A stretch of DNA of 64,000 bases. Source: Nocardioides sp. InS609-2 (GTDB taxonomy: Bacteria; Actinomycetota; Actinomycetes; Propionibacteriales; Nocardioidaceae). The translations under genes were made by a program, and so were the position numbers. The stretch is from positions 3,534,001-3,598,000 of the forward strand of contig NZ_CP060034.1 of NCBI RefSeq assembly GCF_023208195.1, written 5' to 3'. This document shows, one piece after another, positions 1 through 64,000 of the stretch. The notes beneath the pieces are model-generated. The model worked only from the letters and a program-made list of their open reading frames with translations, had not been told where the DNA came from and searched no databases. Numbering within the stretch: the stretch's first letter is position 1; every line of letters begins with the position of its first letter.

Positions 1-387
1 CCACATCTCTCCTACGTCGGAGACGCCGAGATCGGTGAGGGCACCAACATCGGGGCCGGCACGATCTTCGCCAACTACGACGGCGTCGAGAAGCACCGCA
101 CCACCGTAGGGAGGCACGCGCGCACCGGATCCAACAACACGTTCGTGGCCCCGGTCTCGATCGGCGACGGCGCCGGCACGGCCGGGGGCACCGTCGTACG
201 ACGCGACGTACCCCCCGGCGCGCTGGCCGTGAGCAGCGGCCCGCAGCGCAACATCGAGGCGTGGGCACAGTCCAAGCGGCCGGGCACAGCGCAGGCCGAG
301 GCGGCGTCACGCTCAGGACGTCCCGCGGATGAACAACAGGTGGACCCCGGGGTTGGGGCCGGCGCCTCCGGTGAGACAGAATCTTGA
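1..387 (+). CDS. glmU: GlmU bifunctional N-acetylglucosamine-1-P uridyltransferase/glucosamine-1-P acetyltransferase, C-terminal part
   Basis: The reading frame is open from the window edge for 128 codons and ends in TGA at 385-387. The visible part is the C-terminal acetyltransferase domain, a left-handed beta-helix of hexapeptide repeats (for example [15 protein letters not shown], then [11 protein letters not shown] with the lysine-histidine pair used in acetyl transfer, then [20 protein letters not shown]). GlmU makes UDP-GlcNAc for peptidoglycan and for surface polysaccharides such as the one encoded further on. The tail after the helix (about 40 residues, Ala/Gly/Ser/Pro-rich) is poorly conserved, as in other actinobacterial GlmU proteins. 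The stop overlaps the prs region: the possible upstream TTG start of prs is at 384, but a better prs start lies at 423. The N-terminal uridyltransferase domain lies outside the window. Confidence 0.95.
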
Positions 388-422
388 CCGGCACTCCACC
401 CCCGATCGAGGAGCCACCCAGA

Positions 423-1403
423 GTGAGCGGAATGAAGCGGACCACCGAGAAGAACCTGATGGTCTTCAGTGGCCGGGCCCACCCCGAGCTCTCCGCGGAG
501 GTCTCCACCCTGCTGGGCAGCGGGCTCGTGCCGCAGTCGGCCTACGAGTTCGCCAACTCTGAGATCTACATCCGCTACGAGGAGTCGGTGCGCGGCTGCG
601 ACGCCTTCGTGATCCAGAGCCACACCGCTCCGATCAACGAGTGGATCATGGAGCACCTGATCATGGTCGACGCGCTCAAGCGGGCGTCCGCCAAGCGCAT
701 CACGGTCGTCATGCCGTTCTACGGCTACGCCCGCCAGGACAAGAAGCACCGCGGCCGCGAGCCGATCTCGGCCCGGCTGATGGCCGACCTCTTCAAGACC
801 GCCGGCGCCGACCGGCTGATCACCGTCGACCTGCACGCCGACCAGATCCAGGGCTTCTTCGACGGCCCCGTCGACCACCTGATGGCGCTGCCGATCCTGG
901 CCGACTACGTGCGCGAGAAGTACGGCGACCAGCGCCTCGCGATCGTCTCCCCGGACGCCGGCCGGATCAAGGTGGCCGAGCGCTGGTCGGCCCGCCTGGG
1001 TGGCGCGCCGCTGGCCTTCATCCACAAGACGCGTCGCACCGACCGGCCCAACGAGACCGTCGCCAACCGCGTCGTCGGTGACGTCAGTGGCCGGATGTGC
1101 GTGCTCGTCGACGACATGATCGACACCGGCGGCACGATCGTGAAGGCCGCCGAGGCGCTGATGAACGACGGCGCCGCGGGCGTGATCATCGCCGCGACGC
1201 ACGCCATCTTGTCCGACCCGGCCGTCGACCGGCTCAAGAACAGCTCGGCCGCCGAGATCATCGTGACCAACACGCTGCCGATCACCGACGACCGCAAGTT
1301 CGACAAGCTGACCTGCCTGTCTATCGCGCCACTGCTCGCGCGCGCCATCCGTGAGGTCTTCGAGGACGGGTCGGTCACGAGCATGTTCGACGGGCACGCC
1401 TGA
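423..1403 (+). CDS. prs: Ribose-phosphate pyrophosphokinase (PRPP synthetase)
   Basis: Makes PRPP from ribose 5-phosphate and ATP for nucleotide, histidine and tryptophan synthesis; cytoplasmic. The product is 326 aa, the usual length for class I Prs. The flexible ATP loop is seen near residue 105 (RQDKKHRGREPISA), the metal/ribose-5-P segment near 135 (VDLHADQIQGFF) and the PRPP-binding signature near 226 (VLVDDMIDTGGTIVKAA). I chose GTG at 423 because GAGGAG at 408-413 is correctly spaced and MSGMKRTTEKNLMVFSG matches typical Prs N-termini. An in-frame TTG at 384 would add 13 unlike residues. It follows glmU directly, the standard actinobacterial glmU-prs pair, and is probably co-transcribed with it. 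Confidence 0.96.
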   Translation: MSGMKRTTEKNLMVFSGRAHPELSAEVSTLLGSGLVPQSAYEFANSEIYIRYEESVRGCDAFVIQSHTAPINEWIMEHLIMVDALKRASAKRITVVMPFYGYARQDKKHRGREPISARLMADLFKTAGADRLITVDLHADQIQGFFDGPVDHLMALPILADYVREKYGDQRLAIVSPDAGRIKVAERWSARLGGAPLAFIHKTRRTDRPNETVANRVVGDVSGRMCVLVDDMIDTGGTIVKAAEALMNDGAAGVIIAATHAILSDPAVDRLKNSSAAEIIVTNTLPITDDRKFDKLTCLSIAPLLARAIREVFEDGSVTSMFDGHA

Positions 1404-1407
1404 GCCC

Positions 1408-1485
1408 CGATACACCTGGGTCTCGATACACCTCGCAAGGCACTCGACCACCGAAGGGTGTGGCGAGGCACTCGACCACCGAAGG
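1408..1485. repeat. Intergenic repeat cluster with GGTCTCGATAC-type element
   Basis: Between prs and the convergent pepN gene. CGATACACCT occurs at 1408-1417 and 1424-1433, and the 19-bp unit GGCACTCGACCACCGAAGG occurs twice at 1439-1457 and 1467-1485. The segment GGTCTCGATACACCTCG here recurs inverted in the 7.45-7.52 kb repeat. This looks like a REP-type interspersed palindromic element and may also act as the bidirectional terminator of prs and pepN (inference). Confidence 0.7.
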
Positions 1486-1490
1486 CAGCT

Positions 1491-3911
1491 TCAGCGCAGT
1501 TTCAGGGCCACGTCCAGGTCGTCGACGCGGTCGCTCCAGGTGCGGGCCAGCACGGTGGTGACGCCCTCGTCGACGCGGGCGGCCAGGGCGTCACGCAGTC
1601 CCTGCAGGTCTTCGGTGGCCAGCGGGAGGAACGGGAAGCTGTTGCCCACGACCAGGCTGTAGGCCTGGCCACGGCGCTCTGCGACGGCGGGGGCCTCGGC
1701 GGCGTACCTCGCGAGGTACGGCGCGACGAGCTCGGCCTGGCCGGCCGTCCAGAAGCCGGCTGACGTGGCGGTGAACTCGCGGTTCGACGGGTCGCCGTCG
1801 TACATCTCGCCCCACGCGGCGGCCTTGGCATCGGCGGTCGGGATCGCCGCGCGGGCGGCCCGTGCGCCGAGCTCGCCGGAGGCGGACGGGTCGTCCGCGA
1901 GCTCGGTGTCGATGAGCGCGGGGTCGGCGCCGAGAGCGATCAGGCGGCGTACGACGAGCCAGCGCACGTCCCGGTCGAGCTCGCGTCCGTCGACCTGACC
2001 AGAAGACAGCCACTCGCGCAGCAGGTCGGTGTCGGACGTCGTGTTGGTCAGTCCGCGGGCCGCCGACACGGCGAGCGACGGCTCGGGGGATCCGGCCAGC
2101 GCCAGCGTGCAGGCAGCTGAGACGACCTCTTCGGCCTCGGCCAGCCGGTCGGGCGAGAGCAGCGGAGTGAGCACGGCGTCCTGGGTCAACAAGAGGGCGC
2201 CCTCGAACACCATCGGGTGCCGCTCGGTCGACAGGTGCCGGGCCACCAGGCCGAACAAGTCGTCGATCGACAGGGTGCCGGCACGCGTCGCCGCGATCGC
2301 GGCCCACCAGATGACCGCCCGCGTCAGCGGCTGCTCGATCGAGGAGAGGTGTGCCTGCACGAACGCCCACGTCTGCTCGTCGAGGTCGAGCGCGGCGAAC
2401 GTCTCGTCGCCGGCGTTGGGCAGCACCGCGCAGCCGGCATACTCGGGCAGCTCGACCGGAGCCTCGGCCAGGTCGACCAGCCGGCTGCCGACGTGCGTGC
2501 CTGTGGCGTCGTACGCCGCGACGGTGAAGCGGTGCGGCCGGGACCCGTCGCGGTGCAGCACCGGTACGTCGCCGTCGCGGGTGACGCGGATCGTGTCGTG
2601 GCCCGTGCTGCGCAGCCACTGCTCGGCCCAGGTGCGGACGTCGCGGTCGGAGACCTCGTCCAGCGCGTCGAGGAAGTCGGCGAGCGTCGCGTTGGCGAAC
2701 GCGTGCGCCGTGAGGTAGGCGTTGGCGCCGGCCAGGAACGTCTCCTCGCCGAGCCACGTGACGAGCTGGCGGAGGGTGGCGCTGCCCTTGGCGTAGGTGA
2801 TGTGGTCGAAGTTGCCGAACGCGGTGTCCACGTCGACCATCGCCTCGGCGTCCTCCGCGATCGGGTGCGTCGAGCGCCGCGCGTCGGCGCGGTAGCCGGT
2901 GGTCTTGCGGCGCAGCGCGACGGAGGTCCACGCGTCCTCCTCGCCGACGGCGTGCGACGCCACCTGGTAGCCCATGTAGTCGGCGAACGACTCGTTGAGC
3001 CACGAGTCCTCCCACCACACGAACGTCGCCAGGTCGCCGAACCACATGTGCGCCATCTCGTGCGCGATGACGCTGGCCCGGGCGACGCGCTGCATAGGGG
3101 TGGGCTCGCCGCGGAACAGCATCTCGTCGCGGAACGTCACGGCACCCGGCGTTTCGAGGGCTCCCCAGTTGTGCTCGGGCACCATCAGCTGGTCGTAGGA
3201 GTCGAACGCGTACGGCGGCTTGAACACGTCGGTGTAGTAGGAGAAGCACGCCTCGGTGATCCTGCGCAGCTCGGCGGCGTCGCGCTCGAGGAGCGGGGCC
3301 AGCGAGCGTCGCGCGTGCCAGCCGAACGGCAGCCCGGCGTACTCCCAGGTGTAGGAGTGCCACGGGCCGGCGCAGACCACGAAGAGGTAAGTCGAGACGG
3401 CCGGCGTCGTGGCGAACGACCACGTGGAGCCGTCCTGCGAAGCGACGCCGTTGCCGATGACCGTCCAGCCCTCGGGCGCGACGGCTGTGAGCGACAAGGG
3501 CGCCTTGATGTCGGGTTGGTCGAAGCAGGCGAAGACGTGGTGGGCCATGTCCATGCCGAGGTACGCCGACACGTAGGTCTCGCCGTCGGCAGGGTCGGTG
3601 AACGTGTGCATGCCGTCGCCGTTGGTCACGTAGGGCAGCCGGGCGCTGATGGTGACCTCGTGGTCGCCAGCGGCAAGCCCCGTGAGGGCGACCCGGTTTC
3701 CGCTGTGCTCCCACGCATCGGCGCCGCTCACCGCGACAGCGCTCGCGTCGAACAGCTCGAGGAAGGTGCTCGCGCCCTCCTCGGTGACCGTGAAACGCAC
3801 CGTCGTCGTCGACCCGAAGGTGTCGCGGTCGGTGAGGTCCAGCGCGATGTCGTAGGCGACGTCGGTGACGACGGCGGCGCGGGCACGGGCTTCGTTCAGC
3901 GTGAGAGACAT
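1491..3911 (-). CDS. pepN: Aminopeptidase N (M1 family metallopeptidase) with atypical GALET exopeptidase motif
   Basis: Zinc aminopeptidase that removes N-terminal residues from peptides; 806 aa, cytoplasmic, no signal peptide. The zinc site HEMAHMWFGDLATFVWW lies near residue 284, with the third ligand in the downstream NESFADYMGY segment. The exopeptidase motif, normally G-x-M-E-N in M1 enzymes, reads NWGALETPGAVTFRD near residue 250: the glutamate that binds the substrate amino group is kept, but Met and Asn are replaced. The C-terminal half is the ERAP1-like helical domain. The start at 3911 (MSLTLNEARARAA) is supported by TAGCCT placed 7 nt upstream, a leaderless-type promoter, and by family length. 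The frame stays open much further upstream over the divergent ABC gene, but that extension is not protein-like. Likely a PepN paralogue. Confidence 0.93.
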   Translation of the reverse strand: MSLTLNEARARAAVVTDVAYDIALDLTDRDTFGSTTTVRFTVTEEGASTFLELFDASAVAVSGADAWEHSGNRVALTGLAAGDHEVTISARLPYVTNGDGMHTFTDPADGETYVSAYLGMDMAHHVFACFDQPDIKAPLSLTAVAPEGWTVIGNGVASQDGSTWSFATTPAVSTYLFVVCAGPWHSYTWEYAGLPFGWHARRSLAPLLERDAAELRRITEACFSYYTDVFKPPYAFDSYDQLMVPEHNWGALETPGAVTFRDEMLFRGEPTPMQRVARASVIAHEMAHMWFGDLATFVWWEDSWLNESFADYMGYQVASHAVGEEDAWTSVALRRKTTGYRADARRSTHPIAEDAEAMVDVDTAFGNFDHITYAKGSATLRQLVTWLGEETFLAGANAYLTAHAFANATLADFLDALDEVSDRDVRTWAEQWLRSTGHDTIRVTRDGDVPVLHRDGSRPHRFTVAAYDATGTHVGSRLVDLAEAPVELPEYAGCAVLPNAGDETFAALDLDEQTWAFVQAHLSSIEQPLTRAVIWWAAIAATRAGTLSIDDLFGLVARHLSTERHPMVFEGALLLTQDAVLTPLLSPDRLAEAEEVVSAACTLALAGSPEPSLAVSAARGLTNTTSDTDLLREWLSSGQVDGRELDRDVRWLVVRRLIALGADPALIDTELADDPSASGELGARAARAAIPTADAKAAAWGEMYDGDPSNREFTATSAGFWTAGQAELVAPYLARYAAEAPAVAERRGQAYSLVVGNSFPFLPLATEDLQGLRDALAARVDEGVTTVLARTWSDRVDDLDVALKLR

Positions 3912-3918
3912 TGCCAGC

Positions 3919-3924
3919 AGGCTA
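3919..3924 (-). promoter_or_regulatory. Candidate -10 box for pepN, leaderless type
   Basis: On the minus strand TAGCCT is followed by 7 nt and then the pepN ATG at 3911. Actinobacterial leaderless transcripts characteristically show TANNNT 6-7 nt before the start codon. No good Shine-Dalgarno sequence precedes this start. Confidence 0.5.
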
Positions 3925-3974
3925 GCGGTCGCCTCTGCCCGATAATCGGGTGCCGGCGCCGGACCGCGCCGAGA

Positions 3975-3980
3975 TAGCCT
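3975..3980 (+). promoter_or_regulatory. Candidate -10 box for the ABC transporter operon, leaderless type
   Basis: TAGCCT, then 6 nt, then the GTG at 3987. This supports the GTG start of the ATP-binding subunit and suggests a leaderless mRNA. It lies about 50 bp from the divergent pepN promoter. Confidence 0.5.
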
Positions 3981-3986
3981 CCCGAG

Positions 3987-4970
3987 GTGACTCTCGCCGT
4001 GGAAGCCCGTGACCTCAGCCGGACCTTCCGCACCCACACCGGCGTGGTCCGGCGTACCCGCAAGGACGTCGAGGCGGTCAAGGGCGTCAGCTTCGACATC
4101 GCCCCCGGCGAGCTCTTCGGCCTGCTCGGCCCGAACGGCGCCGGCAAGACCACCACCATCAAGATGCTCATCACCTTGCTGCTCCCGACCGGCGGCAGTG
4201 CGAGGGTGCTGGGCCATGACGTGGTGGACGACGTCCGCGAGGTTCGCCGCCGCATCGGCTACGTCTTCGGCGGCGACCGCGGACTCTACGAGCGGCTCTC
4301 CGGCTACGACAACCTGCGCTACTTCTCCGAGCTGTACGGCGTCGCGCCGCGCGAGCAGAAGGCCCGCATCGGCGAGCTCCTCGAGCTGGTCGGGCTGACC
4401 GGTCGCGAGGGCGAGCGCGTCGAGGGCTACTCGCGCGGCATGCGGCAGCGCCTCCACATCGCGCGGGGCCTGCTGCACGACCCGGAGGTGCTGTTCCTCG
4501 ACGAGCCGTCGATCGGCATCGACCCGGTCGGCGCCCGCGAGCTGCGCGGCACCATCGCCACGTTGTCCGGGCAGGGCAAGACGGTCCTGCTCACCACGCA
4601 CTACATGTTCGAGGCCGACGAGCTCTGCGACCGGATCGCGGTCATCCGCAAGGGCGAGATCGTCGCCGAGGGCACACCCGCCCAGCTGAAGGAACGCGTC
4701 AGCGGCGGCCGGGTCCTGGAGGTCGAGACCTACGGCCTGCCCGAGGACCGGACCGCCGCCGTCGGCGCGCTGCCCGGGGTCGTGTCCGCCACGGTCGAGG
4801 AGCGCGGCCAGGTGCAGTTGCTGGTGGTCAAGGTCGACCCCGGCGCGGAGGTCACCCACGAGGTCCTCGGCCGGCTCGGCGACGTACGCGTGGGCCGGGT
4901 GAGCCACCGCGAGCCCACCCTCGAGGACGCGTACGTCGAGCTCGTCAACGCCGCCCCGGTCGCCGGATGA
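3987..4970 (+). CDS. ABC-2 type exporter, ATP-binding subunit (DrrA-like)
   Basis: ATPase of an ABC exporter; 327 aa. The Walker A motif GPNGAGKTTT is near residue 48, the ABC signature YSRGMRQR near 148 and Walker B VLFLDEPSIGID near 168; the H-loop lies in TTHYMFEAD. The C-terminal extension of about 80 residues (EVETYGLPED... to the LEDAYVELV end) is typical of the DrrA/CcmA-like drug or lipid exporter group. It is translationally coupled (ATGA) to the first permease gene, and two permease genes follow. The substrate is unknown. An APH-type kinase gene next door makes antibiotic or small-molecule efflux possible, but the nearby polysaccharide locus has its own Wzx, so a role there is not needed. 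Confidence 0.9.
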   Translation: MTLAVEARDLSRTFRTHTGVVRRTRKDVEAVKGVSFDIAPGELFGLLGPNGAGKTTTIKMLITLLLPTGGSARVLGHDVVDDVREVRRRIGYVFGGDRGLYERLSGYDNLRYFSELYGVAPREQKARIGELLELVGLTGREGERVEGYSRGMRQRLHIARGLLHDPEVLFLDEPSIGIDPVGARELRGTIATLSGQGKTVLLTTHYMFEADELCDRIAVIRKGEIVAEGTPAQLKERVSGGRVLEVETYGLPEDRTAAVGALPGVVSATVEERGQVQLLVVKVDPGAEVTHEVLGRLGDVRVGRVSHREPTLEDAYVELVNAAPVAG

Positions 4971-5740
4971 CGGCCCGGCTGCGACAGCTCTGGATCTGCT
5001 ACTGGCTGCAGTTCAAGGTGATGGCGATCTCGCCGTTCGAGGGGTTCCTGAGTATCAGCTTCCCGCTGATGTTCGCCACGTCGGCGCTGCTCGTCTACCG
5101 CGTCGAGAACGACCCGACGGCCATGGTCTACGCCGGTCTGGGCGCCGCTGTGATGGGCATCTGGACGGCGATGATGGTGCCCGCGTGCACCCTGCTGTCG
5201 CGCGAACGCTGGGCCGGCACCCTCGAGCTGGTGGTGGCCGCGCCGACGCCGTTCTCGATGGTGCTGCTGCCCAGCACGCTGGCGAGTGCGACGCTCGGCC
5301 TCTACAGCGTGGTCGCCACGATGCTGTGGGGGTGGCTGGTGTTCGGGATCGAGCTGACGATCGCCAGCTGGCCGCTGTTCGTGCTCAGCCTGATGATGGC
5401 CTGCGTCACGATCGCCATGCTCGGCTTCCTGCTCTCGGTCACCGCGATCCGCTACCGCACGAGCTGGGCGCTTGGCGCCGCCCTGGAGTACCCGGGCTGG
5501 CTGCTGTGCGGGTTCCTCATCCCGCTGGGCCTGCTGCCCGGAGTGCTCCAGCCGCTCTCGTGGGTGCTCGCGCCCACCTGGGCGATGGCGGCCATCCGCG
5601 AGTCGGCCGCCGGTGGGAGCCCGTGGGGAGACCTGGCCGTCTGCCTCGCTCTCGGCACCGCGTACGCCGCGCTGGCGGCGTACCTCAGCACCCGACTCGT
5701 CGACTCGGCCCGCAAGCACGCGACGTTGGCGCTGACGTGA
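4967..5740 (+). CDS. ABC-2 type exporter, permease subunit 1
   Basis: Integral membrane protein of 257 aa with about six hydrophobic segments (for example PLMFATSALLVYRV, MVYAGLGAAVMGIWTAMMV, LFVLSLMMACVTIAMLGFLL), of the ABC-2 permease family. The ATG at 4967 overlaps the stop of the ATPase gene (ATGA). The RERWAGTLELVVAAPTP segment is the usual cytoplasmic amphipathic region of ABC-2 permeases. It presumably forms a heterodimer with the next permease around two copies of the ATPase. It ends in GTGA, so the next gene very probably started at the GTG at 5737, where a frame disruption is seen. Confidence 0.88.
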   Translation: MTARLRQLWICYWLQFKVMAISPFEGFLSISFPLMFATSALLVYRVENDPTAMVYAGLGAAVMGIWTAMMVPACTLLSRERWAGTLELVVAAPTPFSMVLLPSTLASATLGLYSVVATMLWGWLVFGIELTIASWPLFVLSLMMACVTIAMLGFLLSVTAIRYRTSWALGAALEYPGWLLCGFLIPLGLLPGVLQPLSWVLAPTWAMAAIRESAAGGSPWGDLAVCLALGTAYAALAAYLSTRLVDSARKHATLALT

Positions 5741-6521
5741 CCAGCCTGCGGATCTTCTTCATCGGCGGCTGATCAGCTACCGCGCGATGTTCAACTGGCT
5801 CAACCCGTGGATCCTGGTGCCGACCTTGCTCGTCTCGCCGATCAGCCAGGTACTGCTGTTCGCCTACATCGGTCGCAGCGCCGGGGTCGGCAACGACGAG
5901 TTCTACCTGATCGGCAACGCGCTCAACTACGCCGCCATCCCGTGCCTGTTCGCAATGGGCGCGACGATCGGCGGCGAGCGCTACTCGCAGACCCTCGGCA
6001 TCATCCTGACCACGCCGGCCCGCCGGATCCCGCTGTTCCTCGGCCGGTCGCTGCCCGCGATCGTGAACGGCTGGGGCGTCGCGATGTTCGGCCTGCTCTT
6101 CGGCGGACTGCTCCTCGGCGTCACGATCCCGTGGTCGGCCTGGCCGGCGATCGCGCTCGTGACGGCGGTGACCTCGGCGTCGTGCACCGGGCTGGGCCTG
6201 GTGATATGCGCGATCTCGCTGCGCGTGCGGGAGAGCGCCACGCTGGGCAACGTCCTCTTCCTCGTGCTCCTGGTGTTCTGCGGAGTCAACGTCTCGTTGG
6301 ACGAGCTGTCGGGCTGGATGGCCGCCGTCGGCAACGTGCTGCCGCTGACCCACGGCATCCAGGCCGCACGCGAGGTCGCGGCCGGTGGCTCGCTGGGGGA
6401 CGTCTCCGGTCTGGTGCTGCGCGAGCTGGGGGTGGGGGCCGTGTTCGTGGTGGTCGGCCTGTCGATGCTGTCGGCCCTGGAGCGGCTGAGCAGGTCGCGG
6501 GCCACGCTCGACCTCATCTGA
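5737..6521 (+). pseudogene. ABC-2 type exporter, permease subunit 2, with a frameshift after codon 11
   Basis: The natural start is GTG at 5737, overlapping the stop of permease 1. It reads MTSLRIFFIGG and meets TGA at 5770-5772. The rest of the protein is open in another frame from about 5769 (LISYRAMFNWLNPWILVPTL) to 6521. DrrB-type permeases commonly read FFxxGLISYRAxFNWLxPW continuously, so one base appears to be missing (GGCGGCTGATC in place of GGCGGCCTGATC). The remaining protein has about six membrane segments and the usual ABC-2 features. If the base is truly absent, translation could restart at ATG 5787 and give a 244-aa protein lacking only about 17 N-terminal residues, so function may survive. 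A sequencing error is equally likely. Confidence 0.75.
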
Positions 6522-6564
6522 AACCCGGTTGCCCGCGCCGCACGGCCACGGGAGGCTCGGCCTG

Positions 6565-7440
6565 ATGCATGACAACGACGTGATCACGACCGTCGACCAG
6601 GTACGCCGACTGGTCGCCGCCCAGCTCCCGCAGTGGGCCGACCTGCCGGTGACCCCTGTCGCCGAGTTCGGCACCGACCACCTGCTCTGGCGCCTCGGCG
6701 ACAACCTCGTGGCCCGGATGCCACGCATCGAGTGGGCGGTCGACCAGGCCGACAGCGACGCTCGCTGGCTGCCGCTGCTGGCGTCACACCTGCCACTGGG
6801 CGTGCCGGTCACCGTCGCGGTCGGCGAGCCGGGGGAGGGCTATCCGTGGCGGTGGTCGGTCGTGAGGTGGCTGCCCGGTGAGGCCCTCACGCCCGACAAC
6901 GCCGACGCCGAGGTGGTGGCCACGCAGCTGGCCGGGTTCGTGCGGGCGCTCGCGGCGATCGACCCGGGCGACGGTCCGCTCAAGACGGGCACGGCCCGCG
7001 GCGTACCCCTGGCGAACCTCGAGGGCTGGGTCGACGAGTGGCTCCCGCGGCTCGAGGGGTTCGACCGCTCCGCTGTCCGGGCCGCATGGCAGGACTGCCT
7101 CGACGCCCCGGCGTACGACGGGCCCCCGCGCTGGATCCACGGCGACCTGCTGAGAGGCAACCTGTTGGTGCGCGGGGGCCGGCTCAGCGCCGTCATCGAC
7201 TGGGGCGCCATCGGGCTCGGAGACCCGGCGACCGACCTCCACACGGCGTACACGCTCTTCGAGCCGCCAGCCCGGGCGCTGTTCCGCGAGCTCTCGGGGT
7301 ACGACGACGACGCCTGGCGGCGTGCCCGTGGCTGGGCGCTCTCGCCCTCGATCAGCGCCGCGACCTACTACGCCGAGACGGTGCCGGCGTTCGCCGAGGG
7401 CGGTCGGCGGAGGATCGAGGCGGTGCTGGCGGAGTTCTAG
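6565..7440 (+). CDS. Aminoglycoside phosphotransferase (APH) family kinase
   Basis: Small-molecule kinase of the APH/choline-kinase fold; 291 aa, cytoplasmic. The catalytic loop IHGDLLRGNLLV has its histidine near residue 192 and the aspartate two residues on, and the metal-binding segment VIDWGAIGLGDPATDL follows near 212. The N-terminal nucleotide region contains FGTDHLLWRLGDNLVARMP. I chose ATG 6565 because GGAGGC at 6551-6556 lies 8 nt upstream; an in-frame TTG at 6529 has no such site. Closely related actinobacterial proteins are usually annotated only as phosphotransferases, and drug resistance is not shown. It follows the ABC exporter by 43 bp and may share its transcript. Confidence 0.85.
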   Translation: MHDNDVITTVDQVRRLVAAQLPQWADLPVTPVAEFGTDHLLWRLGDNLVARMPRIEWAVDQADSDARWLPLLASHLPLGVPVTVAVGEPGEGYPWRWSVVRWLPGEALTPDNADAEVVATQLAGFVRALAAIDPGDGPLKTGTARGVPLANLEGWVDEWLPRLEGFDRSAVRAAWQDCLDAPAYDGPPRWIHGDLLRGNLLVRGGRLSAVIDWGAIGLGDPATDLHTAYTLFEPPARALFRELSGYDDDAWRRARGWALSPSISAATYYAETVPAFAEGGRRRIEAVLAEF

Positions 7441-7446
7441 CGGCTG

Positions 7447-7523
7447 GGTCTCGATACTCGACCAACTACAACCTGCTCGGTGCTCGAGTGCCTCGCGTGG
7501 AACGACCGAGGTGTATCGAGACC
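7447..7523. repeat. Inverted-repeat element GGTCTCGATAC ... GTATCGAGACC
   Basis: A perfect 11-bp inverted repeat at 7447-7457 and 7513-7523 encloses a Leu/Arg-codon-like spacer with CTCGA motifs. The right arm extended on the minus strand reads GGTCTCGATACACCTCGG, matching the element at 1418-1435. It is an interspersed palindromic repeat between the APH gene and the rplY promoter and may serve as a terminator of the APH transcript (inference). Confidence 0.75.
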
Positions 7524-7531
7524 GCCGTCGT

Positions 7532-7561
7532 TTGGTCGCTGGACGGATGCGCCGGTAGTCT
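7532..7561 (+). promoter_or_regulatory. Candidate promoter of rplY-pth
   Basis: TTGGTC at 7532-7537 and TAGTCT at 7556-7561, 18 bp apart, resemble a vegetative actinobacterial promoter. This would give a leader of about 155 nt before the rplY start. Confidence 0.4.
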
Positions 7562-7627
7562 TCCCGGGTTGCCTCGGCGAGGGAGCGCATTGCGACTCCG
7601 TGATCGACAGGGCAGGTTCAGCCTTCG

Positions 7628-7655
7628 CGCCGCGCCTCCTGTCGGGAGCGCGGCG
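7628..7655 (+). promoter_or_regulatory. Stable stem-loop in the rplY leader
   Basis: CGCCGCG (7628-7634), bulged C, CTCC, loop TGTCG, GGAG, CGCGGCG (7649-7655): an 11-bp GC stem with one bulge, 70 nt before the L25 start. There is no U-tract. It could be an autoregulatory L25 leader element or an attenuator. No function is established from sequence alone. Confidence 0.4.
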
Positions 7656-7724
7656 TTCGTCGTCTCCTTCGCCTGACGTGGCAGCCACACGGTTTCGATT
7701 CCATCTGCTGCACAGGAGATACCC

Positions 7725-8426
7725 ATGGCCACCGAGAAGATCACCGTCGAGGTCCGCGAGGAGTTCGGCAAGGGTGCGGCCCGCCGCATCCGCCGCGACA
7801 ACAAGATCCCCGCCGTGGTCTACGGCCACGGCAACGACACGGTGCACGTGACCCTGCCGGGCCACGTCACGATGATGGCGCTCAAGCGCGGCGGCGCCAA
7901 CGCGCTGCTCGACCTCGACATCGACGGCCAGTCGCAGCTCGCGCTGGCCCGCGAGGTGCAGGTCGACCCGCTCCGTCGCGTCATCGAGCACATCGACTTC
8001 ATCGCCGTACGCCGGGGCGAGAAGGTCACCGTCGACGTCCCGATCCACACCGTCGGCGAGGCCGGCCCCGAGACCCTGGTCGTGACGGAGAACGCCACCG
8101 TCCAGGTCGAGGCCGAGGCAACGCACATCCCCGAGCAGATCGAGGTCGACATCGAGGGCGCCGCCATCGGCACCCAGATCCACGCCTCCGACCTGCGCCT
8201 GCCCGAGGGCACCACGCTGCTCACCGACCCGGAGACGCTGGTCATCAACATCACCCAGCAGGTCACCGCCGAGGCCCTGGAGGCCGAGCTGGAGGAGGCC
8301 GAGGCCGAGGCCGGCATCGTGCACGAGCCGTCCGACGACGCCCTGGGCGAGGCGCAGGTCGAGGCCGCTGCCGAGGACGAGGCCCGCGAGAGCGGCGACG
8401 CGTCCCAGGGCGACTCCTCCGAGTGA
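7725..8426 (+). CDS. rplY: 50S ribosomal protein L25 / general stress protein Ctc
   Basis: Binds 5S rRNA in the large ribosomal subunit; the long TL5/CTC form, 233 aa. The N-terminal L25 barrel starts with MATEKITVEVREEFGKGAARRIRR, here split by conserved KIPAVVYGHG near residue 28. The C-terminal beta domain (about residues 100-190: VDVPIHTVGEAGPETLVV) is typical of CTC. The acidic tail of about 50 residues (EELEEAEAEAG...) is common in actinobacteria. A strong site (AGGAG) precedes ATG 7725. It is followed by pth, the usual order. Confidence 0.95.
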   Translation: MATEKITVEVREEFGKGAARRIRRDNKIPAVVYGHGNDTVHVTLPGHVTMMALKRGGANALLDLDIDGQSQLALAREVQVDPLRRVIEHIDFIAVRRGEKVTVDVPIHTVGEAGPETLVVTENATVQVEAEATHIPEQIEVDIEGAAIGTQIHASDLRLPEGTTLLTDPETLVINITQQVTAEALEAELEEAEAEAGIVHEPSDDALGEAQVEAAAEDEARESGDASQGDSSE

Positions 8427-8441
8427 TCCGCGGCCGGTTCT

Positions 8442-8468
8442 CGAGGTGGTGGCGACACGACCACCTCG
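8442..8468 (+). terminator. Stem-loop between rplY and pth
   Basis: CGAGGTGGT (8442-8450) and ACCACCTCG (8460-8468) form a perfect 9-bp stem with a 9-nt loop. No U-tract follows, which is common for actinobacterial intrinsic terminators. It would separate rplY from pth, and pth has its own leaderless-type promoter just downstream. Confidence 0.5.
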
Positions 8469-8494
8469 GGGCCGGCACGCACCGAACGGACCGG

Positions 8495-8500
8495 GATACT
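8495..8500 (+). promoter_or_regulatory. Candidate -10 box for pth, leaderless type
   Basis: GATACT, then 6 nt, then ATG 8507. There is no Shine-Dalgarno sequence. This decides the start against the in-frame upstream extension that begins inside the rplY stop region. Confidence 0.5.
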
Positions 8501-8506
8501 CCTGCC

Positions 8507-9109
8507 ATGACGACCGACCAGACGAACGATGTGTGGCTGGTGGTCGGGCTTGGGAATCCCGGTCCTTCCTATTCCGGGCACCGCCACAACGTCGGCTACC
8601 TCGTGGTAGACGAGCTGGCGCAGCGGATGGGCCAGTCGTTCAAGGCCGACCGGTCCGGCCGGGCCGAGCTGGTCGAGGGCCGGTTCGCGGCCCCCGGCAC
8701 ACCCGGGCCGCGCGTCGTACTCATGAAGCCGCGGTCGTACATGAACGAGAGCGGCGGCGCGGTGTCGACGCTCGCGAAGTTCTACAAGGTGGTGCCCGAC
8801 CGCATCGTCGCGATTCACGACGAGCTCGACATCGCGTTCGGCACGCTGCGCGCCAAGCTGGGCGGCGGTGACAACGGGCACAACGGGCTGCGCTCGATGC
8901 GTTCCTCGCTCGGCACGGGTGACTTCCACCGGGTCCGCGCCGGCATCGGCCGGCCCCCCGGTCGGCAGTCGGTGGCTGACTTCGTGCTGTCCAACTACTC
9001 GTCGGTGGAGCGCAAGGAACTGCCCTTCCAGGTGACGGATGCGGCCGATGCGGTCGAGTGCCTGGTCGCCCAGGGACTCGAGAAGGCGCAGCAGATGTTC
9101 AACTCGTGA
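8507..9109 (+). CDS. pth: Peptidyl-tRNA hydrolase
   Basis: Releases peptides from peptidyl-tRNAs that drop off the ribosome; 200 aa, typical length. Visible motifs are VVGLGNPGPSYSGHRHNVGY with the catalytic histidine near residue 27, MNESGGAV with the substrate-binding asparagine, and HDELDIAFGTLRAKLGGG with the catalytic aspartate near 106, then GHNGLRSM. The frame extends 28 codons upstream, but those residues are unlike Pth and the -10-like GATACT at 8495 supports the ATG at 8507. In many actinobacteria mfd follows closely; here a large locus intervenes. Confidence 0.95.
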   Translation: MTTDQTNDVWLVVGLGNPGPSYSGHRHNVGYLVVDELAQRMGQSFKADRSGRAELVEGRFAAPGTPGPRVVLMKPRSYMNESGGAVSTLAKFYKVVPDRIVAIHDELDIAFGTLRAKLGGGDNGHNGLRSMRSSLGTGDFHRVRAGIGRPPGRQSVADFVLSNYSSVERKELPFQVTDAADAVECLVAQGLEKAQQMFNS

Positions 9110-9181
9110 CCCTCCCGGATGTGTCTGAATCGGGGACCCACCTACCCGATATGGGCCATTCGCTCGGCGCGTCCGCGCGGC

Positions 9182-9187
9182 TACTCT
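9182..9187 (+). promoter_or_regulatory. Candidate -10 box upstream of the hypothetical gene at 9248
   Basis: TACTCT about 60 nt upstream of ATG 9248. No convincing -35 is seen. Low confidence. Confidence 0.3.
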
Positions 9188-9247
9188 CCTTCCGTGCGGG
9201 CCTGGGGAGGTCAGTCGCGGCGCACGGGGTGGGGGAGAAGACCGGTC

Positions 9248-9718
9248 ATGGTTGAGGACATTTTGGATCAGCCCGATGGACGCATCATCGCGTCGCCGTC
9301 GTCGGAGGCCTGGACACTCCTCGTCGAGGAGTGCATGGACCACCTCGACGGCCGCGACCGCGACCGGCCAGAAAGCCGGCTGGTCTGGCTGGCCACGAGG
9401 CTGCAGGAGTTCCTGGGCCTTCGAGCGTGGTGGGTCGCTGCGTCGTTCGAGCGCGAGCTGGTCACCGTCGACTCGTCAGGTCACGGTCCCGTGCAAGGTC
9501 AGATCGACCGGCTTGACGACGCCCGGCTGCTGATCGACGGGTGTGATCCCGACGCGCAGGAGTGGCTGCTCGTGCTCCAGCGTGGGCCGGGTGGCTACGA
9601 CCTGCGCCTGGCCCGACCGCTCGTGACCGCCCTGGTCTACGCAGCCCTTGGCTTCCCACGGCCGCCGGCCGCCTCGGGAGTGCGCTGGCCAGCGCGCCGA
9701 TTCGACTCGACCGCCTGA
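9248..9718 (+). CDS. Conserved-looking hypothetical protein, possible GAF-like fold
   Basis: 156 aa, soluble, no signal peptide or membrane segment. I do not recognise it firmly. The ATG at 9248 follows GGGGGAGAAG with good spacing; the frame is open 43 codons further upstream but that part is low-quality. The pattern SSEAWTLLVEECMDHLDGRD, an amphipathic helix, a strand-rich middle (RAWWVAASFERELVTVDSS) and an RLARPLVTALVYAALGF end loosely resembles small GAF/sensor domains. That is only a shape impression. It lies between pth and a TetR gene and points towards the TetR gene, so it is probably monocistronic. Confidence 0.7.
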   Translation: MVEDILDQPDGRIIASPSSEAWTLLVEECMDHLDGRDRDRPESRLVWLATRLQEFLGLRAWWVAASFERELVTVDSSGHGPVQGQIDRLDDARLLIDGCDPDAQEWLLVLQRGPGGYDLRLARPLVTALVYAALGFPRPPAASGVRWPARRFDSTA

Positions 9719-9767
9719 TCGAGCCGCCCCTGATCCCGCCCGCCTGGCCGACGTATCCGGTGCTGGG

Positions 9768-10463
9768 TCAGGGACGGGCGCCCAGGACGCCGTCGAGGTG
9801 CGACGCGAAGGCGGCGTCACCCTCGTCGACGGCCCACGTGACGATCCCGAAGTGCTCGAGGTAGAGCCAGCCGAAGCAGTTCGTGCACACGAGCATCGCC
9901 TGGCCGAAGAGCTCCTGGTCGATGTCGACGGGCAGCGCCTGCACCGCCGCCACGGCATCGGCGCTGAGCGTCGGCTGGCTCACGCTCGGCGCGATGCTGC
10001 CGTCTGCCAGCGCGGCCATCGCGGCTGCCAGCGGCAGCGACACCAGTCGCTGCATCTCTTCCGACCGCGCCATGTCGGGACGGGTCTGCTCGTCGCGGTT
10101 GGCGAAGATCAGCTCAAACTCCGAGCGGTGCGTGTGCGTCCACGCCCGCATGGCCACGAACATCGCCCGGAGCCGCTCTACGGGCCTGAGTGCCTCGTCA
10201 GAGGACGCGCTCGACACCGCCTTGGCGGCGGACTCCAGCGCGTCGGCGCTCAGCGCTGCGACGAGGGCGCCGCGGGAGTCGAAGTAGCGGTAGAGCGCCG
10301 AGGGCGTCACCCCCACGTCGCGAGCGACCGCCCGCAGCGACAGCTCACCGGGCCCGTAGCGGAGCAGGTGCTCCCGGGCGGCCTGCTTGATCTCCAGGAG
10401 AGCTGCTTCGCGCACGCGAGCACGACGTGCACCCGGCGCGTCGGTGGGGTTCTCGGATGTCAT
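9768..10463 (-). CDS. TetR family transcriptional regulator
   Basis: 231 aa. The N-terminal helix-turn-helix is clear: LSLRAVARDVGVTPSALYRY followed by FDSRGALVAAL, residues about 40-70. The C-terminal ligand/dimer domain contains the HRSEFELIFANRD and CFGWLYLEHFGIV segments of the WHG-type TetR C-terminal domain. It is divergent from the sugar transferase gene at 10871, and the 407-bp gap contains a perfect 7-1-7 palindrome at 10603-10617 that could be its operator. It may therefore control itself and the entry to the polysaccharide locus (inference). The ATG at 10463 is the only good start. Confidence 0.9.
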   Translation of the reverse strand: MTSENPTDAPGARRARVREAALLEIKQAAREHLLRYGPGELSLRAVARDVGVTPSALYRYFDSRGALVAALSADALESAAKAVSSASSDEALRPVERLRAMFVAMRAWTHTHRSEFELIFANRDEQTRPDMARSEEMQRLVSLPLAAAMAALADGSIAPSVSQPTLSADAVAAVQALPVDIDQELFGQAMLVCTNCFGWLYLEHFGIVTWAVDEGDAAFASHLDGVLGARP

Positions 10464-10602
10464 CGTGCGGCGGCACCTGTCGTGAGGCGGTAGGCAGGGA
10501 CACCGTACGCGGTCCGGGACCGCATGTGACCAGGTTCACCCGGCCCCGGGAGTCCCCGAACCGGCTTCGTCAATTCCGGGTATGACAACGGTGTTCGCGG
10601 TA

Positions 10603-10617
10603 GAGAACACTGTTCTC
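10603..10617. promoter_or_regulatory. Perfect palindrome, candidate TetR operator
   Basis: GAGAACA-C-TGTTCTC, two 7-bp arms around one base, 140 bp upstream of the TetR start and 254 bp upstream of the sugar transferase start. Size and position fit a TetR-family operator. Direct binding is not shown. Confidence 0.5.
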
Positions 10618-10656
10618 GTCAGCCGAAATGGGGGTGCCGCATGGCGACAATCATGA

Positions 10657-10711
10657 ACCACACCAGTCTCCGACGACGCCCAGACCGCGTTCAGTGTGGT
10701 CGTCGTCGGAG
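10657..10711 (+). promoter_or_regulatory. Leader RNA element with interleaved stems (pseudoknot or switch topology)
   Basis: ACCACAC (10657-10663) pairs with GTGTGGT (10694-10700), and CTCCGACGACG (10668-10678) pairs with CGTCGTCGGAG (10701-10711). The order A-B-A'-B' cannot form as nested hairpins, so it is either an H-type pseudoknot or two mutually exclusive hairpins. It lies 160-215 nt before the first polysaccharide gene. Confidence 0.45.
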
Positions 10712-10870
10712 TGCAGATGAGGCCGGTGCGGGCCACGGCCGGGCCGCACCAACGAAGTCCCCCCCTTCAGGCCGTCTGCACGGGTGGGGTCCGACGCGAG
10801 ACGTTGCGTGTCAGCCGATCGCGATGGGCCCCACCAACCGCTCTTTCTCGAGCACGGCACGGGGCCGCGG

Positions 10871-12265
10871 ATGACTTCGCTCGAACTCTCCGTCGGCGCG
10901 AGCCGCTCTCGCCTCATTACGTGGCCCTTCAGCACGTACGCCGCCTGGGTCGCCGCCGTCATCCTTGCGATCGTCTCCACCGGTGCCGCGATCGGCGTGC
11001 TCGCCGGCCTCGGCCCGGGCGTCACGGCGCTCGGGTGTGTCGGCGCCGTGGTCGGTGTGGCCATGGCCCGCCGCGACGTCGGCCGTGGTGCCGAGGCACG
11101 CATCGGCATCTACCTACGACACCAGATGACCTCGCTCGGTGCCGTGTCCGTGCTGGTCGTGCTGATGGGCGTGGACCGTCCCTCCCAGCTCCTGGCCGGC
11201 TTCGCGGCGCAGTTCGCGATAGTCGGCGTGCTGGCCCGCGGCGCCACCAATGTGACCGCCCACCCCGCGACCGCCCGCCGGGTCATGCTCGTCGGCGACC
11301 AGGACGGCTCCGCGCAGGCACTCGCACAGCTCCGGCGCACCGCCGGCTGCGACGTCGTGGGTGTGGGCCTGCTGGGCGACGTCTCCGAGCGCTCCCTCGA
11401 TCTCCCCGACGTGATGACCTGTGCACTCACGTCGATCGAGCGGATCGTCGAGATGGCGGATGCCTGGCACGTCGACACTTTGGCGGTCGCGCCGTCGATG
11501 CACCTCAACTCCATGGCTCTGCGGCGGTTGTCCTGGCGTCTGGCCGAGGCCAACGTCCGCCTCGTCGTTCTCGGGCTCCCCGACGGGGTCTCCCGCCGCA
11601 GAGTCACCCCGCTCCGGCTCGGGGCCGCCACCGGAGTCGAAGTGGGCGCTCCCCGTCCGGGGCGCATCGATCGCGTCGGCAAGGCCGTTCTCGACCGGGT
11701 CGCCGCTGCCGCGATCCTGATGATGTCGATGCCTGTGCTCATCGCCTGTGCGGTCGCGATCCGCCTCGAGTCCCCGGGCCCTGCCGTGTTCAAGCAGACG
11801 CGCGTGGGCCGCGACGGCACTCCCTTCACGATGTACAAGTTGCGCTCGATGTCGTGCGACGCCGAGGAGCGCAAGGCCGAGCTCGCCGAGCTCAACGAAG
11901 GCAACGGGCGGCTGTTCAAGATGAAGCAGGACCCTCGCGTCACCCGCGTGGGTGGCCTGCTGCGCAAGACTTCACTCGATGAGCTGCCGCAGATGATCAA
12001 CGTGATGCGCGGCGAGATGTCGCTTGTCGGGCCCCGCCCCGCTCTCCCGGGCGAGGTTGCCCAGTACAACGACGACGAGCGCCGCCGCCTCGCCGTACGC
12101 CCCGGCCTCACCGGGTTGTGGCAGGTCAGTGGCCGGTCCGACCTGAGCCATGACGAGTCCGTGCGGCTCGACCTCGAGTACACCGACAACTGGGACCTCG
12201 GCGAGGATCTGCGCATCGGTCTCAAGACCTTCGCCGCGGTCACCCGGTCGTCAGGGGCCTACTGA
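10871..12265 (+). CDS. Polyprenyl-phosphate glycosyl-1-phosphate transferase (initiating sugar transferase)
   Basis: Membrane enzyme that starts repeat-unit synthesis by moving a sugar-1-phosphate from a UDP-sugar to undecaprenyl or decaprenyl phosphate; 464 aa. The N-terminal third holds hydrophobic segments, the middle a CoA-binding/Rossmann-like domain (RRVMLVGDQDGSAQALAQ, near residue 138), then a membrane anchor (VAAAAILMMSMPVLIACAVA) and the catalytic PF02397-type domain: AVFKQTRVGRDGTPFTMYK, LRKTSLDELPQMINVMRG with EMSLVGPRP, and RPGLTGLWQVSGRSDL. ATG 10871 is taken as start because the region before it has non-coding composition. It converges on the WbpD-like gene with a 7-bp overlap. 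Sugar specificity cannot be read from sequence; a GlcNAc- or glucose-type substrate is plausible. Confidence 0.92.
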   Translation: MTSLELSVGASRSRLITWPFSTYAAWVAAVILAIVSTGAAIGVLAGLGPGVTALGCVGAVVGVAMARRDVGRGAEARIGIYLRHQMTSLGAVSVLVVLMGVDRPSQLLAGFAAQFAIVGVLARGATNVTAHPATARRVMLVGDQDGSAQALAQLRRTAGCDVVGVGLLGDVSERSLDLPDVMTCALTSIERIVEMADAWHVDTLAVAPSMHLNSMALRRLSWRLAEANVRLVVLGLPDGVSRRRVTPLRLGAATGVEVGAPRPGRIDRVGKAVLDRVAAAAILMMSMPVLIACAVAIRLESPGPAVFKQTRVGRDGTPFTMYKLRSMSCDAEERKAELAELNEGNGRLFKMKQDPRVTRVGGLLRKTSLDELPQMINVMRGEMSLVGPRPALPGEVAQYNDDERRRLAVRPGLTGLWQVSGRSDLSHDESVRLDLEYTDNWDLGEDLRIGLKTFAAVTRSSGAY

Positions 12266-12864
12266 TGCGTCTCGTGCAGCAGACCATCCGACTCGACGTA
12301 CTCCGCCCCGGTGCGTGGACACCTGAAAGCTTCAGCCCCGTGACGTTCCAGCGCCTCCCCAGCGCGCCCCACCCAGCCGACGCGCCGCGCGGGAATGCCA
12401 ACGACCAGGGCGAAGTCGGGTACGTCGCGAGTGACAACCGAACCCGCGCCGACCATGGCCCAGCGGCCGATGGTCACGGGCGCGACGACCACCGCGCGGG
12501 CGCCGATCGAGGCACCCTCGCGCACCACAACGGCCACTGCTTCCCAGTCGTCGCCGGTCTGGAGCCGACCGTCGGGCATCACGGCGCGCGGCATCAGGTC
12601 ATTGGTGAAGACGACCGCGGGGCCTATGAAGACGCCGTCCTCGACGACGGCCGGCTCGTAGACGAGTGCGTAGTTCTGCAGTTTGCACCGGTTGCCGAGC
12701 CGAACTCCCGGGCCGACGTAGGCGCCCCGGCCGATGATGCACTCGTCTCCGATGACCGCGTCCTCACGGACCTGGGCCAGGTGCCAGACGAGAGTCCCGC
12801 TCCCGATGATCGCCTCGTCGGACACGTCGGCGGAGGGTTCGATACGCGGCGGCCCTGGCGTCAT
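12259..12864 (-). CDS. Hexapeptide-repeat N-acetyltransferase, WbpD/WlbB-like
   Basis: 201-aa left-handed beta-helix acyltransferase. Repeats include LAQVREDAVIGDECIIGRGA, YVGPGVRLGNRCKLQNYALV and SIGARAVVVAPVTIGRW, with the FIGPAVVFTNDLMPRA segment characteristic of WbpD/WlbB enzymes, which acetylate the 3-amino group of UDP-2-acetamido-3-amino-2,3-dideoxyglucuronate. The partners WbpB-like (17705) and WbpE-like (21544) lie in the operon to the right. The start at 12864 (MTPGPPRIEPSADVS) is supported by TACGCT 7 nt upstream; the longer frame to 12921 would overlap the promoter of the divergent gene. Substrate assignment is inference from family and context. Confidence 0.85.
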   Translation of the reverse strand: MTPGPPRIEPSADVSDEAIIGSGTLVWHLAQVREDAVIGDECIIGRGAYVGPGVRLGNRCKLQNYALVYEPAVVEDGVFIGPAVVFTNDLMPRAVMPDGRLQTGDDWEAVAVVVREGASIGARAVVVAPVTIGRWAMVGAGSVVTRDVPDFALVVGIPARRVGWVGRAGEALERHGAEAFRCPRTGAEYVESDGLLHETHQ

Positions 12865-12871
12865 GGCCCGC

Positions 12872-12877
12872 AGCGTA
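12872..12877 (-). promoter_or_regulatory. Candidate -10 box for the WbpD-like gene, leaderless type
   Basis: On the minus strand TACGCT, then 7 nt, then the ATG at 12864. It sits in the 71-bp gap to the divergent secreted-protein gene. Confidence 0.5.
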
Positions 12878-12935
12878 GCCCCCGCACGGGATGGGTGCGA
12901 TGAACACTCGGCAGAGCTCAACGAGGAGACCTCCC

Positions 12936-15900
12936 ATGGTGTCCAGGCTCGCCGCGCTCGTCGCGACGCTCATGATGGCTGCCCTGATGGCCGTGGTCAC
13001 GCCGGGAGCACCTGCCCTCGCGGCGGGGGACCCCTGCGGTGTCGGCGGCAACAAGATCGCCTGTGAGAACTCCAAGCCCGGCACCGACCCCAGCGTCTGG
13101 GACATCAGCGGTGCCGGCGACCCCGCCATCCAGGGCTTCGCAACCGACATCTCGGTCAACCTCGGCCAGCGAATCGACTTCAAGGTCGACACCACTGCCT
13201 CGGCCTACACCGCCGACATCTACCGGATGGGCTACTACGGCGGCCTCGGCGCCCGCAAGATCGCAAGCGTCACGCCAACTCCGCGCAACCAGCCCAACTG
13301 CGTCACCGACGTCACGACCGCCCTCTACGACTGCGGCAACTGGGCTGTCTCCGCCTCGTGGACCGTCCCGACCACGGCCGTCTCGGGCGTCTACATCGCC
13401 CACATCAAGCGGTCCACTGGCGCAGGCAGCCACATCACCTTCATCGTGCGCGACGACGCCAGCACCTCCGACGTCGTCTTCCAGACCTCCGACCCGACGT
13501 GGCAGGCCTACAACACCTATGGCGGGGCGTACTTCTACGGCGGCGGCGCCAACGGCCGCGCGTACAAGGTCAGCTACAACCGGCCGGTGCTCACCCGTGG
13601 CCGTGAGTCCGGGCGCGACTTCTTCATGTCGAGCGAGTACGCCATGGTGCGCTTCATGGAGCGCAACGGCTACGACGTCAGCTACATGGCCGGCGTCGAC
13701 AGCGACCGCCGAGGCCAGCTGATCAAGAACCACAAGGTCTTCTTGTCGATCGGCCACGACGAGTACTGGAGCAAGGCCCAGCGGGCCAATGTCGAGGCTG
13801 CCCGCGACGCGGGGGTGAACCTGCAGTTCCTGGCCGGCAACGAGGTCTACTGGAAGACGCGCTACCAGCCCTCGATCGACGGCACCAACACCGCCTACCG
13901 CACCTTGACCTCCTACAAGGAGACCTTGGCCAACGCCAAGATCGACCCCGACACCGAGTGGACCGGCACCTGGCGCGACCCGCGTTTCGCACCGAAGAGC
14001 GCCGGGGCCGGAGTGCCCGAGAACTCACTCATCGGCACCCAGTACATGGTCAACTTCAGTGACCTGGCCATGACCGTCAGCGCCGCCGAGGGCAAGTTGC
14101 GGCTGTGGCGCAACACGTCCGTGGCGAACCTTGCCTCCGGCTCGGCCACGCTGGCCAAGCACACCATCGGGTACGAGTCCAACGAGGACGTCGACAACGG
14201 GCGTCGGCCCGCGGGCCTGATCGCGTTGTCCACCACCACCGGTGCCGTCCCGGAGTACCTCCAGGACTTCGGCAACACGGTCCAGGCCGGCACGACCACC
14301 CACCACCTCACCATGTACAAGGCCGCCAGCGGTGCGCTCGTCTTCAGCGCCGGCACCGTGCAGTGGGCGTGGGGCCTCGACGCGCAGCACGACTCCGGGT
14401 TCGCGCCCGAGCCGGCCGACGTACGAATGCAGCAGGCGCAGGTCAACCTGCTCGCCGACATGAGCGCCCAGCCCGCGACCCTGGCCGCCAACCTGGTGGC
14501 GGCCACGAAGTCGACGGACACGACGAAGCCGACGGTCACGGTATCCAGCCCGGCCGCCAACGCCGTGCTCAACAACGGGCAGACCGTCACCGTCACCGGC
14601 ACCGCCGCCGACCTCGGCGGGCGCGTGGCCGGAGTCGAGGTCTCCACCGACGCCGGCGTGACGTGGCACGCCGCGACCGGCACGACCGCGTGGACCTACG
14701 CCTACGCGCCGAGGAGCGTCGGCAGCAGCCCGATCCGGGTGCGTGCCATCGACGACAGCGCCAACATCGGCGACACCGTCTCCCAGGCCGTGAGCGTGAC
14801 GTGTCCGTGCAGCATCTTCGGGCCCGAAGTCCCCAAGATCACCGCGGCCAACGACAGCTCTGCCAACGAGCTCGGCGTCCGCATCGTCGCGCTCGCCGAC
14901 GGCTTCGTCACCGGCGTCCGCTTCTACAAGGGCACCGGCAACTCCGGCACCCACGTCGGCTCGCTCTGGAGCTCCTCCGGCCAGCGCCTGGCCCAGGCGA
15001 CCTTCACCAACGAGACGGCCACCGGGTGGCAGCAGGTCGCCTTCGCCAGCGCGGTCCCGGTGACGGCGGGCCAGGTCTATGTCGCCTCCTACACCGCACC
15101 GGCGGGTCGCTACGCCCTCAAGACCTGGGGCTTCTCCGACGGGCCGCAGGAAGCTGGAGCCTTCGTAATCGAGGGTGGGTACGGCGCGGCGGCGGGCGGC
15201 CGCTACGCAGCACCCGGTGCGTTCCCGGCCTCGAGCTACCAGAACTCCAACTACTACGTCGACGTCACCTTCAACGCGACCGACAGCGCACCATTGATCG
15301 CCCTCGACCAGTGGCCGCTCGCCGGCTCCTCCAGCGTGCCGACCAACACCACGGTGAGCGCCAGGTACTCCAAGCCCCTCGCTCCCGGCACCGCGGGCCT
15401 CACCCTGAAGGACGCCAACGGCACGACGGTCGCGGGCAGCACGAGCTACGACTCCGTCTCGCGAACCGTGACGTTCACGCCGTCGGCGCCGCTCGCCGGC
15501 TTCGTCAAGTACACCGCCACGCTCTCGGGCACCGACGCCCAGGGCAACCCCGTCACGACCGGCGGTACATGGTCGTTCACTACCGTCAAACCGCCGAGCA
15601 CGCCCGGGGTCTGCCCGTGCACGCTCTTCGACGACTCGCTGATGCCGACGTTGCTCGAGGATGCCGACCGTAGCCCCGTGACCCTCGGCGTGCGATTCAC
15701 CCCCGACGTCGACGGGCAGATCACCTCGGTCCGCTTCTACAAGGGCCTCAACAACACCGGTCCGCACACCGGCACCCTCTGGGGGGCAAGCGGCACGAGC
15801 CTGGCGACCGGCACGTTCGCCGACGAGTCGACGACCGGCTGGCAGACTCTGACCTTCCCGACCCCGGTGCCCGTACGCAAGGACACCCAGTACGTCGCGT

Positions 15901-17648
15901 CGTACCGCACCACCGTGGGCCGCTACTCCGCGACGCCCAATGCGTTCGCGGCCGCCGACCTGTCGCGCCCGCCGCTGCGGGTCACCTCAACCGCGGGTGC
16001 CTACACCTACGGCACGGGCTTCCCCAACAGCTCGTCGGCCACCAACTACTTGGTGGACGTCGTCTTCGAGAAGGTCACGTCCGCCATCGCCGTGGTCAGC
16101 CAGGACCCGGCTCCGGGCGCCGTGTCGGTCTCGCGCGGCACGAACGTCACCGTCGTCCTGTCGGCCCCGATCGCACCGGGTTACCAGCTGACGGTCAAGC
16201 AGGGCGCGACCACGCTGCCGGGGACGGCCAGCCTCAGTGCCGACGCCAAGACCGTGACCTGGGTTCCGTCGGCCCAGCTGCCGGCCGACTCCGACATCAC
16301 GGTGACGCTCAGCGGCGTCACGTCCGTCGACGGTGCCACGCTTGCGACCCAGACCTGGACGTTCCGCACGAGGTCGGCCGACACCGCCAGCAACCAGACC
16401 CTGTTCGGTGACGTGGTGCCGCAGACGCTCGCGGCCTCCGACGGCTCCCCGGTCGAGCTCGGCGTCGTCCTCGAACCCAGCCGCGACGGCACCATCACAG
16501 CGATCCGCTTCTTCAAGGGAGCAGGCAACACCGGTACCCACACGGGCTCGTTGTGGGCCATTGACGGGACCCGCCTGGCCCAGGTGACCTTCGCGGGCGA
16601 GACCGCGTCGGGATGGCAGACCGGCACGCTCTCGTCGCCGGTTGCGGTGACCGCGGGCCAGCGCTACGTCGCGTCGTACCTCGCTCCGGTCGGTCACTAC
16701 TCCTACACCAACGGGTTCTTCTCGTCGGCGTGGACCGCGGGTGACCTGACGGCGCCGCAGGCGAACAACGGCCGCTACCTGTACAGCGCCGCCGGTGGCT
16801 TCCCGACCTACTCATCCGGTTCGGCCAACTACTTCGTCGACGTCGTCTTCCAGCGTGCCGCGCCGACCCTCACCCTGCAGTCCAGGTCGCCGCTCGACGC
16901 CGAGAACGACGTCGCGACGACCGTCAAGCCGTCGGCGACGTTCTCCGCACCGCTCGCGAGCGGGTGGTCGATGACGCTGAAGGCCGGTACGACGACGGTG
17001 GCGGGCTCCGCCGCCCTGTCCACCGACGGCAAGACGCTCACCTTCACGCCGACCGCCGCGCTCGCCGCCGCCACCGACTACACCGTGACCGTGGCCGGCA
17101 TCGTCTCCACGGACGGCGCGACCCTGCCCACCCAGACCTGGACGTTCCGCACGGCCACGGCCACGGCCACGGTCGTCTCACTGTTCGCCGACGTCGTCCC
17201 GGCCACCCCGTCGGTCAACGACTCCGACGCGGTGGAGCTCGGCACGTCGTTCACCCCCTCCCAGAACGGCACGGTCACGGCCGTGAAGTTCTACAAGGGG
17301 GTCGGCAACACGGGCACCCACACCGGGTCGATCTGGTCGATCACCGGCACCCGCCTGGGCACCGTCACGTTCACCAACGAGACCGCCTCCGGCTGGCAGA
17401 CGGCCGTGCTGGCCACACCGGTGCCGGTGACCGCCGGCACGGCGTACGTCGTGTCCTACTACGCACCCGTCGCTCACTACTCCGCGACGGCCGGCTACTT
17501 CACGACCGCCCGGACGGTGGGTCCCTTGACGGCCCCGGCAGCGGGCAACGGCCGCTACCGCTACGGCACCGGCGGCGGTTTCCCGACGAGCACGTTCAAC
17601 GCCACCAACTACTTCGTCGATCTCGTCTTCCGCCAAACCTCCCCCTAG
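12936..17648 (+). CDS. Giant secreted multidomain protein: N,N-dimethylformamidase-like domain, Ig-like domains and four DUF4082 repeats
   Basis: 1570 aa, exported: MVSRLAALVATLMMAALMAV with an AxA-type cleavage region ending in APALAAG. The ATG at 12936 has GAGGAG 7 nt upstream, better than in-frame ATGs at 12891 and 12900. Approximate order: residues 35-530, a domain resembling the C-terminal part of the N,N-dimethylformamidase large subunit (YRMGYYGGLGAR, SDPTWQAYNTYGG, IGHDEYWS, FLAGNEVYWK); 530-625, Ig-like; then four DUF4082 modules at about 625-780, 896-1044, 1155-1306 and 1414-1568, separated by three SbsA-type Big_5 domains. Each DUF4082 contains VRFYKG, NTGTHTGSLW and ETASGWQ-like motifs. 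There is no LPXTG or membrane anchor. DUF4082 also heads two of the beta-helix proteins downstream. The enzymatic activity is unknown; polysaccharide binding or an extracellular matrix role is inference. Confidence 0.88.
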   Translation: MVSRLAALVATLMMAALMAVVTPGAPALAAGDPCGVGGNKIACENSKPGTDPSVWDISGAGDPAIQGFATDISVNLGQRIDFKVDTTASAYTADIYRMGYYGGLGARKIASVTPTPRNQPNCVTDVTTALYDCGNWAVSASWTVPTTAVSGVYIAHIKRSTGAGSHITFIVRDDASTSDVVFQTSDPTWQAYNTYGGAYFYGGGANGRAYKVSYNRPVLTRGRESGRDFFMSSEYAMVRFMERNGYDVSYMAGVDSDRRGQLIKNHKVFLSIGHDEYWSKAQRANVEAARDAGVNLQFLAGNEVYWKTRYQPSIDGTNTAYRTLTSYKETLANAKIDPDTEWTGTWRDPRFAPKSAGAGVPENSLIGTQYMVNFSDLAMTVSAAEGKLRLWRNTSVANLASGSATLAKHTIGYESNEDVDNGRRPAGLIALSTTTGAVPEYLQDFGNTVQAGTTTHHLTMYKAASGALVFSAGTVQWAWGLDAQHDSGFAPEPADVRMQQAQVNLLADMSAQPATLAANLVAATKSTDTTKPTVTVSSPAANAVLNNGQTVTVTGTAADLGGRVAGVEVSTDAGVTWHAATGTTAWTYAYAPRSVGSSPIRVRAIDDSANIGDTVSQAVSVTCPCSIFGPEVPKITAANDSSANELGVRIVALADGFVTGVRFYKGTGNSGTHVGSLWSSSGQRLAQATFTNETATGWQQVAFASAVPVTAGQVYVASYTAPAGRYALKTWGFSDGPQEAGAFVIEGGYGAAAGGRYAAPGAFPASSYQNSNYYVDVTFNATDSAPLIALDQWPLAGSSSVPTNTTVSARYSKPLAPGTAGLTLKDANGTTVAGSTSYDSVSRTVTFTPSAPLAGFVKYTATLSGTDAQGNPVTTGGTWSFTTVKPPSTPGVCPCTLFDDSLMPTLLEDADRSPVTLGVRFTPDVDGQITSVRFYKGLNNTGPHTGTLWGASGTSLATGTFADESTTGWQTLTFPTPVPVRKDTQYVASYRTTVGRYSATPNAFAAADLSRPPLRVTSTAGAYTYGTGFPNSSSATNYLVDVVFEKVTSAIAVVSQDPAPGAVSVSRGTNVTVVLSAPIAPGYQLTVKQGATTLPGTASLSADAKTVTWVPSAQLPADSDITVTLSGVTSVDGATLATQTWTFRTRSADTASNQTLFGDVVPQTLAASDGSPVELGVVLEPSRDGTITAIRFFKGAGNTGTHTGSLWAIDGTRLAQVTFAGETASGWQTGTLSSPVAVTAGQRYVASYLAPVGHYSYTNGFFSSAWTAGDLTAPQANNGRYLYSAAGGFPTYSSGSANYFVDVVFQRAAPTLTLQSRSPLDAENDVATTVKPSATFSAPLASGWSMTLKAGTTTVAGSAALSTDGKTLTFTPTAALAAATDYTVTVAGIVSTDGATLPTQTWTFRTATATATVVSLFADVVPATPSVNDSDAVELGTSFTPSQNGTVTAVKFYKGVGNTGTHTGSIWSITGTRLGTVTFTNETASGWQTAVLATPVPVTAGTAYVVSYYAPVAHYSATAGYFTTARTVGPLTAPAAGNGRYRYGTGGGFPTSTFNATNYFVDLVFRQTSP

Positions 17649-17704
17649 GGGTCGTCGAGGACGGATGATCTGAACAGCAGGCAAGACGATCCTGGGGGAA
17701 TTGA

Positions 17705-18766
17705 ATGTCAACAAGCAGCAAGGTCGGTATTGCCGTCGTGGGCGCGGGCTACTGGGGACCCAACCTGATCCGCAACTTCCGAGCGGCCGACGACTGGGAC
17801 CTGGTCGCCGTCTGCGACCTCGACGTCGAACGCGCCCAGAAGGCGCTCGGCGCGCGCAGCGGCGTCGAGGTCCACGCCGACCTGGTCGATGTGCTCGCCC
17901 GCGACGACGTCGACGCGATCGCCATCGCAACGCCGGCGCGCACCCACCAGGACATCGCCCTGACGGCGATGCGGGCCGGCAAGCACGTGCTGGTCGAGAA
18001 GCCGCTGGCAGACAGCGTGGCCAACGGCTCGGCCATGGTCGACCTGGCCCGTTCCCAGGACGTGGTCCTGATGGCCGACCACACCTACTGCTACACCCCA
18101 GCAGTGCAGAAGATCCGCGAGCTGATCGCCGACGGTGCGCTGGGGGAGATCCTCTTCATCGACTCGGTCCGCATCAACCTCGGGCTCGTGCAGCCCGACG
18201 TCGACGTCTTCTGGGACCTCGCTCCCCACGACCTGTCGATCCTCGACTTCATCCTGCCCGACGGGCTCCGACCCGAGGGCGTCGCCGCCCACGGTGCCGA
18301 CCCGCTGCGCGCCGGCAAGTCGTGCGTCGGCTACCTCACGATGCCGCTGCCCGGCGGCGCCATCGCCCATGTGCACGTCAACTGGCTGAGCCCCACCAAG
18401 ATCCGCCAGATGGTGATCGGTGGCAGCCGGCGCACGCTGGTCTGGGACGACCTCAACCCGCAGCAGCGGATCAGCGTCTACGACCGCGGCGTCGACCTGG
18501 CCCAGGTCTCCGCCGATGACCGCACAGCCGCCACGATCTCCTACCGGCTCGGCGACACCTGGGCGCCGGCCCTGCCCGAGCGCGAGGCGCTCGGTTCGAT
18601 GGTCGCCGAGTACGCCGCGTGCATCCGCGACAAGCGCGCGTCCCTCACCGACGGTGCGGCCGGCCTGCGCGTCCTCTCCGTCCTGGAGGCGGCCTCGGCC
18701 AGCCTCGTCACGGGCGGTTCGCTCGTGGACCCCGACACCCGAACCGTTGAGCGTGAGGCAGTCTGA
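17705..18766 (+). CDS. Gfo/Idh/MocA family oxidoreductase (WbpB-like sugar dehydrogenase)
   Basis: NAD-dependent sugar-nucleotide oxidoreductase; 353 aa. The Rossmann motif IAVVGAGYWGPNLIRN is at the N-terminus, the family EKPLA motif with catalytic lysine is near residue 100, and the DLAPHDLSI segment near 176 carries the active-site histidine. WbpB-type enzymes oxidise C3 of UDP-GlcNAcA before transamination, and DegT and WbpD-like partners are present, so this role is likely but inferred. It is the first gene of a coupled operon; GGGGGAA lies before ATG 17705, 56 bp after the giant gene. Its stop overlaps the next ATG (TGATG). Confidence 0.87.
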   Translation: MSTSSKVGIAVVGAGYWGPNLIRNFRAADDWDLVAVCDLDVERAQKALGARSGVEVHADLVDVLARDDVDAIAIATPARTHQDIALTAMRAGKHVLVEKPLADSVANGSAMVDLARSQDVVLMADHTYCYTPAVQKIRELIADGALGEILFIDSVRINLGLVQPDVDVFWDLAPHDLSILDFILPDGLRPEGVAAHGADPLRAGKSCVGYLTMPLPGGAIAHVHVNWLSPTKIRQMVIGGSRRTLVWDDLNPQQRISVYDRGVDLAQVSADDRTAATISYRLGDTWAPALPEREALGSMVAEYAACIRDKRASLTDGAAGLRVLSVLEAASASLVTGGSLVDPDTRTVEREAV

Positions 18767-19761
18767 TGAGCGGTCTTGAAGGAGCGTCCGTCCTGGTCAC
18801 GGGTGGCGCGGGCACCATCGGGTCGACGCTGGTCGACCAGCTTCTCGAGGCCAGCGTGGGGCACATCGACGTGCTCGACAACCTCGTGCGCGGCCGCCGC
18901 GCCAACCTCGACGGTGCTCTCGCCTCGGGGAGGGTGACCCTGGTCGAGGGCGACATCTGCGACCGCGACCTCGTGCACGACGTGACCCGCGGCAAGGACG
19001 TGGTCTTCCACCAGGCCGCGATCCGCATCACCCAGTGCGCCGAGGAGCCGCGGCTCGCCCTCGAGGTGCTCGTGGACGGCACGTTCAACGTCGTCGAGGC
19101 CACCGTCGAGCACGGCGTCGACAAGTTGGTCGCGGCGTCGTCTGCGTCGGTTTACGGCATGGCCGAGGAGTTCCCGACCACCGAGCGGCACCACCACCAC
19201 AATAACGACACGTTCTACGGCGCCGCCAAGTCGTTCAACGAAGGCATGATCCGCAGCTTCCGGGCCATGAACGGCCTCGACTACGTGCTGCTGCGCTACT
19301 TCAACGTCTACGGCCCGCGGATGGACGTGCACGGCCTCTACACGGAGGTGCTGGTGCGCTGGATGGAACGCATCGTCGACGGCCAGCCGCCGCTGATCTT
19401 CGGCGACGGGCAGCAGACCATGGACTTCGCCTACACCACGGACATCGCGCGGGCCAACGTCCTCGCGGCGGGCAGCGACATCACCGAGGGCGTCTACAAC
19501 ATCGCCTGCGGCGAGGAGACCAGCCTGCTCGGGCTGGCCCAGACACTGCTCAAGGTGATGGGCTCCGACCTCGCGGTCGAGCACGGCCCCGATCGCGCGG
19601 TCAACGGCGTCGTACGCCGGCTCGCAGACGTCTCCGCGGCCGAGCGCGACCTCGGGTTCACCGCCCAGGTCGGCCTCGACCAGGGACTGCGCGAGCTCGT
19701 CGAGTGGTGGCGTCCGTTGCGCGAGGAGATCGCAGCGGGCCGCACCCCGGTGGCGTCATGA
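18766..19761 (+). CDS. NAD-dependent sugar-nucleotide epimerase/dehydratase (extended SDR)
   Basis: 331 aa. The NAD-binding motif VLVTGGAGTIGSTLVDQL is at the N-terminus. The catalytic triad region is visible: SSASVYGMAEEF followed by YGAAK (YxxxK) near residue 150. RYFNVYGPRMDVHG and TMDFAYTTDIARAN are typical of UDP-sugar 4-epimerases and related enzymes. It may be a UDP-GlcNAc/UDP-GlcNAcA 4-epimerase supplying a galacto-configured sugar, or a 4,6-dehydratase substitute for the PglE/D-like pair. The substrate cannot be fixed. It overlaps neighbouring genes by ATG/TGA on both sides. Confidence 0.87.
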   Translation: MSGLEGASVLVTGGAGTIGSTLVDQLLEASVGHIDVLDNLVRGRRANLDGALASGRVTLVEGDICDRDLVHDVTRGKDVVFHQAAIRITQCAEEPRLALEVLVDGTFNVVEATVEHGVDKLVAASSASVYGMAEEFPTTERHHHHNNDTFYGAAKSFNEGMIRSFRAMNGLDYVLLRYFNVYGPRMDVHGLYTEVLVRWMERIVDGQPPLIFGDGQQTMDFAYTTDIARANVLAAGSDITEGVYNIACGEETSLLGLAQTLLKVMGSDLAVEHGPDRAVNGVVRRLADVSAAERDLGFTAQVGLDQGLRELVEWWRPLREEIAAGRTPVAS

Positions 19762-20900
19762 GCCGCATCAATGTCATGCAGCCCTGGCTGGGCGACGAGG
19801 AGGCCGCTGCCGTCGCCGAGGTGATCGCCTCCGGCTGGGTCGCCCAAGGGCCGCGCGTCGCGGCGTTCGAGACCGCCTTCGCCATGGCCATGCAGGCAGA
19901 CCACGCCGTGGCGGTGTCGTCGTGCACCACCGGGTTGCACCTGGCCCTGCTCGTCGCCGGGGTGGGCCCCGGCGACGACGTCGTGGTGCCGTCGTTCTCC
20001 TTCATCGCCACCGCCAACGCCGTGACCTATGTCGGGGCGCGCCCCGTCTTCGCCGACGTGGATGCGACGACCGGCAACCTCACGGCCGACACAGTCGCCT
20101 CGGCGATCACCGCACGGACACGCGCGGTGATCGCCGTGGACCAGGGTGGCGTGCCGCTCGACCTCGCACCCCTGCGCGCGTTGTGCGACCCGCAGGACAT
20201 CGTCGTGATCGAGGACGCCGCGTGCGCGGCCGGCTCGACCTATCGCGACCGCCCCGTCGGTGCCGGTGCCGACATCGCCGCCTGGTCGTTCCACCCGCGC
20301 AAGATCCTCACCACCGGCGAGGGCGGGATGGTCACCACGTCTCTCCCCGAATGGGCGGCCCGTGCCCGGCAGCTGCGCGAGCACGCGATGAGCGTGTCGG
20401 CGGCCGACCGGCACTCGCAGGTCCTGGCGCCGCCGGAGGAGTACGCCGAGATCGGCTTCAACTTCCGGATGACCGACCTCCAGGCAGCCGTGGGCATCGT
20501 CCAGCTCGGTCGGCTGCCCGAGGTGGTCGACCGTCGCCGCGCCATCGCCGCGTCCTACGCCATGGCGGTCGACGAGATCGACGGGCTGCGCATCGTGGTC
20601 GACCCTGCCTGGGGCACCACCAACTTCCAGTCGTGTTGGGTGGAGGTCGAGCCCGACTTCGCCCAGGATCGCGAAGAGCTGATGTTGACCCTCGCCGAGG
20701 CGGGCATCTCCGCCCGCCGCGGCATCATGGCCTCCCACCGACAGCCCGCCTACCGCGACCGCGACACCGGCGACGTGCCTCTGCCGGTGACCGAGCGGCT
20801 CACCGACAACACGCTCATCCTGCCGATGTTCCATCAGCTCTCGGAGTCCGACCAGGCTCGGGTCATCGAGGCGCTCCGCAGCGCAGGACAGGCGTCGTGA
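19758..20900 (+). CDS. DegT/DnrJ/EryC1/StrS aminotransferase 1 (PglE-like)
   Basis: PLP-dependent sugar aminotransferase; 380 aa. The Schiff-base lysine is K182 in SFHPRKILTTGEGGMV; the substrate and PLP pocket shows SSCTTGLHLALLVAG, VVPSFSFIATANAVTY and IEDAACAAGS. ATG 19758 overlaps the upstream stop (ATGA). The immediately following NeuD/PglD-like acyltransferase gene suggests the pair makes a 4-acetamido sugar, as PglE/PglD do in bacillosamine synthesis. The order of reactions here is inferred. Confidence 0.9.
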   Translation: MSRINVMQPWLGDEEAAAVAEVIASGWVAQGPRVAAFETAFAMAMQADHAVAVSSCTTGLHLALLVAGVGPGDDVVVPSFSFIATANAVTYVGARPVFADVDATTGNLTADTVASAITARTRAVIAVDQGGVPLDLAPLRALCDPQDIVVIEDAACAAGSTYRDRPVGAGADIAAWSFHPRKILTTGEGGMVTTSLPEWAARARQLREHAMSVSAADRHSQVLAPPEEYAEIGFNFRMTDLQAAVGIVQLGRLPEVVDRRRAIAASYAMAVDEIDGLRIVVDPAWGTTNFQSCWVEVEPDFAQDREELMLTLAEAGISARRGIMASHRQPAYRDRDTGDVPLPVTERLTDNTLILPMFHQLSESDQARVIEALRSAGQAS

Positions 20901-21547
20901 GCCGGTTGATGCTCCTCGCCGCGACTGGCCTCGCACGCGAGGTGCTCGTCATGGAGCGCGACCGGGGAGCCCACGACACGATCCGGGTGCTCGACGACGA
21001 CCCGGCTCTGTGGGGCACTGAGCTCGACGGCGTGCCCGTGGTGGGCGGCCTCGATCTCGTGGGCGAGTACGCCGACCACGAGCTGCTGGTCTGCGCCGGC
21101 CGGGGCACCTCGCGCCGCGCCATCGTCGAGCGGCTAGCCGACCTGGGCGTCGGTGCCGGCCGCTACGCCACTGTCGTCCACCCGCGCGTCCACCTGCCCG
21201 ACGGATGCCGGATCGGTCGCGGCAGCATCGTGCTCGAGGGTGTCGTGATGACCGCGGCGGTCGACGTCGGCGAGCACGTCGTGGCGATGCCGCACGTGAC
21301 CCTGACCCACGACGACGTCGTCGAGGACTTCGTGACCCTCTGCGCGGGGGTGAACCTCGGCGGGAGAGTGCGGGTCCGCACTGGTGCCTACCTCGGCATG
21401 GGCAGCTGCGTCCGCGAGGACGTCGTGGTCGGCGAGGACGCCGTGCTCGGCATGGGGGCAGCGCTGACGACGGGGCTGCCGGCCGGAGAGACCTGGGTGG
21501 GTGTTCCCGCTCGTCGCATCAGCATCGCAGTGGAGGTGGAGAGATGA
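20897..21547 (+). CDS. NeuD/PglD-like sugar O/N-acyltransferase
   Basis: 216 aa. The N-terminal Rossmann-like subdomain (MSRLMLLAATGLAREVLVM) that binds the substrate is followed by left-handed beta-helix hexapeptides (GCRIGRGSIVLEGVVMTAAV, then DVGEHVVAMPHVTLTHDDVV). The conserved histidines in PHVTLTHDD fit the PglD/NeuD catalytic position. GTG 20897 overlaps the upstream stop (GTGA). It probably acetylates the amino sugar made by the preceding aminotransferase. Confidence 0.87.
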   Translation: MSRLMLLAATGLAREVLVMERDRGAHDTIRVLDDDPALWGTELDGVPVVGGLDLVGEYADHELLVCAGRGTSRRAIVERLADLGVGAGRYATVVHPRVHLPDGCRIGRGSIVLEGVVMTAAVDVGEHVVAMPHVTLTHDDVVEDFVTLCAGVNLGGRVRVRTGAYLGMGSCVREDVVVGEDAVLGMGAALTTGLPAGETWVGVPARRISIAVEVER

Positions 21548-22647
21548 ATGTCGCGTTCGTGGACCTGAAGGCTCAGCACGCGGAGATCGCCGACGAGGTG
21601 AGGGCCGGCATCGAGGACGTCTTCGCGCGCACGGCATTCATCGGCGGCCCGGAGGTCACGGCGTTCGAAGATGAGTACGCCGGCTACGTCGGGGCTCGTC
21701 ACTGCATCGGCGTCGCCAACGGCACCGACGCGCTCGAGCTGGCGCTGCGGGCTGTCGGGGTCACGCCCGGCGGGGAGGTCGTCCTCCCAGCGAACACCTT
21801 CATCGCGACCGCCGAGGCCGTCTCCCGCATCGGCGCGGCGCCCGTGCTGGTCGACGTCGACGACGACCACCTGCTGATCGATGCGGCTGCGGTGGAGCAG
21901 GCGATCACCTCACGCACCCAGGCCGTCGTGCCGGTGCACCTCTTCGGGCAGACAGCGGTCGTCGAGCTGCTCGAGCCGCTCTGTGCTGCCGCTGGCATCT
22001 CGATCGTCGAGGACGCCGCCCAGTCGCAAGGTGCTCGCCGTCACGGACGCGCGGCCGGCACGCTCGGGTTGGTGGCCGGCACCAGCTTCTACCCCGGCAA
22101 GAACCTCGGCGCCGCTGGTGACGCCGGAGCCGTCACGACCGATGACGCGGGAGTGGCCGACCGGGTCCGGCTGCTGGGTGCCCACGGCTCGCCCACCAAG
22201 TACGTCCACGACGTGATCGGCGTGAACTCCCGGCTCGACACCGTCCAGGCCGTCTATCTCCGGGCCAAGCTGTCGCGGCTGGAGAAGTGGAACCAGCTGC
22301 GCCGTGAGGCGGCCGCGCGCTATGACGAGCTCCTCTCGGGAATCCCAGGAGTCCGCACCCCCCGTGTCCTCCCGGGCAACGAGCCCGTGTGGCACCTCTA
22401 CGTCGTCCGCGTGGCGGAGCGCGACCGCGTGCTCGCCGGGCTGACCGCAGCGGGCATCGGCGCCGGCATCCACTACCCGACGCCGGTGCACCTGACCGAC
22501 GCCTACGCAGGCCTGGAGCAGGGCCCCGGATCGTTCCCCGTCTCCGAGCGGGCGGCCGGCCAGGTCCTCTCCCTGCCCATGCACCCGCACCTGACGTCCG
22601 AGCAGCAGGAGTACGTCGCTGCGACACTCGGCTCGCTGGTCGGCTGA
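21544..22647 (+). CDS. DegT/DnrJ/EryC1/StrS aminotransferase 2 (WbpE-like)
   Basis: 367 aa. The Schiff-base lysine is K186 in SFYPGKNLGAAGDAGAV. Other motifs are NGTDALELALRAVG, LPANTFIATAEAVSR, PVHLFGQ and EDAAQSQGA; the C-terminal GIHYPTPVHLTDAY is typical of WbpE/ArnB-like enzymes. It shares the fold of the 19758 gene but is clearly a different subfamily (YPGKNLGA rather than HPRKILTT). WbpE transaminates UDP-3-keto-GlcNAcA, which fits the WbpB-like and WbpD-like genes in the locus. ATG 21544 has GGAGGTGGAGAG directly before it and overlaps the previous stop. Confidence 0.9.
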   Translation: MNVAFVDLKAQHAEIADEVRAGIEDVFARTAFIGGPEVTAFEDEYAGYVGARHCIGVANGTDALELALRAVGVTPGGEVVLPANTFIATAEAVSRIGAAPVLVDVDDDHLLIDAAAVEQAITSRTQAVVPVHLFGQTAVVELLEPLCAAAGISIVEDAAQSQGARRHGRAAGTLGLVAGTSFYPGKNLGAAGDAGAVTTDDAGVADRVRLLGAHGSPTKYVHDVIGVNSRLDTVQAVYLRAKLSRLEKWNQLRREAAARYDELLSGIPGVRTPRVLPGNEPVWHLYVVRVAERDRVLAGLTAAGIGAGIHYPTPVHLTDAYAGLEQGPGSFPVSERAAGQVLSLPMHPHLTSEQQEYVAATLGSLVG

Positions 22648-22652
22648 CACCC

Positions 22653-23912
22653 ATGAGCCTGACAGTCGGAGACTCTGGAGGGCAGCGCAGCGTTGCCGCC
22701 CACTCCGGTCGCGCCGACCCGCTGCGCGTCGCCTTCGTGCTCGAAGGGCTTGCCCTGGGTGGCTGCCCGATCAACGCGATCGACCTCGCCCGCACTCTTC
22801 GCAGCCGCGGACACGAGGTGCACCTGCTGGCGATCGACGAGCAGGTGCTGGTCTCGATCCTGCCGTACGCCGAGGTTGCCGGCTTCGAGGTCACCCTGCT
22901 GCCGACGAAGGCGGGGCTGCTCGCCCGGGCCCGCCAGCTCCGTCGCTACGCGGAGGCCCACGACCTGCGGGTCATCCACGTCTTCGCGCCGTGGCTCGGG
23001 CGTGCTGCCGCTCTGGCGAGCGGCCTGCGGCGGAGGCGCATCGCCGTCGTACTCAACTGGATGATGACCAACGAGTTCCCCACCACCTCCCGCACGCCGC
23101 TCCTGGTCGGCACGGTGGGGCTGCACGAGGAGGCGCTGCGTGAGCACGGTTCCCGCGCCTGGCTGCTGGAGCCGCCGGTGGACCTCGCGCACGACCGGCC
23201 CGACGCCGCTGCGGGTGCCGCGTTCCGGGCCGAGTACTCCATCACCCCGACGGAGGTGCTGCTCACCGTGATCACCCGGGTCGACCGGGTGATGAAGCTA
23301 TCCGGCATCCTGATGGCCATGGACGCCGTCGCCGTCCGTGACGATCCCGACCTGCGGCTGGCCGTCGTCGGTGACGGCAACGCCATGGAGCAGGTGCGGC
23401 TCCACGCCGCGAAGGTCAACGCCGAGCTCGGACGGGAGGCGATCATCCTGACGGGTGCCCTCGCCGACCCGCACCCTGCCTACGCCGCCACCGACGTCGG
23501 CCTCGCCATGGGCGGGTCGGCCAGCCGCACGCTCGCCCACGGCCGCGCGCTCGTCGTGCTCGGCGAGAACGGCTTCAGCCGGCTCTTCGAGCCTGCCAGC
23601 AACGACTACTTCATGAGCGCCGGCTTCTTCGGCACCGATGAGCAGCCGGAGCCCGCGCAGCACCTCGCAGCACAGCTCGGCCGCCTGGACCCCGGGACGC
23701 GCGAGTCGCTCGGCCGGTGGGGGCTCGGCGTCGCCGAGGAGCGGTTCGGCCTCGACGCTGCCGCCACGCGCCTCGAGGTGATCTACCGTGACTGCCTCGT
23801 GGGTGCGAGCCCCGCTCCGGTCCGCCTGCTCGACGATGCCTACCTCGTGTCGCGCCACGGCCTGGGTGTTCTGCGGCGGGCAGCGGCCGGGCCGCGGCGG
23901 GCGAGATCATGA
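22653..23912 (+). CDS. Glycosyltransferase, GT4-like (GT-B fold)
   Basis: 419 aa, no signal peptide. The N-terminal domain begins RVAFVLEGLALGGCPINAID, the glycine-rich loop of GT-B enzymes near residue 32. The C-terminal domain starts around LLTVITRVDRVMKLSGILMA and contains LRLAVVGDGNAMEQV. The usual GT4 E-x7-E motif is replaced by a divergent GGSASRTLAHGRALVVLGE segment, so it is an outlying member and donor and acceptor are unknown. It starts 5 bp after the aminotransferase stop and overlaps the next glycosyltransferase (ATGA). One of the enzymes assembling the repeat unit. Confidence 0.8.
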   Translation: MSLTVGDSGGQRSVAAHSGRADPLRVAFVLEGLALGGCPINAIDLARTLRSRGHEVHLLAIDEQVLVSILPYAEVAGFEVTLLPTKAGLLARARQLRRYAEAHDLRVIHVFAPWLGRAAALASGLRRRRIAVVLNWMMTNEFPTTSRTPLLVGTVGLHEEALREHGSRAWLLEPPVDLAHDRPDAAAGAAFRAEYSITPTEVLLTVITRVDRVMKLSGILMAMDAVAVRDDPDLRLAVVGDGNAMEQVRLHAAKVNAELGREAIILTGALADPHPAYAATDVGLAMGGSASRTLAHGRALVVLGENGFSRLFEPASNDYFMSAGFFGTDEQPEPAQHLAAQLGRLDPGTRESLGRWGLGVAEERFGLDAAATRLEVIYRDCLVGASPAPVRLLDDAYLVSRHGLGVLRRAAAGPRRARS

Positions 23913-25051
23913 GCCGGGTCCTGCTGGTGAGCCACGAGGCATCGCGCACGGGGGCGCCGCGGATCGCTGCGCTCGTCGCCCACTGCCTGGTCGAGCAGGG
24001 CCACGACGTCAGGGTGGTGTCCCAGCGGCCGGGACCCCTCCTGCCCGACTTCGCCCACGTGGCGCCGACGCGTGTCGAGCCGCTCTGGCGCGTCCGACGC
24101 CGGCTGTGGTCACGCCCGGGGAGGTTCCGGGACCCCGTGGCCAGGCTGCTGGAGCTCACTGTCGCGCTCGTGACCGTCCTGATGGCTCGACCCGACATCG
24201 TCTACGTCAACTCGTCGTCGGCTGCGGCGTACGTCCGCGTCGGTCGCCTGCTGGGACACCCGGTGGTGCTGCACGTGCACGAGTCCGGCGAGGTCCTGGG
24301 TGGGTTCCTGGGGCGCGTGGGGATCCGCGGTCTGCCTGCGCCTGACGTGCTGCTGGTGGCCTGTTCGCCAAGTGTGGAGGGCGACCTTCTCGATGCCGGG
24401 GCCGCAGACGTCCACCTGCTGCTATCCATCCCAGACGAACACCTCATCCGCCGCCTCACGGCCGGTCCTGCCGAGGCGAGGGACGGTCACGAGGTCGTGG
24501 TCGGCAGCTGCGGAGCGGTGGAGCACCGCAAGGGCGTCGACCTCTGGCTGCGTGCCGCGCGCAGCGCGATCGCCGGCGAGGGTGGCGCGCGGCTGCGCTT
24601 CGTCTGGGTCGGCGACGGCGATCCGCCGGTCGAGGCCGCCGGTCAGCCGCAGGTCGAGTTCGCGGGAGCGTCGGCCAACCCGTACGCCGCCATGCGCGGC
24701 TTCGACATCATGACCCTGCCGTCGCGCGACGACCCGTTTCCGCTGGTGGTGATGGAGGCGATGATGCTGGCGAAGCCGGTCGTGGCCTTCGACGTCGGGG
24801 GTGTGGCTCACCAGCTCGGTGACACGGGCGTGCTGGTCGAGGCGGGCGACGTCGAGGCCTTCGCGCGCAGCGTGGGCGATCTGGCCGCAGATCCCGCACG
24901 TCGTGCGTCCCTGGGGCGCGCGGCCCGGAGACGGGCCGAGCAGCTCTTCTCCCGTGCCGCCTTCACAGCGGGCCTCACGGCCGTGATCCGGCAGGCACCA
25001 CTCGGTGGCCGACAACGACTTCGCCATGACCCGTCTGGAGGCCCCGCGTGA
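23909..25051 (+). CDS. Glycosyltransferase family 4
   Basis: 380 aa. The N-terminal GT-B domain begins VLLVSHEASRTGAPRIAALV, a pattern shared with GT4 enzymes acting on surface glycans. The C-terminal nucleotide-sugar domain carries VGSCGAVEHRKGVDLWLRA and the E-x7-type motif DDPFPLVVMEAMMLAKPVVA followed by DVGG. ATGA overlap at the start and GTGA overlap at the end place it in the coupled operon. Donor and linkage are unknown. Confidence 0.88.
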   Translation: MSRVLLVSHEASRTGAPRIAALVAHCLVEQGHDVRVVSQRPGPLLPDFAHVAPTRVEPLWRVRRRLWSRPGRFRDPVARLLELTVALVTVLMARPDIVYVNSSSAAAYVRVGRLLGHPVVLHVHESGEVLGGFLGRVGIRGLPAPDVLLVACSPSVEGDLLDAGAADVHLLLSIPDEHLIRRLTAGPAEARDGHEVVVGSCGAVEHRKGVDLWLRAARSAIAGEGGARLRFVWVGDGDPPVEAAGQPQVEFAGASANPYAAMRGFDIMTLPSRDDPFPLVVMEAMMLAKPVVAFDVGGVAHQLGDTGVLVEAGDVEAFARSVGDLAADPARRASLGRAARRRAEQLFSRAAFTAGLTAVIRQAPLGGRQRLRHDPSGGPA

Positions 25052-26391
25052 CCGGCGGCGCACACGTCCTGATCATCGTGCAGAACCTGCCCGTGCCTCT
25101 CGACCGGCGGGTCTGGCTCGAGTGCCTGGCCCTGCGGGCGCGAGGCTACGACGTCAGCGTGATCTGCCCGAAGGGACCGGACGACCCGGCCCGGCAGGTC
25201 ATCGAGGGCGTCCACGTCTACAAGTACGCTCCCACCCCCGAGGCATCGGGCCTGGCGGGCTACGCCCTGGAGTTCATCTACTCCTGGCTGCGCACGGCCT
25301 GGCTGTCCCTGCGGGTCTGGCGCAGGCAGCGCTTCGACGTCCTACAGGCCTGCAACCCGCCCGACACCTACTGGCTGCTCGCCCGTCTCTGGCGACGTCG
25401 TGGAGTGCGATTCCTCTTCGACCACCACGACCTGAACCCGGAGCTGTTCCTGTCGCGGTTCGGCCAGCCCTCCGGGTTGCGTGAGCGCCTCGAGCTGCGG
25501 GCGCTCACCTGGCTCGAGCGGCGCACCTTCCGCACGGCCGACCGCGTGACGTCGACCAACGAGTCCTACCGCCAGGTGGCGATCCACAGGGGCGGCCTCG
25601 ACCCGCGGCACGTCACCGTGGTGCGCAGTGGTCCTGACACGCGCCAGATGCGGCCGGTCCTCGCGACCCCCACCGCGCCGGCCGAGCGGGAGACCTTCAC
25701 ACTCGCCTACGTCGGGATCATGGGGCCTCAAGATGGCGTCGACACGGTCCTCCACGTCATGGACGAGCTCGTGCACCGGCGCGGCCGCACCGACGTTCGG
25801 GCCGTGCTGATGGGCTTCGGTGACTGCCTCGCCGCCCTGCGGCGCGAGTGCAGCGAGCTCGGCCTCGACGACGTGGTCGAGTTCACCGGACGCGTCGACA
25901 AGGTGGCGATGGCGGGTCACCTGAGCAACGCCGACATCGGTGTGTGCCCCGACCTCAAGTCGCCGCTCAACGACGTCTCGACGATGAACAAGACCATGGA
26001 GTACATGGCCTACTGCCTTCCCTCGGTCTCGTTCGACCTTGTCGAGACCAGGGTCAGCGGTGCCGACACGGTCCTGTACGTCGACTCGGGAAACCTCACC
26101 GCGTTCTGCGACGCCGTCGAGCGGCTGCTCGACGACGACGACCTGCGTGCCGACATGGGCCTGCGAGCCCGGCGTCGGGTTGCCGAGCAGCTCGACTGGA
26201 AGGCCCAGGCCACGTCGTACGTCAGGGTCATCGACGAGCTGAGTGGCCTGGCGACGGTCGCCACGGCGGCCCCGGCGGAGGAGACGTCTCACGACGAGCT
26301 GGGCCGTGCGTACGTCGACTTGTACGACGATGTCGCCCTGGCGTCGTACGTCCGGAACCGTTCGCGAGTGCCTTCGCAGGACGCCGGATGA
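25048..26391 (+). CDS. Glycosyltransferase family 4
   Basis: 447 aa. It starts MTGGAHVLIIVQNLPVPLDR from GTG 25048, overlapping the previous stop. The DHHDLNPELFLSRFG segment and ERRTFRTADRVTSTNESYR are characteristic of a GT4 subgroup in actinobacterial and cyanobacterial polysaccharide clusters. The C-terminal domain has FTLAYVGIMGPQDGVDTVL and MNKTMEYMAYCLPSVSF, the modified E-x7-E region. It has about 40 C-terminal residues beyond the fold. The acceptor is unknown. Confidence 0.9.
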   Translation: MTGGAHVLIIVQNLPVPLDRRVWLECLALRARGYDVSVICPKGPDDPARQVIEGVHVYKYAPTPEASGLAGYALEFIYSWLRTAWLSLRVWRRQRFDVLQACNPPDTYWLLARLWRRRGVRFLFDHHDLNPELFLSRFGQPSGLRERLELRALTWLERRTFRTADRVTSTNESYRQVAIHRGGLDPRHVTVVRSGPDTRQMRPVLATPTAPAERETFTLAYVGIMGPQDGVDTVLHVMDELVHRRGRTDVRAVLMGFGDCLAALRRECSELGLDDVVEFTGRVDKVAMAGHLSNADIGVCPDLKSPLNDVSTMNKTMEYMAYCLPSVSFDLVETRVSGADTVLYVDSGNLTAFCDAVERLLDDDDLRADMGLRARRRVAEQLDWKAQATSYVRVIDELSGLATVATAAPAEETSHDELGRAYVDLYDDVALASYVRNRSRVPSQDAG

Positions 26392-27569
26392 GAGGCGTCG
26401 GCGTGGTCCTCTTCTCGGCGCAGGACTACTGGTACCACAACCGCGCGCACTCCGACGTCCAGCTGGCCCGCGCGCTGTCGATCGACCGCCCGGTGCTCCT
26501 CGTCAACAGCCTGGGCATGCGGATGCCAAGGCGCGGGACCACCAGCCAGCCGCTGCGCCGGGTCGCACGCAAGGTCGGCAGCACCCTCCGGGCACTGCGC
26601 CGACCTGAGCCCGCCTTCCCGAAGCTGTACGTGATGACGCCGGTCAGTGTGCCGGTGTTCGCCAATCCGCGCCTGAGCCGTCTCAACGCCCTGTCGGTGC
26701 GGCTTCAGGTGCGGGTTGCGTCGCGGCTCGTCGGCATCCGCGTCCCCGACGTCCTCATCACGCTCCCGACCGCCTGGGAGGTCGCGCGCCGTCTCCGGAC
26801 GCGCACCGTGGTGGTCAACCGCTCCGACCGCTACTCCGCCCTGCCCGAGGCCGACACGACACTCATCGCCGGCCTCGAGGCGTCGATGCTCGAGGCGTGC
26901 GACGCGGCGGTCTACGTCAGCCGGGAGCTGATGGCGGACGAGCAGCCACTGGTGTCGGCGGGCTCGGGGCGCGCCCTCTTTCTGGGCCACGGTGTCGATC
27001 TCGACCACTTCGCTCCCCAGCCCGGGGGCGCGGAGCCGGCCGACCTCGCGCCGGTGCCGCACCCGCGCGTCGGGTTCTTCGGTGGCATCGACGACTACGT
27101 CGTCGACCTCGACCTCATCAGCCGCCTCGCGGTCGAGCTCCCCGACGTCTCTGTCGTGCTCGTGGGGGCGGCCACCTGTCCCCTCGACGAGCTCGTCGCG
27201 CTGCCCAACGTCCACTGGCTCGGGATGAAGCCGTACGCCGAGATCCCGGCCTACGGCGCGGGTTTCGACGTTGCTCTCATGCCGTGGCTCCAGAACGACT
27301 GGATCCGCTTCTGCAACCCGATCAAGACCAAGGAGTACCTCGCACTCGGCCTGCCGGTAGTGACCACGCCCTACCCGGAGGCGGAGGCACATGCCGACGT
27401 CATGGCCGTCTCTGGCTCCTCCGACCACTTCGTCGCCCTCGTGCGCGAGGCCGTCGACGGCCACCCGGCAGGCACCCCCGAGCTTCGTCGAGCGGCAGTC
27501 GCTGGTGACTCCTGGGACGCTCGGGCAGACGTGCTCCGCGCGATCCTCGACCAGCAGGAGGTGGGCTGA
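26388..27569 (+). CDS. Glycosyltransferase (GT4/GT1-like)
   Basis: 393 aa from ATG 26388, overlapping the upstream stop. It begins MRGVGVVLFSAQDYWYHNRA; the SAQDYWYHNRAHSDVQLAR pattern is found in a group of polysaccharide-locus glycosyltransferases. The C-terminal domain has PRVGFFGGIDDYVVDLDLI, NVHWLGMKPYAEIPAY and NPIKTKEYLALGLPVVTT, the nucleotide-sugar site. No membrane segment. The stop overlaps the asparagine synthase start (TGATG), so it belongs to the same transcript. Confidence 0.86.
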   Translation: MRGVGVVLFSAQDYWYHNRAHSDVQLARALSIDRPVLLVNSLGMRMPRRGTTSQPLRRVARKVGSTLRALRRPEPAFPKLYVMTPVSVPVFANPRLSRLNALSVRLQVRVASRLVGIRVPDVLITLPTAWEVARRLRTRTVVVNRSDRYSALPEADTTLIAGLEASMLEACDAAVYVSRELMADEQPLVSAGSGRALFLGHGVDLDHFAPQPGGAEPADLAPVPHPRVGFFGGIDDYVVDLDLISRLAVELPDVSVVLVGAATCPLDELVALPNVHWLGMKPYAEIPAYGAGFDVALMPWLQNDWIRFCNPIKTKEYLALGLPVVTTPYPEAEAHADVMAVSGSSDHFVALVREAVDGHPAGTPELRRAAVAGDSWDARADVLRAILDQQEVG

Positions 27570-29428
27570 TGTGTGGCGTCGCCGGCATCCGGCGCTTCGA
27601 CGACCAACGGGTCGACGAGGCCGCGCTTCGACGGATGATGCACGTGCTCGCGCACCGCGGGCCCGACGACGAGGGTTTCCTCATCGAGGGTCCGGTCGGC
27701 ATTGCCCACACCCGGTTGTCGATCATCGACCTGGAGGGCTCGCCGCAACCGATGCAGACCCCCGACCAGCGCTACACGCTGACGTTCAACGGCGAGATCT
27801 TCAACTACCGCGAGCTGCGTCAGGGCAGTGACTACCCGTTCACGACCAGCGGAGACACCGAGGTCGTGTTGGCCACCGTGGCCCGGCACGGGCCGCACGC
27901 CGCGAGCCGTTTCGTCGGACAGTTCGCGTTCGGCATGTTCGACCGTCACACCGGTCGCACGTGGCTGGTCCGCGACCGCGTGGGAGTGCTCCCTCTCTAC
28001 TACTACCTCGATGCGCAGCAGCTCGTCTTCGGCTCCGAGATCAAGGCACTGCTAGAGGTGCTCGGCGACCGGGTCGCCCTCGACGAGACGCAGCTGCGCG
28101 GCTACCTCAAGGCGCGCGCCATACACGCGCCCAACACGCTGTTCAAGGGCATCCGCAAGGTGCCGCCGGGCCATGTCGTGGAGGTGTCCGCTCGCGGCGA
28201 GGTGACCGTCAGACCCTACTGGCGCCTCCCCGATCCTGACGACCTCGAGCCGTGCTCGCCCGGGCAGGCGATCGACCTCGTCGAGGACACCTTGAAGCAG
28301 GCCATCGACTCCGCCCTCGTCGCCGACGTACCCGTGGGTGCCTATCTGTCCGGGGGAGTCGACAGCAGCTTGATCGTCGCGCTCGCCGACGGCGCGCGCC
28401 GCAGGGCGGGCAGCACCGGCCCCATCGCCACCTTCACGGCCGACTTCGGCGACCCGCGGGTCGACGAGACACCACACTCCGACCTGGTCAGCAGTGTGTT
28501 CCGCACCGACCATCACCGCGTGCGGATCCAGCCCGGCGACTTCCGCGGCATGTGGGAGCACCTGACCTGGCATCGGGACGCTCCGGTGAGCGAGCCTGCT
28601 GACATCGCCGTGGCCCAGCTCGCCAAGGCAGCTCGGCAGCACGTGAAGGTCGTGCTGTCCGGTGAGGGCAGTGACGAGCTGTTCGGCGGCTACCCGAAGT
28701 ACCGGTACGCCGGCGCCACGACGCTGGCCAACCGTCTCCCGGCGCGGGTGCGCGGCCGCGGGATGCGCACGCTCGAGCGGGCCCTGCCGTCGAGCCGGGG
28801 GAAGCTGCGGATCGCGGTGCGTGCGCTCGCCGCGCAGCCTCACGCGCGCATGGAGGACTGGTTCGCACCGTTCACCGACTACGAGATCGATGCTCTGCTC
28901 GGCGAGCGCAGCCCTGCCGTACGCCGCGACGTGCCCCATCGCGACGCGATCGACCTGATGGGTCGGATGGACCTGGACACTTGGCTGCCCGACAACCTGC
29001 TCGAGCGCGGCGACCGGATGTCGATGGCATCTTCTCTCGAGCTGCGTCCGCCGTTCCTGGACCACCGCCTGGTTGACCTGGCCTTCCGCCTGCCGAGCTC
29101 GGTGAAGGTGCGCGAGGGGCAGACGAAGTGGGTGCTGAAGCAGGTGGCGCTGCGCCATGTGCCGGAGCAGATCGTGTTCCGGCCCAAGGTCGGCTTCCGG
29201 GTGCCGATCGACGCATGGTTCCGCGGGGAGCTGCAGGAGCTCGCTCGTGACCTGCTGCGTGGACCCGACAGTCTCGTCGATTCGCTCATGGATGCGCGGG
29301 TCGTGGGCGGCATCCTCGACGACCATGCCCGAGGCCGTCGCGACGAGGAGATCCGTATCTGGACCCTGCTGTCGCTAGAGGTCTGGGGCCGGCGATTCCT
29401 GGGGTCCCGGGCTGCCACGGCAACCTGA
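27569..29428 (+). CDS. asnB: Asparagine synthase (glutamine-hydrolysing) homologue in the polysaccharide operon
   Basis: 619 aa. The N-terminal Ntn glutaminase domain has the catalytic Cys2 (MCGVAGIRRF), HRGPDDEG and FNGEIFNYREL. The C-terminal synthetase domain has the ATP pyrophosphatase loop YLSGGVDSSLIVAL near residue 258 and SGEGSDELFGGYPKY. All key residues are present, so it should be able to transfer glutamine nitrogen to a carboxylate. AsnB homologues in O-antigen loci (such as WbpS) are linked to uronamide formation, so amidation of a uronic acid in this polymer is a reasonable inference; a general asparagine synthase is the alternative. It is the last gene of the coupled operon. 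Confidence 0.9.
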   Translation: MCGVAGIRRFDDQRVDEAALRRMMHVLAHRGPDDEGFLIEGPVGIAHTRLSIIDLEGSPQPMQTPDQRYTLTFNGEIFNYRELRQGSDYPFTTSGDTEVVLATVARHGPHAASRFVGQFAFGMFDRHTGRTWLVRDRVGVLPLYYYLDAQQLVFGSEIKALLEVLGDRVALDETQLRGYLKARAIHAPNTLFKGIRKVPPGHVVEVSARGEVTVRPYWRLPDPDDLEPCSPGQAIDLVEDTLKQAIDSALVADVPVGAYLSGGVDSSLIVALADGARRRAGSTGPIATFTADFGDPRVDETPHSDLVSSVFRTDHHRVRIQPGDFRGMWEHLTWHRDAPVSEPADIAVAQLAKAARQHVKVVLSGEGSDELFGGYPKYRYAGATTLANRLPARVRGRGMRTLERALPSSRGKLRIAVRALAAQPHARMEDWFAPFTDYEIDALLGERSPAVRRDVPHRDAIDLMGRMDLDTWLPDNLLERGDRMSMASSLELRPPFLDHRLVDLAFRLPSSVKVREGQTKWVLKQVALRHVPEQIVFRPKVGFRVPIDAWFRGELQELARDLLRGPDSLVDSLMDARVVGGILDDHARGRRDEEIRIWTLLSLEVWGRRFLGSRAATAT

Positions 29429-29928
29429 CCCCCGCTTCTCGCGCCGACACGCCGTTCGAACTGTGTTCTACATCACATTGAAGGGTGTTACGCATGTGGC
29501 TTCGTGGAGTTGCTGGGGTTCAGGTGCTGCAGGTGCTTGACAGGTGCCGAGTGAATGCCTATTCCTGCGCGACCTGGTCGGTTTGTCCCCGCTGGCCCGA
29601 TTCGTACCTCCCGAGGGGCGCTGTTACGTTCTTGTGGACCCGCTTGACCGGACCTTTTGCCGGTCGCTGCGGGTCAGTGAAACGGTGTCTTTCGCTGTCA
29701 GAGACGGCGTTCGACGGCTCGGCGCCGGGTCTCGAAGATCCGAGTGTCGGCAATAAGCCATGGCGCGTTTCGAACGCCCACCGTGTACCGGGTTGTCGGG
29801 GGGATTTCCCGCACAACGTCGCATACGTCCTCGCTCAGCCCAACCGGTGCTGGGCGCTGTCGGGCGCGCCGTAGCGGAGTCGCAACCCGAGTGATGCCCT
29901 TGTAAGAACAACTCGGAAATGGAAATCG
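29429..29928. other. 500-bp intergenic region, AT-richer than its surroundings
   Basis: No convincing gene. It has three CAGGTG units near 29521-29550, a GACCGG/CCGGTC stem around a CTTTT-containing loop near 29646-29666, and an imperfect GTTGT-CGGG/CCCG-ACAAC stem near 29800-29820. The lower GC and lack of coding composition suggest a regulatory or acquired segment. It would hold the promoter of the first beta-helix gene, but I could not match a known riboswitch. Confidence 0.5.
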
Positions 29929-31473
29929 ATGTCCCCCATCCCCTCGCACAGACGACTGCCACGACCAAGAATGTCCAGGATCCTTGGCGCCGCTGTCGCA
30001 CTCACCGCACTGATCGGCCTGCCGGTCCTCGTCTCGAACACGGCACTGAACCCGGTGGCCAACTCGACGGCATACGGCATGTGGTCCGACTCCGTCGTGC
30101 CTGCTGTCCCGGCAGAGAACGACGACGACTCGGTCACGCTCGGCGTCGAGTTCACCACCTCGACCCCTGGAGCCGTCACCGGCATCCAGTTCTACGGCGA
30201 CTCCGCGAACCGCGGCCCGCACACCGGCCAGCTGTGGAGCGACACCGGTAGCCGCCTCGCCTCGGTGACCTTCCCCGCTTCCTCGGATGCAGGCTGGCAG
30301 ACCGCGAGCTTCTCCCAGCCGGTCGAGATCCAGCCCGGAGTCAACTACACCGCGTCCTACCTGGCGCCCAACGGCAACTACGCCATCCAGGAGCACGCCT
30401 TCGATCACAACGAGACCTTGAGCACCGAGGCCCTCACTGCGCTGCGCGGCACGTATGCGTACGGCGGCAGTAGCAGCCGCCCGACCAGCACGTGGCACGG
30501 CTCGAACTACTACGTAGATGTGGTCTTCCAGCCCAAGGGCTCGACCAAGTCGGCTCCTACGACGTCGGCTCCTACGACGTCGGCTCCTACGACGTCGGCT
30601 CCTACGACGTCGGCTCCTACGACGTCGGCTCCTACGACGTCGGCTCCTACGACGTCGGCTCCTACGACGTCGGCTCCCACGACGTCGGCTCCGGCTAGTG
30701 GCGCATTCCCGAACGCGTCGAACACAGGCGTGCCCGACGGTGTGACGCTGTCGGCCTACGGCGGCCCGATGACCATCACGAGCGCCGGCACCGTGATCGA
30801 CGCCAAGCAGGTCAACGGCACCCTGACCATCCAGGCGCCCAACGTGACCGTTACGCGGAGCAAGGTCAACGGCACGGTCTACATCGAGAACAACGGTTCA
30901 CTCACGATGTCCGACTCCACCGTTGACGGGGGTACCTCGTCGAACTCGGCTGTCGGCCAGTACAACCTGACCCTCCGTCGCGTCGAGATTGTCGGGGCGC
31001 GAGCCTCGGTGGGCTGCGCCGGCAACTGTGACATCCAGGACTCCTGGATCCATGGCCAGTACATGCAGCCGGGCAGCGACTGGCACGGTGACGGGTTTCT
31101 GTCCAACGGTGGTAACAACATGACGTTGCGCCACAACACGATGGCGTGCGACTCCCAGGTGAGCGGCAATGGTGGCGCGTGCTCGGCAGCTCTGGCCGCC
31201 TACGGCGACTTTGAGCCGATCACGAACATGACCGTGGACAACAACCTGCTCGTGTCGAGCCCGGCCGGTTACTGCATGTACGCCGGGTACGACCCGGCCA
31301 AGCCGTACGGCATGGCCGCGGCGAACGTGACGGTGACGAACAACGTCTTCGCTCGCGGCACCAGCGGCAAGTGTGCCGTCTACGGACCGGTGACGGCTGT
31401 CGCGCCGTCCGGTAACGGCAACGTGTTCAGCGGCAACGTCTGGGACGACGGCGGCGCTGTCCCTGCCGGCTGA
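29929..31473 (+). CDS. Secreted beta-helix protein A: DUF4082, (SAPTT)9 linker, right-handed beta-helix
   Basis: 514 aa. A basic N-terminus and hydrophobic stretch (ILGAAVALTALIGLPVLVS) act as export signal. Residues about 50-205 form a DUF4082 module (VTGIQFYGDSANRGPHTGQL then WSDTG, DAGWQTASF, NYYVDVVFQ). A linker of nine SAPTT repeats follows. From FPNASNTGVP to the end is a beta-helix domain of about 250 residues with NGTLTIQAPNVTVTRSKVNG rungs, the DSWIHGQYMQPGSDWHGDGF motif and six cysteines in paired positions. No anchor. Binding or cleavage of polysaccharide is inference from fold and location; no lyase catalytic set can be assigned. First of four tandem paralogues. Confidence 0.88.
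   Translation: MSPIPSHRRLPRPRMSRILGAAVALTALIGLPVLVSNTALNPVANSTAYGMWSDSVVPAVPAENDDDSVTLGVEFTTSTPGAVTGIQFYGDSANRGPHTGQLWSDTGSRLASVTFPASSDAGWQTASFSQPVEIQPGVNYTASYLAPNGNYAIQEHAFDHNETLSTEALTALRGTYAYGGSSSRPTSTWHGSNYYVDVVFQPKGSTKSAPTTSAPTTSAPTTSAPTTSAPTTSAPTTSAPTTSAPTTSAPTTSAPASGAFPNASNTGVPDGVTLSAYGGPMTITSAGTVIDAKQVNGTLTIQAPNVTVTRSKVNGTVYIENNGSLTMSDSTVDGGTSSNSAVGQYNLTLRRVEIVGARASVGCAGNCDIQDSWIHGQYMQPGSDWHGDGFLSNGGNNMTLRHNTMACDSQVSGNGGACSAALAAYGDFEPITNMTVDNNLLVSSPAGYCMYAGYDPAKPYGMAAANVTVTNNVFARGTSGKCAVYGPVTAVAPSGNGNVFSGNVWDDGGAVPAG
30550..30684 (+). repeat. 15-bp tandem repeat, nine copies, encoding SAPTT
   Basis: Unit TCGGCTCCTACGACG. Eight identical copies and a ninth with one T-to-C change. DNA identity beyond what protein conservation needs shows recent slippage expansion. 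All three forward frames stay open through it, which creates spurious reading frames. Confidence 0.95.
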
Positions 31474-31494
31474 CGGACCAACAGCTTGAAAGGC

Positions 31495-31534
31495 GCCGGG
31501 TGGTGATCGGGATGGTCCCGGATCACCGCCCGGC
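31495..31534 (+). terminator. Strong stem-loop after beta-helix gene A
   Basis: GCCGGG-T-GGTGATC-GGGA, loop TGG, TCCC-(G)-GATCACC-G-CCCGGC: about 18 pairs including one wobble, with one bulged G. It lies 22 nt after the stop at 31473. No U-tract, as is common in high-GC actinobacteria. Confidence 0.6.
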
Positions 31535-31600
31535 ACCACGCCGTGCCTCGTCCCGCGAGCGGCAACGCGAGCCGACAGGGATCTGGCGATTCCTGACGGC

Positions 31601-31616
31601 TACCCAATTTTGGGTA
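31601..31616. promoter_or_regulatory. 16-bp palindrome upstream of beta-helix gene B
   Basis: TACCCAA-TT-TTGGGTA, a perfect inverted repeat, 110 bp before the start of gene B. Its right end overlaps TACGAT, a possible -10 box (31615-31620). A near copy stands 113 bp before gene C. Confidence 0.6.
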
Positions 31617-31710
31617 CGATCCCGCACTGACGACCAGGCACCCCGTCGGTCCGGGCGCTGCCGCCCTCAGCTCCACCGGGTGCCCTGTCCCCTAGGTAAG
31701 GCCAATCCCC

Positions 31711-33090
31711 ATGATCCACCCCCGTACCTTCCAGCGTGTCCTGATGCCTGTGCTCCTCCTCGCGGCCCCGGTCGGAGTGCTTGCGGGCACACCGGCGCAG
31801 GCAGGTCCCGGTCCCGTCGGCAACTCAGAGCGAGCCTCCGCGGAGACCAAGACGGTCTACAAGGAGACGTTCGAGTCCGGCACGAAGAGTTGGTCGACCA
31901 ACGCCCGCGCCAAGCTCACCACCGTCGCTCACGGACGCAAGTCCGACCAAGCTGCACGCCTGCGCACCAGTGGTCCCGGGGCCGCGGTCGCACGCACCAG
32001 GGTCGCGGCCAGCGACGCCGTCGGCGCGAACCAGGCCGTCACCGGTTGGCTGAAGTCCACCCGCGGCACCGTCCGCGCCGCACTCGTGGTGCGCGAGGTC
32101 GAGCCCGCCACCGGGCAGCTCCTGACGTCGGCGCGCGACCGGGTCAAGGCCCGCGACAGCTGGGGTCGCGCCAAGGTCGAGGTGGTCCGCACGTCTGCCA
32201 CCTCCGTCATCAAGGTGGCGGTCCGTACCAAGCAGGGTCGCGGCGACCGCGTCCTGCTGGACGACGTGCACCTGCGGCGGACGAAGTCGACCACCACCCC
32301 GCCCCCGCCGCCGAGCAACAACCCGTTCCCGAACGCGTCGAACACGGGCGTGCCCGACATCGCACTGGCGACGTACGCCGGTCCCATGACCGTCACGACT
32401 GCCGGAGCGGTGATCGACGGCGCGCAGGTCAACGGCACGTTGACCATCAAGGCGCCCAACGTGACGATGACGCGGACCAAGGTCAACGGCACCGTCTTCA
32501 TCGAGGACAACGGTTCGCTGACGATGTCTGACTCAACCGTCGACGGCGGGAGGTCAGAGAACTCCGCGGTCGGTCAGTACAACCTGACTCTGCGTCGCGT
32601 GGAGGTCGTTGGTGCACGTGCCTCGGTGGGCTGCTCCAGCCAGTGCGACGTCCAGGACTCCTGGCTGCACGGCCAGTACATGCCCGCGGGCAGTGACTGG
32701 CACGGCGACGGGTTCCTGAGCAACGGAGGCCACGCCATGACGCTGCGCCACAACACCCTGGCCTGCGACTCCCAGCCGACGGACAACGGGGGCGCATGCT
32801 CGGCGGCCCTCGCCGCGTACGGCGACTTCGACCCGATCACGAACCTCACGGTGGACAACAACCTGTTCGTGTCGAGCCCAGCCGGGTTCTGCATGTACGC
32901 CGGCTACGACCCCGCCAAGCCGTACGGCAAGTCCGCGGCCAACGTGAAGGTGACGAACAACGTCTTCGCGCGGGGCGCCAGCGGCAAGTGCGCCGCGTTC
33001 GGTCCCGTGACCGCGGTGGCGCCATCCGGCAACGGCAACGTGTTCAGCGGCAACGTCTGGGAGAACGGCGTGGCCATCTCGGCCCCGTAG
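31711..33090 (+). CDS. Secreted beta-helix protein B: jelly-roll-like module, polyproline linker, right-handed beta-helix
   Basis: 459 aa. Signal peptide MIHPRTFQRVLMPVLLLAAP with an AQA-type cleavage site. Residues about 45-190 form a TFESGTKSWSTN-type module ending RVLLDDVHLRR, resembling carbohydrate-binding jelly-roll (CBM4/9-like) domains. A short TTTPPPPPSNN linker leads to FPNASNTGVP and the beta-helix, closely similar to genes A, C and D (QDSWLHGQYMPAGSDWHGDG) with the six conserved cysteines. The upstream region is homologous to that of gene C (palindrome plus a CGGGTGCCCTG block). The function is unknown; secreted glycan binding or processing is inferred. Confidence 0.88.
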   Translation: MIHPRTFQRVLMPVLLLAAPVGVLAGTPAQAGPGPVGNSERASAETKTVYKETFESGTKSWSTNARAKLTTVAHGRKSDQAARLRTSGPGAAVARTRVAASDAVGANQAVTGWLKSTRGTVRAALVVREVEPATGQLLTSARDRVKARDSWGRAKVEVVRTSATSVIKVAVRTKQGRGDRVLLDDVHLRRTKSTTTPPPPPSNNPFPNASNTGVPDIALATYAGPMTVTTAGAVIDGAQVNGTLTIKAPNVTMTRTKVNGTVFIEDNGSLTMSDSTVDGGRSENSAVGQYNLTLRRVEVVGARASVGCSSQCDVQDSWLHGQYMPAGSDWHGDGFLSNGGHAMTLRHNTLACDSQPTDNGGACSAALAAYGDFDPITNLTVDNNLFVSSPAGFCMYAGYDPAKPYGKSAANVKVTNNVFARGASGKCAAFGPVTAVAPSGNGNVFSGNVWENGVAISAP

Positions 33091-33205
33091 GACGGCCGGT
33101 GGTCAGCTCGCCGCAGAGCGGGTGACGATCTGCGCGGGGCGTCCTCGAGACAGGGCCTGAGGCGAGAATTCTTTACTCGCGTGATTGACCGTTCACCGGT
33201 GGGCA

Positions 33206-33221
33206 TACCCCATTTTGGGTA
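33206..33221. promoter_or_regulatory. 16-bp palindrome upstream of beta-helix gene C
   Basis: TACCCCA-TT-TTGGGTA, one mismatch from perfect, the counterpart of the 31601-31616 site. It is at the same distance from its gene and is followed by TACCGT as a possible -10 box. Confidence 0.6.
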
Positions 33222-33318
33222 CCGTTTCTGCTGTTCTCAAGGAGCGCTCGCCGGTGTTATGCGTGGACGGATGTCCCTCGTCCGGGTGCCCTGCCCCCTA
33301 CGCAAAGGTCGACTCGCC

Positions 33319-34806
<1,488 letters not shown>

Positions 34807-34865
34807 CCGTGTCGGCGAGCTCAGGTGGCGCAGGCCAGAACTGCTACAGTCCACGGTTCGGGCGG

Positions 34866-34880
34866 TCAGGGGGGCCCTGA
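34866..34880 (+). promoter_or_regulatory. Short hairpin upstream of beta-helix gene D
   Basis: TCAGGG-GGG-CCCTGA, a 6-bp stem with a 3-nt loop, 30 bp before the start. TACAGT at 34845-34850 upstream of it could be a -10 box. Weak evidence. Confidence 0.3.
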
Positions 34881-34910
34881 TGCCGTCCGGGTTCTACCCC
34901 AGGAATGGAC

Positions 34911-36287
34911 ATGGACCACAAGATCCTCCGCTCTCGGGCCACCCCCACATGGGTGGCGCTCGCCCTCTCGATGACTGTCAGCCTCACCGGCCTGGTGAGC
35001 ATAGGTCTCGTCGCGGGTGCGTCTGCCGGCGTCGTACCGCCCTTGGACCGCGATGGTGTGACTGCGCGCGCTCACGATCCGGAGTACGAGCGGGACCGCT
35101 CGTCACGAGACACCGAGCGGGGGATCCGCTTCCAGGCCGCAGCCAGATCGAGGGTGACCGCGCTCCGCTACTACCGCGTCCGTGGTGACACGGGGCGGCA
35201 TGTTGCTCGCGTGTGGTCGGACTCGGGCAAGTCGCTCGGCACGCTTGCCATCCCGTCCACCGGGGAGGTGGGGTGGCAGAAGGCGTCCTTCGCCTCGCCG
35301 GTGAAGCTCGAGGCGGGGAGCACGTACGCCGCATCCTTCTCGGTACGCGCGGGAGTTCCCTACGCCGTTCTCCGCGACGGCACGGCCGGCGGAGGATCCC
35401 GCTACAGCGTCCTGGGTGGCGCCCACGCACTGAAGGGTCATTACCCGGCCAAGCTGATGAAGCACGCGCAGTTCCTGGTCCGGCCGGTGCTCGGAAAGGT
35501 GACGACGAAGACCCCGTCATCGTTCCCCGACGCCGCCAACACCGGCGTGCCCGGCGGAGTGTCGCTGTCGGCGTACACCGGAACCTCGACGATCCGCGCC
35601 GACGGCGCCGTGATCGACGGCAGGCAGGTCAACGGCAGGCTCTCCATCCAGGCCGAGAACGTCGTCATCAAGCACTCGCTCGTCAACGGCAACATCGAGA
35701 TCAGGGAGGGGGGCTCGCTCACGATCTCCGACTCGACGGTCGACGGTGGCACGTTCGACGGCTCGGCCGTCGGGCAGTACAACGTCACGATGCGTCGCGT
35801 CGAGGTCGTCGGGGCCCGGCAGTCGCTCTCGTGCAACCAGAACTGTGACATCCAGGATTCCTGGCTGCACGGTCAGTACATCCAGCCCGGCAGCGACTGG
35901 CACGGCGACGGGTTCGTCTCCAACGGTGGCTCCGACATGCTCGTCCGCCACAACACCTTGGCGTGCGACTCGGAGACCTCAGGCAACGGTGGGTGCTCCG
36001 GCGCCGTCGCGCTCTTCGCGGACTTCGACCCGATCACCGACGTCACCATCGACGCGAACCTGTTCACCGCCGGGCGCGCGGCGTACTGCCTGTACGGCGG
36101 CTACGACACGGGCAAGCCATACGGCGACAACCCGACGAACGTCGTGATCACGAGCAACGTGTTCCAGCGGGGCGCCAACCGCAAGTGCGCCGCGTTCGGT
36201 GCCGCGGCGGCGGTGGCCGACTCAGGAGAGGGCAACGTGTTCGAGGGCAACGTGTGGGACGACGGCAAGAAGGTCCGTCAGCCCTGA
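34911..36287 (+). CDS. Secreted beta-helix protein D: DUF4082-like module, no repeat linker, right-handed beta-helix
   Basis: 458 aa. ATG 34911 is preferred over the in-frame ATG 34905 because AGGAA at 34901-34905 is correctly spaced only for the former. The hydrophobic signal WVALALSMTVSLTGLVSIGL is followed by a divergent DUF4082-like module (ALRYYRVRGDTGRHVARVWS, GWQKASFASPVKL). The beta-helix begins FPDAANTGVP almost directly after it. This is the most diverged copy (NCDIQDSWLHGQYIQPGSDW kept; LVRHNTLACDSETSGNGGC). It converges with a glycosyltransferase gene, overlapping by 10 bp. Confidence 0.87.
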   Translation: MDHKILRSRATPTWVALALSMTVSLTGLVSIGLVAGASAGVVPPLDRDGVTARAHDPEYERDRSSRDTERGIRFQAAARSRVTALRYYRVRGDTGRHVARVWSDSGKSLGTLAIPSTGEVGWQKASFASPVKLEAGSTYAASFSVRAGVPYAVLRDGTAGGGSRYSVLGGAHALKGHYPAKLMKHAQFLVRPVLGKVTTKTPSSFPDAANTGVPGGVSLSAYTGTSTIRADGAVIDGRQVNGRLSIQAENVVIKHSLVNGNIEIREGGSLTISDSTVDGGTFDGSAVGQYNVTMRRVEVVGARQSLSCNQNCDIQDSWLHGQYIQPGSDWHGDGFVSNGGSDMLVRHNTLACDSETSGNGGCSGAVALFADFDPITDVTIDANLFTAGRAAYCLYGGYDTGKPYGDNPTNVVITSNVFQRGANRKCAAFGAAAAVADSGEGNVFEGNVWDDGKKVRQP

Positions 36288-37246
36288 GTCTTCCCCTTGG
36301 CGGCTGCTGGGGCGACGGTGTGCGGGCCGGGACGGTCCGTCATCCGTCGCGGGCTCAGCAAGGTGGCGAGGGCCGCCCTGCTGGTGGCCCGGCCCATCGC
36401 TGCCCGGCTTGCCTCGCGCAGGACGACCACGGCCCAGAAGAGAGTGCCCGCGACGAACCCGTTGCGACGACGGTGCAGACGCACCCTGTTGGCGACCAGC
36501 AGCGACCACAGGCCTGGCGAGCGCGTGGACTCACCCTGCAGGTGGGTCGCGCGTGCTGTCGGGACGTACACCGTGCGGTAGCCGTGGTCGCGCGCTCGAA
36601 GGCCGTACTCCGTCTCCTCGGAGTAGAGGAAGAACGACTCGTCCCAGGTGCCGCACGCGTGCCAGCACTGCGCCGAGATGAGCTGCGTGGAGCCCTCGGC
36701 CCAGTCGGCGAAGCCTAGGGCGTCGTACTCCCGAGGATCGGTGACGAGCTCACCCCAGCGCGGCCGGCGTCCAGCGCGGACGGCACCGATGGTGGCGTCG
36801 CCCAAGGCGCGCAGCACCGTGGGTTCGCGCCGCAGTGAGAAGTGCAGGTCGCCATTCGAGTCGTCGAGCCGTGGCACTGCGATGCCGACGCCGGGTGCCT
36901 GGAGAGCTTCCAGCAGCAGCCCCACCGAACCGGCGGCGAGTCGCACGTCGGGGTTGAGCACGAGGACGGCGCGGTGGGGAGGAGCTGCGGCGACGCCGGC
37001 GTTGAGTCCCGCGGCGTAGCCAGCATTGCGGCCCATGTCGACGATCGTGCAGCCGGGGGAGAGGCGGACGGCCACGTCGGCGCTGCCGTCGACGGACGCG
37101 TTGTCACTGACGATGAGCTGCCACGTCAGACCCGACAGGCCCTCCGGCAGGGACTCGACCAGGGCAGGCAGGACATCGCTGCTGTTGAAGGCGACGACCA
37201 CGACCGCGACATCGATCACGGGTGTCGGAGTGCCGGGGGAGTCCAT
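36278..37246 (-). CDS. Glycosyltransferase family 2 (rhamnosyltransferase-like)
   Basis: 322 aa. GT-A fold: VAVVVVAFNSSDVLPALVES at the N-terminus, IVSDNASVDGSADVAV, and the VLNPDVRLAAGS segment containing the N-x-D metal site (DxD equivalent) near residue 90. FFLYSEETEYGLRARDHGYR is typical of dTDP-rhamnosyltransferase-like GT2 enzymes. The start at 37246 (MDSPGTPTPVID) has GGTGGGAG upstream; the longer frame over the promoter region is rejected. The sugar donor is not certain; no rhamnose biosynthesis genes are in this window. Confidence 0.9.
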   Translation of the reverse strand: MDSPGTPTPVIDVAVVVVAFNSSDVLPALVESLPEGLSGLTWQLIVSDNASVDGSADVAVRLSPGCTIVDMGRNAGYAAGLNAGVAAAPPHRAVLVLNPDVRLAAGSVGLLLEALQAPGVGIAVPRLDDSNGDLHFSLRREPTVLRALGDATIGAVRAGRRPRWGELVTDPREYDALGFADWAEGSTQLISAQCWHACGTWDESFFLYSEETEYGLRARDHGYRTVYVPTARATHLQGESTRSPGLWSLLVANRVRLHRRRNGFVAGTLFWAVVVLREASRAAMGRATSRAALATLLSPRRMTDRPGPHTVAPAAAKGKTQG

Positions 37247-37289
37247 GGGTTGCTCCCACCTCGTTCGCGCGATGGCCAGAACGTCGAGG

Positions 37290-37295
37290 ATTCTA
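37290..37295 (-). promoter_or_regulatory. Candidate -10 box for the GT2 gene
   Basis: TAGAAT on the minus strand, 43 bp upstream of the GT2 start, close to consensus TATAAT. No clear -35. Confidence 0.4.
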
Positions 37296-37396
37296 GCCCG
37301 AACCGGTTGACTCGGGCCGGCGAACGGCCTGGATCCCTTACGGTGGGCGGATGAACTGCGCCCACCGAGTGTCACGGTCCAGATGGACCTGAGACT

Positions 37397-38506
37397 GTGA
37401 CGGATGTCGTCATGGCCCTGGCCCATCGCACCTGGGCAGACGGGATGGCCGTCGGCTACGCCTACTCTCCTGACCGCATCAGCGTTCTGCTCCGCGACGA
37501 CTCGACCATCCCCTTCGTGCTCCTGGCCGATCCCGTGCGCAGTCACCTGGGCCGGGTCAAACGTGCGCGCTGCCCGTCGCCAGCCTTCTCCACGGACCCG
37601 AGCCGCCGGCTCGTCCACCCCTACCGCTGGCGCCGCGGCGAGCCCACGACGATGAACGAGGCCGTTCCCGTCTACCGGCGTCTCGACCGCTGGCTGCGCG
37701 CGCAGGTCGAGGCGACGGAAACCGTCCTTGTGACCTCACATCCCGTCTTGGCCGCCGTAGCCGACCGGGGCGCCTGGCGCGACATCAGCTACTACGCCTG
37801 GGACGACTTTCGGGGAATTCCCGGCTTCTTCGACCTGTACGGCTGGGCCCACGAGACCCTGGCTGCCGCGGACGTCAACGTCGTTGGCGTCACCGAGAAG
37901 ATCGTGCAGAACGTCGGCGCGCGGCGCCGTACGGTGGTGCCCAACGCCATCCTCGCCTCCGACTACGACGACGTCGACTCCGTGCCGGCCTGGTTCACCG
38001 AGGTGCGTGGCCGGGTGGCGTTCTACGCTGGCAGCCTTCAGGGTCGCGTCGATGTCGACGCCCTAACGACGCTCGCGCGAGACCTCGGATCCGACTGGAC
38101 GATTGTCCTGGTCGGTCCCATGCAGGACCCGGAGTGGTTCCGGGGGCTGGCGGCCGAGCCCAACGTGCTGATCCACGAAGCCGAGCCGCGGTCGTCGATC
38201 CTGGCCATGATGGCCGCGGCCGACGTCTGCCTGGTGCCGCACCTCGACGGCACCGGGTCCATGAGCCCGCTGAAGATCTACGAGTACCTGGGCGCGGGGG
38301 CCGCCGTGGTGGCCACCGACCTCGAAGCCATGCGCGGCCTGTCGCCCCGCTGCCTGCTCGTGCCAGCGGGTGGGTCGCTCACACCAGCGGTGCTCGAGGC
38401 GGCAGCCCTGCCCGCCGCCACACCGGAAGAGGTGGCGGCGTTCCGCGCCGAGCACGACTGGAGCGCGCGGTACGCCGCGTGGCGTCAGTCGGTCCTGGGC
38501 TACTGA
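37397..38506 (+). CDS. Glycosyltransferase (GT4-like)
   Basis: 369 aa from GTG 37397; an ATG at 37412 is an alternative. GT-B fold: the C-terminal half has RVAFYAGSLQGRVDVDALTT, WTIVLVGPMQDPEWFRG and SPLKIYEYLGAGAAVVATD with the conserved acidic E of the nucleotide-sugar site. The N-terminal half (ISYYAWDDFRGIPGF) matches a group of glycosyltransferases that work with surface polysaccharides. It is divergent from the GT2 gene and overlaps the flippase gene end-to-end by 7 bp. Confidence 0.85.
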   Translation: MTDVVMALAHRTWADGMAVGYAYSPDRISVLLRDDSTIPFVLLADPVRSHLGRVKRARCPSPAFSTDPSRRLVHPYRWRRGEPTTMNEAVPVYRRLDRWLRAQVEATETVLVTSHPVLAAVADRGAWRDISYYAWDDFRGIPGFFDLYGWAHETLAAADVNVVGVTEKIVQNVGARRRTVVPNAILASDYDDVDSVPAWFTEVRGRVAFYAGSLQGRVDVDALTTLARDLGSDWTIVLVGPMQDPEWFRGLAAEPNVLIHEAEPRSSILAMMAAADVCLVPHLDGTGSMSPLKIYEYLGAGAAVVATDLEAMRGLSPRCLLVPAGGSLTPAVLEAAALPAATPEEVAAFRAEHDWSARYAAWRQSVLGY

Positions 38507-40008
38507 GCCTCGACAGCCGGAGCACGGCGCAGCTGGGTGGTGCGGTGGTAGGCCTTGAGGCCCCAGCGCAGCATCAGGAGCGCGTACACGACCGAGCCGG
38601 CCGCACCACCGGCAAGGAGCGCCAGCCACGGGTTGTCGGGCATTGCGCCGACCCAGCTCGCGACCAGCCCGGCTGCCACTGCTCCGCCGATGGGCGGCAG
38701 GGAGGTGCGGAACATCGGGACGACCGGCAGCGACGTCATCCGGCGACAGGTCGAGAGGTTCCACGGGATCACCACGACGGCCAGCACGACGATGGTCACC
38801 CATGCCGCCGAGACGCTGCCCCAGCGCGGCACGGTCAGCCACATGGCCGGCAGCACGAGCAGTAGCCGCGCGAGCTGGGAGCGCATGTACTCCTTGGCGT
38901 AGCCGCCGGCGATCAGCACGTCGGCGACCAGCGACATCACGGCTTCGAAGGCCTTCGTGATCGCGATGACGCTCAGAATGGCCGCGGCCGCCGACCACTT
39001 GTCTCCGTAGAGCACCCGCACGAGGTACGGCGCCAGGCCGGCGAGGATGGCCGAGACCGGCCAGAAGACCCCGGCGATCATGTCGAGGCAGCTGGCCAGG
39101 AGGCGACCGACGAGCTCGCGGTCGTCGCGGATCTTGGCGAAGAGCGGCAGACCGACGTTGACGAGGACCGGCAGGAACAGGCCGAGCGGCCAGGCAGCGA
39201 TCGTGGCGGCGAGTGTGTAGACGCCGGCCTCGTGCGGCCCCAGCAGCCGGCTGATCACGAAGACGTCGACGCCCATGAGCATGCTGCCGATGAGGCTGGC
39301 TCCGACGAGCGGGATGCCGAGCCGCATGATCTCGCGGGCCGCGTCGCGGTCCCACCCCGGCCGGTAGCGCTTCTTCGCCGCCACGAGAAGGGCGATGACG
39401 ACGAAGGCCTGGCCGCCGACCCGGGACCAGGCCAGGGCCATCTCGCCCAGTCCCTGAAGGGCGAGGGAGATGAGCAGGCCGCTGGACACCAGGAGCCCGA
39501 CGAAGTCGAACACGACCCGCTGGCCCTGCCGGAACTCACGGATGAGGAGGCCCACCGGCACCGCGGCGGGGCCGCACAGGACGAGGTAGAGACACATGAC
39601 CCGAAGGGCGCCGGTGGCGTCGGGGGCACCGAACGCCCTGGCGATGAACGGCGCGAGCAGCGCGAGGACGACGCCAAGGCCGGTGAAGTTGATGAGGGCG
39701 AAGGTCACCGCGGTCGAGGCGATGCGGTCGATGTCGTCGCGGGCCCGAACCACTGCAGCACCGATGCCCATGTCGGCGAAGTTGCCCATGAAGGTGAACA
39801 CCACCAGGGCAACGGCGAAGAGCCCGAACTCGTTGGGCGTCAGCAGGCGGGCGGCGACGATGCCGGTCAGGAGACTGGCCATCCGGATCGTTAGCGCCCC
39901 GCCGGTGCTCCACGCGGTGCTGCGCAGCACGCTGCGCCGGAGGCCGCTCGCTGGGGGGCCAGCACCGTCGGGGGGTGCCGAGGCCTCCCCGGGACGCTCG
40001 TCATCCAT
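38500..40008 (-). CDS. Wzx-type flippase (polysaccharide transporter, MOP superfamily)
   Basis: 502 aa with about 12-14 hydrophobic segments. The N-terminal region STAWSTGGALTIRMASLLTG with RLLTPNEFGLFAVALVVFTF is typical of Polysacc_synt_3/Wzx proteins. It moves the lipid-linked repeat unit across the cytoplasmic membrane. It is in an operon-like order with the Wzy-like (8-bp overlap) and Wzz-like genes, the complete Wzx/Wzy-dependent assembly set. The Wzx label is by family and context. Confidence 0.9.
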   Translation of the reverse strand: MDDERPGEASAPPDGAGPPASGLRRSVLRSTAWSTGGALTIRMASLLTGIVAARLLTPNEFGLFAVALVVFTFMGNFADMGIGAAVVRARDDIDRIASTAVTFALINFTGLGVVLALLAPFIARAFGAPDATGALRVMCLYLVLCGPAAVPVGLLIREFRQGQRVVFDFVGLLVSSGLLISLALQGLGEMALAWSRVGGQAFVVIALLVAAKKRYRPGWDRDAAREIMRLGIPLVGASLIGSMLMGVDVFVISRLLGPHEAGVYTLAATIAAWPLGLFLPVLVNVGLPLFAKIRDDRELVGRLLASCLDMIAGVFWPVSAILAGLAPYLVRVLYGDKWSAAAAILSVIAITKAFEAVMSLVADVLIAGGYAKEYMRSQLARLLLVLPAMWLTVPRWGSVSAAWVTIVVLAVVVIPWNLSTCRRMTSLPVVPMFRTSLPPIGGAVAAGLVASWVGAMPDNPWLALLAGGAAGSVVYALLMLRWGLKAYHRTTQLRRAPAVEAQ

Positions 40009-41410
40009 CGCCGACGTCGCCGTTCGCGCTGGCCAGCTTCCGCACGTCGTCGCGCGTCATCCGCCAGGCCGCGCCGGACAGGCCGATGAGGAGGAACGTG
40101 GCGCCCGCTGCCATCGGGAACCCCCAGGCGTCGAACGTCGCGTAGCTCATCGCGATGCCGACCAGTCCCGCGCTCAGCGCGAGGCCGAGGTGCTGGTGCT
40201 CGGGGGAGGTGGCGTGTCGCTTGGCGTACCTCGCCGCGTAGGTCGAGGCGATGAAGAGGAACAGGGTGATGACCAGGCCGACCGCACCGAGCTCGACGAG
40301 GTTCATCAGGAACTGGTTGTCGAGGGTGCGGTAGTAGGCGGGCATGAAGGTCGACGCTCCACGACCCAACCACGGGTGGCCGGCGTAGATCCCGAGGATC
40401 TGGCCGTAGTCGGATGTGCGCCCGGACACGCTGGGGTCGCCGAGCAGGCTGGTGAACAGCGAACGGATCGTGCCGACCAAACCGGGGAAGGTCGCGCGCA
40501 TGGCCACCACCACCGCGGGGAACAGCACCAGGGACCACGCGCGGCGGTTCCATGACCAGCCCGCGAAGAGGATGAGGAGGCTCGCACCCAGCACAAGGAT
40601 CCCCGAGCGGGACACCGACATCGGCACGGCGAGCGACAGCAGGGCGACCGGCGCGTAGTCGTACCAGCGGCGGACGCGGTACAGCGCCTGATGCAGCGCA
40701 AGGGGGAACAGGGCGGCGAGCACGACGCCGTACTCGATGGGATGTGTTGCGGTGGCCTGCACGCGGTTGAGGCCGGAGCGCACGAGCGACCCGATCTCGC
40801 CGTTGATCGTCAGCCCGGGGATGCGGATGTACGACGCGAGGTTGGTGCCGGTGACGAACTGGATGACACCAACCAGGCCGATGACCGCGGCGAGCCAGAC
40901 GATCGTCGTCACGAAGCGGTCGAGCTGGCGCCAGGTGCGGAGTCCGTCACAGAGAATGAGGGCAACACCCAGCCAGCCCGCCACCGACAGCAGCCCGCGA
41001 ATGCCGGCCAGCTGGGATTTTTCCTGGAGCTCGGAGACGGAGACCGGCACCAGCGAGTAGACGCCGTCAGTGACCTGATGGACGTCGGCGGGGCGCACCC
41101 AGCCGACGCTGACTCCGTTGGCCCAGCTCAGCAGGACGGACACGGCCAGGAAACCCAGCGCCAGGTACACGGGCGAGACGTGGGACCTCGAGCCCAGCCC
41201 GCCCAGCCGGCTGCACAGCCACAAGATCAGGAGGAAGATCCCCCACAGGGTCGCCGGCGTGCCGGCCGCGCCGATGGGGCCGAACACGAGGCCGGCCGGG
41301 ATGAGCGTCAGTAGGCAGACGTAGATGGTGAGCAGGGTGGTGCCCGGCAAGCGCCTTGGCGCGGGCCGGACAGGCCGCTTGACCGCAGGTGACGGGGCGG
41401 TCGCGCTCAT
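40001..41410 (-). CDS. O-antigen ligase/polymerase family protein (Wzy-like)
   Basis: 469 aa, about 11-12 membrane segments (for example TLLTIYVCLLTLIPAGLVFG, GIFLLILWLCSRLGG). The large extracytoplasmic loop near residues 300-350 contains SLLGDPSVSGRTSDYGQILG and HPWLGRGASTF, the G-R-x(4-6)-W/G-x-G features of the Wzy_C domain. It probably polymerises repeat units outside the membrane. A ligase role is less likely in an actinomycete locus with Wzx and Wzz-like partners. Overlaps the genes on both sides by 4-8 bp. Confidence 0.88.
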   Translation of the reverse strand: MSATAPSPAVKRPVRPAPRRLPGTTLLTIYVCLLTLIPAGLVFGPIGAAGTPATLWGIFLLILWLCSRLGGLGSRSHVSPVYLALGFLAVSVLLSWANGVSVGWVRPADVHQVTDGVYSLVPVSVSELQEKSQLAGIRGLLSVAGWLGVALILCDGLRTWRQLDRFVTTIVWLAAVIGLVGVIQFVTGTNLASYIRIPGLTINGEIGSLVRSGLNRVQATATHPIEYGVVLAALFPLALHQALYRVRRWYDYAPVALLSLAVPMSVSRSGILVLGASLLILFAGWSWNRRAWSLVLFPAVVVAMRATFPGLVGTIRSLFTSLLGDPSVSGRTSDYGQILGIYAGHPWLGRGASTFMPAYYRTLDNQFLMNLVELGAVGLVITLFLFIASTYAARYAKRHATSPEHQHLGLALSAGLVGIAMSYATFDAWGFPMAAGATFLLIGLSGAAWRMTRDDVRKLASANGDVGDG

Positions 41411-42285
41411 CTGCCGCGACGGACGGCGGGCCGGGCGCTGTTGCCGGCACCGTTCTTGTCGATGGGGCCCCTACCCTGCTGCCGGTCGGACTCCTTTCCC
41501 GTCGTCTTGGGCCGCGACTGGGGCCGGTTGCCGGAGGACCCGGTTGACGCGGTCGTCGGCTCCGGCGACCCGCCCCTGGCCGGCTTCGCCGCGGGCTTGG
41601 TGGCCGTGTCGTCGGGCGGGGCCCCTCCGGCGCCGGCGGCCTCAGACTTCGCCTTCTTCTTCTCGGCACGCCGGGCGGCCCGCCGGCTCAGCGGGCGGTC
41701 AAGGGCGAAGACGAGCAGCAGGGTGATGATGCCGCCGAGGGCCACCACGACCACGAGCGCCTTGATCTTGGCTCCGGGCACCGCCTCCGCCTCCTGGTTC
41801 ACGGCCACCGGCAATGCAGAGATGATCTGGTTATCGGGGATGTCGGGGATGTCGCGCTCCTGGAGCTCGGCAAGCTGCTTGTCGAGTCGTCGGAGAATCT
41901 CGTCGCGCGTGGCGATCACGCCCACGCGGTCGGTGTCGGTCACCGTGATGCTCAACAGCGGGCCGCCCGAGGGCGCGAGCGCGAGTGCGAAGTCGGACTC
42001 GAAGCCGTCGCGCGCCATTTCGCGCTCGGTGTCCTTGGTGTTGATCTCGGCGGCGATGAGGCTCGCACCGATGACCAGGCCGGCCGGCTGGTTGATGAGC
42101 GGGTTCTGTGGATTCGAGTCACCATTTGCCTTGGACGGCAGCAGGAGGAGGTACTGGGCAGAGCCTTGATAGACGGTCTGGACCTTGGCGATCACGGCCC
42201 CACAGCCGAGGCCGGTGATCAGGATCCCGAGCAGCACAATGAGCCACCTGCGCCACAGGACCTTAAGCGCGTCGAGGAAATCCAT
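41407..42285 (-). CDS. Wzz-like polysaccharide co-polymerase (chain-length regulator)
   Basis: 292 aa. Two membrane segments flank an extracytoplasmic domain: WLIVLLGILITGLGCGAVIA (about residues 14-33) and IKALVVVVALGGIITLLLVF (about 173-192). The middle has a coiled-coil-prone RDEILRRLDKQLAELQERD stretch. The C-terminal tail of about 95 residues is cytoplasmic, basic and rich in Lys, Ala, Pro and Gly (KPAAKPARGGSPEPTT). There is no fused tyrosine kinase domain and none in the window. It is the first gene of the wzz-wzy-wzx operon. Confidence 0.87.
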   Translation of the reverse strand: MDFLDALKVLWRRWLIVLLGILITGLGCGAVIAKVQTVYQGSAQYLLLLPSKANGDSNPQNPLINQPAGLVIGASLIAAEINTKDTEREMARDGFESDFALALAPSGGPLLSITVTDTDRVGVIATRDEILRRLDKQLAELQERDIPDIPDNQIISALPVAVNQEAEAVPGAKIKALVVVVALGGIITLLLVFALDRPLSRRAARRAEKKKAKSEAAGAGGAPPDDTATKPAAKPARGGSPEPTTASTGSSGNRPQSRPKTTGKESDRQQGRGPIDKNGAGNSARPAVRRGR

Positions 42286-42383
42286 CAGCTTCCCGCTCTC
42301 TCATCCTGTACGTGTCTCAAGCCTAACTGAGCACTAGGGCATCCCGCGGCGAGAACGCCGATCCCGGATGGGCCGTTGTCGCC

Positions 42384-42389
42384 TAGTCT
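42384..42389 (+). promoter_or_regulatory. Candidate -10 box for the gene at 42396, leaderless type
   Basis: TAGTCT, 6 nt, then GTG 42396. No Shine-Dalgarno sequence. A clear example of the leaderless arrangement seen at several genes in this window. Confidence 0.55.
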
Positions 42390-42395
42390 GTCCCT

Positions 42396-43550
42396 GTGTC
42401 GCGACGCGAACCTGTCAGCATCGTTTGTGTCTGGAATGACGAGGCCGTGAGGTCGGCGTGCCTCGACGCCTCCGTGGCAGCCCTGCTGCCGACTGCGCCC
42501 CATACCGAGTACCTCCCTGTCGACAACCGCGGGCAGGTGCACCCCACGGCCGGCTCCGCCCTCAACAGCGGCGTCCGGGCGGCGACCACCGAGTACGTCG
42601 CGTTCATCCATCAAGACATTCACCTGCACTCCCTCGAGGCCCTCGAGCGGGCAGCCGGTCTGCTGGCCGACCACCCCGACGTGGGCCTGCTCGGTGCCAT
42701 CGGCATCACCGGTGACGGCGAGCTCGTCGGCCGCATCCGCGACCGGCTGATGATCCTGGGGCGCAGTACCTCGACGCCGGTCGACGTCGACAGCCTTGAC
42801 GAGGTGCTCTTTCTCGCGCGGCGCAGCGACCTGCTCGAGGAGCCCGTGAGCGAGCACGCCGACCTGGCCTGGCACGCATACGCCGTCGAGCTCGGCATGC
42901 GCTTCCGCGCGCAGAGCCTGCGGGTGGCAGCGGTCGACGTGCCGCTCACCCACAACAGCCTGTCGACCAACCTGGCCCGGCTCGACCACGCCCACGCCGT
43001 TCTCGCCGCGATGTATCCCGACCAGGTGCCGACTCGCACCACGTGCGGTGATGTGACCTCGTCGGTGCCGAAGTCGGAGACCCGCCCCCTGCTGGCCGAC
43101 CACCGGTGGCGACTGCGCTGGCTCCGTGGCTCCTGGTCGGCCCGCCGCGTCAAGGCACAGACCGGGGTGCGCAACATCGTGCTCGCCGACATCCGCTTCG
43201 ACATCGACCGGGTGCTGGAGTGCACGCAGACGACCAGCCTGCGCGTCCTCAACGTGTTGCCGGAGGGGTCCGGCTTTCCGGAGCCGAGCGAGGGCGCCCG
43301 CCTGCAGCGAGGCGGTGCCGAGCTCGTGTGCAGCGCCGTGACTCCAGCCGGGCTCGCGTCCATCACCATTGAGGACCGGCCGACGCTGGTGACGAACCTG
43401 GGAGCTGCTGAACTGGATGACCTCAGGGTCGGACCGGAGAGCGTCATCGGCTTGCACGAGTCGGGCTACTGGCTTCTCGACGGTGTGAGTGCCGACGTCG
43501 GTGCCATCTGGAGCTCTCCGAAGACGCGTCCGGCGAGCCTCCTGGTCTGA
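42396..43550 (+). CDS. Glycosyltransferase family 2-like protein with C-terminal extra domain
   Basis: 384 aa. The N-terminal part (about residues 1-190) resembles the Glyco_tranf_2_5 type of GT-A domain: SIVCVWNDEAVRSACLDASV, TTEYVAFIHQDIHLHSLEAL, where HQD replaces the usual DxD, and a WHAYAVELGMRFR segment. The C-terminal part of about 150 residues (from TGVRNIVLADIRFDIDRVLE) is unlike standard GT2 enzymes and I do not recognise it. It is divergent from the wzz operon by 110 bp and transcribed alone. Probably the last glycosyltransferase of the locus. Confidence 0.75.
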   Translation: MSRREPVSIVCVWNDEAVRSACLDASVAALLPTAPHTEYLPVDNRGQVHPTAGSALNSGVRAATTEYVAFIHQDIHLHSLEALERAAGLLADHPDVGLLGAIGITGDGELVGRIRDRLMILGRSTSTPVDVDSLDEVLFLARRSDLLEEPVSEHADLAWHAYAVELGMRFRAQSLRVAAVDVPLTHNSLSTNLARLDHAHAVLAAMYPDQVPTRTTCGDVTSSVPKSETRPLLADHRWRLRWLRGSWSARRVKAQTGVRNIVLADIRFDIDRVLECTQTTSLRVLNVLPEGSGFPEPSEGARLQRGGAELVCSAVTPAGLASITIEDRPTLVTNLGAAELDDLRVGPESVIGLHESGYWLLDGVSADVGAIWSSPKTRPASLLV

Positions 43551-43626
43551 GGGACTCGTCTCGAACGTCGGCGCCTACGCGCCGCTCGTAGATCCCCATG
43601 CTTGCCCCCTACGCCCTGCCCCGCCC

Positions 43627-43650
43627 TGCCCTGCCGAACGCGACAGGGCA
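43627..43650 (+). terminator. Stem-loop after the 42396 gene
   Basis: TGCCCTG (43627-43633) and CAGGGCA (43644-43650), a 7-bp stem with a 10-nt loop between two convergent genes. A preceding GGCGC/GCGCC hairpin lies near 43570. A partial GTATCGAG element (43667 onwards) resembles the repeats at 1.4 and 7.5 kb. Confidence 0.45.
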
Positions 43651-43724
43651 TGGTCCCCCAGGACCAAGTATCGAGTCTCCGTGGTCGAGGCGTCCCTGTC
43701 ATAGCCTGTCTTCGGTAACTCAGG

Positions 43725-44732
43725 TCAGTGGATCACTGCCGGTGACCAGGCCTGCTCGAGGAACATCTGCGGCGTGGCGTCGGCCGTCGCCTCGAGCTGC
43801 CAGACGTCGGTCACGCCGGCCTCGTCGGCGCGCGGCAGGCCGTAGAGCACGGTGTCGTCGTCGAGCCACTGCACCTGGTCGTCGACGCTCGCCGTCTCGC
43901 CGTCGAGGAGGACCTCCTTGTCGGTGGCCAGGTCGAGTACCGCGATGGTCCAGTGGGTCGCGTCGTCGCTGACGTTCTTCTTGTAGGCGATGTGGGTGCC
44001 GTCGGGGGAGAGGGCCGGGCACTCGGCACCGGCATGGATGGCGGTGAGGGTGCGCTCGGTCAGGTTGCCCTTGACGAGGTACGGCGTCCCGCCGGTCGCC
44101 ACCGTCGCGTAGAACGTGGTGTCGTCGGCGAACGTCACCCCCCACACGTTGCGGTCGACTGAGGCGATCCTCTCGCCGTCGAGCCTGAAGTCGAAGCGCT
44201 CCAGGTTGCCGTAGTCGGTGCCACCCACCTCGCGGATGCGGGTGGCCGTCGAGAAGCCGGCCTGCATGTAGGAGTGCCCGGAGACGAACACGGTGCTCGC
44301 GGTCAGCGATCCGTCGGGGGAGAGCCGCGTGCGTGAGGGCAGGCCGGCGATCCCGTGCTCGTCCTCGACCGTGAGGTCGGGCCCGAGGTCGAGCCATGCG
44401 TAGCGGGTGACGACCCCGCGCTTCGTCACCAGACAGGAGGCGCCCGTCGGGCTGGCGTCGATGCGGTCGCAGGAGACATCGGTGAACGCGCGCGGCCCGG
44501 TCAGGTCGTCGAGCGGCACCACGGCCACCAGCCCGTAGTCGTTGCCGATGGCGGTGTTGCGGAACACCACGCGAGGCCCGTCGACGACGGCGCCGAGGCT
44601 GGTCCTCGGCACCGGCGGCGCGCTGTCGATGCGGTCGCGGTAGCGGTCGTAGTCGCGCAGCACGAACGCCACGGTTCCGCCGATGGCCAGCACGGCAACC
44701 ACGACGAAGGCGATGATGCGACGACTGGTCAT
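43725..44732 (-). CDS. Membrane-anchored TolB-like beta-propeller protein
   Basis: 335 aa. One N-terminal membrane helix (IIAFVVVAVLAIGGTVAFVL, residues 5-24) is followed by an extracytoplasmic domain with repeated propeller-like blades: LSPDGSLTASTVFVS, LSPDGTHIAYKKNVSDD, VQWLDDDTVLYGLPR. This is the WD40/TolB-like pattern. Start 44732 (MTSRRIIAFVVV) overlaps the MFS gene stop (ATGA), so the two are co-expressed. The pairing of an MFS exporter with a TolB-like lumenal protein is common in actinobacteria; the role is unknown. Confidence 0.82.
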   Translation of the reverse strand: MTSRRIIAFVVVAVLAIGGTVAFVLRDYDRYRDRIDSAPPVPRTSLGAVVDGPRVVFRNTAIGNDYGLVAVVPLDDLTGPRAFTDVSCDRIDASPTGASCLVTKRGVVTRYAWLDLGPDLTVEDEHGIAGLPSRTRLSPDGSLTASTVFVSGHSYMQAGFSTATRIREVGGTDYGNLERFDFRLDGERIASVDRNVWGVTFADDTTFYATVATGGTPYLVKGNLTERTLTAIHAGAECPALSPDGTHIAYKKNVSDDATHWTIAVLDLATDKEVLLDGETASVDDQVQWLDDDTVLYGLPRADEAGVTDVWQLEATADATPQMFLEQAWSPAVIH

Positions 44733-45958
44733 GCGGTGTCCGCCGATGCGTCGAGGCCCCGCATCAGCTGCAGGGCAAGGGGTACGGCGACGAGCAGGGC
44801 GCCGCCTACGATCAGGAGTGCGGTCCGCGGGCCGACGGCGTACCAGAGGACGCCGAACCCGAACGACGCCAGCAACCGGGCAAGGGCCACCACGGTCTGC
44901 GCCGTGGCGATGCCGCTGGCCCGGACCGTCGGCGCGACGAGTCGCCCCGCCAGGGCGGCGATCACGCCGTCGGTGGCGGCGTAGAACGTGCCGAGCAGCA
45001 CGAGCGTGAGCACGGTGAACAGCGCGCCACCCGACGCCAGTGCCACGCACGCGTAGGCGCCGAGCAGCGCGGCATGGCCGAAGACGAGCATCCGCGCCCG
45101 GCCGATCCGATCTGCGAGCGCGCCGAGGGGAGTGGCCAGAACGAGGAAGGCGGTGTTGGTGCCGACGTACAGCAGCGGGAACCAGGTGGCGTCGAAGTCC
45201 TGCTGGTCGATCAGGGCGAGGTAGAGGAAGCCGTCACCGACGGTGAGGATGCCGAGCAGGCCGGCGATGACGAGCAGCCGGTTCAGCCGCGGCTCGGCCA
45301 CGTCGCGCCAGCGGAACTCGCGCCCGGGGGCCACCTCGAGCTTCTCGCGCGGTCGCTCGTCGGGCACCAGCAGGCCGAGCAGCGCGACGCCCAGGACGGC
45401 GAAGGCCAGCGAGACGATCATGACGGTGACGTAGCCGTCGGGGATCACCCACAGGATCGAGAACGCGATCAGCGGACCCAGCGCGGCACCGACGGTGTCG
45501 AGGGTGCGGTGCACGCCGAACGCCCGGCCGAGGTCGGCGGTCGGGGTGGCCGCCGAGATCATGGCGTCGCGCGGCGCCGTACGAAGGCCCTTGCCGATGC
45601 GGTCAGCGGTGACGACGGCCGAGATCGCGCCCAGGCCACTGGCGAAGAGCAACACCACCCGGGCCACGCAGGAGAGTCCGTAGCCGATCGCCGCCACCCA
45701 CTTCGGATGGTCGCTGCGGTCGGAGGCCCAGCCGCCGGCGATGCGCACCAGCGCGCTGACCCCCTGGTAGAGCCCGTCGACGAAGCCGTAGGCGATGGTC
45801 GAGAGCCCCAGCACCGCAGTGAGGTAGAGGGGCAGGATCGCCGATACCGACTCCGACGAGATGTCGGTCAGCAGACTGACGAAGCCGAGGGTGATCACCA
45901 CGCGGGGGATCGGGTCACGCGTGCCCGTCCGGTCCTTGCCGCCCGGGCGGTCGCTCAT
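44729..45958 (-). CDS. MFS transporter
   Basis: 409 aa, 12 predicted membrane segments. The first helix contains the LLTDISSESVSAILPLYLTA motif; the loop between helices 2 and 3 has GGWASDRSDHPKWVA, the MFS motif A region, and GALADRIGRARMLVFGHA repeats it in the second half. I chose ATG 45958 (MSDRPGGKDRTGTRD); a GTG at 45970 would add four residues. The substrate is unknown. It is coupled to the TolB-like gene. Confidence 0.88.
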   Translation of the reverse strand: MSDRPGGKDRTGTRDPIPRVVITLGFVSLLTDISSESVSAILPLYLTAVLGLSTIAYGFVDGLYQGVSALVRIAGGWASDRSDHPKWVAAIGYGLSCVARVVLLFASGLGAISAVVTADRIGKGLRTAPRDAMISAATPTADLGRAFGVHRTLDTVGAALGPLIAFSILWVIPDGYVTVMIVSLAFAVLGVALLGLLVPDERPREKLEVAPGREFRWRDVAEPRLNRLLVIAGLLGILTVGDGFLYLALIDQQDFDATWFPLLYVGTNTAFLVLATPLGALADRIGRARMLVFGHAALLGAYACVALASGGALFTVLTLVLLGTFYAATDGVIAALAGRLVAPTVRASGIATAQTVVALARLLASFGFGVLWYAVGPRTALLIVGGALLVAVPLALQLMRGLDASADTA

Positions 45959-45979
45959 GCTGAGGTACACGGGCGCCTC

Positions 45980-46648
45980 TCAGCCGGCGTACAAGGTCGA
46001 GAAGAGCGAGTACGAGGACTCGTCGCCGTCACGGGTGACCGTGACCGTGGCGGAGTTCTGCCCACGCCGGAAGCCCGCTGTCTGGGAGCCGCCGACGGCC
46101 GTGACCTTCTCCTCGGTGAAGCCCAGCGACGTGAGCTGCTGGCGGTAGAACAGCAGCACGGTGCTGGCACCTTTGCCGGTGCGCGCGGTGAGAGCGACCT
46201 GCAGGCGTCGCCCGTCGGCCGCCACACTGCTGGCCTCGATGGTGCTGCCCGCGACCGAGGGGAGCACACCGGAGGGGTAGCCGGGCACCAGGGAGCCCTG
46301 GGCGCTCGCGCTGGCCGGCAACGGCCGGCTGACCAGGGACTTGGCGGGATTCGGCCTGGGAGAGAGGCCGGGAAGGCCGCCCTCGGAGGGGCTCGGGGGG
46401 AGAACCTCGACGGGACCGTCGGAGCCGACGGCGTCCGGCGCATCCGGGCTGGCCGGTGCATCCGGGCTGGCGCTGTCCGGGGCGGCCGTGCCTGTGCCGC
46501 TCGGTTTCGCGGGCTCACCCGGGCTGGCCGACGTACTCGCGGAGGCACTCGCCGAGGGCGGCGCGCTGGAGGGGTCGGCACTGCTGCAGCCCGCGAGCGC
46601 GGCGGCGCATGCCACGAGAACCGTAATGTGTCGTGCGGTCCTGGTCAT
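45980..46648 (-). CDS. Lipoprotein with Ser/Ala/Pro-rich stalk
   Basis: 222 aa. Lipobox ALAGC at residues about 17-21 (MTRTARHITVLVACAAALAG then Cys). Residues 22-115 are Ser, Ala, Pro and Asp rich (PSASASASTSASPGEPAKPS), a cell-wall-spanning stalk. The C-terminal domain of about 100 residues (LQVALTARTGKGASTVLLFY, GFTEEKVTAVGGSQ) is globular and unrecognised. ATG 46648 has GGAGGG 8 nt upstream; in-frame upstream codons to 46738 are rejected. It lies 21 bp upstream of the MFS gene, same strand, so it may be the first gene of that operon. Confidence 0.85.
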   Translation of the reverse strand: MTRTARHITVLVACAAALAGCSSADPSSAPPSASASASTSASPGEPAKPSGTGTAAPDSASPDAPASPDAPDAVGSDGPVEVLPPSPSEGGLPGLSPRPNPAKSLVSRPLPASASAQGSLVPGYPSGVLPSVAGSTIEASSVAADGRRLQVALTARTGKGASTVLLFYRQQLTSLGFTEEKVTAVGGSQTAGFRRGQNSATVTVTRDGDESSYSLFSTLYAG

Positions 46649-46755
46649 GGCCGGCGCCCTCCGTGGGAGCAGCCTAGATCCCATCTGGTTGGACGTCAGC
46701 ATATCCCCGGCCCTCTCAGCAGTCGGTCCGCTAGTCACATGAGAGGCTGATCGGC

Positions 46756-47526
46756 GTGACCACAGAGATCCCGACAGTCGACCTCTCCGACGACCACACC
46801 TTCGCGGCCTGGGCCGCCGAGCAGGCCGGGGCGCGGCTGCTCGAGGTCCGCGCCGAGGGGCTCGAGGGCAAGGAGCTCAAGGACGCCGGCGACGCCGCGG
46901 CACAGGAGCTGCTGGCGCGGCTCCTCGCGGAGTTTCGTCCCGACGACAACGTCCTCTCCGAGGAGGCTCGTGACGACAAGTCGCGGCTGACCGCGAGCCG
47001 GGTGTGGATCATCGACCCGCTCGACGGCACCCGCGAGTTCTCCGAGCCGCCGCGCGAGGACTGGGCCGTGCACGTCGCGCTCTGGGAGTCCGGCGAGCTC
47101 ACCGCCGGCGCAGTTGCGCAGCCCGTGCTGGGCCAGACCTTCAGCACCGCGTCGCCCAGCGTCGTGCCTCCGCGTACCTCGGACCGTCCCCGCATCGCCG
47201 TCTCCCGCAGCCGCCCGCCGGCCTTCGTGGAGGCGCTCGCAACCGAGCTCGGCGCCGACCTGGTGCCGATGGGCAGCGCCGGCGCCAAGGTGATCAGCGT
47301 GGTGCGCGACGTTTCTGATGCCTACGTGCACGCGGGCGGCCAGTACGAGTGGGACAACGCCGCACCCGTCGCCGTGGCCCGCGCCGCCGGCCTCTTCTGC
47401 TCGCGGGTCGACGGGTCCGAGCTGGTCTACAACCAGGACGACGTCTACCTGCCCGACCTCATCGTCTGCCGGCCCGAGCTGGCCGACGCGATCGTCGCGT
47501 TCGTCCGCGCCCACGGCACCGACTGA
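46756..47526 (+). CDS. cysQ: Inositol monophosphatase-family phosphatase, CysQ-like (3'(2'),5'-bisphosphate nucleotidase)
   Basis: 256 aa. Metal-dependent phosphatase signature VWIIDPLDGTREFSEP near residue 90, an upstream metal-site segment in NVLSEEARDD near 72, and the C-terminal QYEWDNAAPVAVARAAG near 200. In actinobacteria the closest family is CysQ, which degrades 3'-phosphoadenosine 5'-phosphate from sulfate assimilation; histidinol- or inositol-phosphatase activity is the alternative. GTG 46756 is preceded by GAGGCT 7 nt upstream, possibly leaderless. It heads a run of small genes on the plus strand. Confidence 0.82.
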   Translation: MTTEIPTVDLSDDHTFAAWAAEQAGARLLEVRAEGLEGKELKDAGDAAAQELLARLLAEFRPDDNVLSEEARDDKSRLTASRVWIIDPLDGTREFSEPPREDWAVHVALWESGELTAGAVAQPVLGQTFSTASPSVVPPRTSDRPRIAVSRSRPPAFVEALATELGADLVPMGSAGAKVISVVRDVSDAYVHAGGQYEWDNAAPVAVARAAGLFCSRVDGSELVYNQDDVYLPDLIVCRPELADAIVAFVRAHGTD

Positions 47527-47533
47527 CGCGTTG

Positions 47534-48142
47534 GTGCCTCACGTCCTGGTCGACGCCGACGGCGTCATGCAGCAGGTGTGCGGCGGCTGGCGCGCGACGA
47601 TGTCGCGCCTGCTGGGTGACGGAGCCGAGGAGTTCCATGGGGCCCTGCACGATCTCGAGACGCCGACCCTGGTGGGTTCAGGCGACTTTCCTGCCGCGCT
47701 GGCGGCTGCGCTCGCTGCTCGCGATCTCGACGTGCCCGTCGACGAGCTGTATGCCGCGCTCTGGCTGGCGATCGACGTGGCGCCCGACTCGGTCGCGCTC
47801 GTGCGGTCGCTCCGGGCCGCCGGCCACGGTGTCCACCTCGGGACCAACCAGCACGCCGAGCGCGCGTCGTACATGAAGCACGAGCTGGGGTACGACGACC
47901 TGTTCGACACCTGCTTCTACTCCTGTGATCTGGGGCTCGCCAAACCCGATGCGGCGTTCTTCGCGAAGGTGGCCGAGTCGCTCGGTGTCGCGACCAGCGA
48001 CGTGGTGTTCGTCGACGACAGCGCCACCAACGTGTGCGGCGCGCTCGCGGCCGGGATGCCCGCGTTGCAGTGGACGATCGACGACGGGCCGGTGGCAATC
48101 CGCTCGCTCCTCGCCGCGCACGATGTCAGGCTGGCGCCATGA
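47534..48142 (+). CDS. HAD-superfamily hydrolase
   Basis: 202 aa. Nucleophile motif HVLVDADGVMQQ at the N-terminus (D-x-D), motif II GTNQ near residue 100, motif III lysine in LAKPDAAFFAK, and motif IV VVFVDDSATNV. It has a helical cap inserted after motif I. The start is GTG 47534 or TTG 47531; both lie 5-8 bp after the cysQ stop. Substrate unknown, probably a phosphorylated small molecule. The stop overlaps the VOC gene (ATGA). Confidence 0.87.
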   Translation: MPHVLVDADGVMQQVCGGWRATMSRLLGDGAEEFHGALHDLETPTLVGSGDFPAALAAALAARDLDVPVDELYAALWLAIDVAPDSVALVRSLRAAGHGVHLGTNQHAERASYMKHELGYDDLFDTCFYSCDLGLAKPDAAFFAKVAESLGVATSDVVFVDDSATNVCGALAAGMPALQWTIDDGPVAIRSLLAAHDVRLAP

Positions 48143-48537
48143 CCTCCTTCGTCTCGCACACCACCGTCGACTGTCGCAACGCCTACGAGCTCTCCGAGTG
48201 GTGGAAGCAGCTGCTCGGCTACGTCGACATGCCCGACGACCCCAACGAGCCTGGCCACGAGGAGTGCCTGATCCGGGATGCCGAGACCGGGCACCTGATC
48301 CTCTTCATCGAAGTGTCCGACGAGAAGTCGGTCAAGAACCGGATGCACTTCGACCTCCGGCCTCGCACCGGCACCCAGGACGACGAGGTCGTGCGCCTGC
48401 TCGGCATCGGCGCCACCCAGGTCGCCGACCTCCGCGGCAAGTACGGCCCCGGCACCGGCTGGGTGGTCCTGGCCGACCCCGAGGGCAACGAGTTCTGCAT
48501 CCTGAAGGCGGAGGCGGAGCGGAAGAGCCCCTCGTGA
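48139..48537 (+). CDS. VOC superfamily (glyoxalase/bleomycin resistance-like) protein
   Basis: 132 aa, two beta-alpha-beta-beta-beta units. Candidate metal ligands are the His in HTTVDCRN near residue 7, a His in NRMHFDLRPR near 62 and the Glu in DPEGNEFCIL near 118, the usual VOC pattern. The function is unknown; small VOC proteins of this kind range from lyases to binding proteins. ATGA overlap with the HAD gene and GTGA overlap with the next. Confidence 0.85.
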   Translation: MTSFVSHTTVDCRNAYELSEWWKQLLGYVDMPDDPNEPGHEECLIRDAETGHLILFIEVSDEKSVKNRMHFDLRPRTGTQDDEVVRLLGIGATQVADLRGKYGPGTGWVVLADPEGNEFCILKAEAERKSPS

Positions 48538-49243
48538 TCGACCCGGGCCGCTCGATGCTGTTCGGCGAGGTCGCCGAGGACTACGCCCGCTGGCGGCCCC
48601 GGTATCCGCCCGAGGCGGTCTCGTGGCTCGCGCCGGCACCGGGCAGCTGACCGGAGCGTTGATAGAGCTCGGCCTGACGGTCGAGGCCGTGGAGGTTGAT
48701 CCACAGATGCTCGACGTGCTCACTTCTTGTCACCCCGCCGCCATTGGCCACCGGGCTGCCTCAGACGCGCTGCCGATCGGCGCCGCCAGCGTGGACGCCG
48801 TACTCTTCGCGGATGCGTGGCACTGGTTCCCCTTCGACGAGACGGTCGCGGAGGTACGACGCGTGCTCGCGCCCGGCGGCTGGCTCGGCCTCATCTGGAA
48901 CCTGGTCACGCCCGTCGAACCGTGGGAGTTCGAGCTCGCCGGCATCGACCCTGATCGCAAAGGCCTCGGCGGCCCGGCATTCCCCGCCCTGCCGTTCCCG
49001 GCGGACGAGACCGTCGTTGCGCGGTTCGCATGGACCTGGGAGGTGACCGCCGAGCAGTTCTGCGGAGCCCTGGCCACCAACTCCGCCGTCATCGCCATGG
49101 ACCCCGCTGCCCGGGGGGCGCGCCTCGCCGCCGCGCGGGCCGTGATCGAGCGGGTGTGTGCCAGCTCCGGACGGGACACGGTCGGGGTGCACCACGAGGC
49201 GGCGTGCGTGCGGTGGTGCCGGAGGCTTTCGCGACGTGCGTGA
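48534..49243 (+). pseudogene. SAM-dependent methyltransferase, broken by a small internal deletion
   Basis: GTG 48534 (GTGA overlap with the VOC gene) starts a typical class I methyltransferase: GEVAEDYARWRPRYPPEAVS, then LAPAPGS and a stop at 48648-48650. The rest continues in another frame from about 48626: ARAGTGQLTGALIELG, AVEVDPQMLDVL, DAWHWFPFDETVAEVRRVLA, PGGWLGLIW. SAM motif I should read like VxDxGAGTG, but the residues before AGTG are missing. The DNA GCGCCGGCACCGGGCAG fits both the end of LAPAPGS and the GAGTGQ coding, so deletion between two short direct repeats explains both the lost residues and the frame change. The product cannot bind SAM normally. Confidence 0.8.
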
Positions 49244-49766
49244 ACTGATCGTGCCGACCACGCGGCTGCACGCAGCCTTCCTTGAGTGCCGCGACGACTG
49301 GGGACCCGGTCGTCACGAGGACGGCTTCGGCATCGGGGACGACGACGTGGACTCACCCGAAGGCTTCGCCGCCTGGGTGCAGAAGAGGGTCCGGCTGACC
49401 CACCCGGCCGGGACCCCGTGCCCGGACGAGAGGCACGGCTCACCCCGATGGATCGTCGAGGACGGCCAGGTGCTCGGCGGGATCGTCCTGCGCCATTTCT
49501 TCGACGGCGACGCGGGCCATATCGGCTACGGCGTGCGCCCGTCCTCTCGACGACGCGGTCTGGCCAGCTGGGCCCTCGGTGAGATGCTCGCGGAGGCGAG
49601 CGCCGCCCTCAGCGTTGACCGCGTCCTCGTACCCTGCCTTGCGGACAACATCGCCTCGGCCCGCACGATCGAGAGCAACGGCGGCGTCCTCGAAGCCATC
49701 CGCGACACCGAGCATGGTCCGGTGCGGCGCTACTGGATCGCCCTGCCTCGAGACAGAGACACCTGA
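49236..49766 (+). CDS. GNAT family acetyltransferase
   Basis: 176 aa from GTG 49236 (MRELIVPTTRLHAAFLE). GNAT core: VLGGIVLRHFFDGDAGHIGY then GVRPSSRRRGLASWALGEML, the acetyl-CoA pyrophosphate loop RRRGLA near residue 107, and LADNIASARTIESNGG followed by VLEAI, the usual C-terminal strand-helix. The substrate is unknown. It overlaps the broken methyltransferase gene by 8 bp. Confidence 0.88.
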   Translation: MRELIVPTTRLHAAFLECRDDWGPGRHEDGFGIGDDDVDSPEGFAAWVQKRVRLTHPAGTPCPDERHGSPRWIVEDGQVLGGIVLRHFFDGDAGHIGYGVRPSSRRRGLASWALGEMLAEASAALSVDRVLVPCLADNIASARTIESNGGVLEAIRDTEHGPVRRYWIALPRDRDT

Positions 49767-49853
49767 GCGGCAAAGTTCGAATAGTTTCCACAACGTCCCT
49801 CCACGCCTGGATCCGGCCCGAAAATGTCGGTGGTCCCTGATTGGCTCTCTTGT

Positions 49854-51131
49854 ATGGCGATCACGACGAGCGAGCTTCCCGACACCGCATCCGCGGTGCT
49901 GGCGTTCGCGCGCTCATCTCGCGCCACGGCTGATCGCGGCGAGGCCGAGTTGCTGGTGGCGGCGTGTGAGTGGGCCGACCTGCATCCGGCGTCGTCGGTG
50001 CTTGATGCGGCCGCGATCCTGCTGCCTGGTGGTTCGGAGCACGAGGAGCCGGTCGCTGGTCCGGGGGCGCCCTTGGTGGCGGAGTTCTGCATCGCCGAGT
50101 TCGGAGCCGTGCTGGGCATCTCGACGGTGTCGGCGAAGCACCTGATCGGTCAGGCGATCGAGCTGCGGCACCGGTTGCCGCGGTTGTGGCGACGTGTCCA
50201 GTCCGGTGAACTGCCCGCCTGGCGGGCCAGGCGGATCGCCGAGACCACCATCCACGCCGGGCTCTCCCGTGAAGCAGCGTCGTACGTCGACGCGCAGCTC
50301 GCCCGGTTCGCGCACCGCACCTCGACCTCGGCGGTGGACCGGTTGGTGGATGCGGCGATCGCCCGGTTCGACCCCGAACGCGCTGCCGCGGAAGCCCGGC
50401 TCGCTGCCGACGGGCGGCATGTGACGATCGAGGAGGAGCAAGTCTCCTTTGCAGGGACCATGCGGGTGACCGCCGAGCTGGATCTGGCCGACGCCCTCGA
50501 CTTCGGCGCCGCCGTCACCCACGGTGCAGACGTCTTGAAGAGCCTCGGGTCCGAGGACTCGCTCGATGCCCGGCGGGCGTCCGCGGTCGGGGAGATGGCA
50601 CGGTCCCAGCTCGCCCTCCCGTTGGTTGGTGAGGTTGCGCAGCAACCGTCTCGAAACCAAGCCTCCACTGCGGCTCGGCAAGTCGTCCTCCACGTCCACC
50701 TGGCCGAGGGCGACCCGATCGCCCGCCTAGAACGAGGCAACCTCGCCACCCTCGACCAGATCCGTGGGTGGTGTCAGCAGTCCCGCACCCAGGTGACGGT
50801 GAAACCCGTCATCGACCTCAACGAGCACATCGTCTGTGCCGGCTACCAACCCTCACCCCGGCTCCGCGAGCAAGTGATCCTGCGCGACCAGACCTGCGTC
50901 TTCCCGTGGTGCAGCAGACCCGCCAGAGCCGGCGACCTCGACCACATCGTCCCCTGGGAAGCCGGCGGCGAGACCTCCACCCATAACCTCGCCGCGCTCT
51001 GTCGGCGACACCACCGCCTGAAGACCCACGGCGCCTGGTCCTACCGGCGCACCGGCCCCGCGACGTACACCTGGACCAGCCCCCAAGGCCACATCTTCGT
51101 CAGGGACGACAAGGGCACGAAGCCGGGTTGA
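49854..51131 (+). CDS. DUF222 / 13E12-repeat family HNH endonuclease domain protein
   Basis: 425 aa. The N-terminal DUF222 helical domain (ISTVSAKHLIGQAIELRHRL, LPAWRARRIAETTIHAGL) is followed by a C-terminal HNH nuclease: CVFPWCSRPARAGDLDHIVP, NLAALCRRHHRLKTHGAWSY, with zinc-binding cysteine pairs and the DH...N...H catalytic pattern near residues 350-395. These proteins occur in many copies in actinobacterial genomes (REP13E12 in Mycobacterium tuberculosis) and behave like mobile or repeat-associated elements. I use ATG 49854; ATG 49824, in frame, is possible. The CC-rich repeats near its end fit a protein with its own codon habits. Confidence 0.88.
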   Translation: MAITTSELPDTASAVLAFARSSRATADRGEAELLVAACEWADLHPASSVLDAAAILLPGGSEHEEPVAGPGAPLVAEFCIAEFGAVLGISTVSAKHLIGQAIELRHRLPRLWRRVQSGELPAWRARRIAETTIHAGLSREAASYVDAQLARFAHRTSTSAVDRLVDAAIARFDPERAAAEARLAADGRHVTIEEEQVSFAGTMRVTAELDLADALDFGAAVTHGADVLKSLGSEDSLDARRASAVGEMARSQLALPLVGEVAQQPSRNQASTAARQVVLHVHLAEGDPIARLERGNLATLDQIRGWCQQSRTQVTVKPVIDLNEHIVCAGYQPSPRLREQVILRDQTCVFPWCSRPARAGDLDHIVPWEAGGETSTHNLAALCRRHHRLKTHGAWSYRRTGPATYTWTSPQGHIFVRDDKGTKPG

Positions 51132-51146
51132 CCACCAAGCCCCACA

Positions 51147-51170
51147 CCCCGCCCGAGACGAAGGGCGGGG
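51147..51170 (+). terminator. Strong stem-loop after the DUF222-HNH gene
   Basis: CCCCGCCC (51147-51154) and GGGCGGGG (51163-51170), a perfect 8-bp GC stem with an 8-nt loop, 16 nt after the stop. Probably bidirectional, as the next gene converges. Confidence 0.6.
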
Positions 51171-51207
51171 CCAGACGTATGTCGTCTCGAAGGTCGGTGT
51201 CGTGTCA

Positions 51208-51480
51208 TCAGGCTTGGGTGAGCTCGGACCGTAGCTGCGCGGCCTGGTCTGCGAGGTGCCGGCGCGACGAACCCGTCAGCCGTCCGATCTGCATGTCCAG
51301 CAGCGCCGAAGCGCAATCCCCGTCGATCGCAAGGAGCTCGCAGAGACCGTCGCGCGCCGCTTCGGTTGTCGCGGCTGCCCAAACCAACTCGGTCACTTCC
51401 TGACGCCGCTCCATGGCCGCCAGGATCGCCTGCAGGATTTCGAGTCTGCTACTGGCGTGTGCGTGTTCCTGGGGCGTCAT
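51208..51480 (-). CDS. Small orphan protein resembling the coiled-coil/tail segment of GyrA/ParC
   Basis: 90 aa from ATG 51480 (MTPQEHAHASSRLEIL). The sequence RLEILQAILAAMERRQEVTE then AAARDGLCELLAIDGD, SALLDMQIGRLTGSSRRHLA matches in order the type IIA topoisomerase A-subunit region that follows the tower domain (R-x-x-I-L-x-x-L...AI-D-E-V...A-R-x-G-L...Q-A-x-A-I-L-D-M-x-L-x-x-L-T). No breakage-reunion domain or DNA-wrapping blades are present. Function unknown; a topoisomerase inhibitor or dimerisation module is a guess. GACGCT 6 nt upstream may be a leaderless -10. Confidence 0.7.
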   Translation of the reverse strand: MTPQEHAHASSRLEILQAILAAMERRQEVTELVWAAATTEAARDGLCELLAIDGDCASALLDMQIGRLTGSSRRHLADQAAQLRSELTQA

Positions 51481-51546
51481 GGCGCCAGCGTCTCGCGGAA
51501 GGCGGCGTTGGACCATCCGCAGCCTCGGAACGCCCGGGCCGCCACC

Positions 51547-51552
51547 TACGAT
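51547..51552 (+). promoter_or_regulatory. Candidate -10 box for the alpha/beta hydrolase gene, leaderless type
   Basis: TACGAT, 7 nt, then ATG 51560. Confidence 0.45.
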
Positions 51553-51559
51553 CGAGCCC

Positions 51560-52374
51560 ATGCCGTTCCCCGACCCCGAGTGGCGTCTCCTCCGCCCCGA
51601 GGTCCCGTGCGGCACCGGAGTCCTGGTCCTGGCGGGGTCGAGCGGTCGCGTCGACTCCAGCGTGCCGGCCTGCTGTGGCAGCACGGCGTGCACGTTCTCG
51701 CGATCCGGTGGTTCGGCGGGCCCGGCCAGCAGGCTGGTCCGTACGACGTCCCGATCGAGCTCTTCTCCGAAGCCCTCGACCACCTCGCGGCCGAAACCGA
51801 TCGACTGGCTGTCATGGGTACGTCGTTCGGGGCCGAGGCGGCCCTCCTGACCGCAGCGCGCGATCAGAGGGTCCGCGCCACCGTCGCCTTCGCCCCCTCC
51901 TCGGTCGTGTGGGGCGGGTACGACGGCACCAGATGGACCTCGCACTGGACGGCGGACGGCCAGCCGGTGCCATGGATGCCGTTCGTCGAGGGGTGGGAGT
52001 CGGCCCAGGACCCTCCGGCGTACCGCGATCTCTACGCGCACAGCCTTGCCGCCGACGTGCAAGCAGCAGACGAGGCAGCGATCCCGGTCGAGCGCATCGC
52101 AGGAGCGGTCGTGCTGGTCGCGGGTGGCGACGACCAGGTATGGCCGTCCGTCGCCTTCGCCGAGCGGATCGCGGCTCGGCGAGGGGAGCGCGGCCTCGAG
52201 ACGACCGTGGTCACGCATCCCGGCGCGGGTCACCGCACGGTCCTGCCCGGCGAGCCTTCGCTGAGAGCGGCAGGCGCCCGGATGCGGCGGGGCGGGACTC
52301 CCGAGGCCGAGGCCGCGCTCGGCTCGCTGGCCTGGCCGCACCTCGTCGCCGCGCTCGGACTCTCGACAAGATGA
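51560..52374 (+). pseudogene. Alpha/beta hydrolase (acyl-CoA thioesterase/BAAT C-terminal-like) with one frameshift
   Basis: ATG 51560 reads MPFPDPEWRLLRPEVPCGTG VLVLAGSSGRVDS and then shifts frame at 51656-51658. The remainder continues as QRAGLLWQHGVHVLAIRWFG to the stop at 52372-52374. All catalytic parts are kept: nucleophile MGTSFGAEAALL, acid GGDDQVWPS, histidine HPGAGHRTVLPG. Restoring one C (TCCCAG for TCCAG) gives a continuous protein of about 271 aa. The intact motifs argue for a recent mutation or a sequencing error. In the given sequence translation would end at 51850. Confidence 0.8.
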
Positions 52375-52387
52375 CCGGTCTGGTCGT

Positions 52388-53326
52388 CTATGAAGGGTGC
52401 TCGGCCAGCCAGTCGTCGACGGGGATCGGCGTGCGGGCGACGTACCCCTCGGGCAGCAGGATGCTCCCGCGGCTGGTCAGGTAGTAGACCTGCCAGTGGT
52501 AGTAGCCGGCGAACGCCGTCGGCCGCCGCTTCATCACCTCGGCGAGCAGTGTCACGCCGCGCACGTACGCCGAGGAGTTGTTGTAGCGGTAGAGCGCACC
52601 GGGCCGGCCTCCCGGCCGGTTGAAGCCGTTCGCCGCGAGGTAGCGACCCGCGGCGAGTATCGAGTCACGGGGCGAGTTGATGTCGCCTCCTCCGCCGTAC
52701 GCCGCCCAGGTGGCGGGCAGGAACTGCATCGGTCCCTGGGCGCCGGCGGTCGACGTGGCCCGGATCCGGCCGAATGCAGTCTCGACGAGGTTGATCGCGG
52801 CGAGGTACTCCCGGTCGACTCCGGACCGGCGCTCGGCCTCCCGGGAGAAGGCACGCAGCCGCGACATCGGCGCCGGCGCGATGATCCGCCACGCGGGCAG
52901 CTCGTCGCTGAGGTCGGAGCGTCTGCTCGGGTGCATCGACCGGAACTCGCGCCGGGACGCGACGTTGTCGCGCACCAGCTGGTGCAGCCGGCGCGGCACC
53001 AGCTCGCGCACGCGGACGTCCCAGCGCGGACGGCTGCCGAGCTCCCGGTAGGCGAGCTGCTGGAGGTGCCCGGCCGCGGCAAGCGCGTCGGGAGACGTCG
53101 CCCGGTCGGCCAGGGCGTCCTCGGCGGCCACGATCTGCTCGGCAACCTCGCGCGCGGACCGGGCCGGCCGGATCACCGGCAGCGCGGCCCGGGTCGGCTG
53201 GGCCGGAGAGGCGGCCGCTGGACGCTCCGTCGCGCCGGCGACGGAGGCCGGCGCGCTGTCGCTGCACGCCTGCACGCTCATCGCGGCACACAGGAGCCAA
53301 GCACCCAGCGCGCGTCGTCCGGTCAC
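52388..53326 (-). CDS. Lytic murein transglycosylase, exported, possible lipoprotein
   Basis: 312 aa from GTG 53326. N-terminal signal ALGAWLLCAAMSVQAC, where Cys about residue 21 could be lipidated although VQAC is an imperfect lipobox. The catalytic domain (about residues 150-270) has the glutamate in INLVETAFGRIRATSTAGAQ, then GPMQFLPATWAAYGGGGDIN and ALYRYNNSSAYVRGVTLLAE, the SLT/GH23 pattern. It cleaves peptidoglycan glycan strands. TACCCT 7 nt before the start suggests leaderless transcription. The preceding helical region (residues 55-140) is probably a cell-wall contact domain. Confidence 0.9.
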   Translation of the reverse strand: MTGRRALGAWLLCAAMSVQACSDSAPASVAGATERPAAASPAQPTRAALPVIRPARSAREVAEQIVAAEDALADRATSPDALAAAGHLQQLAYRELGSRPRWDVRVRELVPRRLHQLVRDNVASRREFRSMHPSRRSDLSDELPAWRIIAPAPMSRLRAFSREAERRSGVDREYLAAINLVETAFGRIRATSTAGAQGPMQFLPATWAAYGGGGDINSPRDSILAAGRYLAANGFNRPGGRPGALYRYNNSSAYVRGVTLLAEVMKRRPTAFAGYYHWQVYYLTSRGSILLPEGYVARTPIPVDDWLAEHPS

Positions 53327-53333
53327 GATCTCG

Positions 53334-53339
53334 AGGGTA
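53334..53339 (-). promoter_or_regulatory. Candidate -10 box for the lytic transglycosylase gene, leaderless type
   Basis: Minus strand TACCCT, 7 nt, then GTG 53326. Confidence 0.45.
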
Positions 53340-53344
53340 GGCGA

Positions 53345-54124
53345 TCAGCAGCGTTCGTCGACGCCACCGACCGTGACATCGCGGTCGCGCAGCACGATCG
53401 GCAGCCGGTCACCCCAAGCCTGGCAGGCTGCGTCGAAGTCCTGGCGGCGGTACTCCACGACGAGCACGCGATCGTCGTACCCCGCGGCGTACCGCCCGCA
53501 CTCGTCGTACCGGCCGCACTCCTCGGCCACCGCGAAGTCGAAGCCGATCCCAGGGCCGCGGCCGGTGAGCCCGGCGGCGTTCTTCTGGGCGATGGCGAGG
53601 CCGTTCCGGTGTGCCCGGACGGCGAGCAGCCGGGCCAGGGACACGTTGTCGGCGGGGTCGACCAGGCCACGGGAACGCGACCACGAGTCCAGGTTGTCGG
53701 GTTCGACGGCGGCGAAGCCGTCGCGAGCGCAGCCGTCGATCCAGCGGCCGACGATGCGGGCGATGCGGGCCCGCTTCGAGCGGGTGCGGGTGTCGAGCAG
53801 CCACTCGCCCCAGGCGCCGTCGACGACTGGCCGCCCGTGTTGCTTGAGGACGAGCTGCCAGTGTGCCGGTGACCGCCAGAACGCCCGCTCACCCGGCTGG
53901 GCCTGGAAGGCGTTGACGTAACAGACGTTGTACGCGCCGGGTGCGGGTGGCTCGCTCCGATCGCGCGACACGGTGCCGACGCTTGCGGCGGGGGTGGACG
54001 CCCCGCCGATCTGGTAGGCCCAGTCGCTCGCGGGATCAGGAAGGGCCACGTCGGCTGCCGCGATTGCCGGCGGGGCAGAGATCGCGACGAGCCCCACGAC
54101 CACGGCAACCGCGCGACGCCACAT
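53345..54124 (-). CDS. Secreted GH114-like glycoside hydrolase (endo-alpha-1,4-polygalactosaminidase family)
   Basis: 259 aa. Signal peptide RRAVAVVVGLVAISAPPAIA with AxA cleavage. The mature part fits the GH114/TM1410 TIM barrel: VCYVNAFQAQPGERAFW, LDTRTRSKRARIARIVGRWI, CARDGFAAVEPDNLDSW with the likely acidic catalytic residues (E-x-D) near residue 145, and GLAIAQKNAAGL. Family members cleave galactosaminogalactan-type polymers, so action on an amino-sugar polysaccharide is plausible. The start at 54124 is supported by TATGCT 7 nt upstream; the alternative ATG 54136 lies inside that box. Four cysteines are conserved near the C-terminus. Confidence 0.8.
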   Translation of the reverse strand: MWRRAVAVVVGLVAISAPPAIAAADVALPDPASDWAYQIGGASTPAASVGTVSRDRSEPPAPGAYNVCYVNAFQAQPGERAFWRSPAHWQLVLKQHGRPVVDGAWGEWLLDTRTRSKRARIARIVGRWIDGCARDGFAAVEPDNLDSWSRSRGLVDPADNVSLARLLAVRAHRNGLAIAQKNAAGLTGRGPGIGFDFAVAEECGRYDECGRYAAGYDDRVLVVEYRRQDFDAACQAWGDRLPIVLRDRDVTVGGVDERC

Positions 54125-54131
54125 GATCGGC

Positions 54132-54137
54132 AGCATA
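54132..54137 (-). promoter_or_regulatory. Candidate -10 box for the GH114-like gene, leaderless type
   Basis: Minus strand TATGCT, 7 nt, then ATG 54124. It selects this ATG over the one at 54136. Confidence 0.5.
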
Positions 54138-54250
54138 GGCGCAACTGGCGTCGTCACTTCGGATGGTTCGGAGTAGTCCGTTGTGACCAGATTCGGGTCA
54201 GATCCGTGTCGAACCCTGAAGTCACCGCTGGGTCGGCCGAACATGGAGGC

Positions 54251-54433
54251 ATGAGGAACACGGCCGATACCAGCAACGGGGCGACGCGCACTCGTCACCT
54301 GTCGCACGACCGACCCTGCTACTCCTGCGGACACGCGATGCACTCCTACCTGCCGTGCTCCGACAGCTGCACGTGCACCCCGCAGCTGGCGCCCGGCCTG
54401 CCCGCGGCGCGGCCGGGGCTCGTCACCGCCTGA
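54251..54433 (+). CDS. Small cysteine-rich protein
   Basis: 60 aa from ATG 54251; an in-frame GTG at 54206 would add 15 residues. Cysteine and histidine pattern: RPCYSCGHAMHSYLPCSDSC then TCTP, that is C-x2-C-x10-C-x3-C-x-C, suggesting a zinc knuckle or disulfide cluster. No signal peptide. The codons used are GC3-rich like real genes. GGAGG sits only one base before the ATG, so the true start may be elsewhere. Not recognised. Confidence 0.5.
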   Translation: MRNTADTSNGATRTRHLSHDRPCYSCGHAMHSYLPCSDSCTCTPQLAPGLPAARPGLVTA

Positions 54434-54437
54434 CGCT

Positions 54438-54476
54438 CCCTCGAAGCAAGCCCTCGAAGCAAGCCCGCGAAGCAAG
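54438..54476 (+). repeat. 13-bp tandem repeat, three copies, upstream of mfd
   Basis: CCCTCGAAGCAAG at 54438-54450 and 54451-54463, and CCCGCGAAGCAAG at 54464-54476. It directly precedes the mfd promoter region. Confidence 0.85.
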
Positions 54477-54495
54477 GACGCCGCGCAGCGCGCCG

Positions 54496-54501
54496 TAGAC
54501 T
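54496..54501 (+). promoter_or_regulatory. Candidate -10 box for mfd
   Basis: TAGACT, about 70 nt before the mfd start. Downstream a CCCCC-T-GCC / GGC-C-GGGGG stem (about 54511-54535) lies in the leader. Confidence 0.4.
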
Positions 54502-54569
54502 GGGCCCACACCCCCTGCCTTTCGTGGCCGGGGGCTGTCGTGTTGTGTTCCCAGCCCGAGAGTGAGTCC

Positions 54570-57500
54570 GTGAGCCTGAGCCCCGCCCTGGAGGCGCTGG
54601 TCCCTGCCGTGTTGGCCGACCCCGTGCTGGCCGAGTCGGTGACCGACGCCCACGAAGGCAGCGTCTCGGGGCTCGACCTCACCGGTCCCGCCGCGCTGCG
54701 CCCGTTCATCGTGCGCGGGCTCGTCGACGCCGGCCGGCAGGTGCTGGTCGTCACCGCGACCACCCGCGAGGCCGAGGACCTCGTCGTCGAGCTCGGCGAC
54801 CTGATCGACCCGACCACGATCGGCTACTACCCGAGCTGGGAGACGCTGCCGCACGAGCGCCTCAGTCCGCGCAGCGACACCGTCGGCCGCCGGCTGGCTG
54901 TGCTCCGCCGCCTCCGGCACCCCGGCTCCGACGCGTCCAACGGACCGCTCCAGGTCGTGGTCGCCCCCGTGCGTTCGATCCTCCAGCCGCAGGTCAAGGG
55001 GCTGGCCGATCTCGCGCCGGTCGAGCTGGTGCCCGGCCAGACACTGGCGCTCGAGGACGTCGTCCGCGGCCTCGCCGACGCGGCGTACTCGCGGGTCGAC
55101 CTGGTCGAGAAGCGCGGCGAGTTCGCGGTGCGCGGTGGCATCGTCGACGTGTTCCCGCCGACTGAGGAGCACCCGCTGCGGGTGGAGTTCTGGGGCGACG
55201 ACGTCGAGGAGATCCGCACGTTCTCGGTCGCCGACCAGCGCACCCTGGAGCCCGTCGAGCGGCTCTGGGCGCCCCCGTGCCGCGAGCTGCTCCTGACCGA
55301 GGAGGTACGACGCCGCGCGGCCGAGCTGGGCCGTGCCCACCCCACGCTGCTCGAGCTCACCGACAAGATGGCCGCCGGCATCGCGGTCGAGGGCATGGAG
55401 TCGCTCGCACCCGTGCTCGTCGACGACATGGAGCTGCTCGTCGACCTGCTGCCCGAGAAGACGCACGTGCTCGTGCTCGACCCCGAGCGGGTCCGCTCCC
55501 GCGCCCACGACCTGGTCGCGACGAGCGACGAGTTCCTCGGCGCGAGCTGGGCAGCGGCCGCGAGCGGCGGCATCGCTCCCATCGACCTCGGCGCGGCGTC
55601 GTACCGCTCGATCGCCGACGTCCGTGAGCACACCATCGCGCGGGCGTTGGCCTGGTGGTCGATGAGCCCGTTCGGGCTGGGCGACACCGCAGACCTGGCC
55701 GAGCTCGACATCGACGTGCGCGTCGGCGCCGTCGAGTCGCGCACCATCGCGGCGCTACCGGCCGAGAGCTACCGCGGCGACCTCGAGCGCGCGATCGCCG
55801 ACATCCGGGGCTATCTCGGCGACGGCTTCCGCGTCGTGATCGTGCACCAGGGACACGGGCCCGCGCAGCGCCTCGTCGAGGTGCTCGGCGAGCACGACAT
55901 CGCGGCCCGGCTGACAACCGACGGCGACCACACCCCCGGCGTCGTCACGGTCTCCACCGGCTGCCTCAGCCACGGGTTCGTCGATGCGAACCTCCGTCTC
56001 GCCGTCATCACCGGCGACGACCTGTCCGGCCAGAAGGCGTCCACGCGCGACATGCGCAAGATGCCGGCCCGTCGCAAGAAGCAGATCGACCCGCTCGAGC
56101 TGACCGCCGGCGACTACGTCGTGCACGAGAAGCACGGCGTCGGCCGCTTCGTCGAGATGAAGCAGCGCGAGATCCAGGGCGCGATCCGCGAGTACCTCGT
56201 CCTCGAGTACGGCGCGGCCAAGCGTGGTGCCCCGCCGGACCGGCTCTTCGTGCCTGCCGACACCCTCGACCAGGTCACCCGATACGTCGGCGGCGAGTCG
56301 CCCAGCCTCGACCGCCTCGGCGGCGCCGACTGGACCAAGCGCAAGGCCCGTGCCCGCAAGGCGGTCCGCGAGATCGCCGCCGAGCTGATCAAGCTGTACG
56401 CCGCCCGGCAGGCCACCAAGGGCTACGCCTTCGGCCCCGACACCCCGTGGCAGCGCGAGCTCGAGGACGCCTTCCCGTTCCATGAGACGCCCGACCAGCT
56501 CACCACGGTCGACGAGGTCAAGGCCGACATGCGTCGTACGGTCCCGATGGACCGGCTCGTCTGCGGCGACGTGGGCTACGGCAAGACCGAGATCGCGGTG
56601 CGCGCGGCGTTCAAGGCGGTGCAGGAGGGCAAGCAGGTCGCCGTGCTCGTGCCGACCACGCTGCTGGTGACCCAGCACTTCTCGACGTTCTCCGAGCGGA
56701 TGAGCGGCTTCCCCGTCGTGCTCAAGGGACTCAGTCGCTTCCAGACCGACAAGGAGGCCCGCGAGGTCATCGCCGGCCTTGCCGACGGCACCGTCGACAT
56801 CGTCATCGGCACCCACCGGCTGCTCAGCGGCGAGATCAAGATGAAGGACCTCGGGCTGATCATCGTCGACGAGGAGCAGCGGTTCGGTGTCGAGCACAAG
56901 GAGCAGATGAAGCGGCTGCGCACGTCGGTCGACGTGCTCGCGATGAGTGCGACGCCGATCCCGCGGACGCTCGAGATGGCGGTCACCGGCATCCGGGAGA
57001 TGTCGACGATCACCACTCCGCCCGAGGAACGGCACCCGGTGCTGACCTACGTCGGCGCCTACGAGGACCGCCAGGTCGTCGCCGCCGTACGCCGCGAGCT
57101 GTTGCGCGAGGGCCAGGTGTTCTACATCCACAACCGGGTGCAGAGCATCGAGAAGGCCGCCGCCAAGCTGCGCGAGCTGGTGCCCGAGGCCCGGGTGGCG
57201 ACGGCGCACGGCCAGATGGGGGAGCACCAGCTCGAGCAGGTGATGCTCGACTTCTGGGAGAAGCGCTTCGACGTGCTCGTGTGCACCACCATCGTCGAGT
57301 CGGGCCTCGACGTCTCCAACGCCAACACCATGATCATCGAGCGCGCCGACACCCTCGGCCTCTCTCAGTTGCACCAGCTGCGTGGCCGGGTCGGTCGTTC
57401 CCGCGAGCGGGCCTACGCCTACTTCCTCTACCCGGCCGAGAAGCCGCTCACCGAGACCGCCCACGAACGCCTCGCGACGCTGGCCCAGCACTCCGACCTC

Positions 57501-58142
57501 GGTGGCGGCATGGCCATCGCCATGAAGGACCTCGAGATCCGTGGCGCAGGCAACCTGCTCGGCGGCGAGCAGTCCGGCCACATCGCCGATGTCGGCTTCG
57601 ACCTCTACGTCCGCCTGGTCGGCGAGGCGGTGTCGCAGTTCCGCGGCGAGGAGGAGCCCGAGGACGCCGGCGAGGTCCGCATCGAGCTGCCCGTCGACGC
57701 CCACCTGCCGCACGACTACGTCTCCAGCGAGCGGCTGCGGCTCGAGATGTACAAGCGCATGTCGGAGGCCAGGGGCGACGAGGACGTCGACGGGATCCGC
57801 GAGGAGCTCGTCGACCGGTACGGCGAGCCGCCCGAGGTCGTCGAGACCTTGCTCCTGGTCGCGCGTTTCCGCGCCCGCGCCCGGCAGGCCGGGCTGCACG
57901 AGATCGGCCTGGCCGGCAAGAACATGCGCTTCGCACCGGTCGACCTGCCCGACTCCCGCGTCGTACGCCTACAGCGCCTGTACCCGCAGAGCCGGGTGCT
58001 CACCCAGCTCGGCGCGGTGCTCGTGCCGCGACCGGTCGGGTCGGCGGCAGGCACCGGGCGCGCCCTGCTTGAATGGGCCCGTGCGGTGATCGACACGGTC
58101 CTCGACCCGCCCGATGCAGCCCCAGTCAAGGAGAAATCGTGA
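54570..58142 (+). CDS. mfd: Transcription-repair coupling factor Mfd
   Basis: 1190 aa. It removes RNA polymerase stalled at lesions and recruits UvrAB. Domains in order: UvrB-homology region (about residues 1-340, IGYYPSWETLPHERLSP), RNA-polymerase-interaction CarD-like domain (about 510-590, GDYVVHEKHGVGRFVEMKQR), RecG-like helicase with Walker A GDVGYGKTEIAVRAAF near 666, DEEQRFGVEHKEQ near 767 and VESGLDVSNANTMIIERAD motif, then the C-terminal TRCF domain. GTG 54570 (MSLSPALEALVP) fits family length; the frame starts at 54540. It overlaps the next gene (GTGA). Confidence 0.96.
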   Translation: MSLSPALEALVPAVLADPVLAESVTDAHEGSVSGLDLTGPAALRPFIVRGLVDAGRQVLVVTATTREAEDLVVELGDLIDPTTIGYYPSWETLPHERLSPRSDTVGRRLAVLRRLRHPGSDASNGPLQVVVAPVRSILQPQVKGLADLAPVELVPGQTLALEDVVRGLADAAYSRVDLVEKRGEFAVRGGIVDVFPPTEEHPLRVEFWGDDVEEIRTFSVADQRTLEPVERLWAPPCRELLLTEEVRRRAAELGRAHPTLLELTDKMAAGIAVEGMESLAPVLVDDMELLVDLLPEKTHVLVLDPERVRSRAHDLVATSDEFLGASWAAAASGGIAPIDLGAASYRSIADVREHTIARALAWWSMSPFGLGDTADLAELDIDVRVGAVESRTIAALPAESYRGDLERAIADIRGYLGDGFRVVIVHQGHGPAQRLVEVLGEHDIAARLTTDGDHTPGVVTVSTGCLSHGFVDANLRLAVITGDDLSGQKASTRDMRKMPARRKKQIDPLELTAGDYVVHEKHGVGRFVEMKQREIQGAIREYLVLEYGAAKRGAPPDRLFVPADTLDQVTRYVGGESPSLDRLGGADWTKRKARARKAVREIAAELIKLYAARQATKGYAFGPDTPWQRELEDAFPFHETPDQLTTVDEVKADMRRTVPMDRLVCGDVGYGKTEIAVRAAFKAVQEGKQVAVLVPTTLLVTQHFSTFSERMSGFPVVLKGLSRFQTDKEAREVIAGLADGTVDIVIGTHRLLSGEIKMKDLGLIIVDEEQRFGVEHKEQMKRLRTSVDVLAMSATPIPRTLEMAVTGIREMSTITTPPEERHPVLTYVGAYEDRQVVAAVRRELLREGQVFYIHNRVQSIEKAAAKLRELVPEARVATAHGQMGEHQLEQVMLDFWEKRFDVLVCTTIVESGLDVSNANTMIIERADTLGLSQLHQLRGRVGRSRERAYAYFLYPAEKPLTETAHERLATLAQHSDLGGGMAIAMKDLEIRGAGNLLGGEQSGHIADVGFDLYVRLVGEAVSQFRGEEEPEDAGEVRIELPVDAHLPHDYVSSERLRLEMYKRMSEARGDEDVDGIREELVDRYGEPPEVVETLLLVARFRARARQAGLHEIGLAGKNMRFAPVDLPDSRVVRLQRLYPQSRVLTQLGAVLVPRPVGSAAGTGRALLEWARAVIDTVLDPPDAAPVKEKS

Positions 58143-58828
58143 GCACGTTCCGTCGTCACCTGGTTGCCGCGCTGGCCACCGTCTCCGTAGGGGCCATGCT
58201 GTCCGGTTGTGCGGGCAGCGCCTCGCCCGGTGTCGCGGCCGACGTCGACGGCGAGCAGATCACCGTGAGCCAGGTCGACCACGCCACCTCGGCGATCTGC
58301 ACCTCGATCGAGCCCGACCTGCGCGGTTCGGGCAACGTGGCCGCGCTGGGCAAGGTGCGCCAGTTCGTGGTCAGCCTGCTCGCGGCGTCATCGCAGGCAC
58401 GCCAGCTCGCCGCGTCGTACGACGTGAAGCCGGGCGACGAGTACTCCAGCCAGGTCGGTCAGCTGACGGAGACGGCCAAGGCATTCCCCGAGGACACCCG
58501 CGCCGACTACGTCGAGGTGATGTCGGCCGAGTCGCTGATCAACGGCGTGGTCGACGCCGTCGGCCGTGCGTCGCTCACCGAGGACGGCATCGCCGAGCCC
58601 ACCGTCGAGGCGATCACCCAGCGCGGTCGGGACCTCTTCATCTCGTGGCCCGACCAGCACCCGATCGACGTCGACCCACGCTACGGCCTCGCGGTCGTCG
58701 AGGGGCAGATCGTGCCGGCCGACACCAACCTCTCGGTCGCCGTCAGCGATGCCGCGAAGTCCGGCCTCGCCGAGGAGCCCGACCCGGTCTACGCGCGCAG
58801 CCTGCCGCGCGGCCACCGCTGCGGCTGA
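58139..58828 (+). CDS. Lipoprotein with SurA N-terminal-like domain
   Basis: 229 aa from GTG 58139 with AAGGAG 6 nt upstream. Lipobox MLSGC near residue 20 (VAALATVSVGAMLSG then Cys). The mature part, GVAADVDGEQITVSQVDHAT and a helix-rich body, matches the SurA N-terminal chaperone domain, without a PpiC prolyl isomerase domain. The likely role is secretion or folding at the cell surface. It lies between mfd and mazG, as in related genomes, and is coupled to mfd by a GTGA overlap. Confidence 0.87.
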   Translation: MSTFRRHLVAALATVSVGAMLSGCAGSASPGVAADVDGEQITVSQVDHATSAICTSIEPDLRGSGNVAALGKVRQFVVSLLAASSQARQLAASYDVKPGDEYSSQVGQLTETAKAFPEDTRADYVEVMSAESLINGVVDAVGRASLTEDGIAEPTVEAITQRGRDLFISWPDQHPIDVDPRYGLAVVEGQIVPADTNLSVAVSDAAKSGLAEEPDPVYARSLPRGHRCG

Positions 58829-58835
58829 CCCGCTC

Positions 58836-59429
58836 ATGTCCGCTTCCGGCGCGTCCCTCGTCGAGTTCCTCGAGGTGATGCGCCGGCTGCGCGCCGAGTG
58901 CGAGTGGAAGCAGTCGCAGACGCACCGGTCGCTGGCGCGCTACCTGCTCGAGGAGTCGCACGAGACCCTAGAGGCCATCGACAGCGGTGACCCCGAGCAC
59001 CTGCGTGAGGAGCTCGGTGACCTGCTGCTCCAGATCTACTTCCATGCCGTGATCGCCGAGGAGTCCGGCGACTTCACCATCGACGACGTCGCCGGCGGCA
59101 TCATCGAGAAGATGGTGCGCCGCAACCCGCACGTCTTCGGCACCGAGCGTGACGGCGCGATGACGCCGGCGGAGGTCAACACGCTGTGGGAGTCGGTGAA
59201 GGCGGCCGAGAAGAAGCGGGAGTTCGTCACCGACGGCATCCCGCCCGGGCTGCCGGCGCTGCTCTACGCAGACAAGGTGCTCGACCGGCTCACGCGAGCT
59301 GGCGACCCCGTCACGGTGGCGGCGTCGCCGGATCTCGGTGAGCGGTTGCTGGCCCTGGTGGCCGAGGCGCGCGCCGACGGCGTGGATCCCGAGCAGGCCC
59401 TGCGCGACGCCGTACGACGTCGGCTGTAG
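58836..59429 (+). CDS. mazG: MazG nucleoside triphosphate pyrophosphohydrolase
   Basis: 197 aa. It hydrolyses NTPs and dNTPs to monophosphates, including oxidised nucleotides in mycobacterial homologues. Metal site: LLEESHETLEAIDSGD (E-E-x-x-E) near residue 32 and LREELGDLLLQIYFHAVIAE (E-x-x-D) near 55. Conserved MVRRNPHVFGTE and LWESVKAAEKKRE follow. ATG 58836 comes 7 bp after the previous stop. The C-terminal KVLDRLTRAG extension is shorter than the two-domain enterobacterial form, as is usual in actinobacteria. Confidence 0.93.
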   Translation: MSASGASLVEFLEVMRRLRAECEWKQSQTHRSLARYLLEESHETLEAIDSGDPEHLREELGDLLLQIYFHAVIAEESGDFTIDDVAGGIIEKMVRRNPHVFGTERDGAMTPAEVNTLWESVKAAEKKREFVTDGIPPGLPALLYADKVLDRLTRAGDPVTVAASPDLGERLLALVAEARADGVDPEQALRDAVRRRL

Positions 59430-59924
59430 CTACCAGCCGTGCGTGCCCGGCTCGCCCTTGAACGGCCCGGCGACCGAGTCGGTGATCCAGCCGCCGTAGA
59501 AGCCGCCGGCCTGCGGCCGCACCACCTCGCCGTCGACGACGCAGCGGTCGACCAGCGACGGCATCACCGCGACGTGGTCGACCAGCGCCTCGAAGCCACG
59601 GGTCGGTGTCGGGTAGGTCCAGCCCGCCCGGGGCGCGGTGCGGTCGGGCGTGACGAGGTCGAAGTACGACGCGGCGCCCTTCCACTCGCAGAACGTCGAG
59701 CCGCTCACCGGCACCAGCACACCGTCGACGAAGTCGACCGCGGGCACGTAGAACGTGGGCGGGTGGCTGGTCTCCAGCACCCGCAGCGACCGGCGCGTGC
59801 TGGCGATCGTCACGCCACCGAGCACGATCCCGACCAGCGCGTCGCTCGTCACGAGCGCGGGCGGTCGCGGGTAGTCCCAGACCGACTCCTGGCCGGGTCC
59901 GGGACGGTCAGGCTTGGCGCGCAT
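59430..59924 (-). CDS. DUF427 domain protein
   Basis: 164 aa. The C-terminal part has the DUF427 fold: VGIVLGGVTIASTRRSLRVL, HPPTFYVPAVDF, STFCEWKGAASYFDL, WTYPTPTRGFEAL, VDGEVVRPQAGGFYGGWIT. Start at 59924 (MRAKPDRPGPGQESVWDYPR). Many actinobacteria carry this small cytoplasmic protein; its function is unknown. Its stop is adjacent to the mazG stop (convergent, 0 bp gap). The frame is open further upstream through a decayed permease gene, which is not part of it. Confidence 0.85.
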   Translation of the reverse strand: MRAKPDRPGPGQESVWDYPRPPALVTSDALVGIVLGGVTIASTRRSLRVLETSHPPTFYVPAVDFVDGVLVPVSGSTFCEWKGAASYFDLVTPDRTAPRAGWTYPTPTRGFEALVDHVAVMPSLVDRCVVDGEVVRPQAGGFYGGWITDSVAGPFKGEPGTHGW

Positions 59925-60460
59925 CTCGCAAACGTACAAGCCATCTCCCCGCCACTCCCACGACGAGGACGTCGACCCCCGCGACCACCGACACCGCCGG
60001 CAGCGTGGCCACGAGGACGAGACAGCCGAGCAGGCCGACCACATTGAGCGCCCGTGGCCAGCGCCGTTGGGACGCTCGGCTGCCGGAACGCCGCCGCGTT
60101 GGCGACCGCGTAGTAGACCAGAACCCCGCAGCTCGAGAACCCGATCGCGCCACGCAGGTCGAAGAAGAGCACGAGTACGACGATGGCAGCGCCCGCCGCC
60201 GCGTGCCGGAGCCACGGCGTACCCGGGACGGCGTACGCCGCGAACGTCATCGCCATGGCCGCACACGACGCGGTCTTGCCGACCACGAAGCCCCACCCGG
60301 CGAGGAAGCCCCACTACGGCGCGAGGACCTCGCGGCCGTAGACCTAGGTGCCGCCCGAGGTGGGGTAGGTCATCGCGAGCTGCGCGCAGGCGATCGCGTT
60401 GCACAGGGCCACGAACGCCGCGACCGCAAGGCTGACCATCCGACGAACGACATCGGGGAC
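59908..60460 (-). pseudogene. Amino-acid permease (APC family), decayed fragment
   Basis: Minus-strand remnants in order: VSLAVAAFVALCNAIACAQL, AMTYPTSGGT, stop TAG (60344-60346) where family members have Tyr, VYGREVLAP, stop TAG (60314-60316), WGFLAGWGFVVGKTASCAAM, AAIVVLVLFFDLRGAIGFS, then a frame change near 60060-60085 and RALNVVGLLGCLVLVATLPA. The SGGTYVYGRExLGPxWGFLA block is a hallmark of APC transporters. The N-terminal about 50 residues and the C-terminal half are absent. Two nonsense codons plus a frameshift make it certainly non-functional. It lies between the DUF427 gene and eno. Confidence 0.85.
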
Positions 60461-60595
60461 CGAGCTCCGGCCCCCTCGGTCATCGTCGAGCCCGAGATCG
60501 CTGAGGTCCTCGACCTGGGTGATGGCAGGAAGTGCGCACAGTGGCGCTCGGAGGCGCGGGCCGAAAAGAAGATCCTGTGCCGCTGATCCAGAAGT

Positions 60596-60626
60596 GACGG
60601 CGCCGGTCCTCGGGACCGGCGCCGTC
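60596..60626 (+). terminator. Very strong stem-loop upstream of eno
   Basis: GACGGCGCCGGTCC (60596-60609), loop TCG, GGACCGGCGCCGTC (60613-60626): a perfect 14-bp stem with a 3-nt loop and no U-tract. It follows a short plus-strand coding-like fragment that ends at 60586 and precedes the eno promoter, so it is a likely terminator. Confidence 0.65.
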
Positions 60627-60668
60627 CACGCCCGCAGGTGCCCGGAGCGCGCCGAACCGGAGGGCCGA

Positions 60669-60674
60669 TAGGCT
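60669..60674 (+). promoter_or_regulatory. Candidate -10 box for eno
   Basis: TAGGCT, about 47 nt before the eno GTG. No clear -35. Confidence 0.35.
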
Positions 60675-60702
60675 GCGACGCGCTCGTCCAAGACTTCCCT
60701 GA

Positions 60703-61998
<1,296 letters not shown>

Positions 61999-62019
61999 AT
62001 CGGTCATCCTTAGTCAGAC

Positions 62020-62619
62020 ATGGCACAGCAACGACGTACTCCCCGGGGCGGTCCCGGCGGCAGCAGGCGACCCGGGCAGCGCGACAGCCCGCGCGCCCGC
62101 TCCACCGCGCCGTCTGCCAGCTCTGCGCCGGCGGCGACGCCTCCTGCGCGACCGATCCCCGCGGCACCCTTGGCCCCTGGTCGGCGACGGCCGCGGCTGA
62201 CGGGTCGTGCCGCCGTGCTCGTGCTCGTGCTGGCGGTGCTCGTCGTGTCCTATGCGTCGTCGATGCGCGCATACCTCCAGCAGCGCGAGCACATCAGCGA
62301 CCTCAAGAGCGCGATCGCCGAGCGCGAGACCAGCATCAACGAGCTCGAGCGCGAGAAGCGGCGCTGGCAGGACCCGGCGTACGTCGAGGCGCAGGCCCGC
62401 GCGCACTTCGGCTACCTGATGCCGGGCGAGACCGGCTTCGTGGTGCTCGACGCGAAGGGCGAGCCCCTCGAGGCAAACGCCGAGCTGAGTGACCCCGACG
62501 AGGTCGTGAAGACCGAGCCGAAGGCCTGGTGGGACGACGCCTGGGCCTCGGTGGAGCTCGCCGGTCACCCACCCAAGGTCGGCAAGGGTCCCGCGGAGAA
62601 GATCGGCGCCAACGAGTGA
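62020..62619 (+). CDS. Septum formation initiator protein (DivIC/FtsB-like)
   Basis: 199 aa bitopic membrane protein. The disordered basic N-terminus (about 60 residues, Arg, Pro, Ala, Ser rich) is followed by the transmembrane helix AAVLVLVLAVLVVSYASSM (about 64-82), a coiled coil AYLQQREHISDLKSAIAERE to about 110, and the extracellular WQDPAYVEAQARAHFGYLMP motif of the DivIC family. It acts in the divisome with FtsL/FtsQ. The long N-terminal tail is typical of actinobacteria. Position eno-divIC-DUF501-ppx is conserved. Confidence 0.92.
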   Translation: MAQQRRTPRGGPGGSRRPGQRDSPRARSTAPSASSAPAATPPARPIPAAPLAPGRRRPRLTGRAAVLVLVLAVLVVSYASSMRAYLQQREHISDLKSAIAERETSINELEREKRRWQDPAYVEAQARAHFGYLMPGETGFVVLDAKGEPLEANAELSDPDEVVKTEPKAWWDDAWASVELAGHPPKVGKGPAEKIGANE

Positions 62620-62626
62620 TCGACCC

Positions 62627-63118
62627 ATGATCGACGCGGACGACGAGGCCACAATTCAGGCACAGCTCGGCCGGGCTCCGCGGGCGATCCACGGCGTGGG
62701 CCACCGTTGTCCGTGCGGCAACCCCGACGTCGTCACGACCGAGCCGCGGCTGCCCGGTGGCACGCCGTTCCCGACGACCTTCTACCTCACCTGCCCGCGC
62801 GCGGCCTCTCGCATCGGCACGCTCGAGGGCAGCGGGCTGATGAAGGAGATGCAGGCCCGGCTCGCTGACGATCCCGACCTCGCTGCTGCCTACCGGGCGG
62901 CCCACGAGCGGTACCTCGCCGCGCGAGCCGAGCTGGGCGACGTACCCGAGATCGAGGGCACCTCCGCCGGCGGCATGCCCGACCGGGTGAAGTGCCTGCA
63001 CGTGCTGGCCGGCCAGGCGCTCGCGCAGGGTCGCGGCGTCAACCCCTTCGGCGACGAGGTGCTCGACCTCCTGGGCGAGTGGTGGGCCGAAGGGCCGTGC
63101 GTCTCGGCCGACGCATGA
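62627..63118 (+). CDS. DUF501 domain protein
   Basis: 163 aa. Conserved blocks: IQAQLGRAPRAIHGVGHRCP, VVTTEPRLPGGTPFPTTFYL, TCPRAASRIGTLEGSGLM, DRVKCLHVLAGQALAQG, NPFGDEVLDLLG. Cysteines and histidines (HRCPCGNP, TCPRA, CLHVLA) may bind a metal. The function is unknown; the gene almost always sits between divIC and ppx in actinobacteria. It starts 7 bp after the DivIC gene and overlaps ppx by ATGA. Confidence 0.93.
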   Translation: MIDADDEATIQAQLGRAPRAIHGVGHRCPCGNPDVVTTEPRLPGGTPFPTTFYLTCPRAASRIGTLEGSGLMKEMQARLADDPDLAAAYRAAHERYLAARAELGDVPEIEGTSAGGMPDRVKCLHVLAGQALAQGRGVNPFGDEVLDLLGEWWAEGPCVSADA

Positions 63119-64000
63119 TCGCCGCCATCGACTGCGGCACCAACACCATCAAGCTGCTCATCGGCGACCTGCCCGACGTGGCCGTGCGAGAGACCCGGAT
63201 GGTGCGGCTCGGTCAGGGTGTCGACGCGACCGGCAGGCTGGCAGACGACGCTCTCGAGCGGGCCTTCGCCGCGATCGACGAGTACGCCGTGCTGATTGCC
63301 GCCCATGACGTGACCCGGCTGCGGTTCTGCGCCACCTCGGCGACCCGTGACAGCACCAACGCGTCGGTCTTCGCCGAAGGAGTGCAGGCCCGGTTGGGCG
63401 TGCTGCCCGAGGTCTTGTCGGGCGACGAAGAGGCCGCGCTGGCGTTCGGCGGGGCCGTCCGCAATCTGCGTGACGTCGCGACGCCGCCCGTGCTGGTGAT
63501 CGACATCGGCGGTGGGTCGACCGAGCTGATCCTCGGCCACCACGCGCCCGACGCGGCGTACTCCATGGACATCGGCTCGGTCCGCCTCCACGAGCGGCAC
63601 CTGCACTCCGACCCCCCGACCGCGGCCGAGCTGGCCGCCTGCGTCGCCGACATCGACGCGGCGCTCGACGCGTGTCCGGTCGACCCTGCCGCCGCGGCCA
63701 CCGTCGTCGGGGTGGCGGGGAGCATCATCACCGTCGCGAGCGGCGTGCTCGACCTGCCGGCGTACGACGCCGCCCAGACCGACCAGGCAGTGATCCCGGT
63801 GGCCGGCGTGCACACGTACGTCGACCGGCTGGTCGGGCTGACGGTTTCCGAACGCCTGGCACTGCCATACATGGCGCACGGCCGGGCCGACGTGATCGAC
63901 GCCGGGGCGCTGATCCTCTCGCGCATCCTGCGGCGTACCCGTGTCGAGACGATGGTGGTCTCCGAGGCCGACATCCTCGACGGCATCGCCTGGTCGATCG
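63115..64000 (+). CDS. ppx: Exopolyphosphatase / guanosine pentaphosphatase (Ppx/GppA), N-terminal part
   Basis: It starts at ATG 63115 (overlapping the DUF501 stop) and runs off the window after about 295 codons. ASKHA-fold phosphatase: AAIDCGTNTIKLLIGD (phosphate 1 loop), TSATRDSTNASVFAE, SGDEEAALAFGGA, VIDIGGGSTELILG (phosphate 2 loop) and GVAGSIITVA. It hydrolyses inorganic polyphosphate, and in some homologues pppGpp. The catalytic glutamate of the SGDEEA segment is present. Confidence 0.94.
   Translation, partial: MIAAIDCGTNTIKLLIGDLPDVAVRETRMVRLGQGVDATGRLADDALERAFAAIDEYAVLIAAHDVTRLRFCATSATRDSTNASVFAEGVQARLGVLPEVLSGDEEAALAFGGAVRNLRDVATPPVLVIDIGGGSTELILGHHAPDAAYSMDIGSVRLHERHLHSDPPTAAELAACVADIDAALDACPVDPAAAATVVGVAGSIITVASGVLDLPAYDAAQTDQAVIPVAGVHTYVDRLVGLTVSERLALPYMAHGRADVIDAGALILSRILRRTRVETMVVSEADILDGIAWSI

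Follow-up and report, generated by a model that had tools for sequence, protein, structure and literature searches.

Four apparently secreted beta-helix proteins with exchangeable N-terminal modules lie in a polysaccharide locus of Nocardioides sp. InS609-2

The gene array and its surroundings

The window analysed, a 64,000-nt stretch of contig NZ_CP060034.1 from Nocardioides sp. InS609-2 whose positions are used for all coordinates, contains a wzx/wzy polysaccharide locus, and within this locus lie four consecutive genes, here called A to D, with the following features.

10784..12262, + strand: priming sugar transferase gene (PF02397), in the left part of the locus
12891..17648, + strand: large secreted-type protein with DMFA2_C, Big_5/Big_7 and four DUF4082 stretches
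17705..29428, + strand: nucleotide-sugar genes (Gfo/Idh/MocA, SDR, two DegT), four GT4-type glycosyltransferase genes and asnB
29929..31473, + strand: gene A, 514 aa; apparent signal, DUF4082 (residues 56-196), (SAPTT)n linker, beta-helix domain
30549..30692, + strand: linker repeat of A, 15 bp x 9.6
30706..31470, + strand: beta-helix domain of A, 255 aa
31711..33090, + strand: gene B, 459 aa; apparent signal, CBM-like jelly-roll module (as modelled), polyproline linker, beta-helix domain
32326..33087, + strand: beta-helix domain of B, 254 aa
33319..34806, + strand: gene C, 495 aa; apparent signal, CBM-like module, (PT)n linker, beta-helix domain
33917..34035, + strand: linker repeat of C, 6 bp x 19.8
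34039..34803, + strand: beta-helix domain of C, 255 aa, with which most searches were made
34905..36287, + strand: gene D, 460 aa; apparent signal, DUF4082 (residues 59-154) and, joined to it without a linker, a beta-helix domain from a distinct lineage
35523..36284, + strand: beta-helix domain of D, 254 aa
36278..42285, mixed strands: GT2 (-), GT4 (+), wzx (-), wzy (-) and wzz-like (-) genes

The wzz-like gene scored 18.0 bits, below its cut-off of 25.5. The start of gene C was placed at GTG 33319 by comparison with B; the listed open reading frame opens at 33181.

The preliminary description of this DNA had recognised a shared C-terminal domain of roughly 250 aa (254-255 aa by the present measurement) with six cysteines, joined through differing linkers to exchangeable N-terminal modules and preceded in each case by an export signal, and all of this agreed with the present analysis. 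The six cysteines were present, each being kept in 89 to 95 of the 110 aligned domains. Repeats formed the linkers of A and C, whereas direct reading gave TTTPPPPP in B and no linker in D. All four N-termini had a charged start followed by a hydrophobic 13-mer (mean hydropathy 2.1-3.0), and it is on this charge and hydropathy that the proteins are apparently exported.

DUF4082 (PF13313), a domain of unknown function, was found by Pfam in A (157.1 bits) and D (80.1 bits), in both cases above the cut-off of 28.4. The N-terminal modules of B and C were 49% identical to each other, and neither B nor C gave any Pfam match above cut-off, no Pfam CBM being found for this module; it is termed CBM-like by fold, as the modelled structure of the B module appeared to be a jelly roll resembling CBM61, CBM4, CBM22 and CBM16 (for CBM61 and CBM4, Foldseek gave E of about 6e-4 and a TM-score by target of 0.43-0.46). 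Against the sequences of solved structures the B module had no match, and the DUF4082 domain of A matched a PHR domain weakly (3no8, E 0.0037).

The beta-helix domain and its homologues

The beta-helix domains of A and C were 89% identical, those of B and C 84% and those of A and B 81%, with D at 60-64% to the others. The Pfam Beta_helix family (PF13229) fell short of its cut-off of 25.9 bits in A-C (12.3-13.4 bits, E 0.06-0.13) and was not listed for D. A search of 177,635 PDB sequences with a profile of 39 beta-helix domains gave nothing at E <= 1, and the domain of gene C alone had no match among solved-structure sequences. The model nevertheless predicted a right-handed parallel beta-helix, which matched lyases, epimerases, hydrolases, tailspikes and the adhesin PfbA. 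The comparison with lyases and tailspike-like helices that had been proposed earlier upheld the fold, but the similar Z values favoured no single class. Numbering from the first residue of the gene C domain, two histidines, H116 and H127, were near-invariant in bacterial and phage copies alike (109 and 105 of the 110 aligned domains). Comparison of the A-C domains pointed to purifying, not diversifying, selection.

Across the genus there were 76 domain matches in 42 genomes. Linkage to polysaccharide loci had been named in advance as the test on which the preliminary description could fall, and the link held: 34 of 40 homologue regions, from 35 other genomes, carried at least one glycosyltransferase, wzx, wzy, wzz or priming-transferase homologue, compared with 0 of 20 control regions (Fisher p 5.5e-11), whose positions were chosen arbitrarily in 20 of the 35 genomes with a single control per genome. 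The 40 regions leave out six genomes (G006, G076, G112, G116, G121 and G154) and six places in others. Beyond the genus, in a phylum search scoring at most 9 candidates per genome, 6 of 8 regions from 6 genomes were linked, compared with 0 of 4 controls from 2 of those genomes. The link is not exclusive: L054 had sugar-nucleotide-type genes only, L056, L057, L071, L075 and L076 had no polysaccharide-panel match at all, and there are also the prophage and viral-contig copies described below. At least two domains lay within 10 kb of each other in 18 of the 42 carrier genomes, and two relatives had arrays of three and two genes in the same slot; one slot is syntenic in three species.

Some beta-helix domains were near-identical within one genome (up to 99%) under unrelated N-terminal modules, indicating that domains have been swapped or converted. 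The closest kin of the A, B and D modules were found in other species. In the tree the A, B and C domains grouped together, although this group was not starred, and phage rows appeared in several places. The pair of genes with the greatest similarity in N. currus had the same N-terminal type as well. Of 64 domains, 39 went into the alignment (A3); the tree and motif counts exclude five domain matches that scored below 145 bits and represent incomplete second copies in L039 and L046, and the tree also excludes P0001, P0018, P proteins matching fewer than 200 model positions and two duplicates.

An upstream site and the phage copies

Two near-palindromes, both candidate operators, precede B and C.

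31601..31616, + strand: near-palindrome TACCCAATTTTGGGTA, ending 95 bp before the start of B
33206..33221, + strand: near-palindrome TACCCCATTTTGGGTA, ending 98 bp before the start of C

Their common form, TACCC-N6-GGGTA, occurred nowhere else in the genome. It also preceded homologues in three other genomes, although most homologues lacked it, and in a set of 116 loci no locus of other origin contained the exact form seen in the window. A copy with a single mismatch, at genome position 3476705 before an RTX-like open reading frame, may be due to chance. A NarL-type site, for which the consensus is described as TACYYMT heptamers (PMC4886647), was rejected, as the left arms, TACCCAA and TACCCCA, each differ from that consensus in the last base. 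A scan for sigma-70 promoters gave nothing useful. A single DNA-binding protein acting at this site probably controls B and C, together with a few genes in relatives.

A fifth copy of the beta-helix gene in the genome, not visible to the preliminary description, lies in the genome's own prophage, where it overlaps an endolysin gene by 4 bases, and it too has an apparent export signal. Eleven further genes were found on 10 viral contigs (IMG/VR); L111, picked up by pattern, had no beta-helix domain match. Among 50,697 phage records tblastn found no match at E 1e-3, so that the phage link rests on the prophage and the IMG/VR contigs. In PHROGs the prophage gene, L098, L106 and L110 had no match, and gene C of the window, L105 and L107 matched phrog_15511 (unknown function) weakly, over the linker plus the initial 40-45 residues of the beta-helix domain. 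The neighbours scanned beside phage copies (two each in L106, L107 and L110, one each in L099 and L112, with L102, L104 and L105 left out) carried no lysis annotation. One more neighbour in L106 was a tail protein, and L098 and L099 had, by eye, putative tape-measure genes. A small open reading frame after the prophage copy had a holin-like look, but the scanned stretch (L007:16-258) had no PHROGs match.

What the array may do

In our view A-D are most likely enzymes that are secreted and then cut or remodel the polymer made by the locus, and we give about even chances to their forming an exported processing set for the polymer of the surrounding wzx/wzy genes. The common right-handed beta-helix would carry the activity, most likely that of a lyase, hydrolase or epimerase, with the two near-invariant histidines used in its groove; the CBM-like or DUF4082 modules and the Pro/Thr linkers would position the helix on different glycan or envelope sites, and recombination would occasionally pass helix domains between front ends.

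Several known systems offer partial parallels. RbmB of Vibrio cholerae is described as a VPS lyase (PMC11637428; PDB 9ozl). A lyase of this kind would lie in the locus of the polymer on which it acts, as A-D may do in their polysaccharide locus, and the predicted fold is likewise a right-handed parallel beta-helix, but the profile of 39 domains detected no sequence relation to RbmB or to a solved lyase. To our knowledge RbmB is a single gene without a CBM-like or DUF4082 module and does not form an array. The mannuronan C-5-epimerases AlgG and AlgE are reported to use a DPHD catalytic motif (PMC4444821), which is absent from the A-D sequences, and their modules differ. Phage tailspike depolymerases (6f7d and others) have a comparable fold, but A-D are single chains with apparent Sec signals, which argue against a virion-attached trimer, and the prophage copy differs from tailspikes in overlapping an endolysin gene. 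A literature search outside most subscription journals found no paper combining WcaM, colanic acid and beta-helix, no described function for the family, and nothing that brings together Nocardioides, exopolysaccharide and beta-helix; DUF4082 was mentioned in a single paper.

For the phage copies the role model would be LysB, whose fold differs from that of the beta-helix domain; a likeness of role and not homology is meant. Mycobacteriophage LysB is described as an esterase, an envelope-directed extra protein of the lysis cassette (PMC5707550), and depolymerases are mentioned in a Curtobacterium prophage paper (PMC9862828). By this model phages would carry exported-looking versions of the protein, perhaps with the role of clearing polymer of this kind during lysis.

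A serious though tentative alternative is that A-D are non-catalytic matrix or adhesin proteins, in which the helix serves as a rod for binding polysaccharide or surfaces, with the modules as extra grips, as in PfbA and biofilm-matrix proteins. However, the conservation of the two histidines goes beyond what a passive rod seems to need, and a copy overlapping an endolysin gene fits an enzyme better than an adhesin. It is unlikely that these are phage-derived or anti-phage surface proteins that alter or mask the polysaccharide bound by phages, with the prophage copy as a lysogenic-conversion gene: the apparent export signal of that copy, the genes on viral contigs, the predicted tailspike-like fold, the domain mixing and the spread of phage rows over the tree are consistent with this reading, but purifying selection in the A-C domains, a single syntenic slot in three species and the empty search of phage records argue against it. 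An ordinary recent tandem duplication of a secreted protein without special role, in the locus by chance, is highly improbable and already disfavoured, as the grouping of the A, B and C domains and the shared N-terminal type in N. currus are outweighed by module kin in other species, by the frequency of clustered domains and by the linkage of 34/40 compared with 0/20.

New here are the swapping or conversion of domains, the prophage and viral copies and the TACCC-N6-GGGTA site. Combining these with the enzymatic reading, we suggest more speculatively that actinobacterial polysaccharide loci and their phages may share an undescribed toolkit, in which an arrayed polymer-cutting beta-helix is recombined between targeting modules, some species add a DNA switch of their own, and phage copies are exported to break glycan at lysis. 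If so, a single glycan would be worked on at different places by several enzymes of one specificity. The linkage to polysaccharide loci makes the function of the family testable, and the family could become a source of enzymes acting on actinobacterial glycans that have been little studied. Domain mixing is displayed by the array itself, the palindrome provides a handle on a putative regulator, and the phage copies hint at a way in which such phages might handle the polysaccharide layer of their hosts.

Four proteins with a common C-terminal domain and differing front ends

The source genome, a single contig of 4.52 Mb congeneric with Nocardioides currus, carries the array and the following features of the same locus (window coordinates):

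29929-36287, + strand: array genes A-D, four consecutive genes encoding proteins of 514, 459, 495 and 460 residues
from 10784: priming sugar transferase, in the left part of the locus
12891-17648: giant protein with DMFA2_C, Big and four DUF4082 stretches
20890-21547: NeuD/PglD-like acyltransferase ORF (our reading), between two DegT genes

All four array proteins end in the same right-handed beta-helix domain of 254-255 residues (identities A-C 89%, B-C 84%, A-B 81%, D against the others 60-64%), and comparison with B indicated that gene C most likely starts at the GTG at 33319. DUF4082 was found well above the Pfam cut-off in A and D; a Pfam scan of B and C gave no family above cut-off, and their CBM-like, jelly-roll N-module differs from DUF4082 and is 49% identical between the two. 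The preliminary description had held that the linkers are unlike and that all four proteins have export signals; repeat and sequence comparison bore out the first point, and each N-terminus has an apparent export signal, in which charged residues precede a hydrophobic core, in agreement with the second.

The DUF4082 of A (30073-30543) gave a weak sequence match to a eukaryotic PHR domain (3no8, E 0.0037) and a Foldseek search with a model of D reached that entry as well (E 2e-3, the aligned part of D not being given); this raises the possibility that DUF4082 is a beta sandwich of the PHR type. A short C..PTG...Y..CRF segment preceding the linker, common to the stand-alone chromosomal genes L056 and L071 and a prophage gene (L005), is a putative third kind of front end. 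The proteins of two further loci (L039 and L046) have an additional partial beta-helix domain N-terminal to the full one.

The locus runs from the priming transferase through the giant DMFA2/DUF4082 protein, nucleotide-sugar genes and four glycosyltransferases with asnB to the array, followed by GT2, GT4, wzx, wzy and a wzz-like gene that scores below its cut-off. The NeuD/PglD-like ORF suggests that the polymer of the locus contains an acylated amino sugar. DMFA2 homologues also occur close to beta-helix genes in two other regions (L054 and L151).

Linkage to polysaccharide genes and copies in phages

Searched with the beta-helix of C as query, the domain was present at E <= 1e-10 in 42 of 196 sampled genomes of the genus and at E <= 1e-15 in 6 of 296 genomes of a phylum sample, the source genome being counted in both. 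Of the 76 domains in those 42 genomes, 40 fall into 18 clusters (at least 2 domains within 10 kb), not always head to tail. An earlier claim tied the domain to polysaccharide loci, and this held in other genomes when window genes were used as tblastn queries against 40 case regions (each at most 20 kb long) that surround homologues in 35 further genomes of the genus and against 20 control regions from 20 of these 35. Glycosyltransferase, wzx, wzy, wzz or priming-transferase homologues were found in 34/40 case regions and 0/20 controls (p 5.5e-11, related species not being fully independent). Outside the genus the figures were 6/8 regions (six genomes) and 0/4 controls (two of these genomes). 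Three array genes in N. currus and two in genome G028 occupy the corresponding slot (asnB - array - GT2 - wzy - wzz). Matches to the polysaccharide panel were limited to sugar-nucleotide-type genes in L054 and were absent from L056, L057, L071, L075 and L076 in the tblastn search with window genes, which counts against an exclusive link.

A fifth copy in the source genome, 61% identical to the C domain, lies inside a prophage, and the domain also occurs on viral contigs:

L005:1213-2265 and L006:5581-17286 (genome 1250581-1263335): prophage with tape-measure, minor-tail, endolysin and fifth beta-helix genes
L098, L099, L100, L102, L104-L107, L110 and L112: viral contigs with beta-helix genes

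The first start codon of the prophage beta-helix gene overlaps the end of the endolysin gene by 4 bases. IMG/VR provided 11 further domain genes on 10 contigs (two adjoining on L099), and a search of annotated phage records with the domain gave no match. On our reading, most viral copies have a short Cys-containing segment and a Pro/Ser/Thr linker in addition to a signal or anchor. Endolysin-family matches lay nearby in three of the eight loci with at least one neighbour scanned (the prophage, L098 and L100); LysB (PMC5707550) offers a precedent for a phage lysis cassette with an additional envelope-directed protein. The phage rows are spread over several parts of the tree, and the rows next to them include one cellular copy (L061) and several metagenomic proteins of unassigned origin. 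The tally among labelled groups was 2 changes, with 1 also possible, and the number and direction of transfers are thus not settled by the tree.

Mixing of domains and a candidate operator

N-modules and C-domains were compared among 12 proteins of four species. The closest kin of the A N-module were P0017 of N. houyundeii and G028_9620 (41%), that of B was P0016 (49%), and those of D were P0005 of N. currus (42-48%), P0008 of N. houyundeii (41%) and G028_8013 (44%). N-modules thus pair across species, but the C-domains agree with this pairing only in part. For 7/12 proteins (A, B, C, both N. currus A-type proteins, P0008 and P0016) the nearest C-domain lay in the same genome, and for 5/12 (D, P0005, P0017, G028_8013 and G028_9620) in another species under the same N-type. 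Two N. houyundeii proteins, P0008 with a D-type front and P0016 with a B-type one, have C-domains that are 99% identical, whereas P0008 and D share only 59-62%. The C-domain nearest to that of A, a DUF4082 protein, is that of the CBM-like C (89%), and in genome G066 two adjacent genes have C-domains 97% identical behind unrelated fronts. The tree placed A, B and C in one group (not starred) and joined D to the N. currus protein of D type (starred, 100/98); dS was 0.30 (dN 0.065) between the A and C C-domains and 0.76 between the B and C N-modules. Since C-domain identity crosses N-types, and given the tree and dS values, some family members have probably undergone gene conversion or domain swapping, which would fit best. 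The like pairs of N. currus, whose N-type is common to both, may be simple duplicates.

A palindrome, TACCC-N6-GGGTA, has an AT-rich centre; its copies end 95 bp upstream of B and 98 bp upstream of C, and the source genome contains no other. With the arms defined from the window alone, 4 sites at three loci (L044, L046 and L048) were found in 44 kb upstream of beta-helix genes outside the window. The expected number is 0.025 at the site density of six genomes (for three loci, P 2.5e-6) and 0.11 at that of the control regions, which is higher at 1 site per 400 kb. The case regions, 783 kb in all, contain 4 sites, and each of them stands upstream of a beta-helix gene. A coarser count gave a site before 5/63 beta-helix genes and 3/520 control stretches (3/61 genes without B and C, p 0.018). 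Most homologues lack the exact site, including A and D in the window and the array genes of both N. currus and G028. A stricter pattern, TACCCMAWWTKGGGTA, gave 11 sites in 196 genomes, five upstream of beta-helix genes and six near unrelated genes, and its reversed form none in the same genomes; as it was written after its five beta-helix sites had been seen, independent evidence comes only from how rare it is elsewhere. The palindrome is put forward as a candidate operator.

Besides the palindrome, a common GGGTGCCCTGYCCCCTA stands a short way upstream of the starts of B and C (31680-31695 and 33287-33301), a possible promoter or second site. A single-mismatch copy of the palindrome (L113:4705-4720, genome 3476705) lies directly upstream of an ORF whose product has RTX-like repeats and seems to carry a signal.

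Possible action on the polymer

In the reading that we consider likeliest, the exported proteins attach to the polymer or envelope via their N-modules, and the beta-helix cuts or edits the polymer produced by the surrounding locus. This catalytic step is our inference; the chief alternative is that the proteins serve in structure or adhesion. AlgG shows that a beta-helix enzyme can be encoded within a polysaccharide cluster (PMC4444821). RbmB, which degrades the VPS of its own producer (PMC11637428), is the nearest working model.
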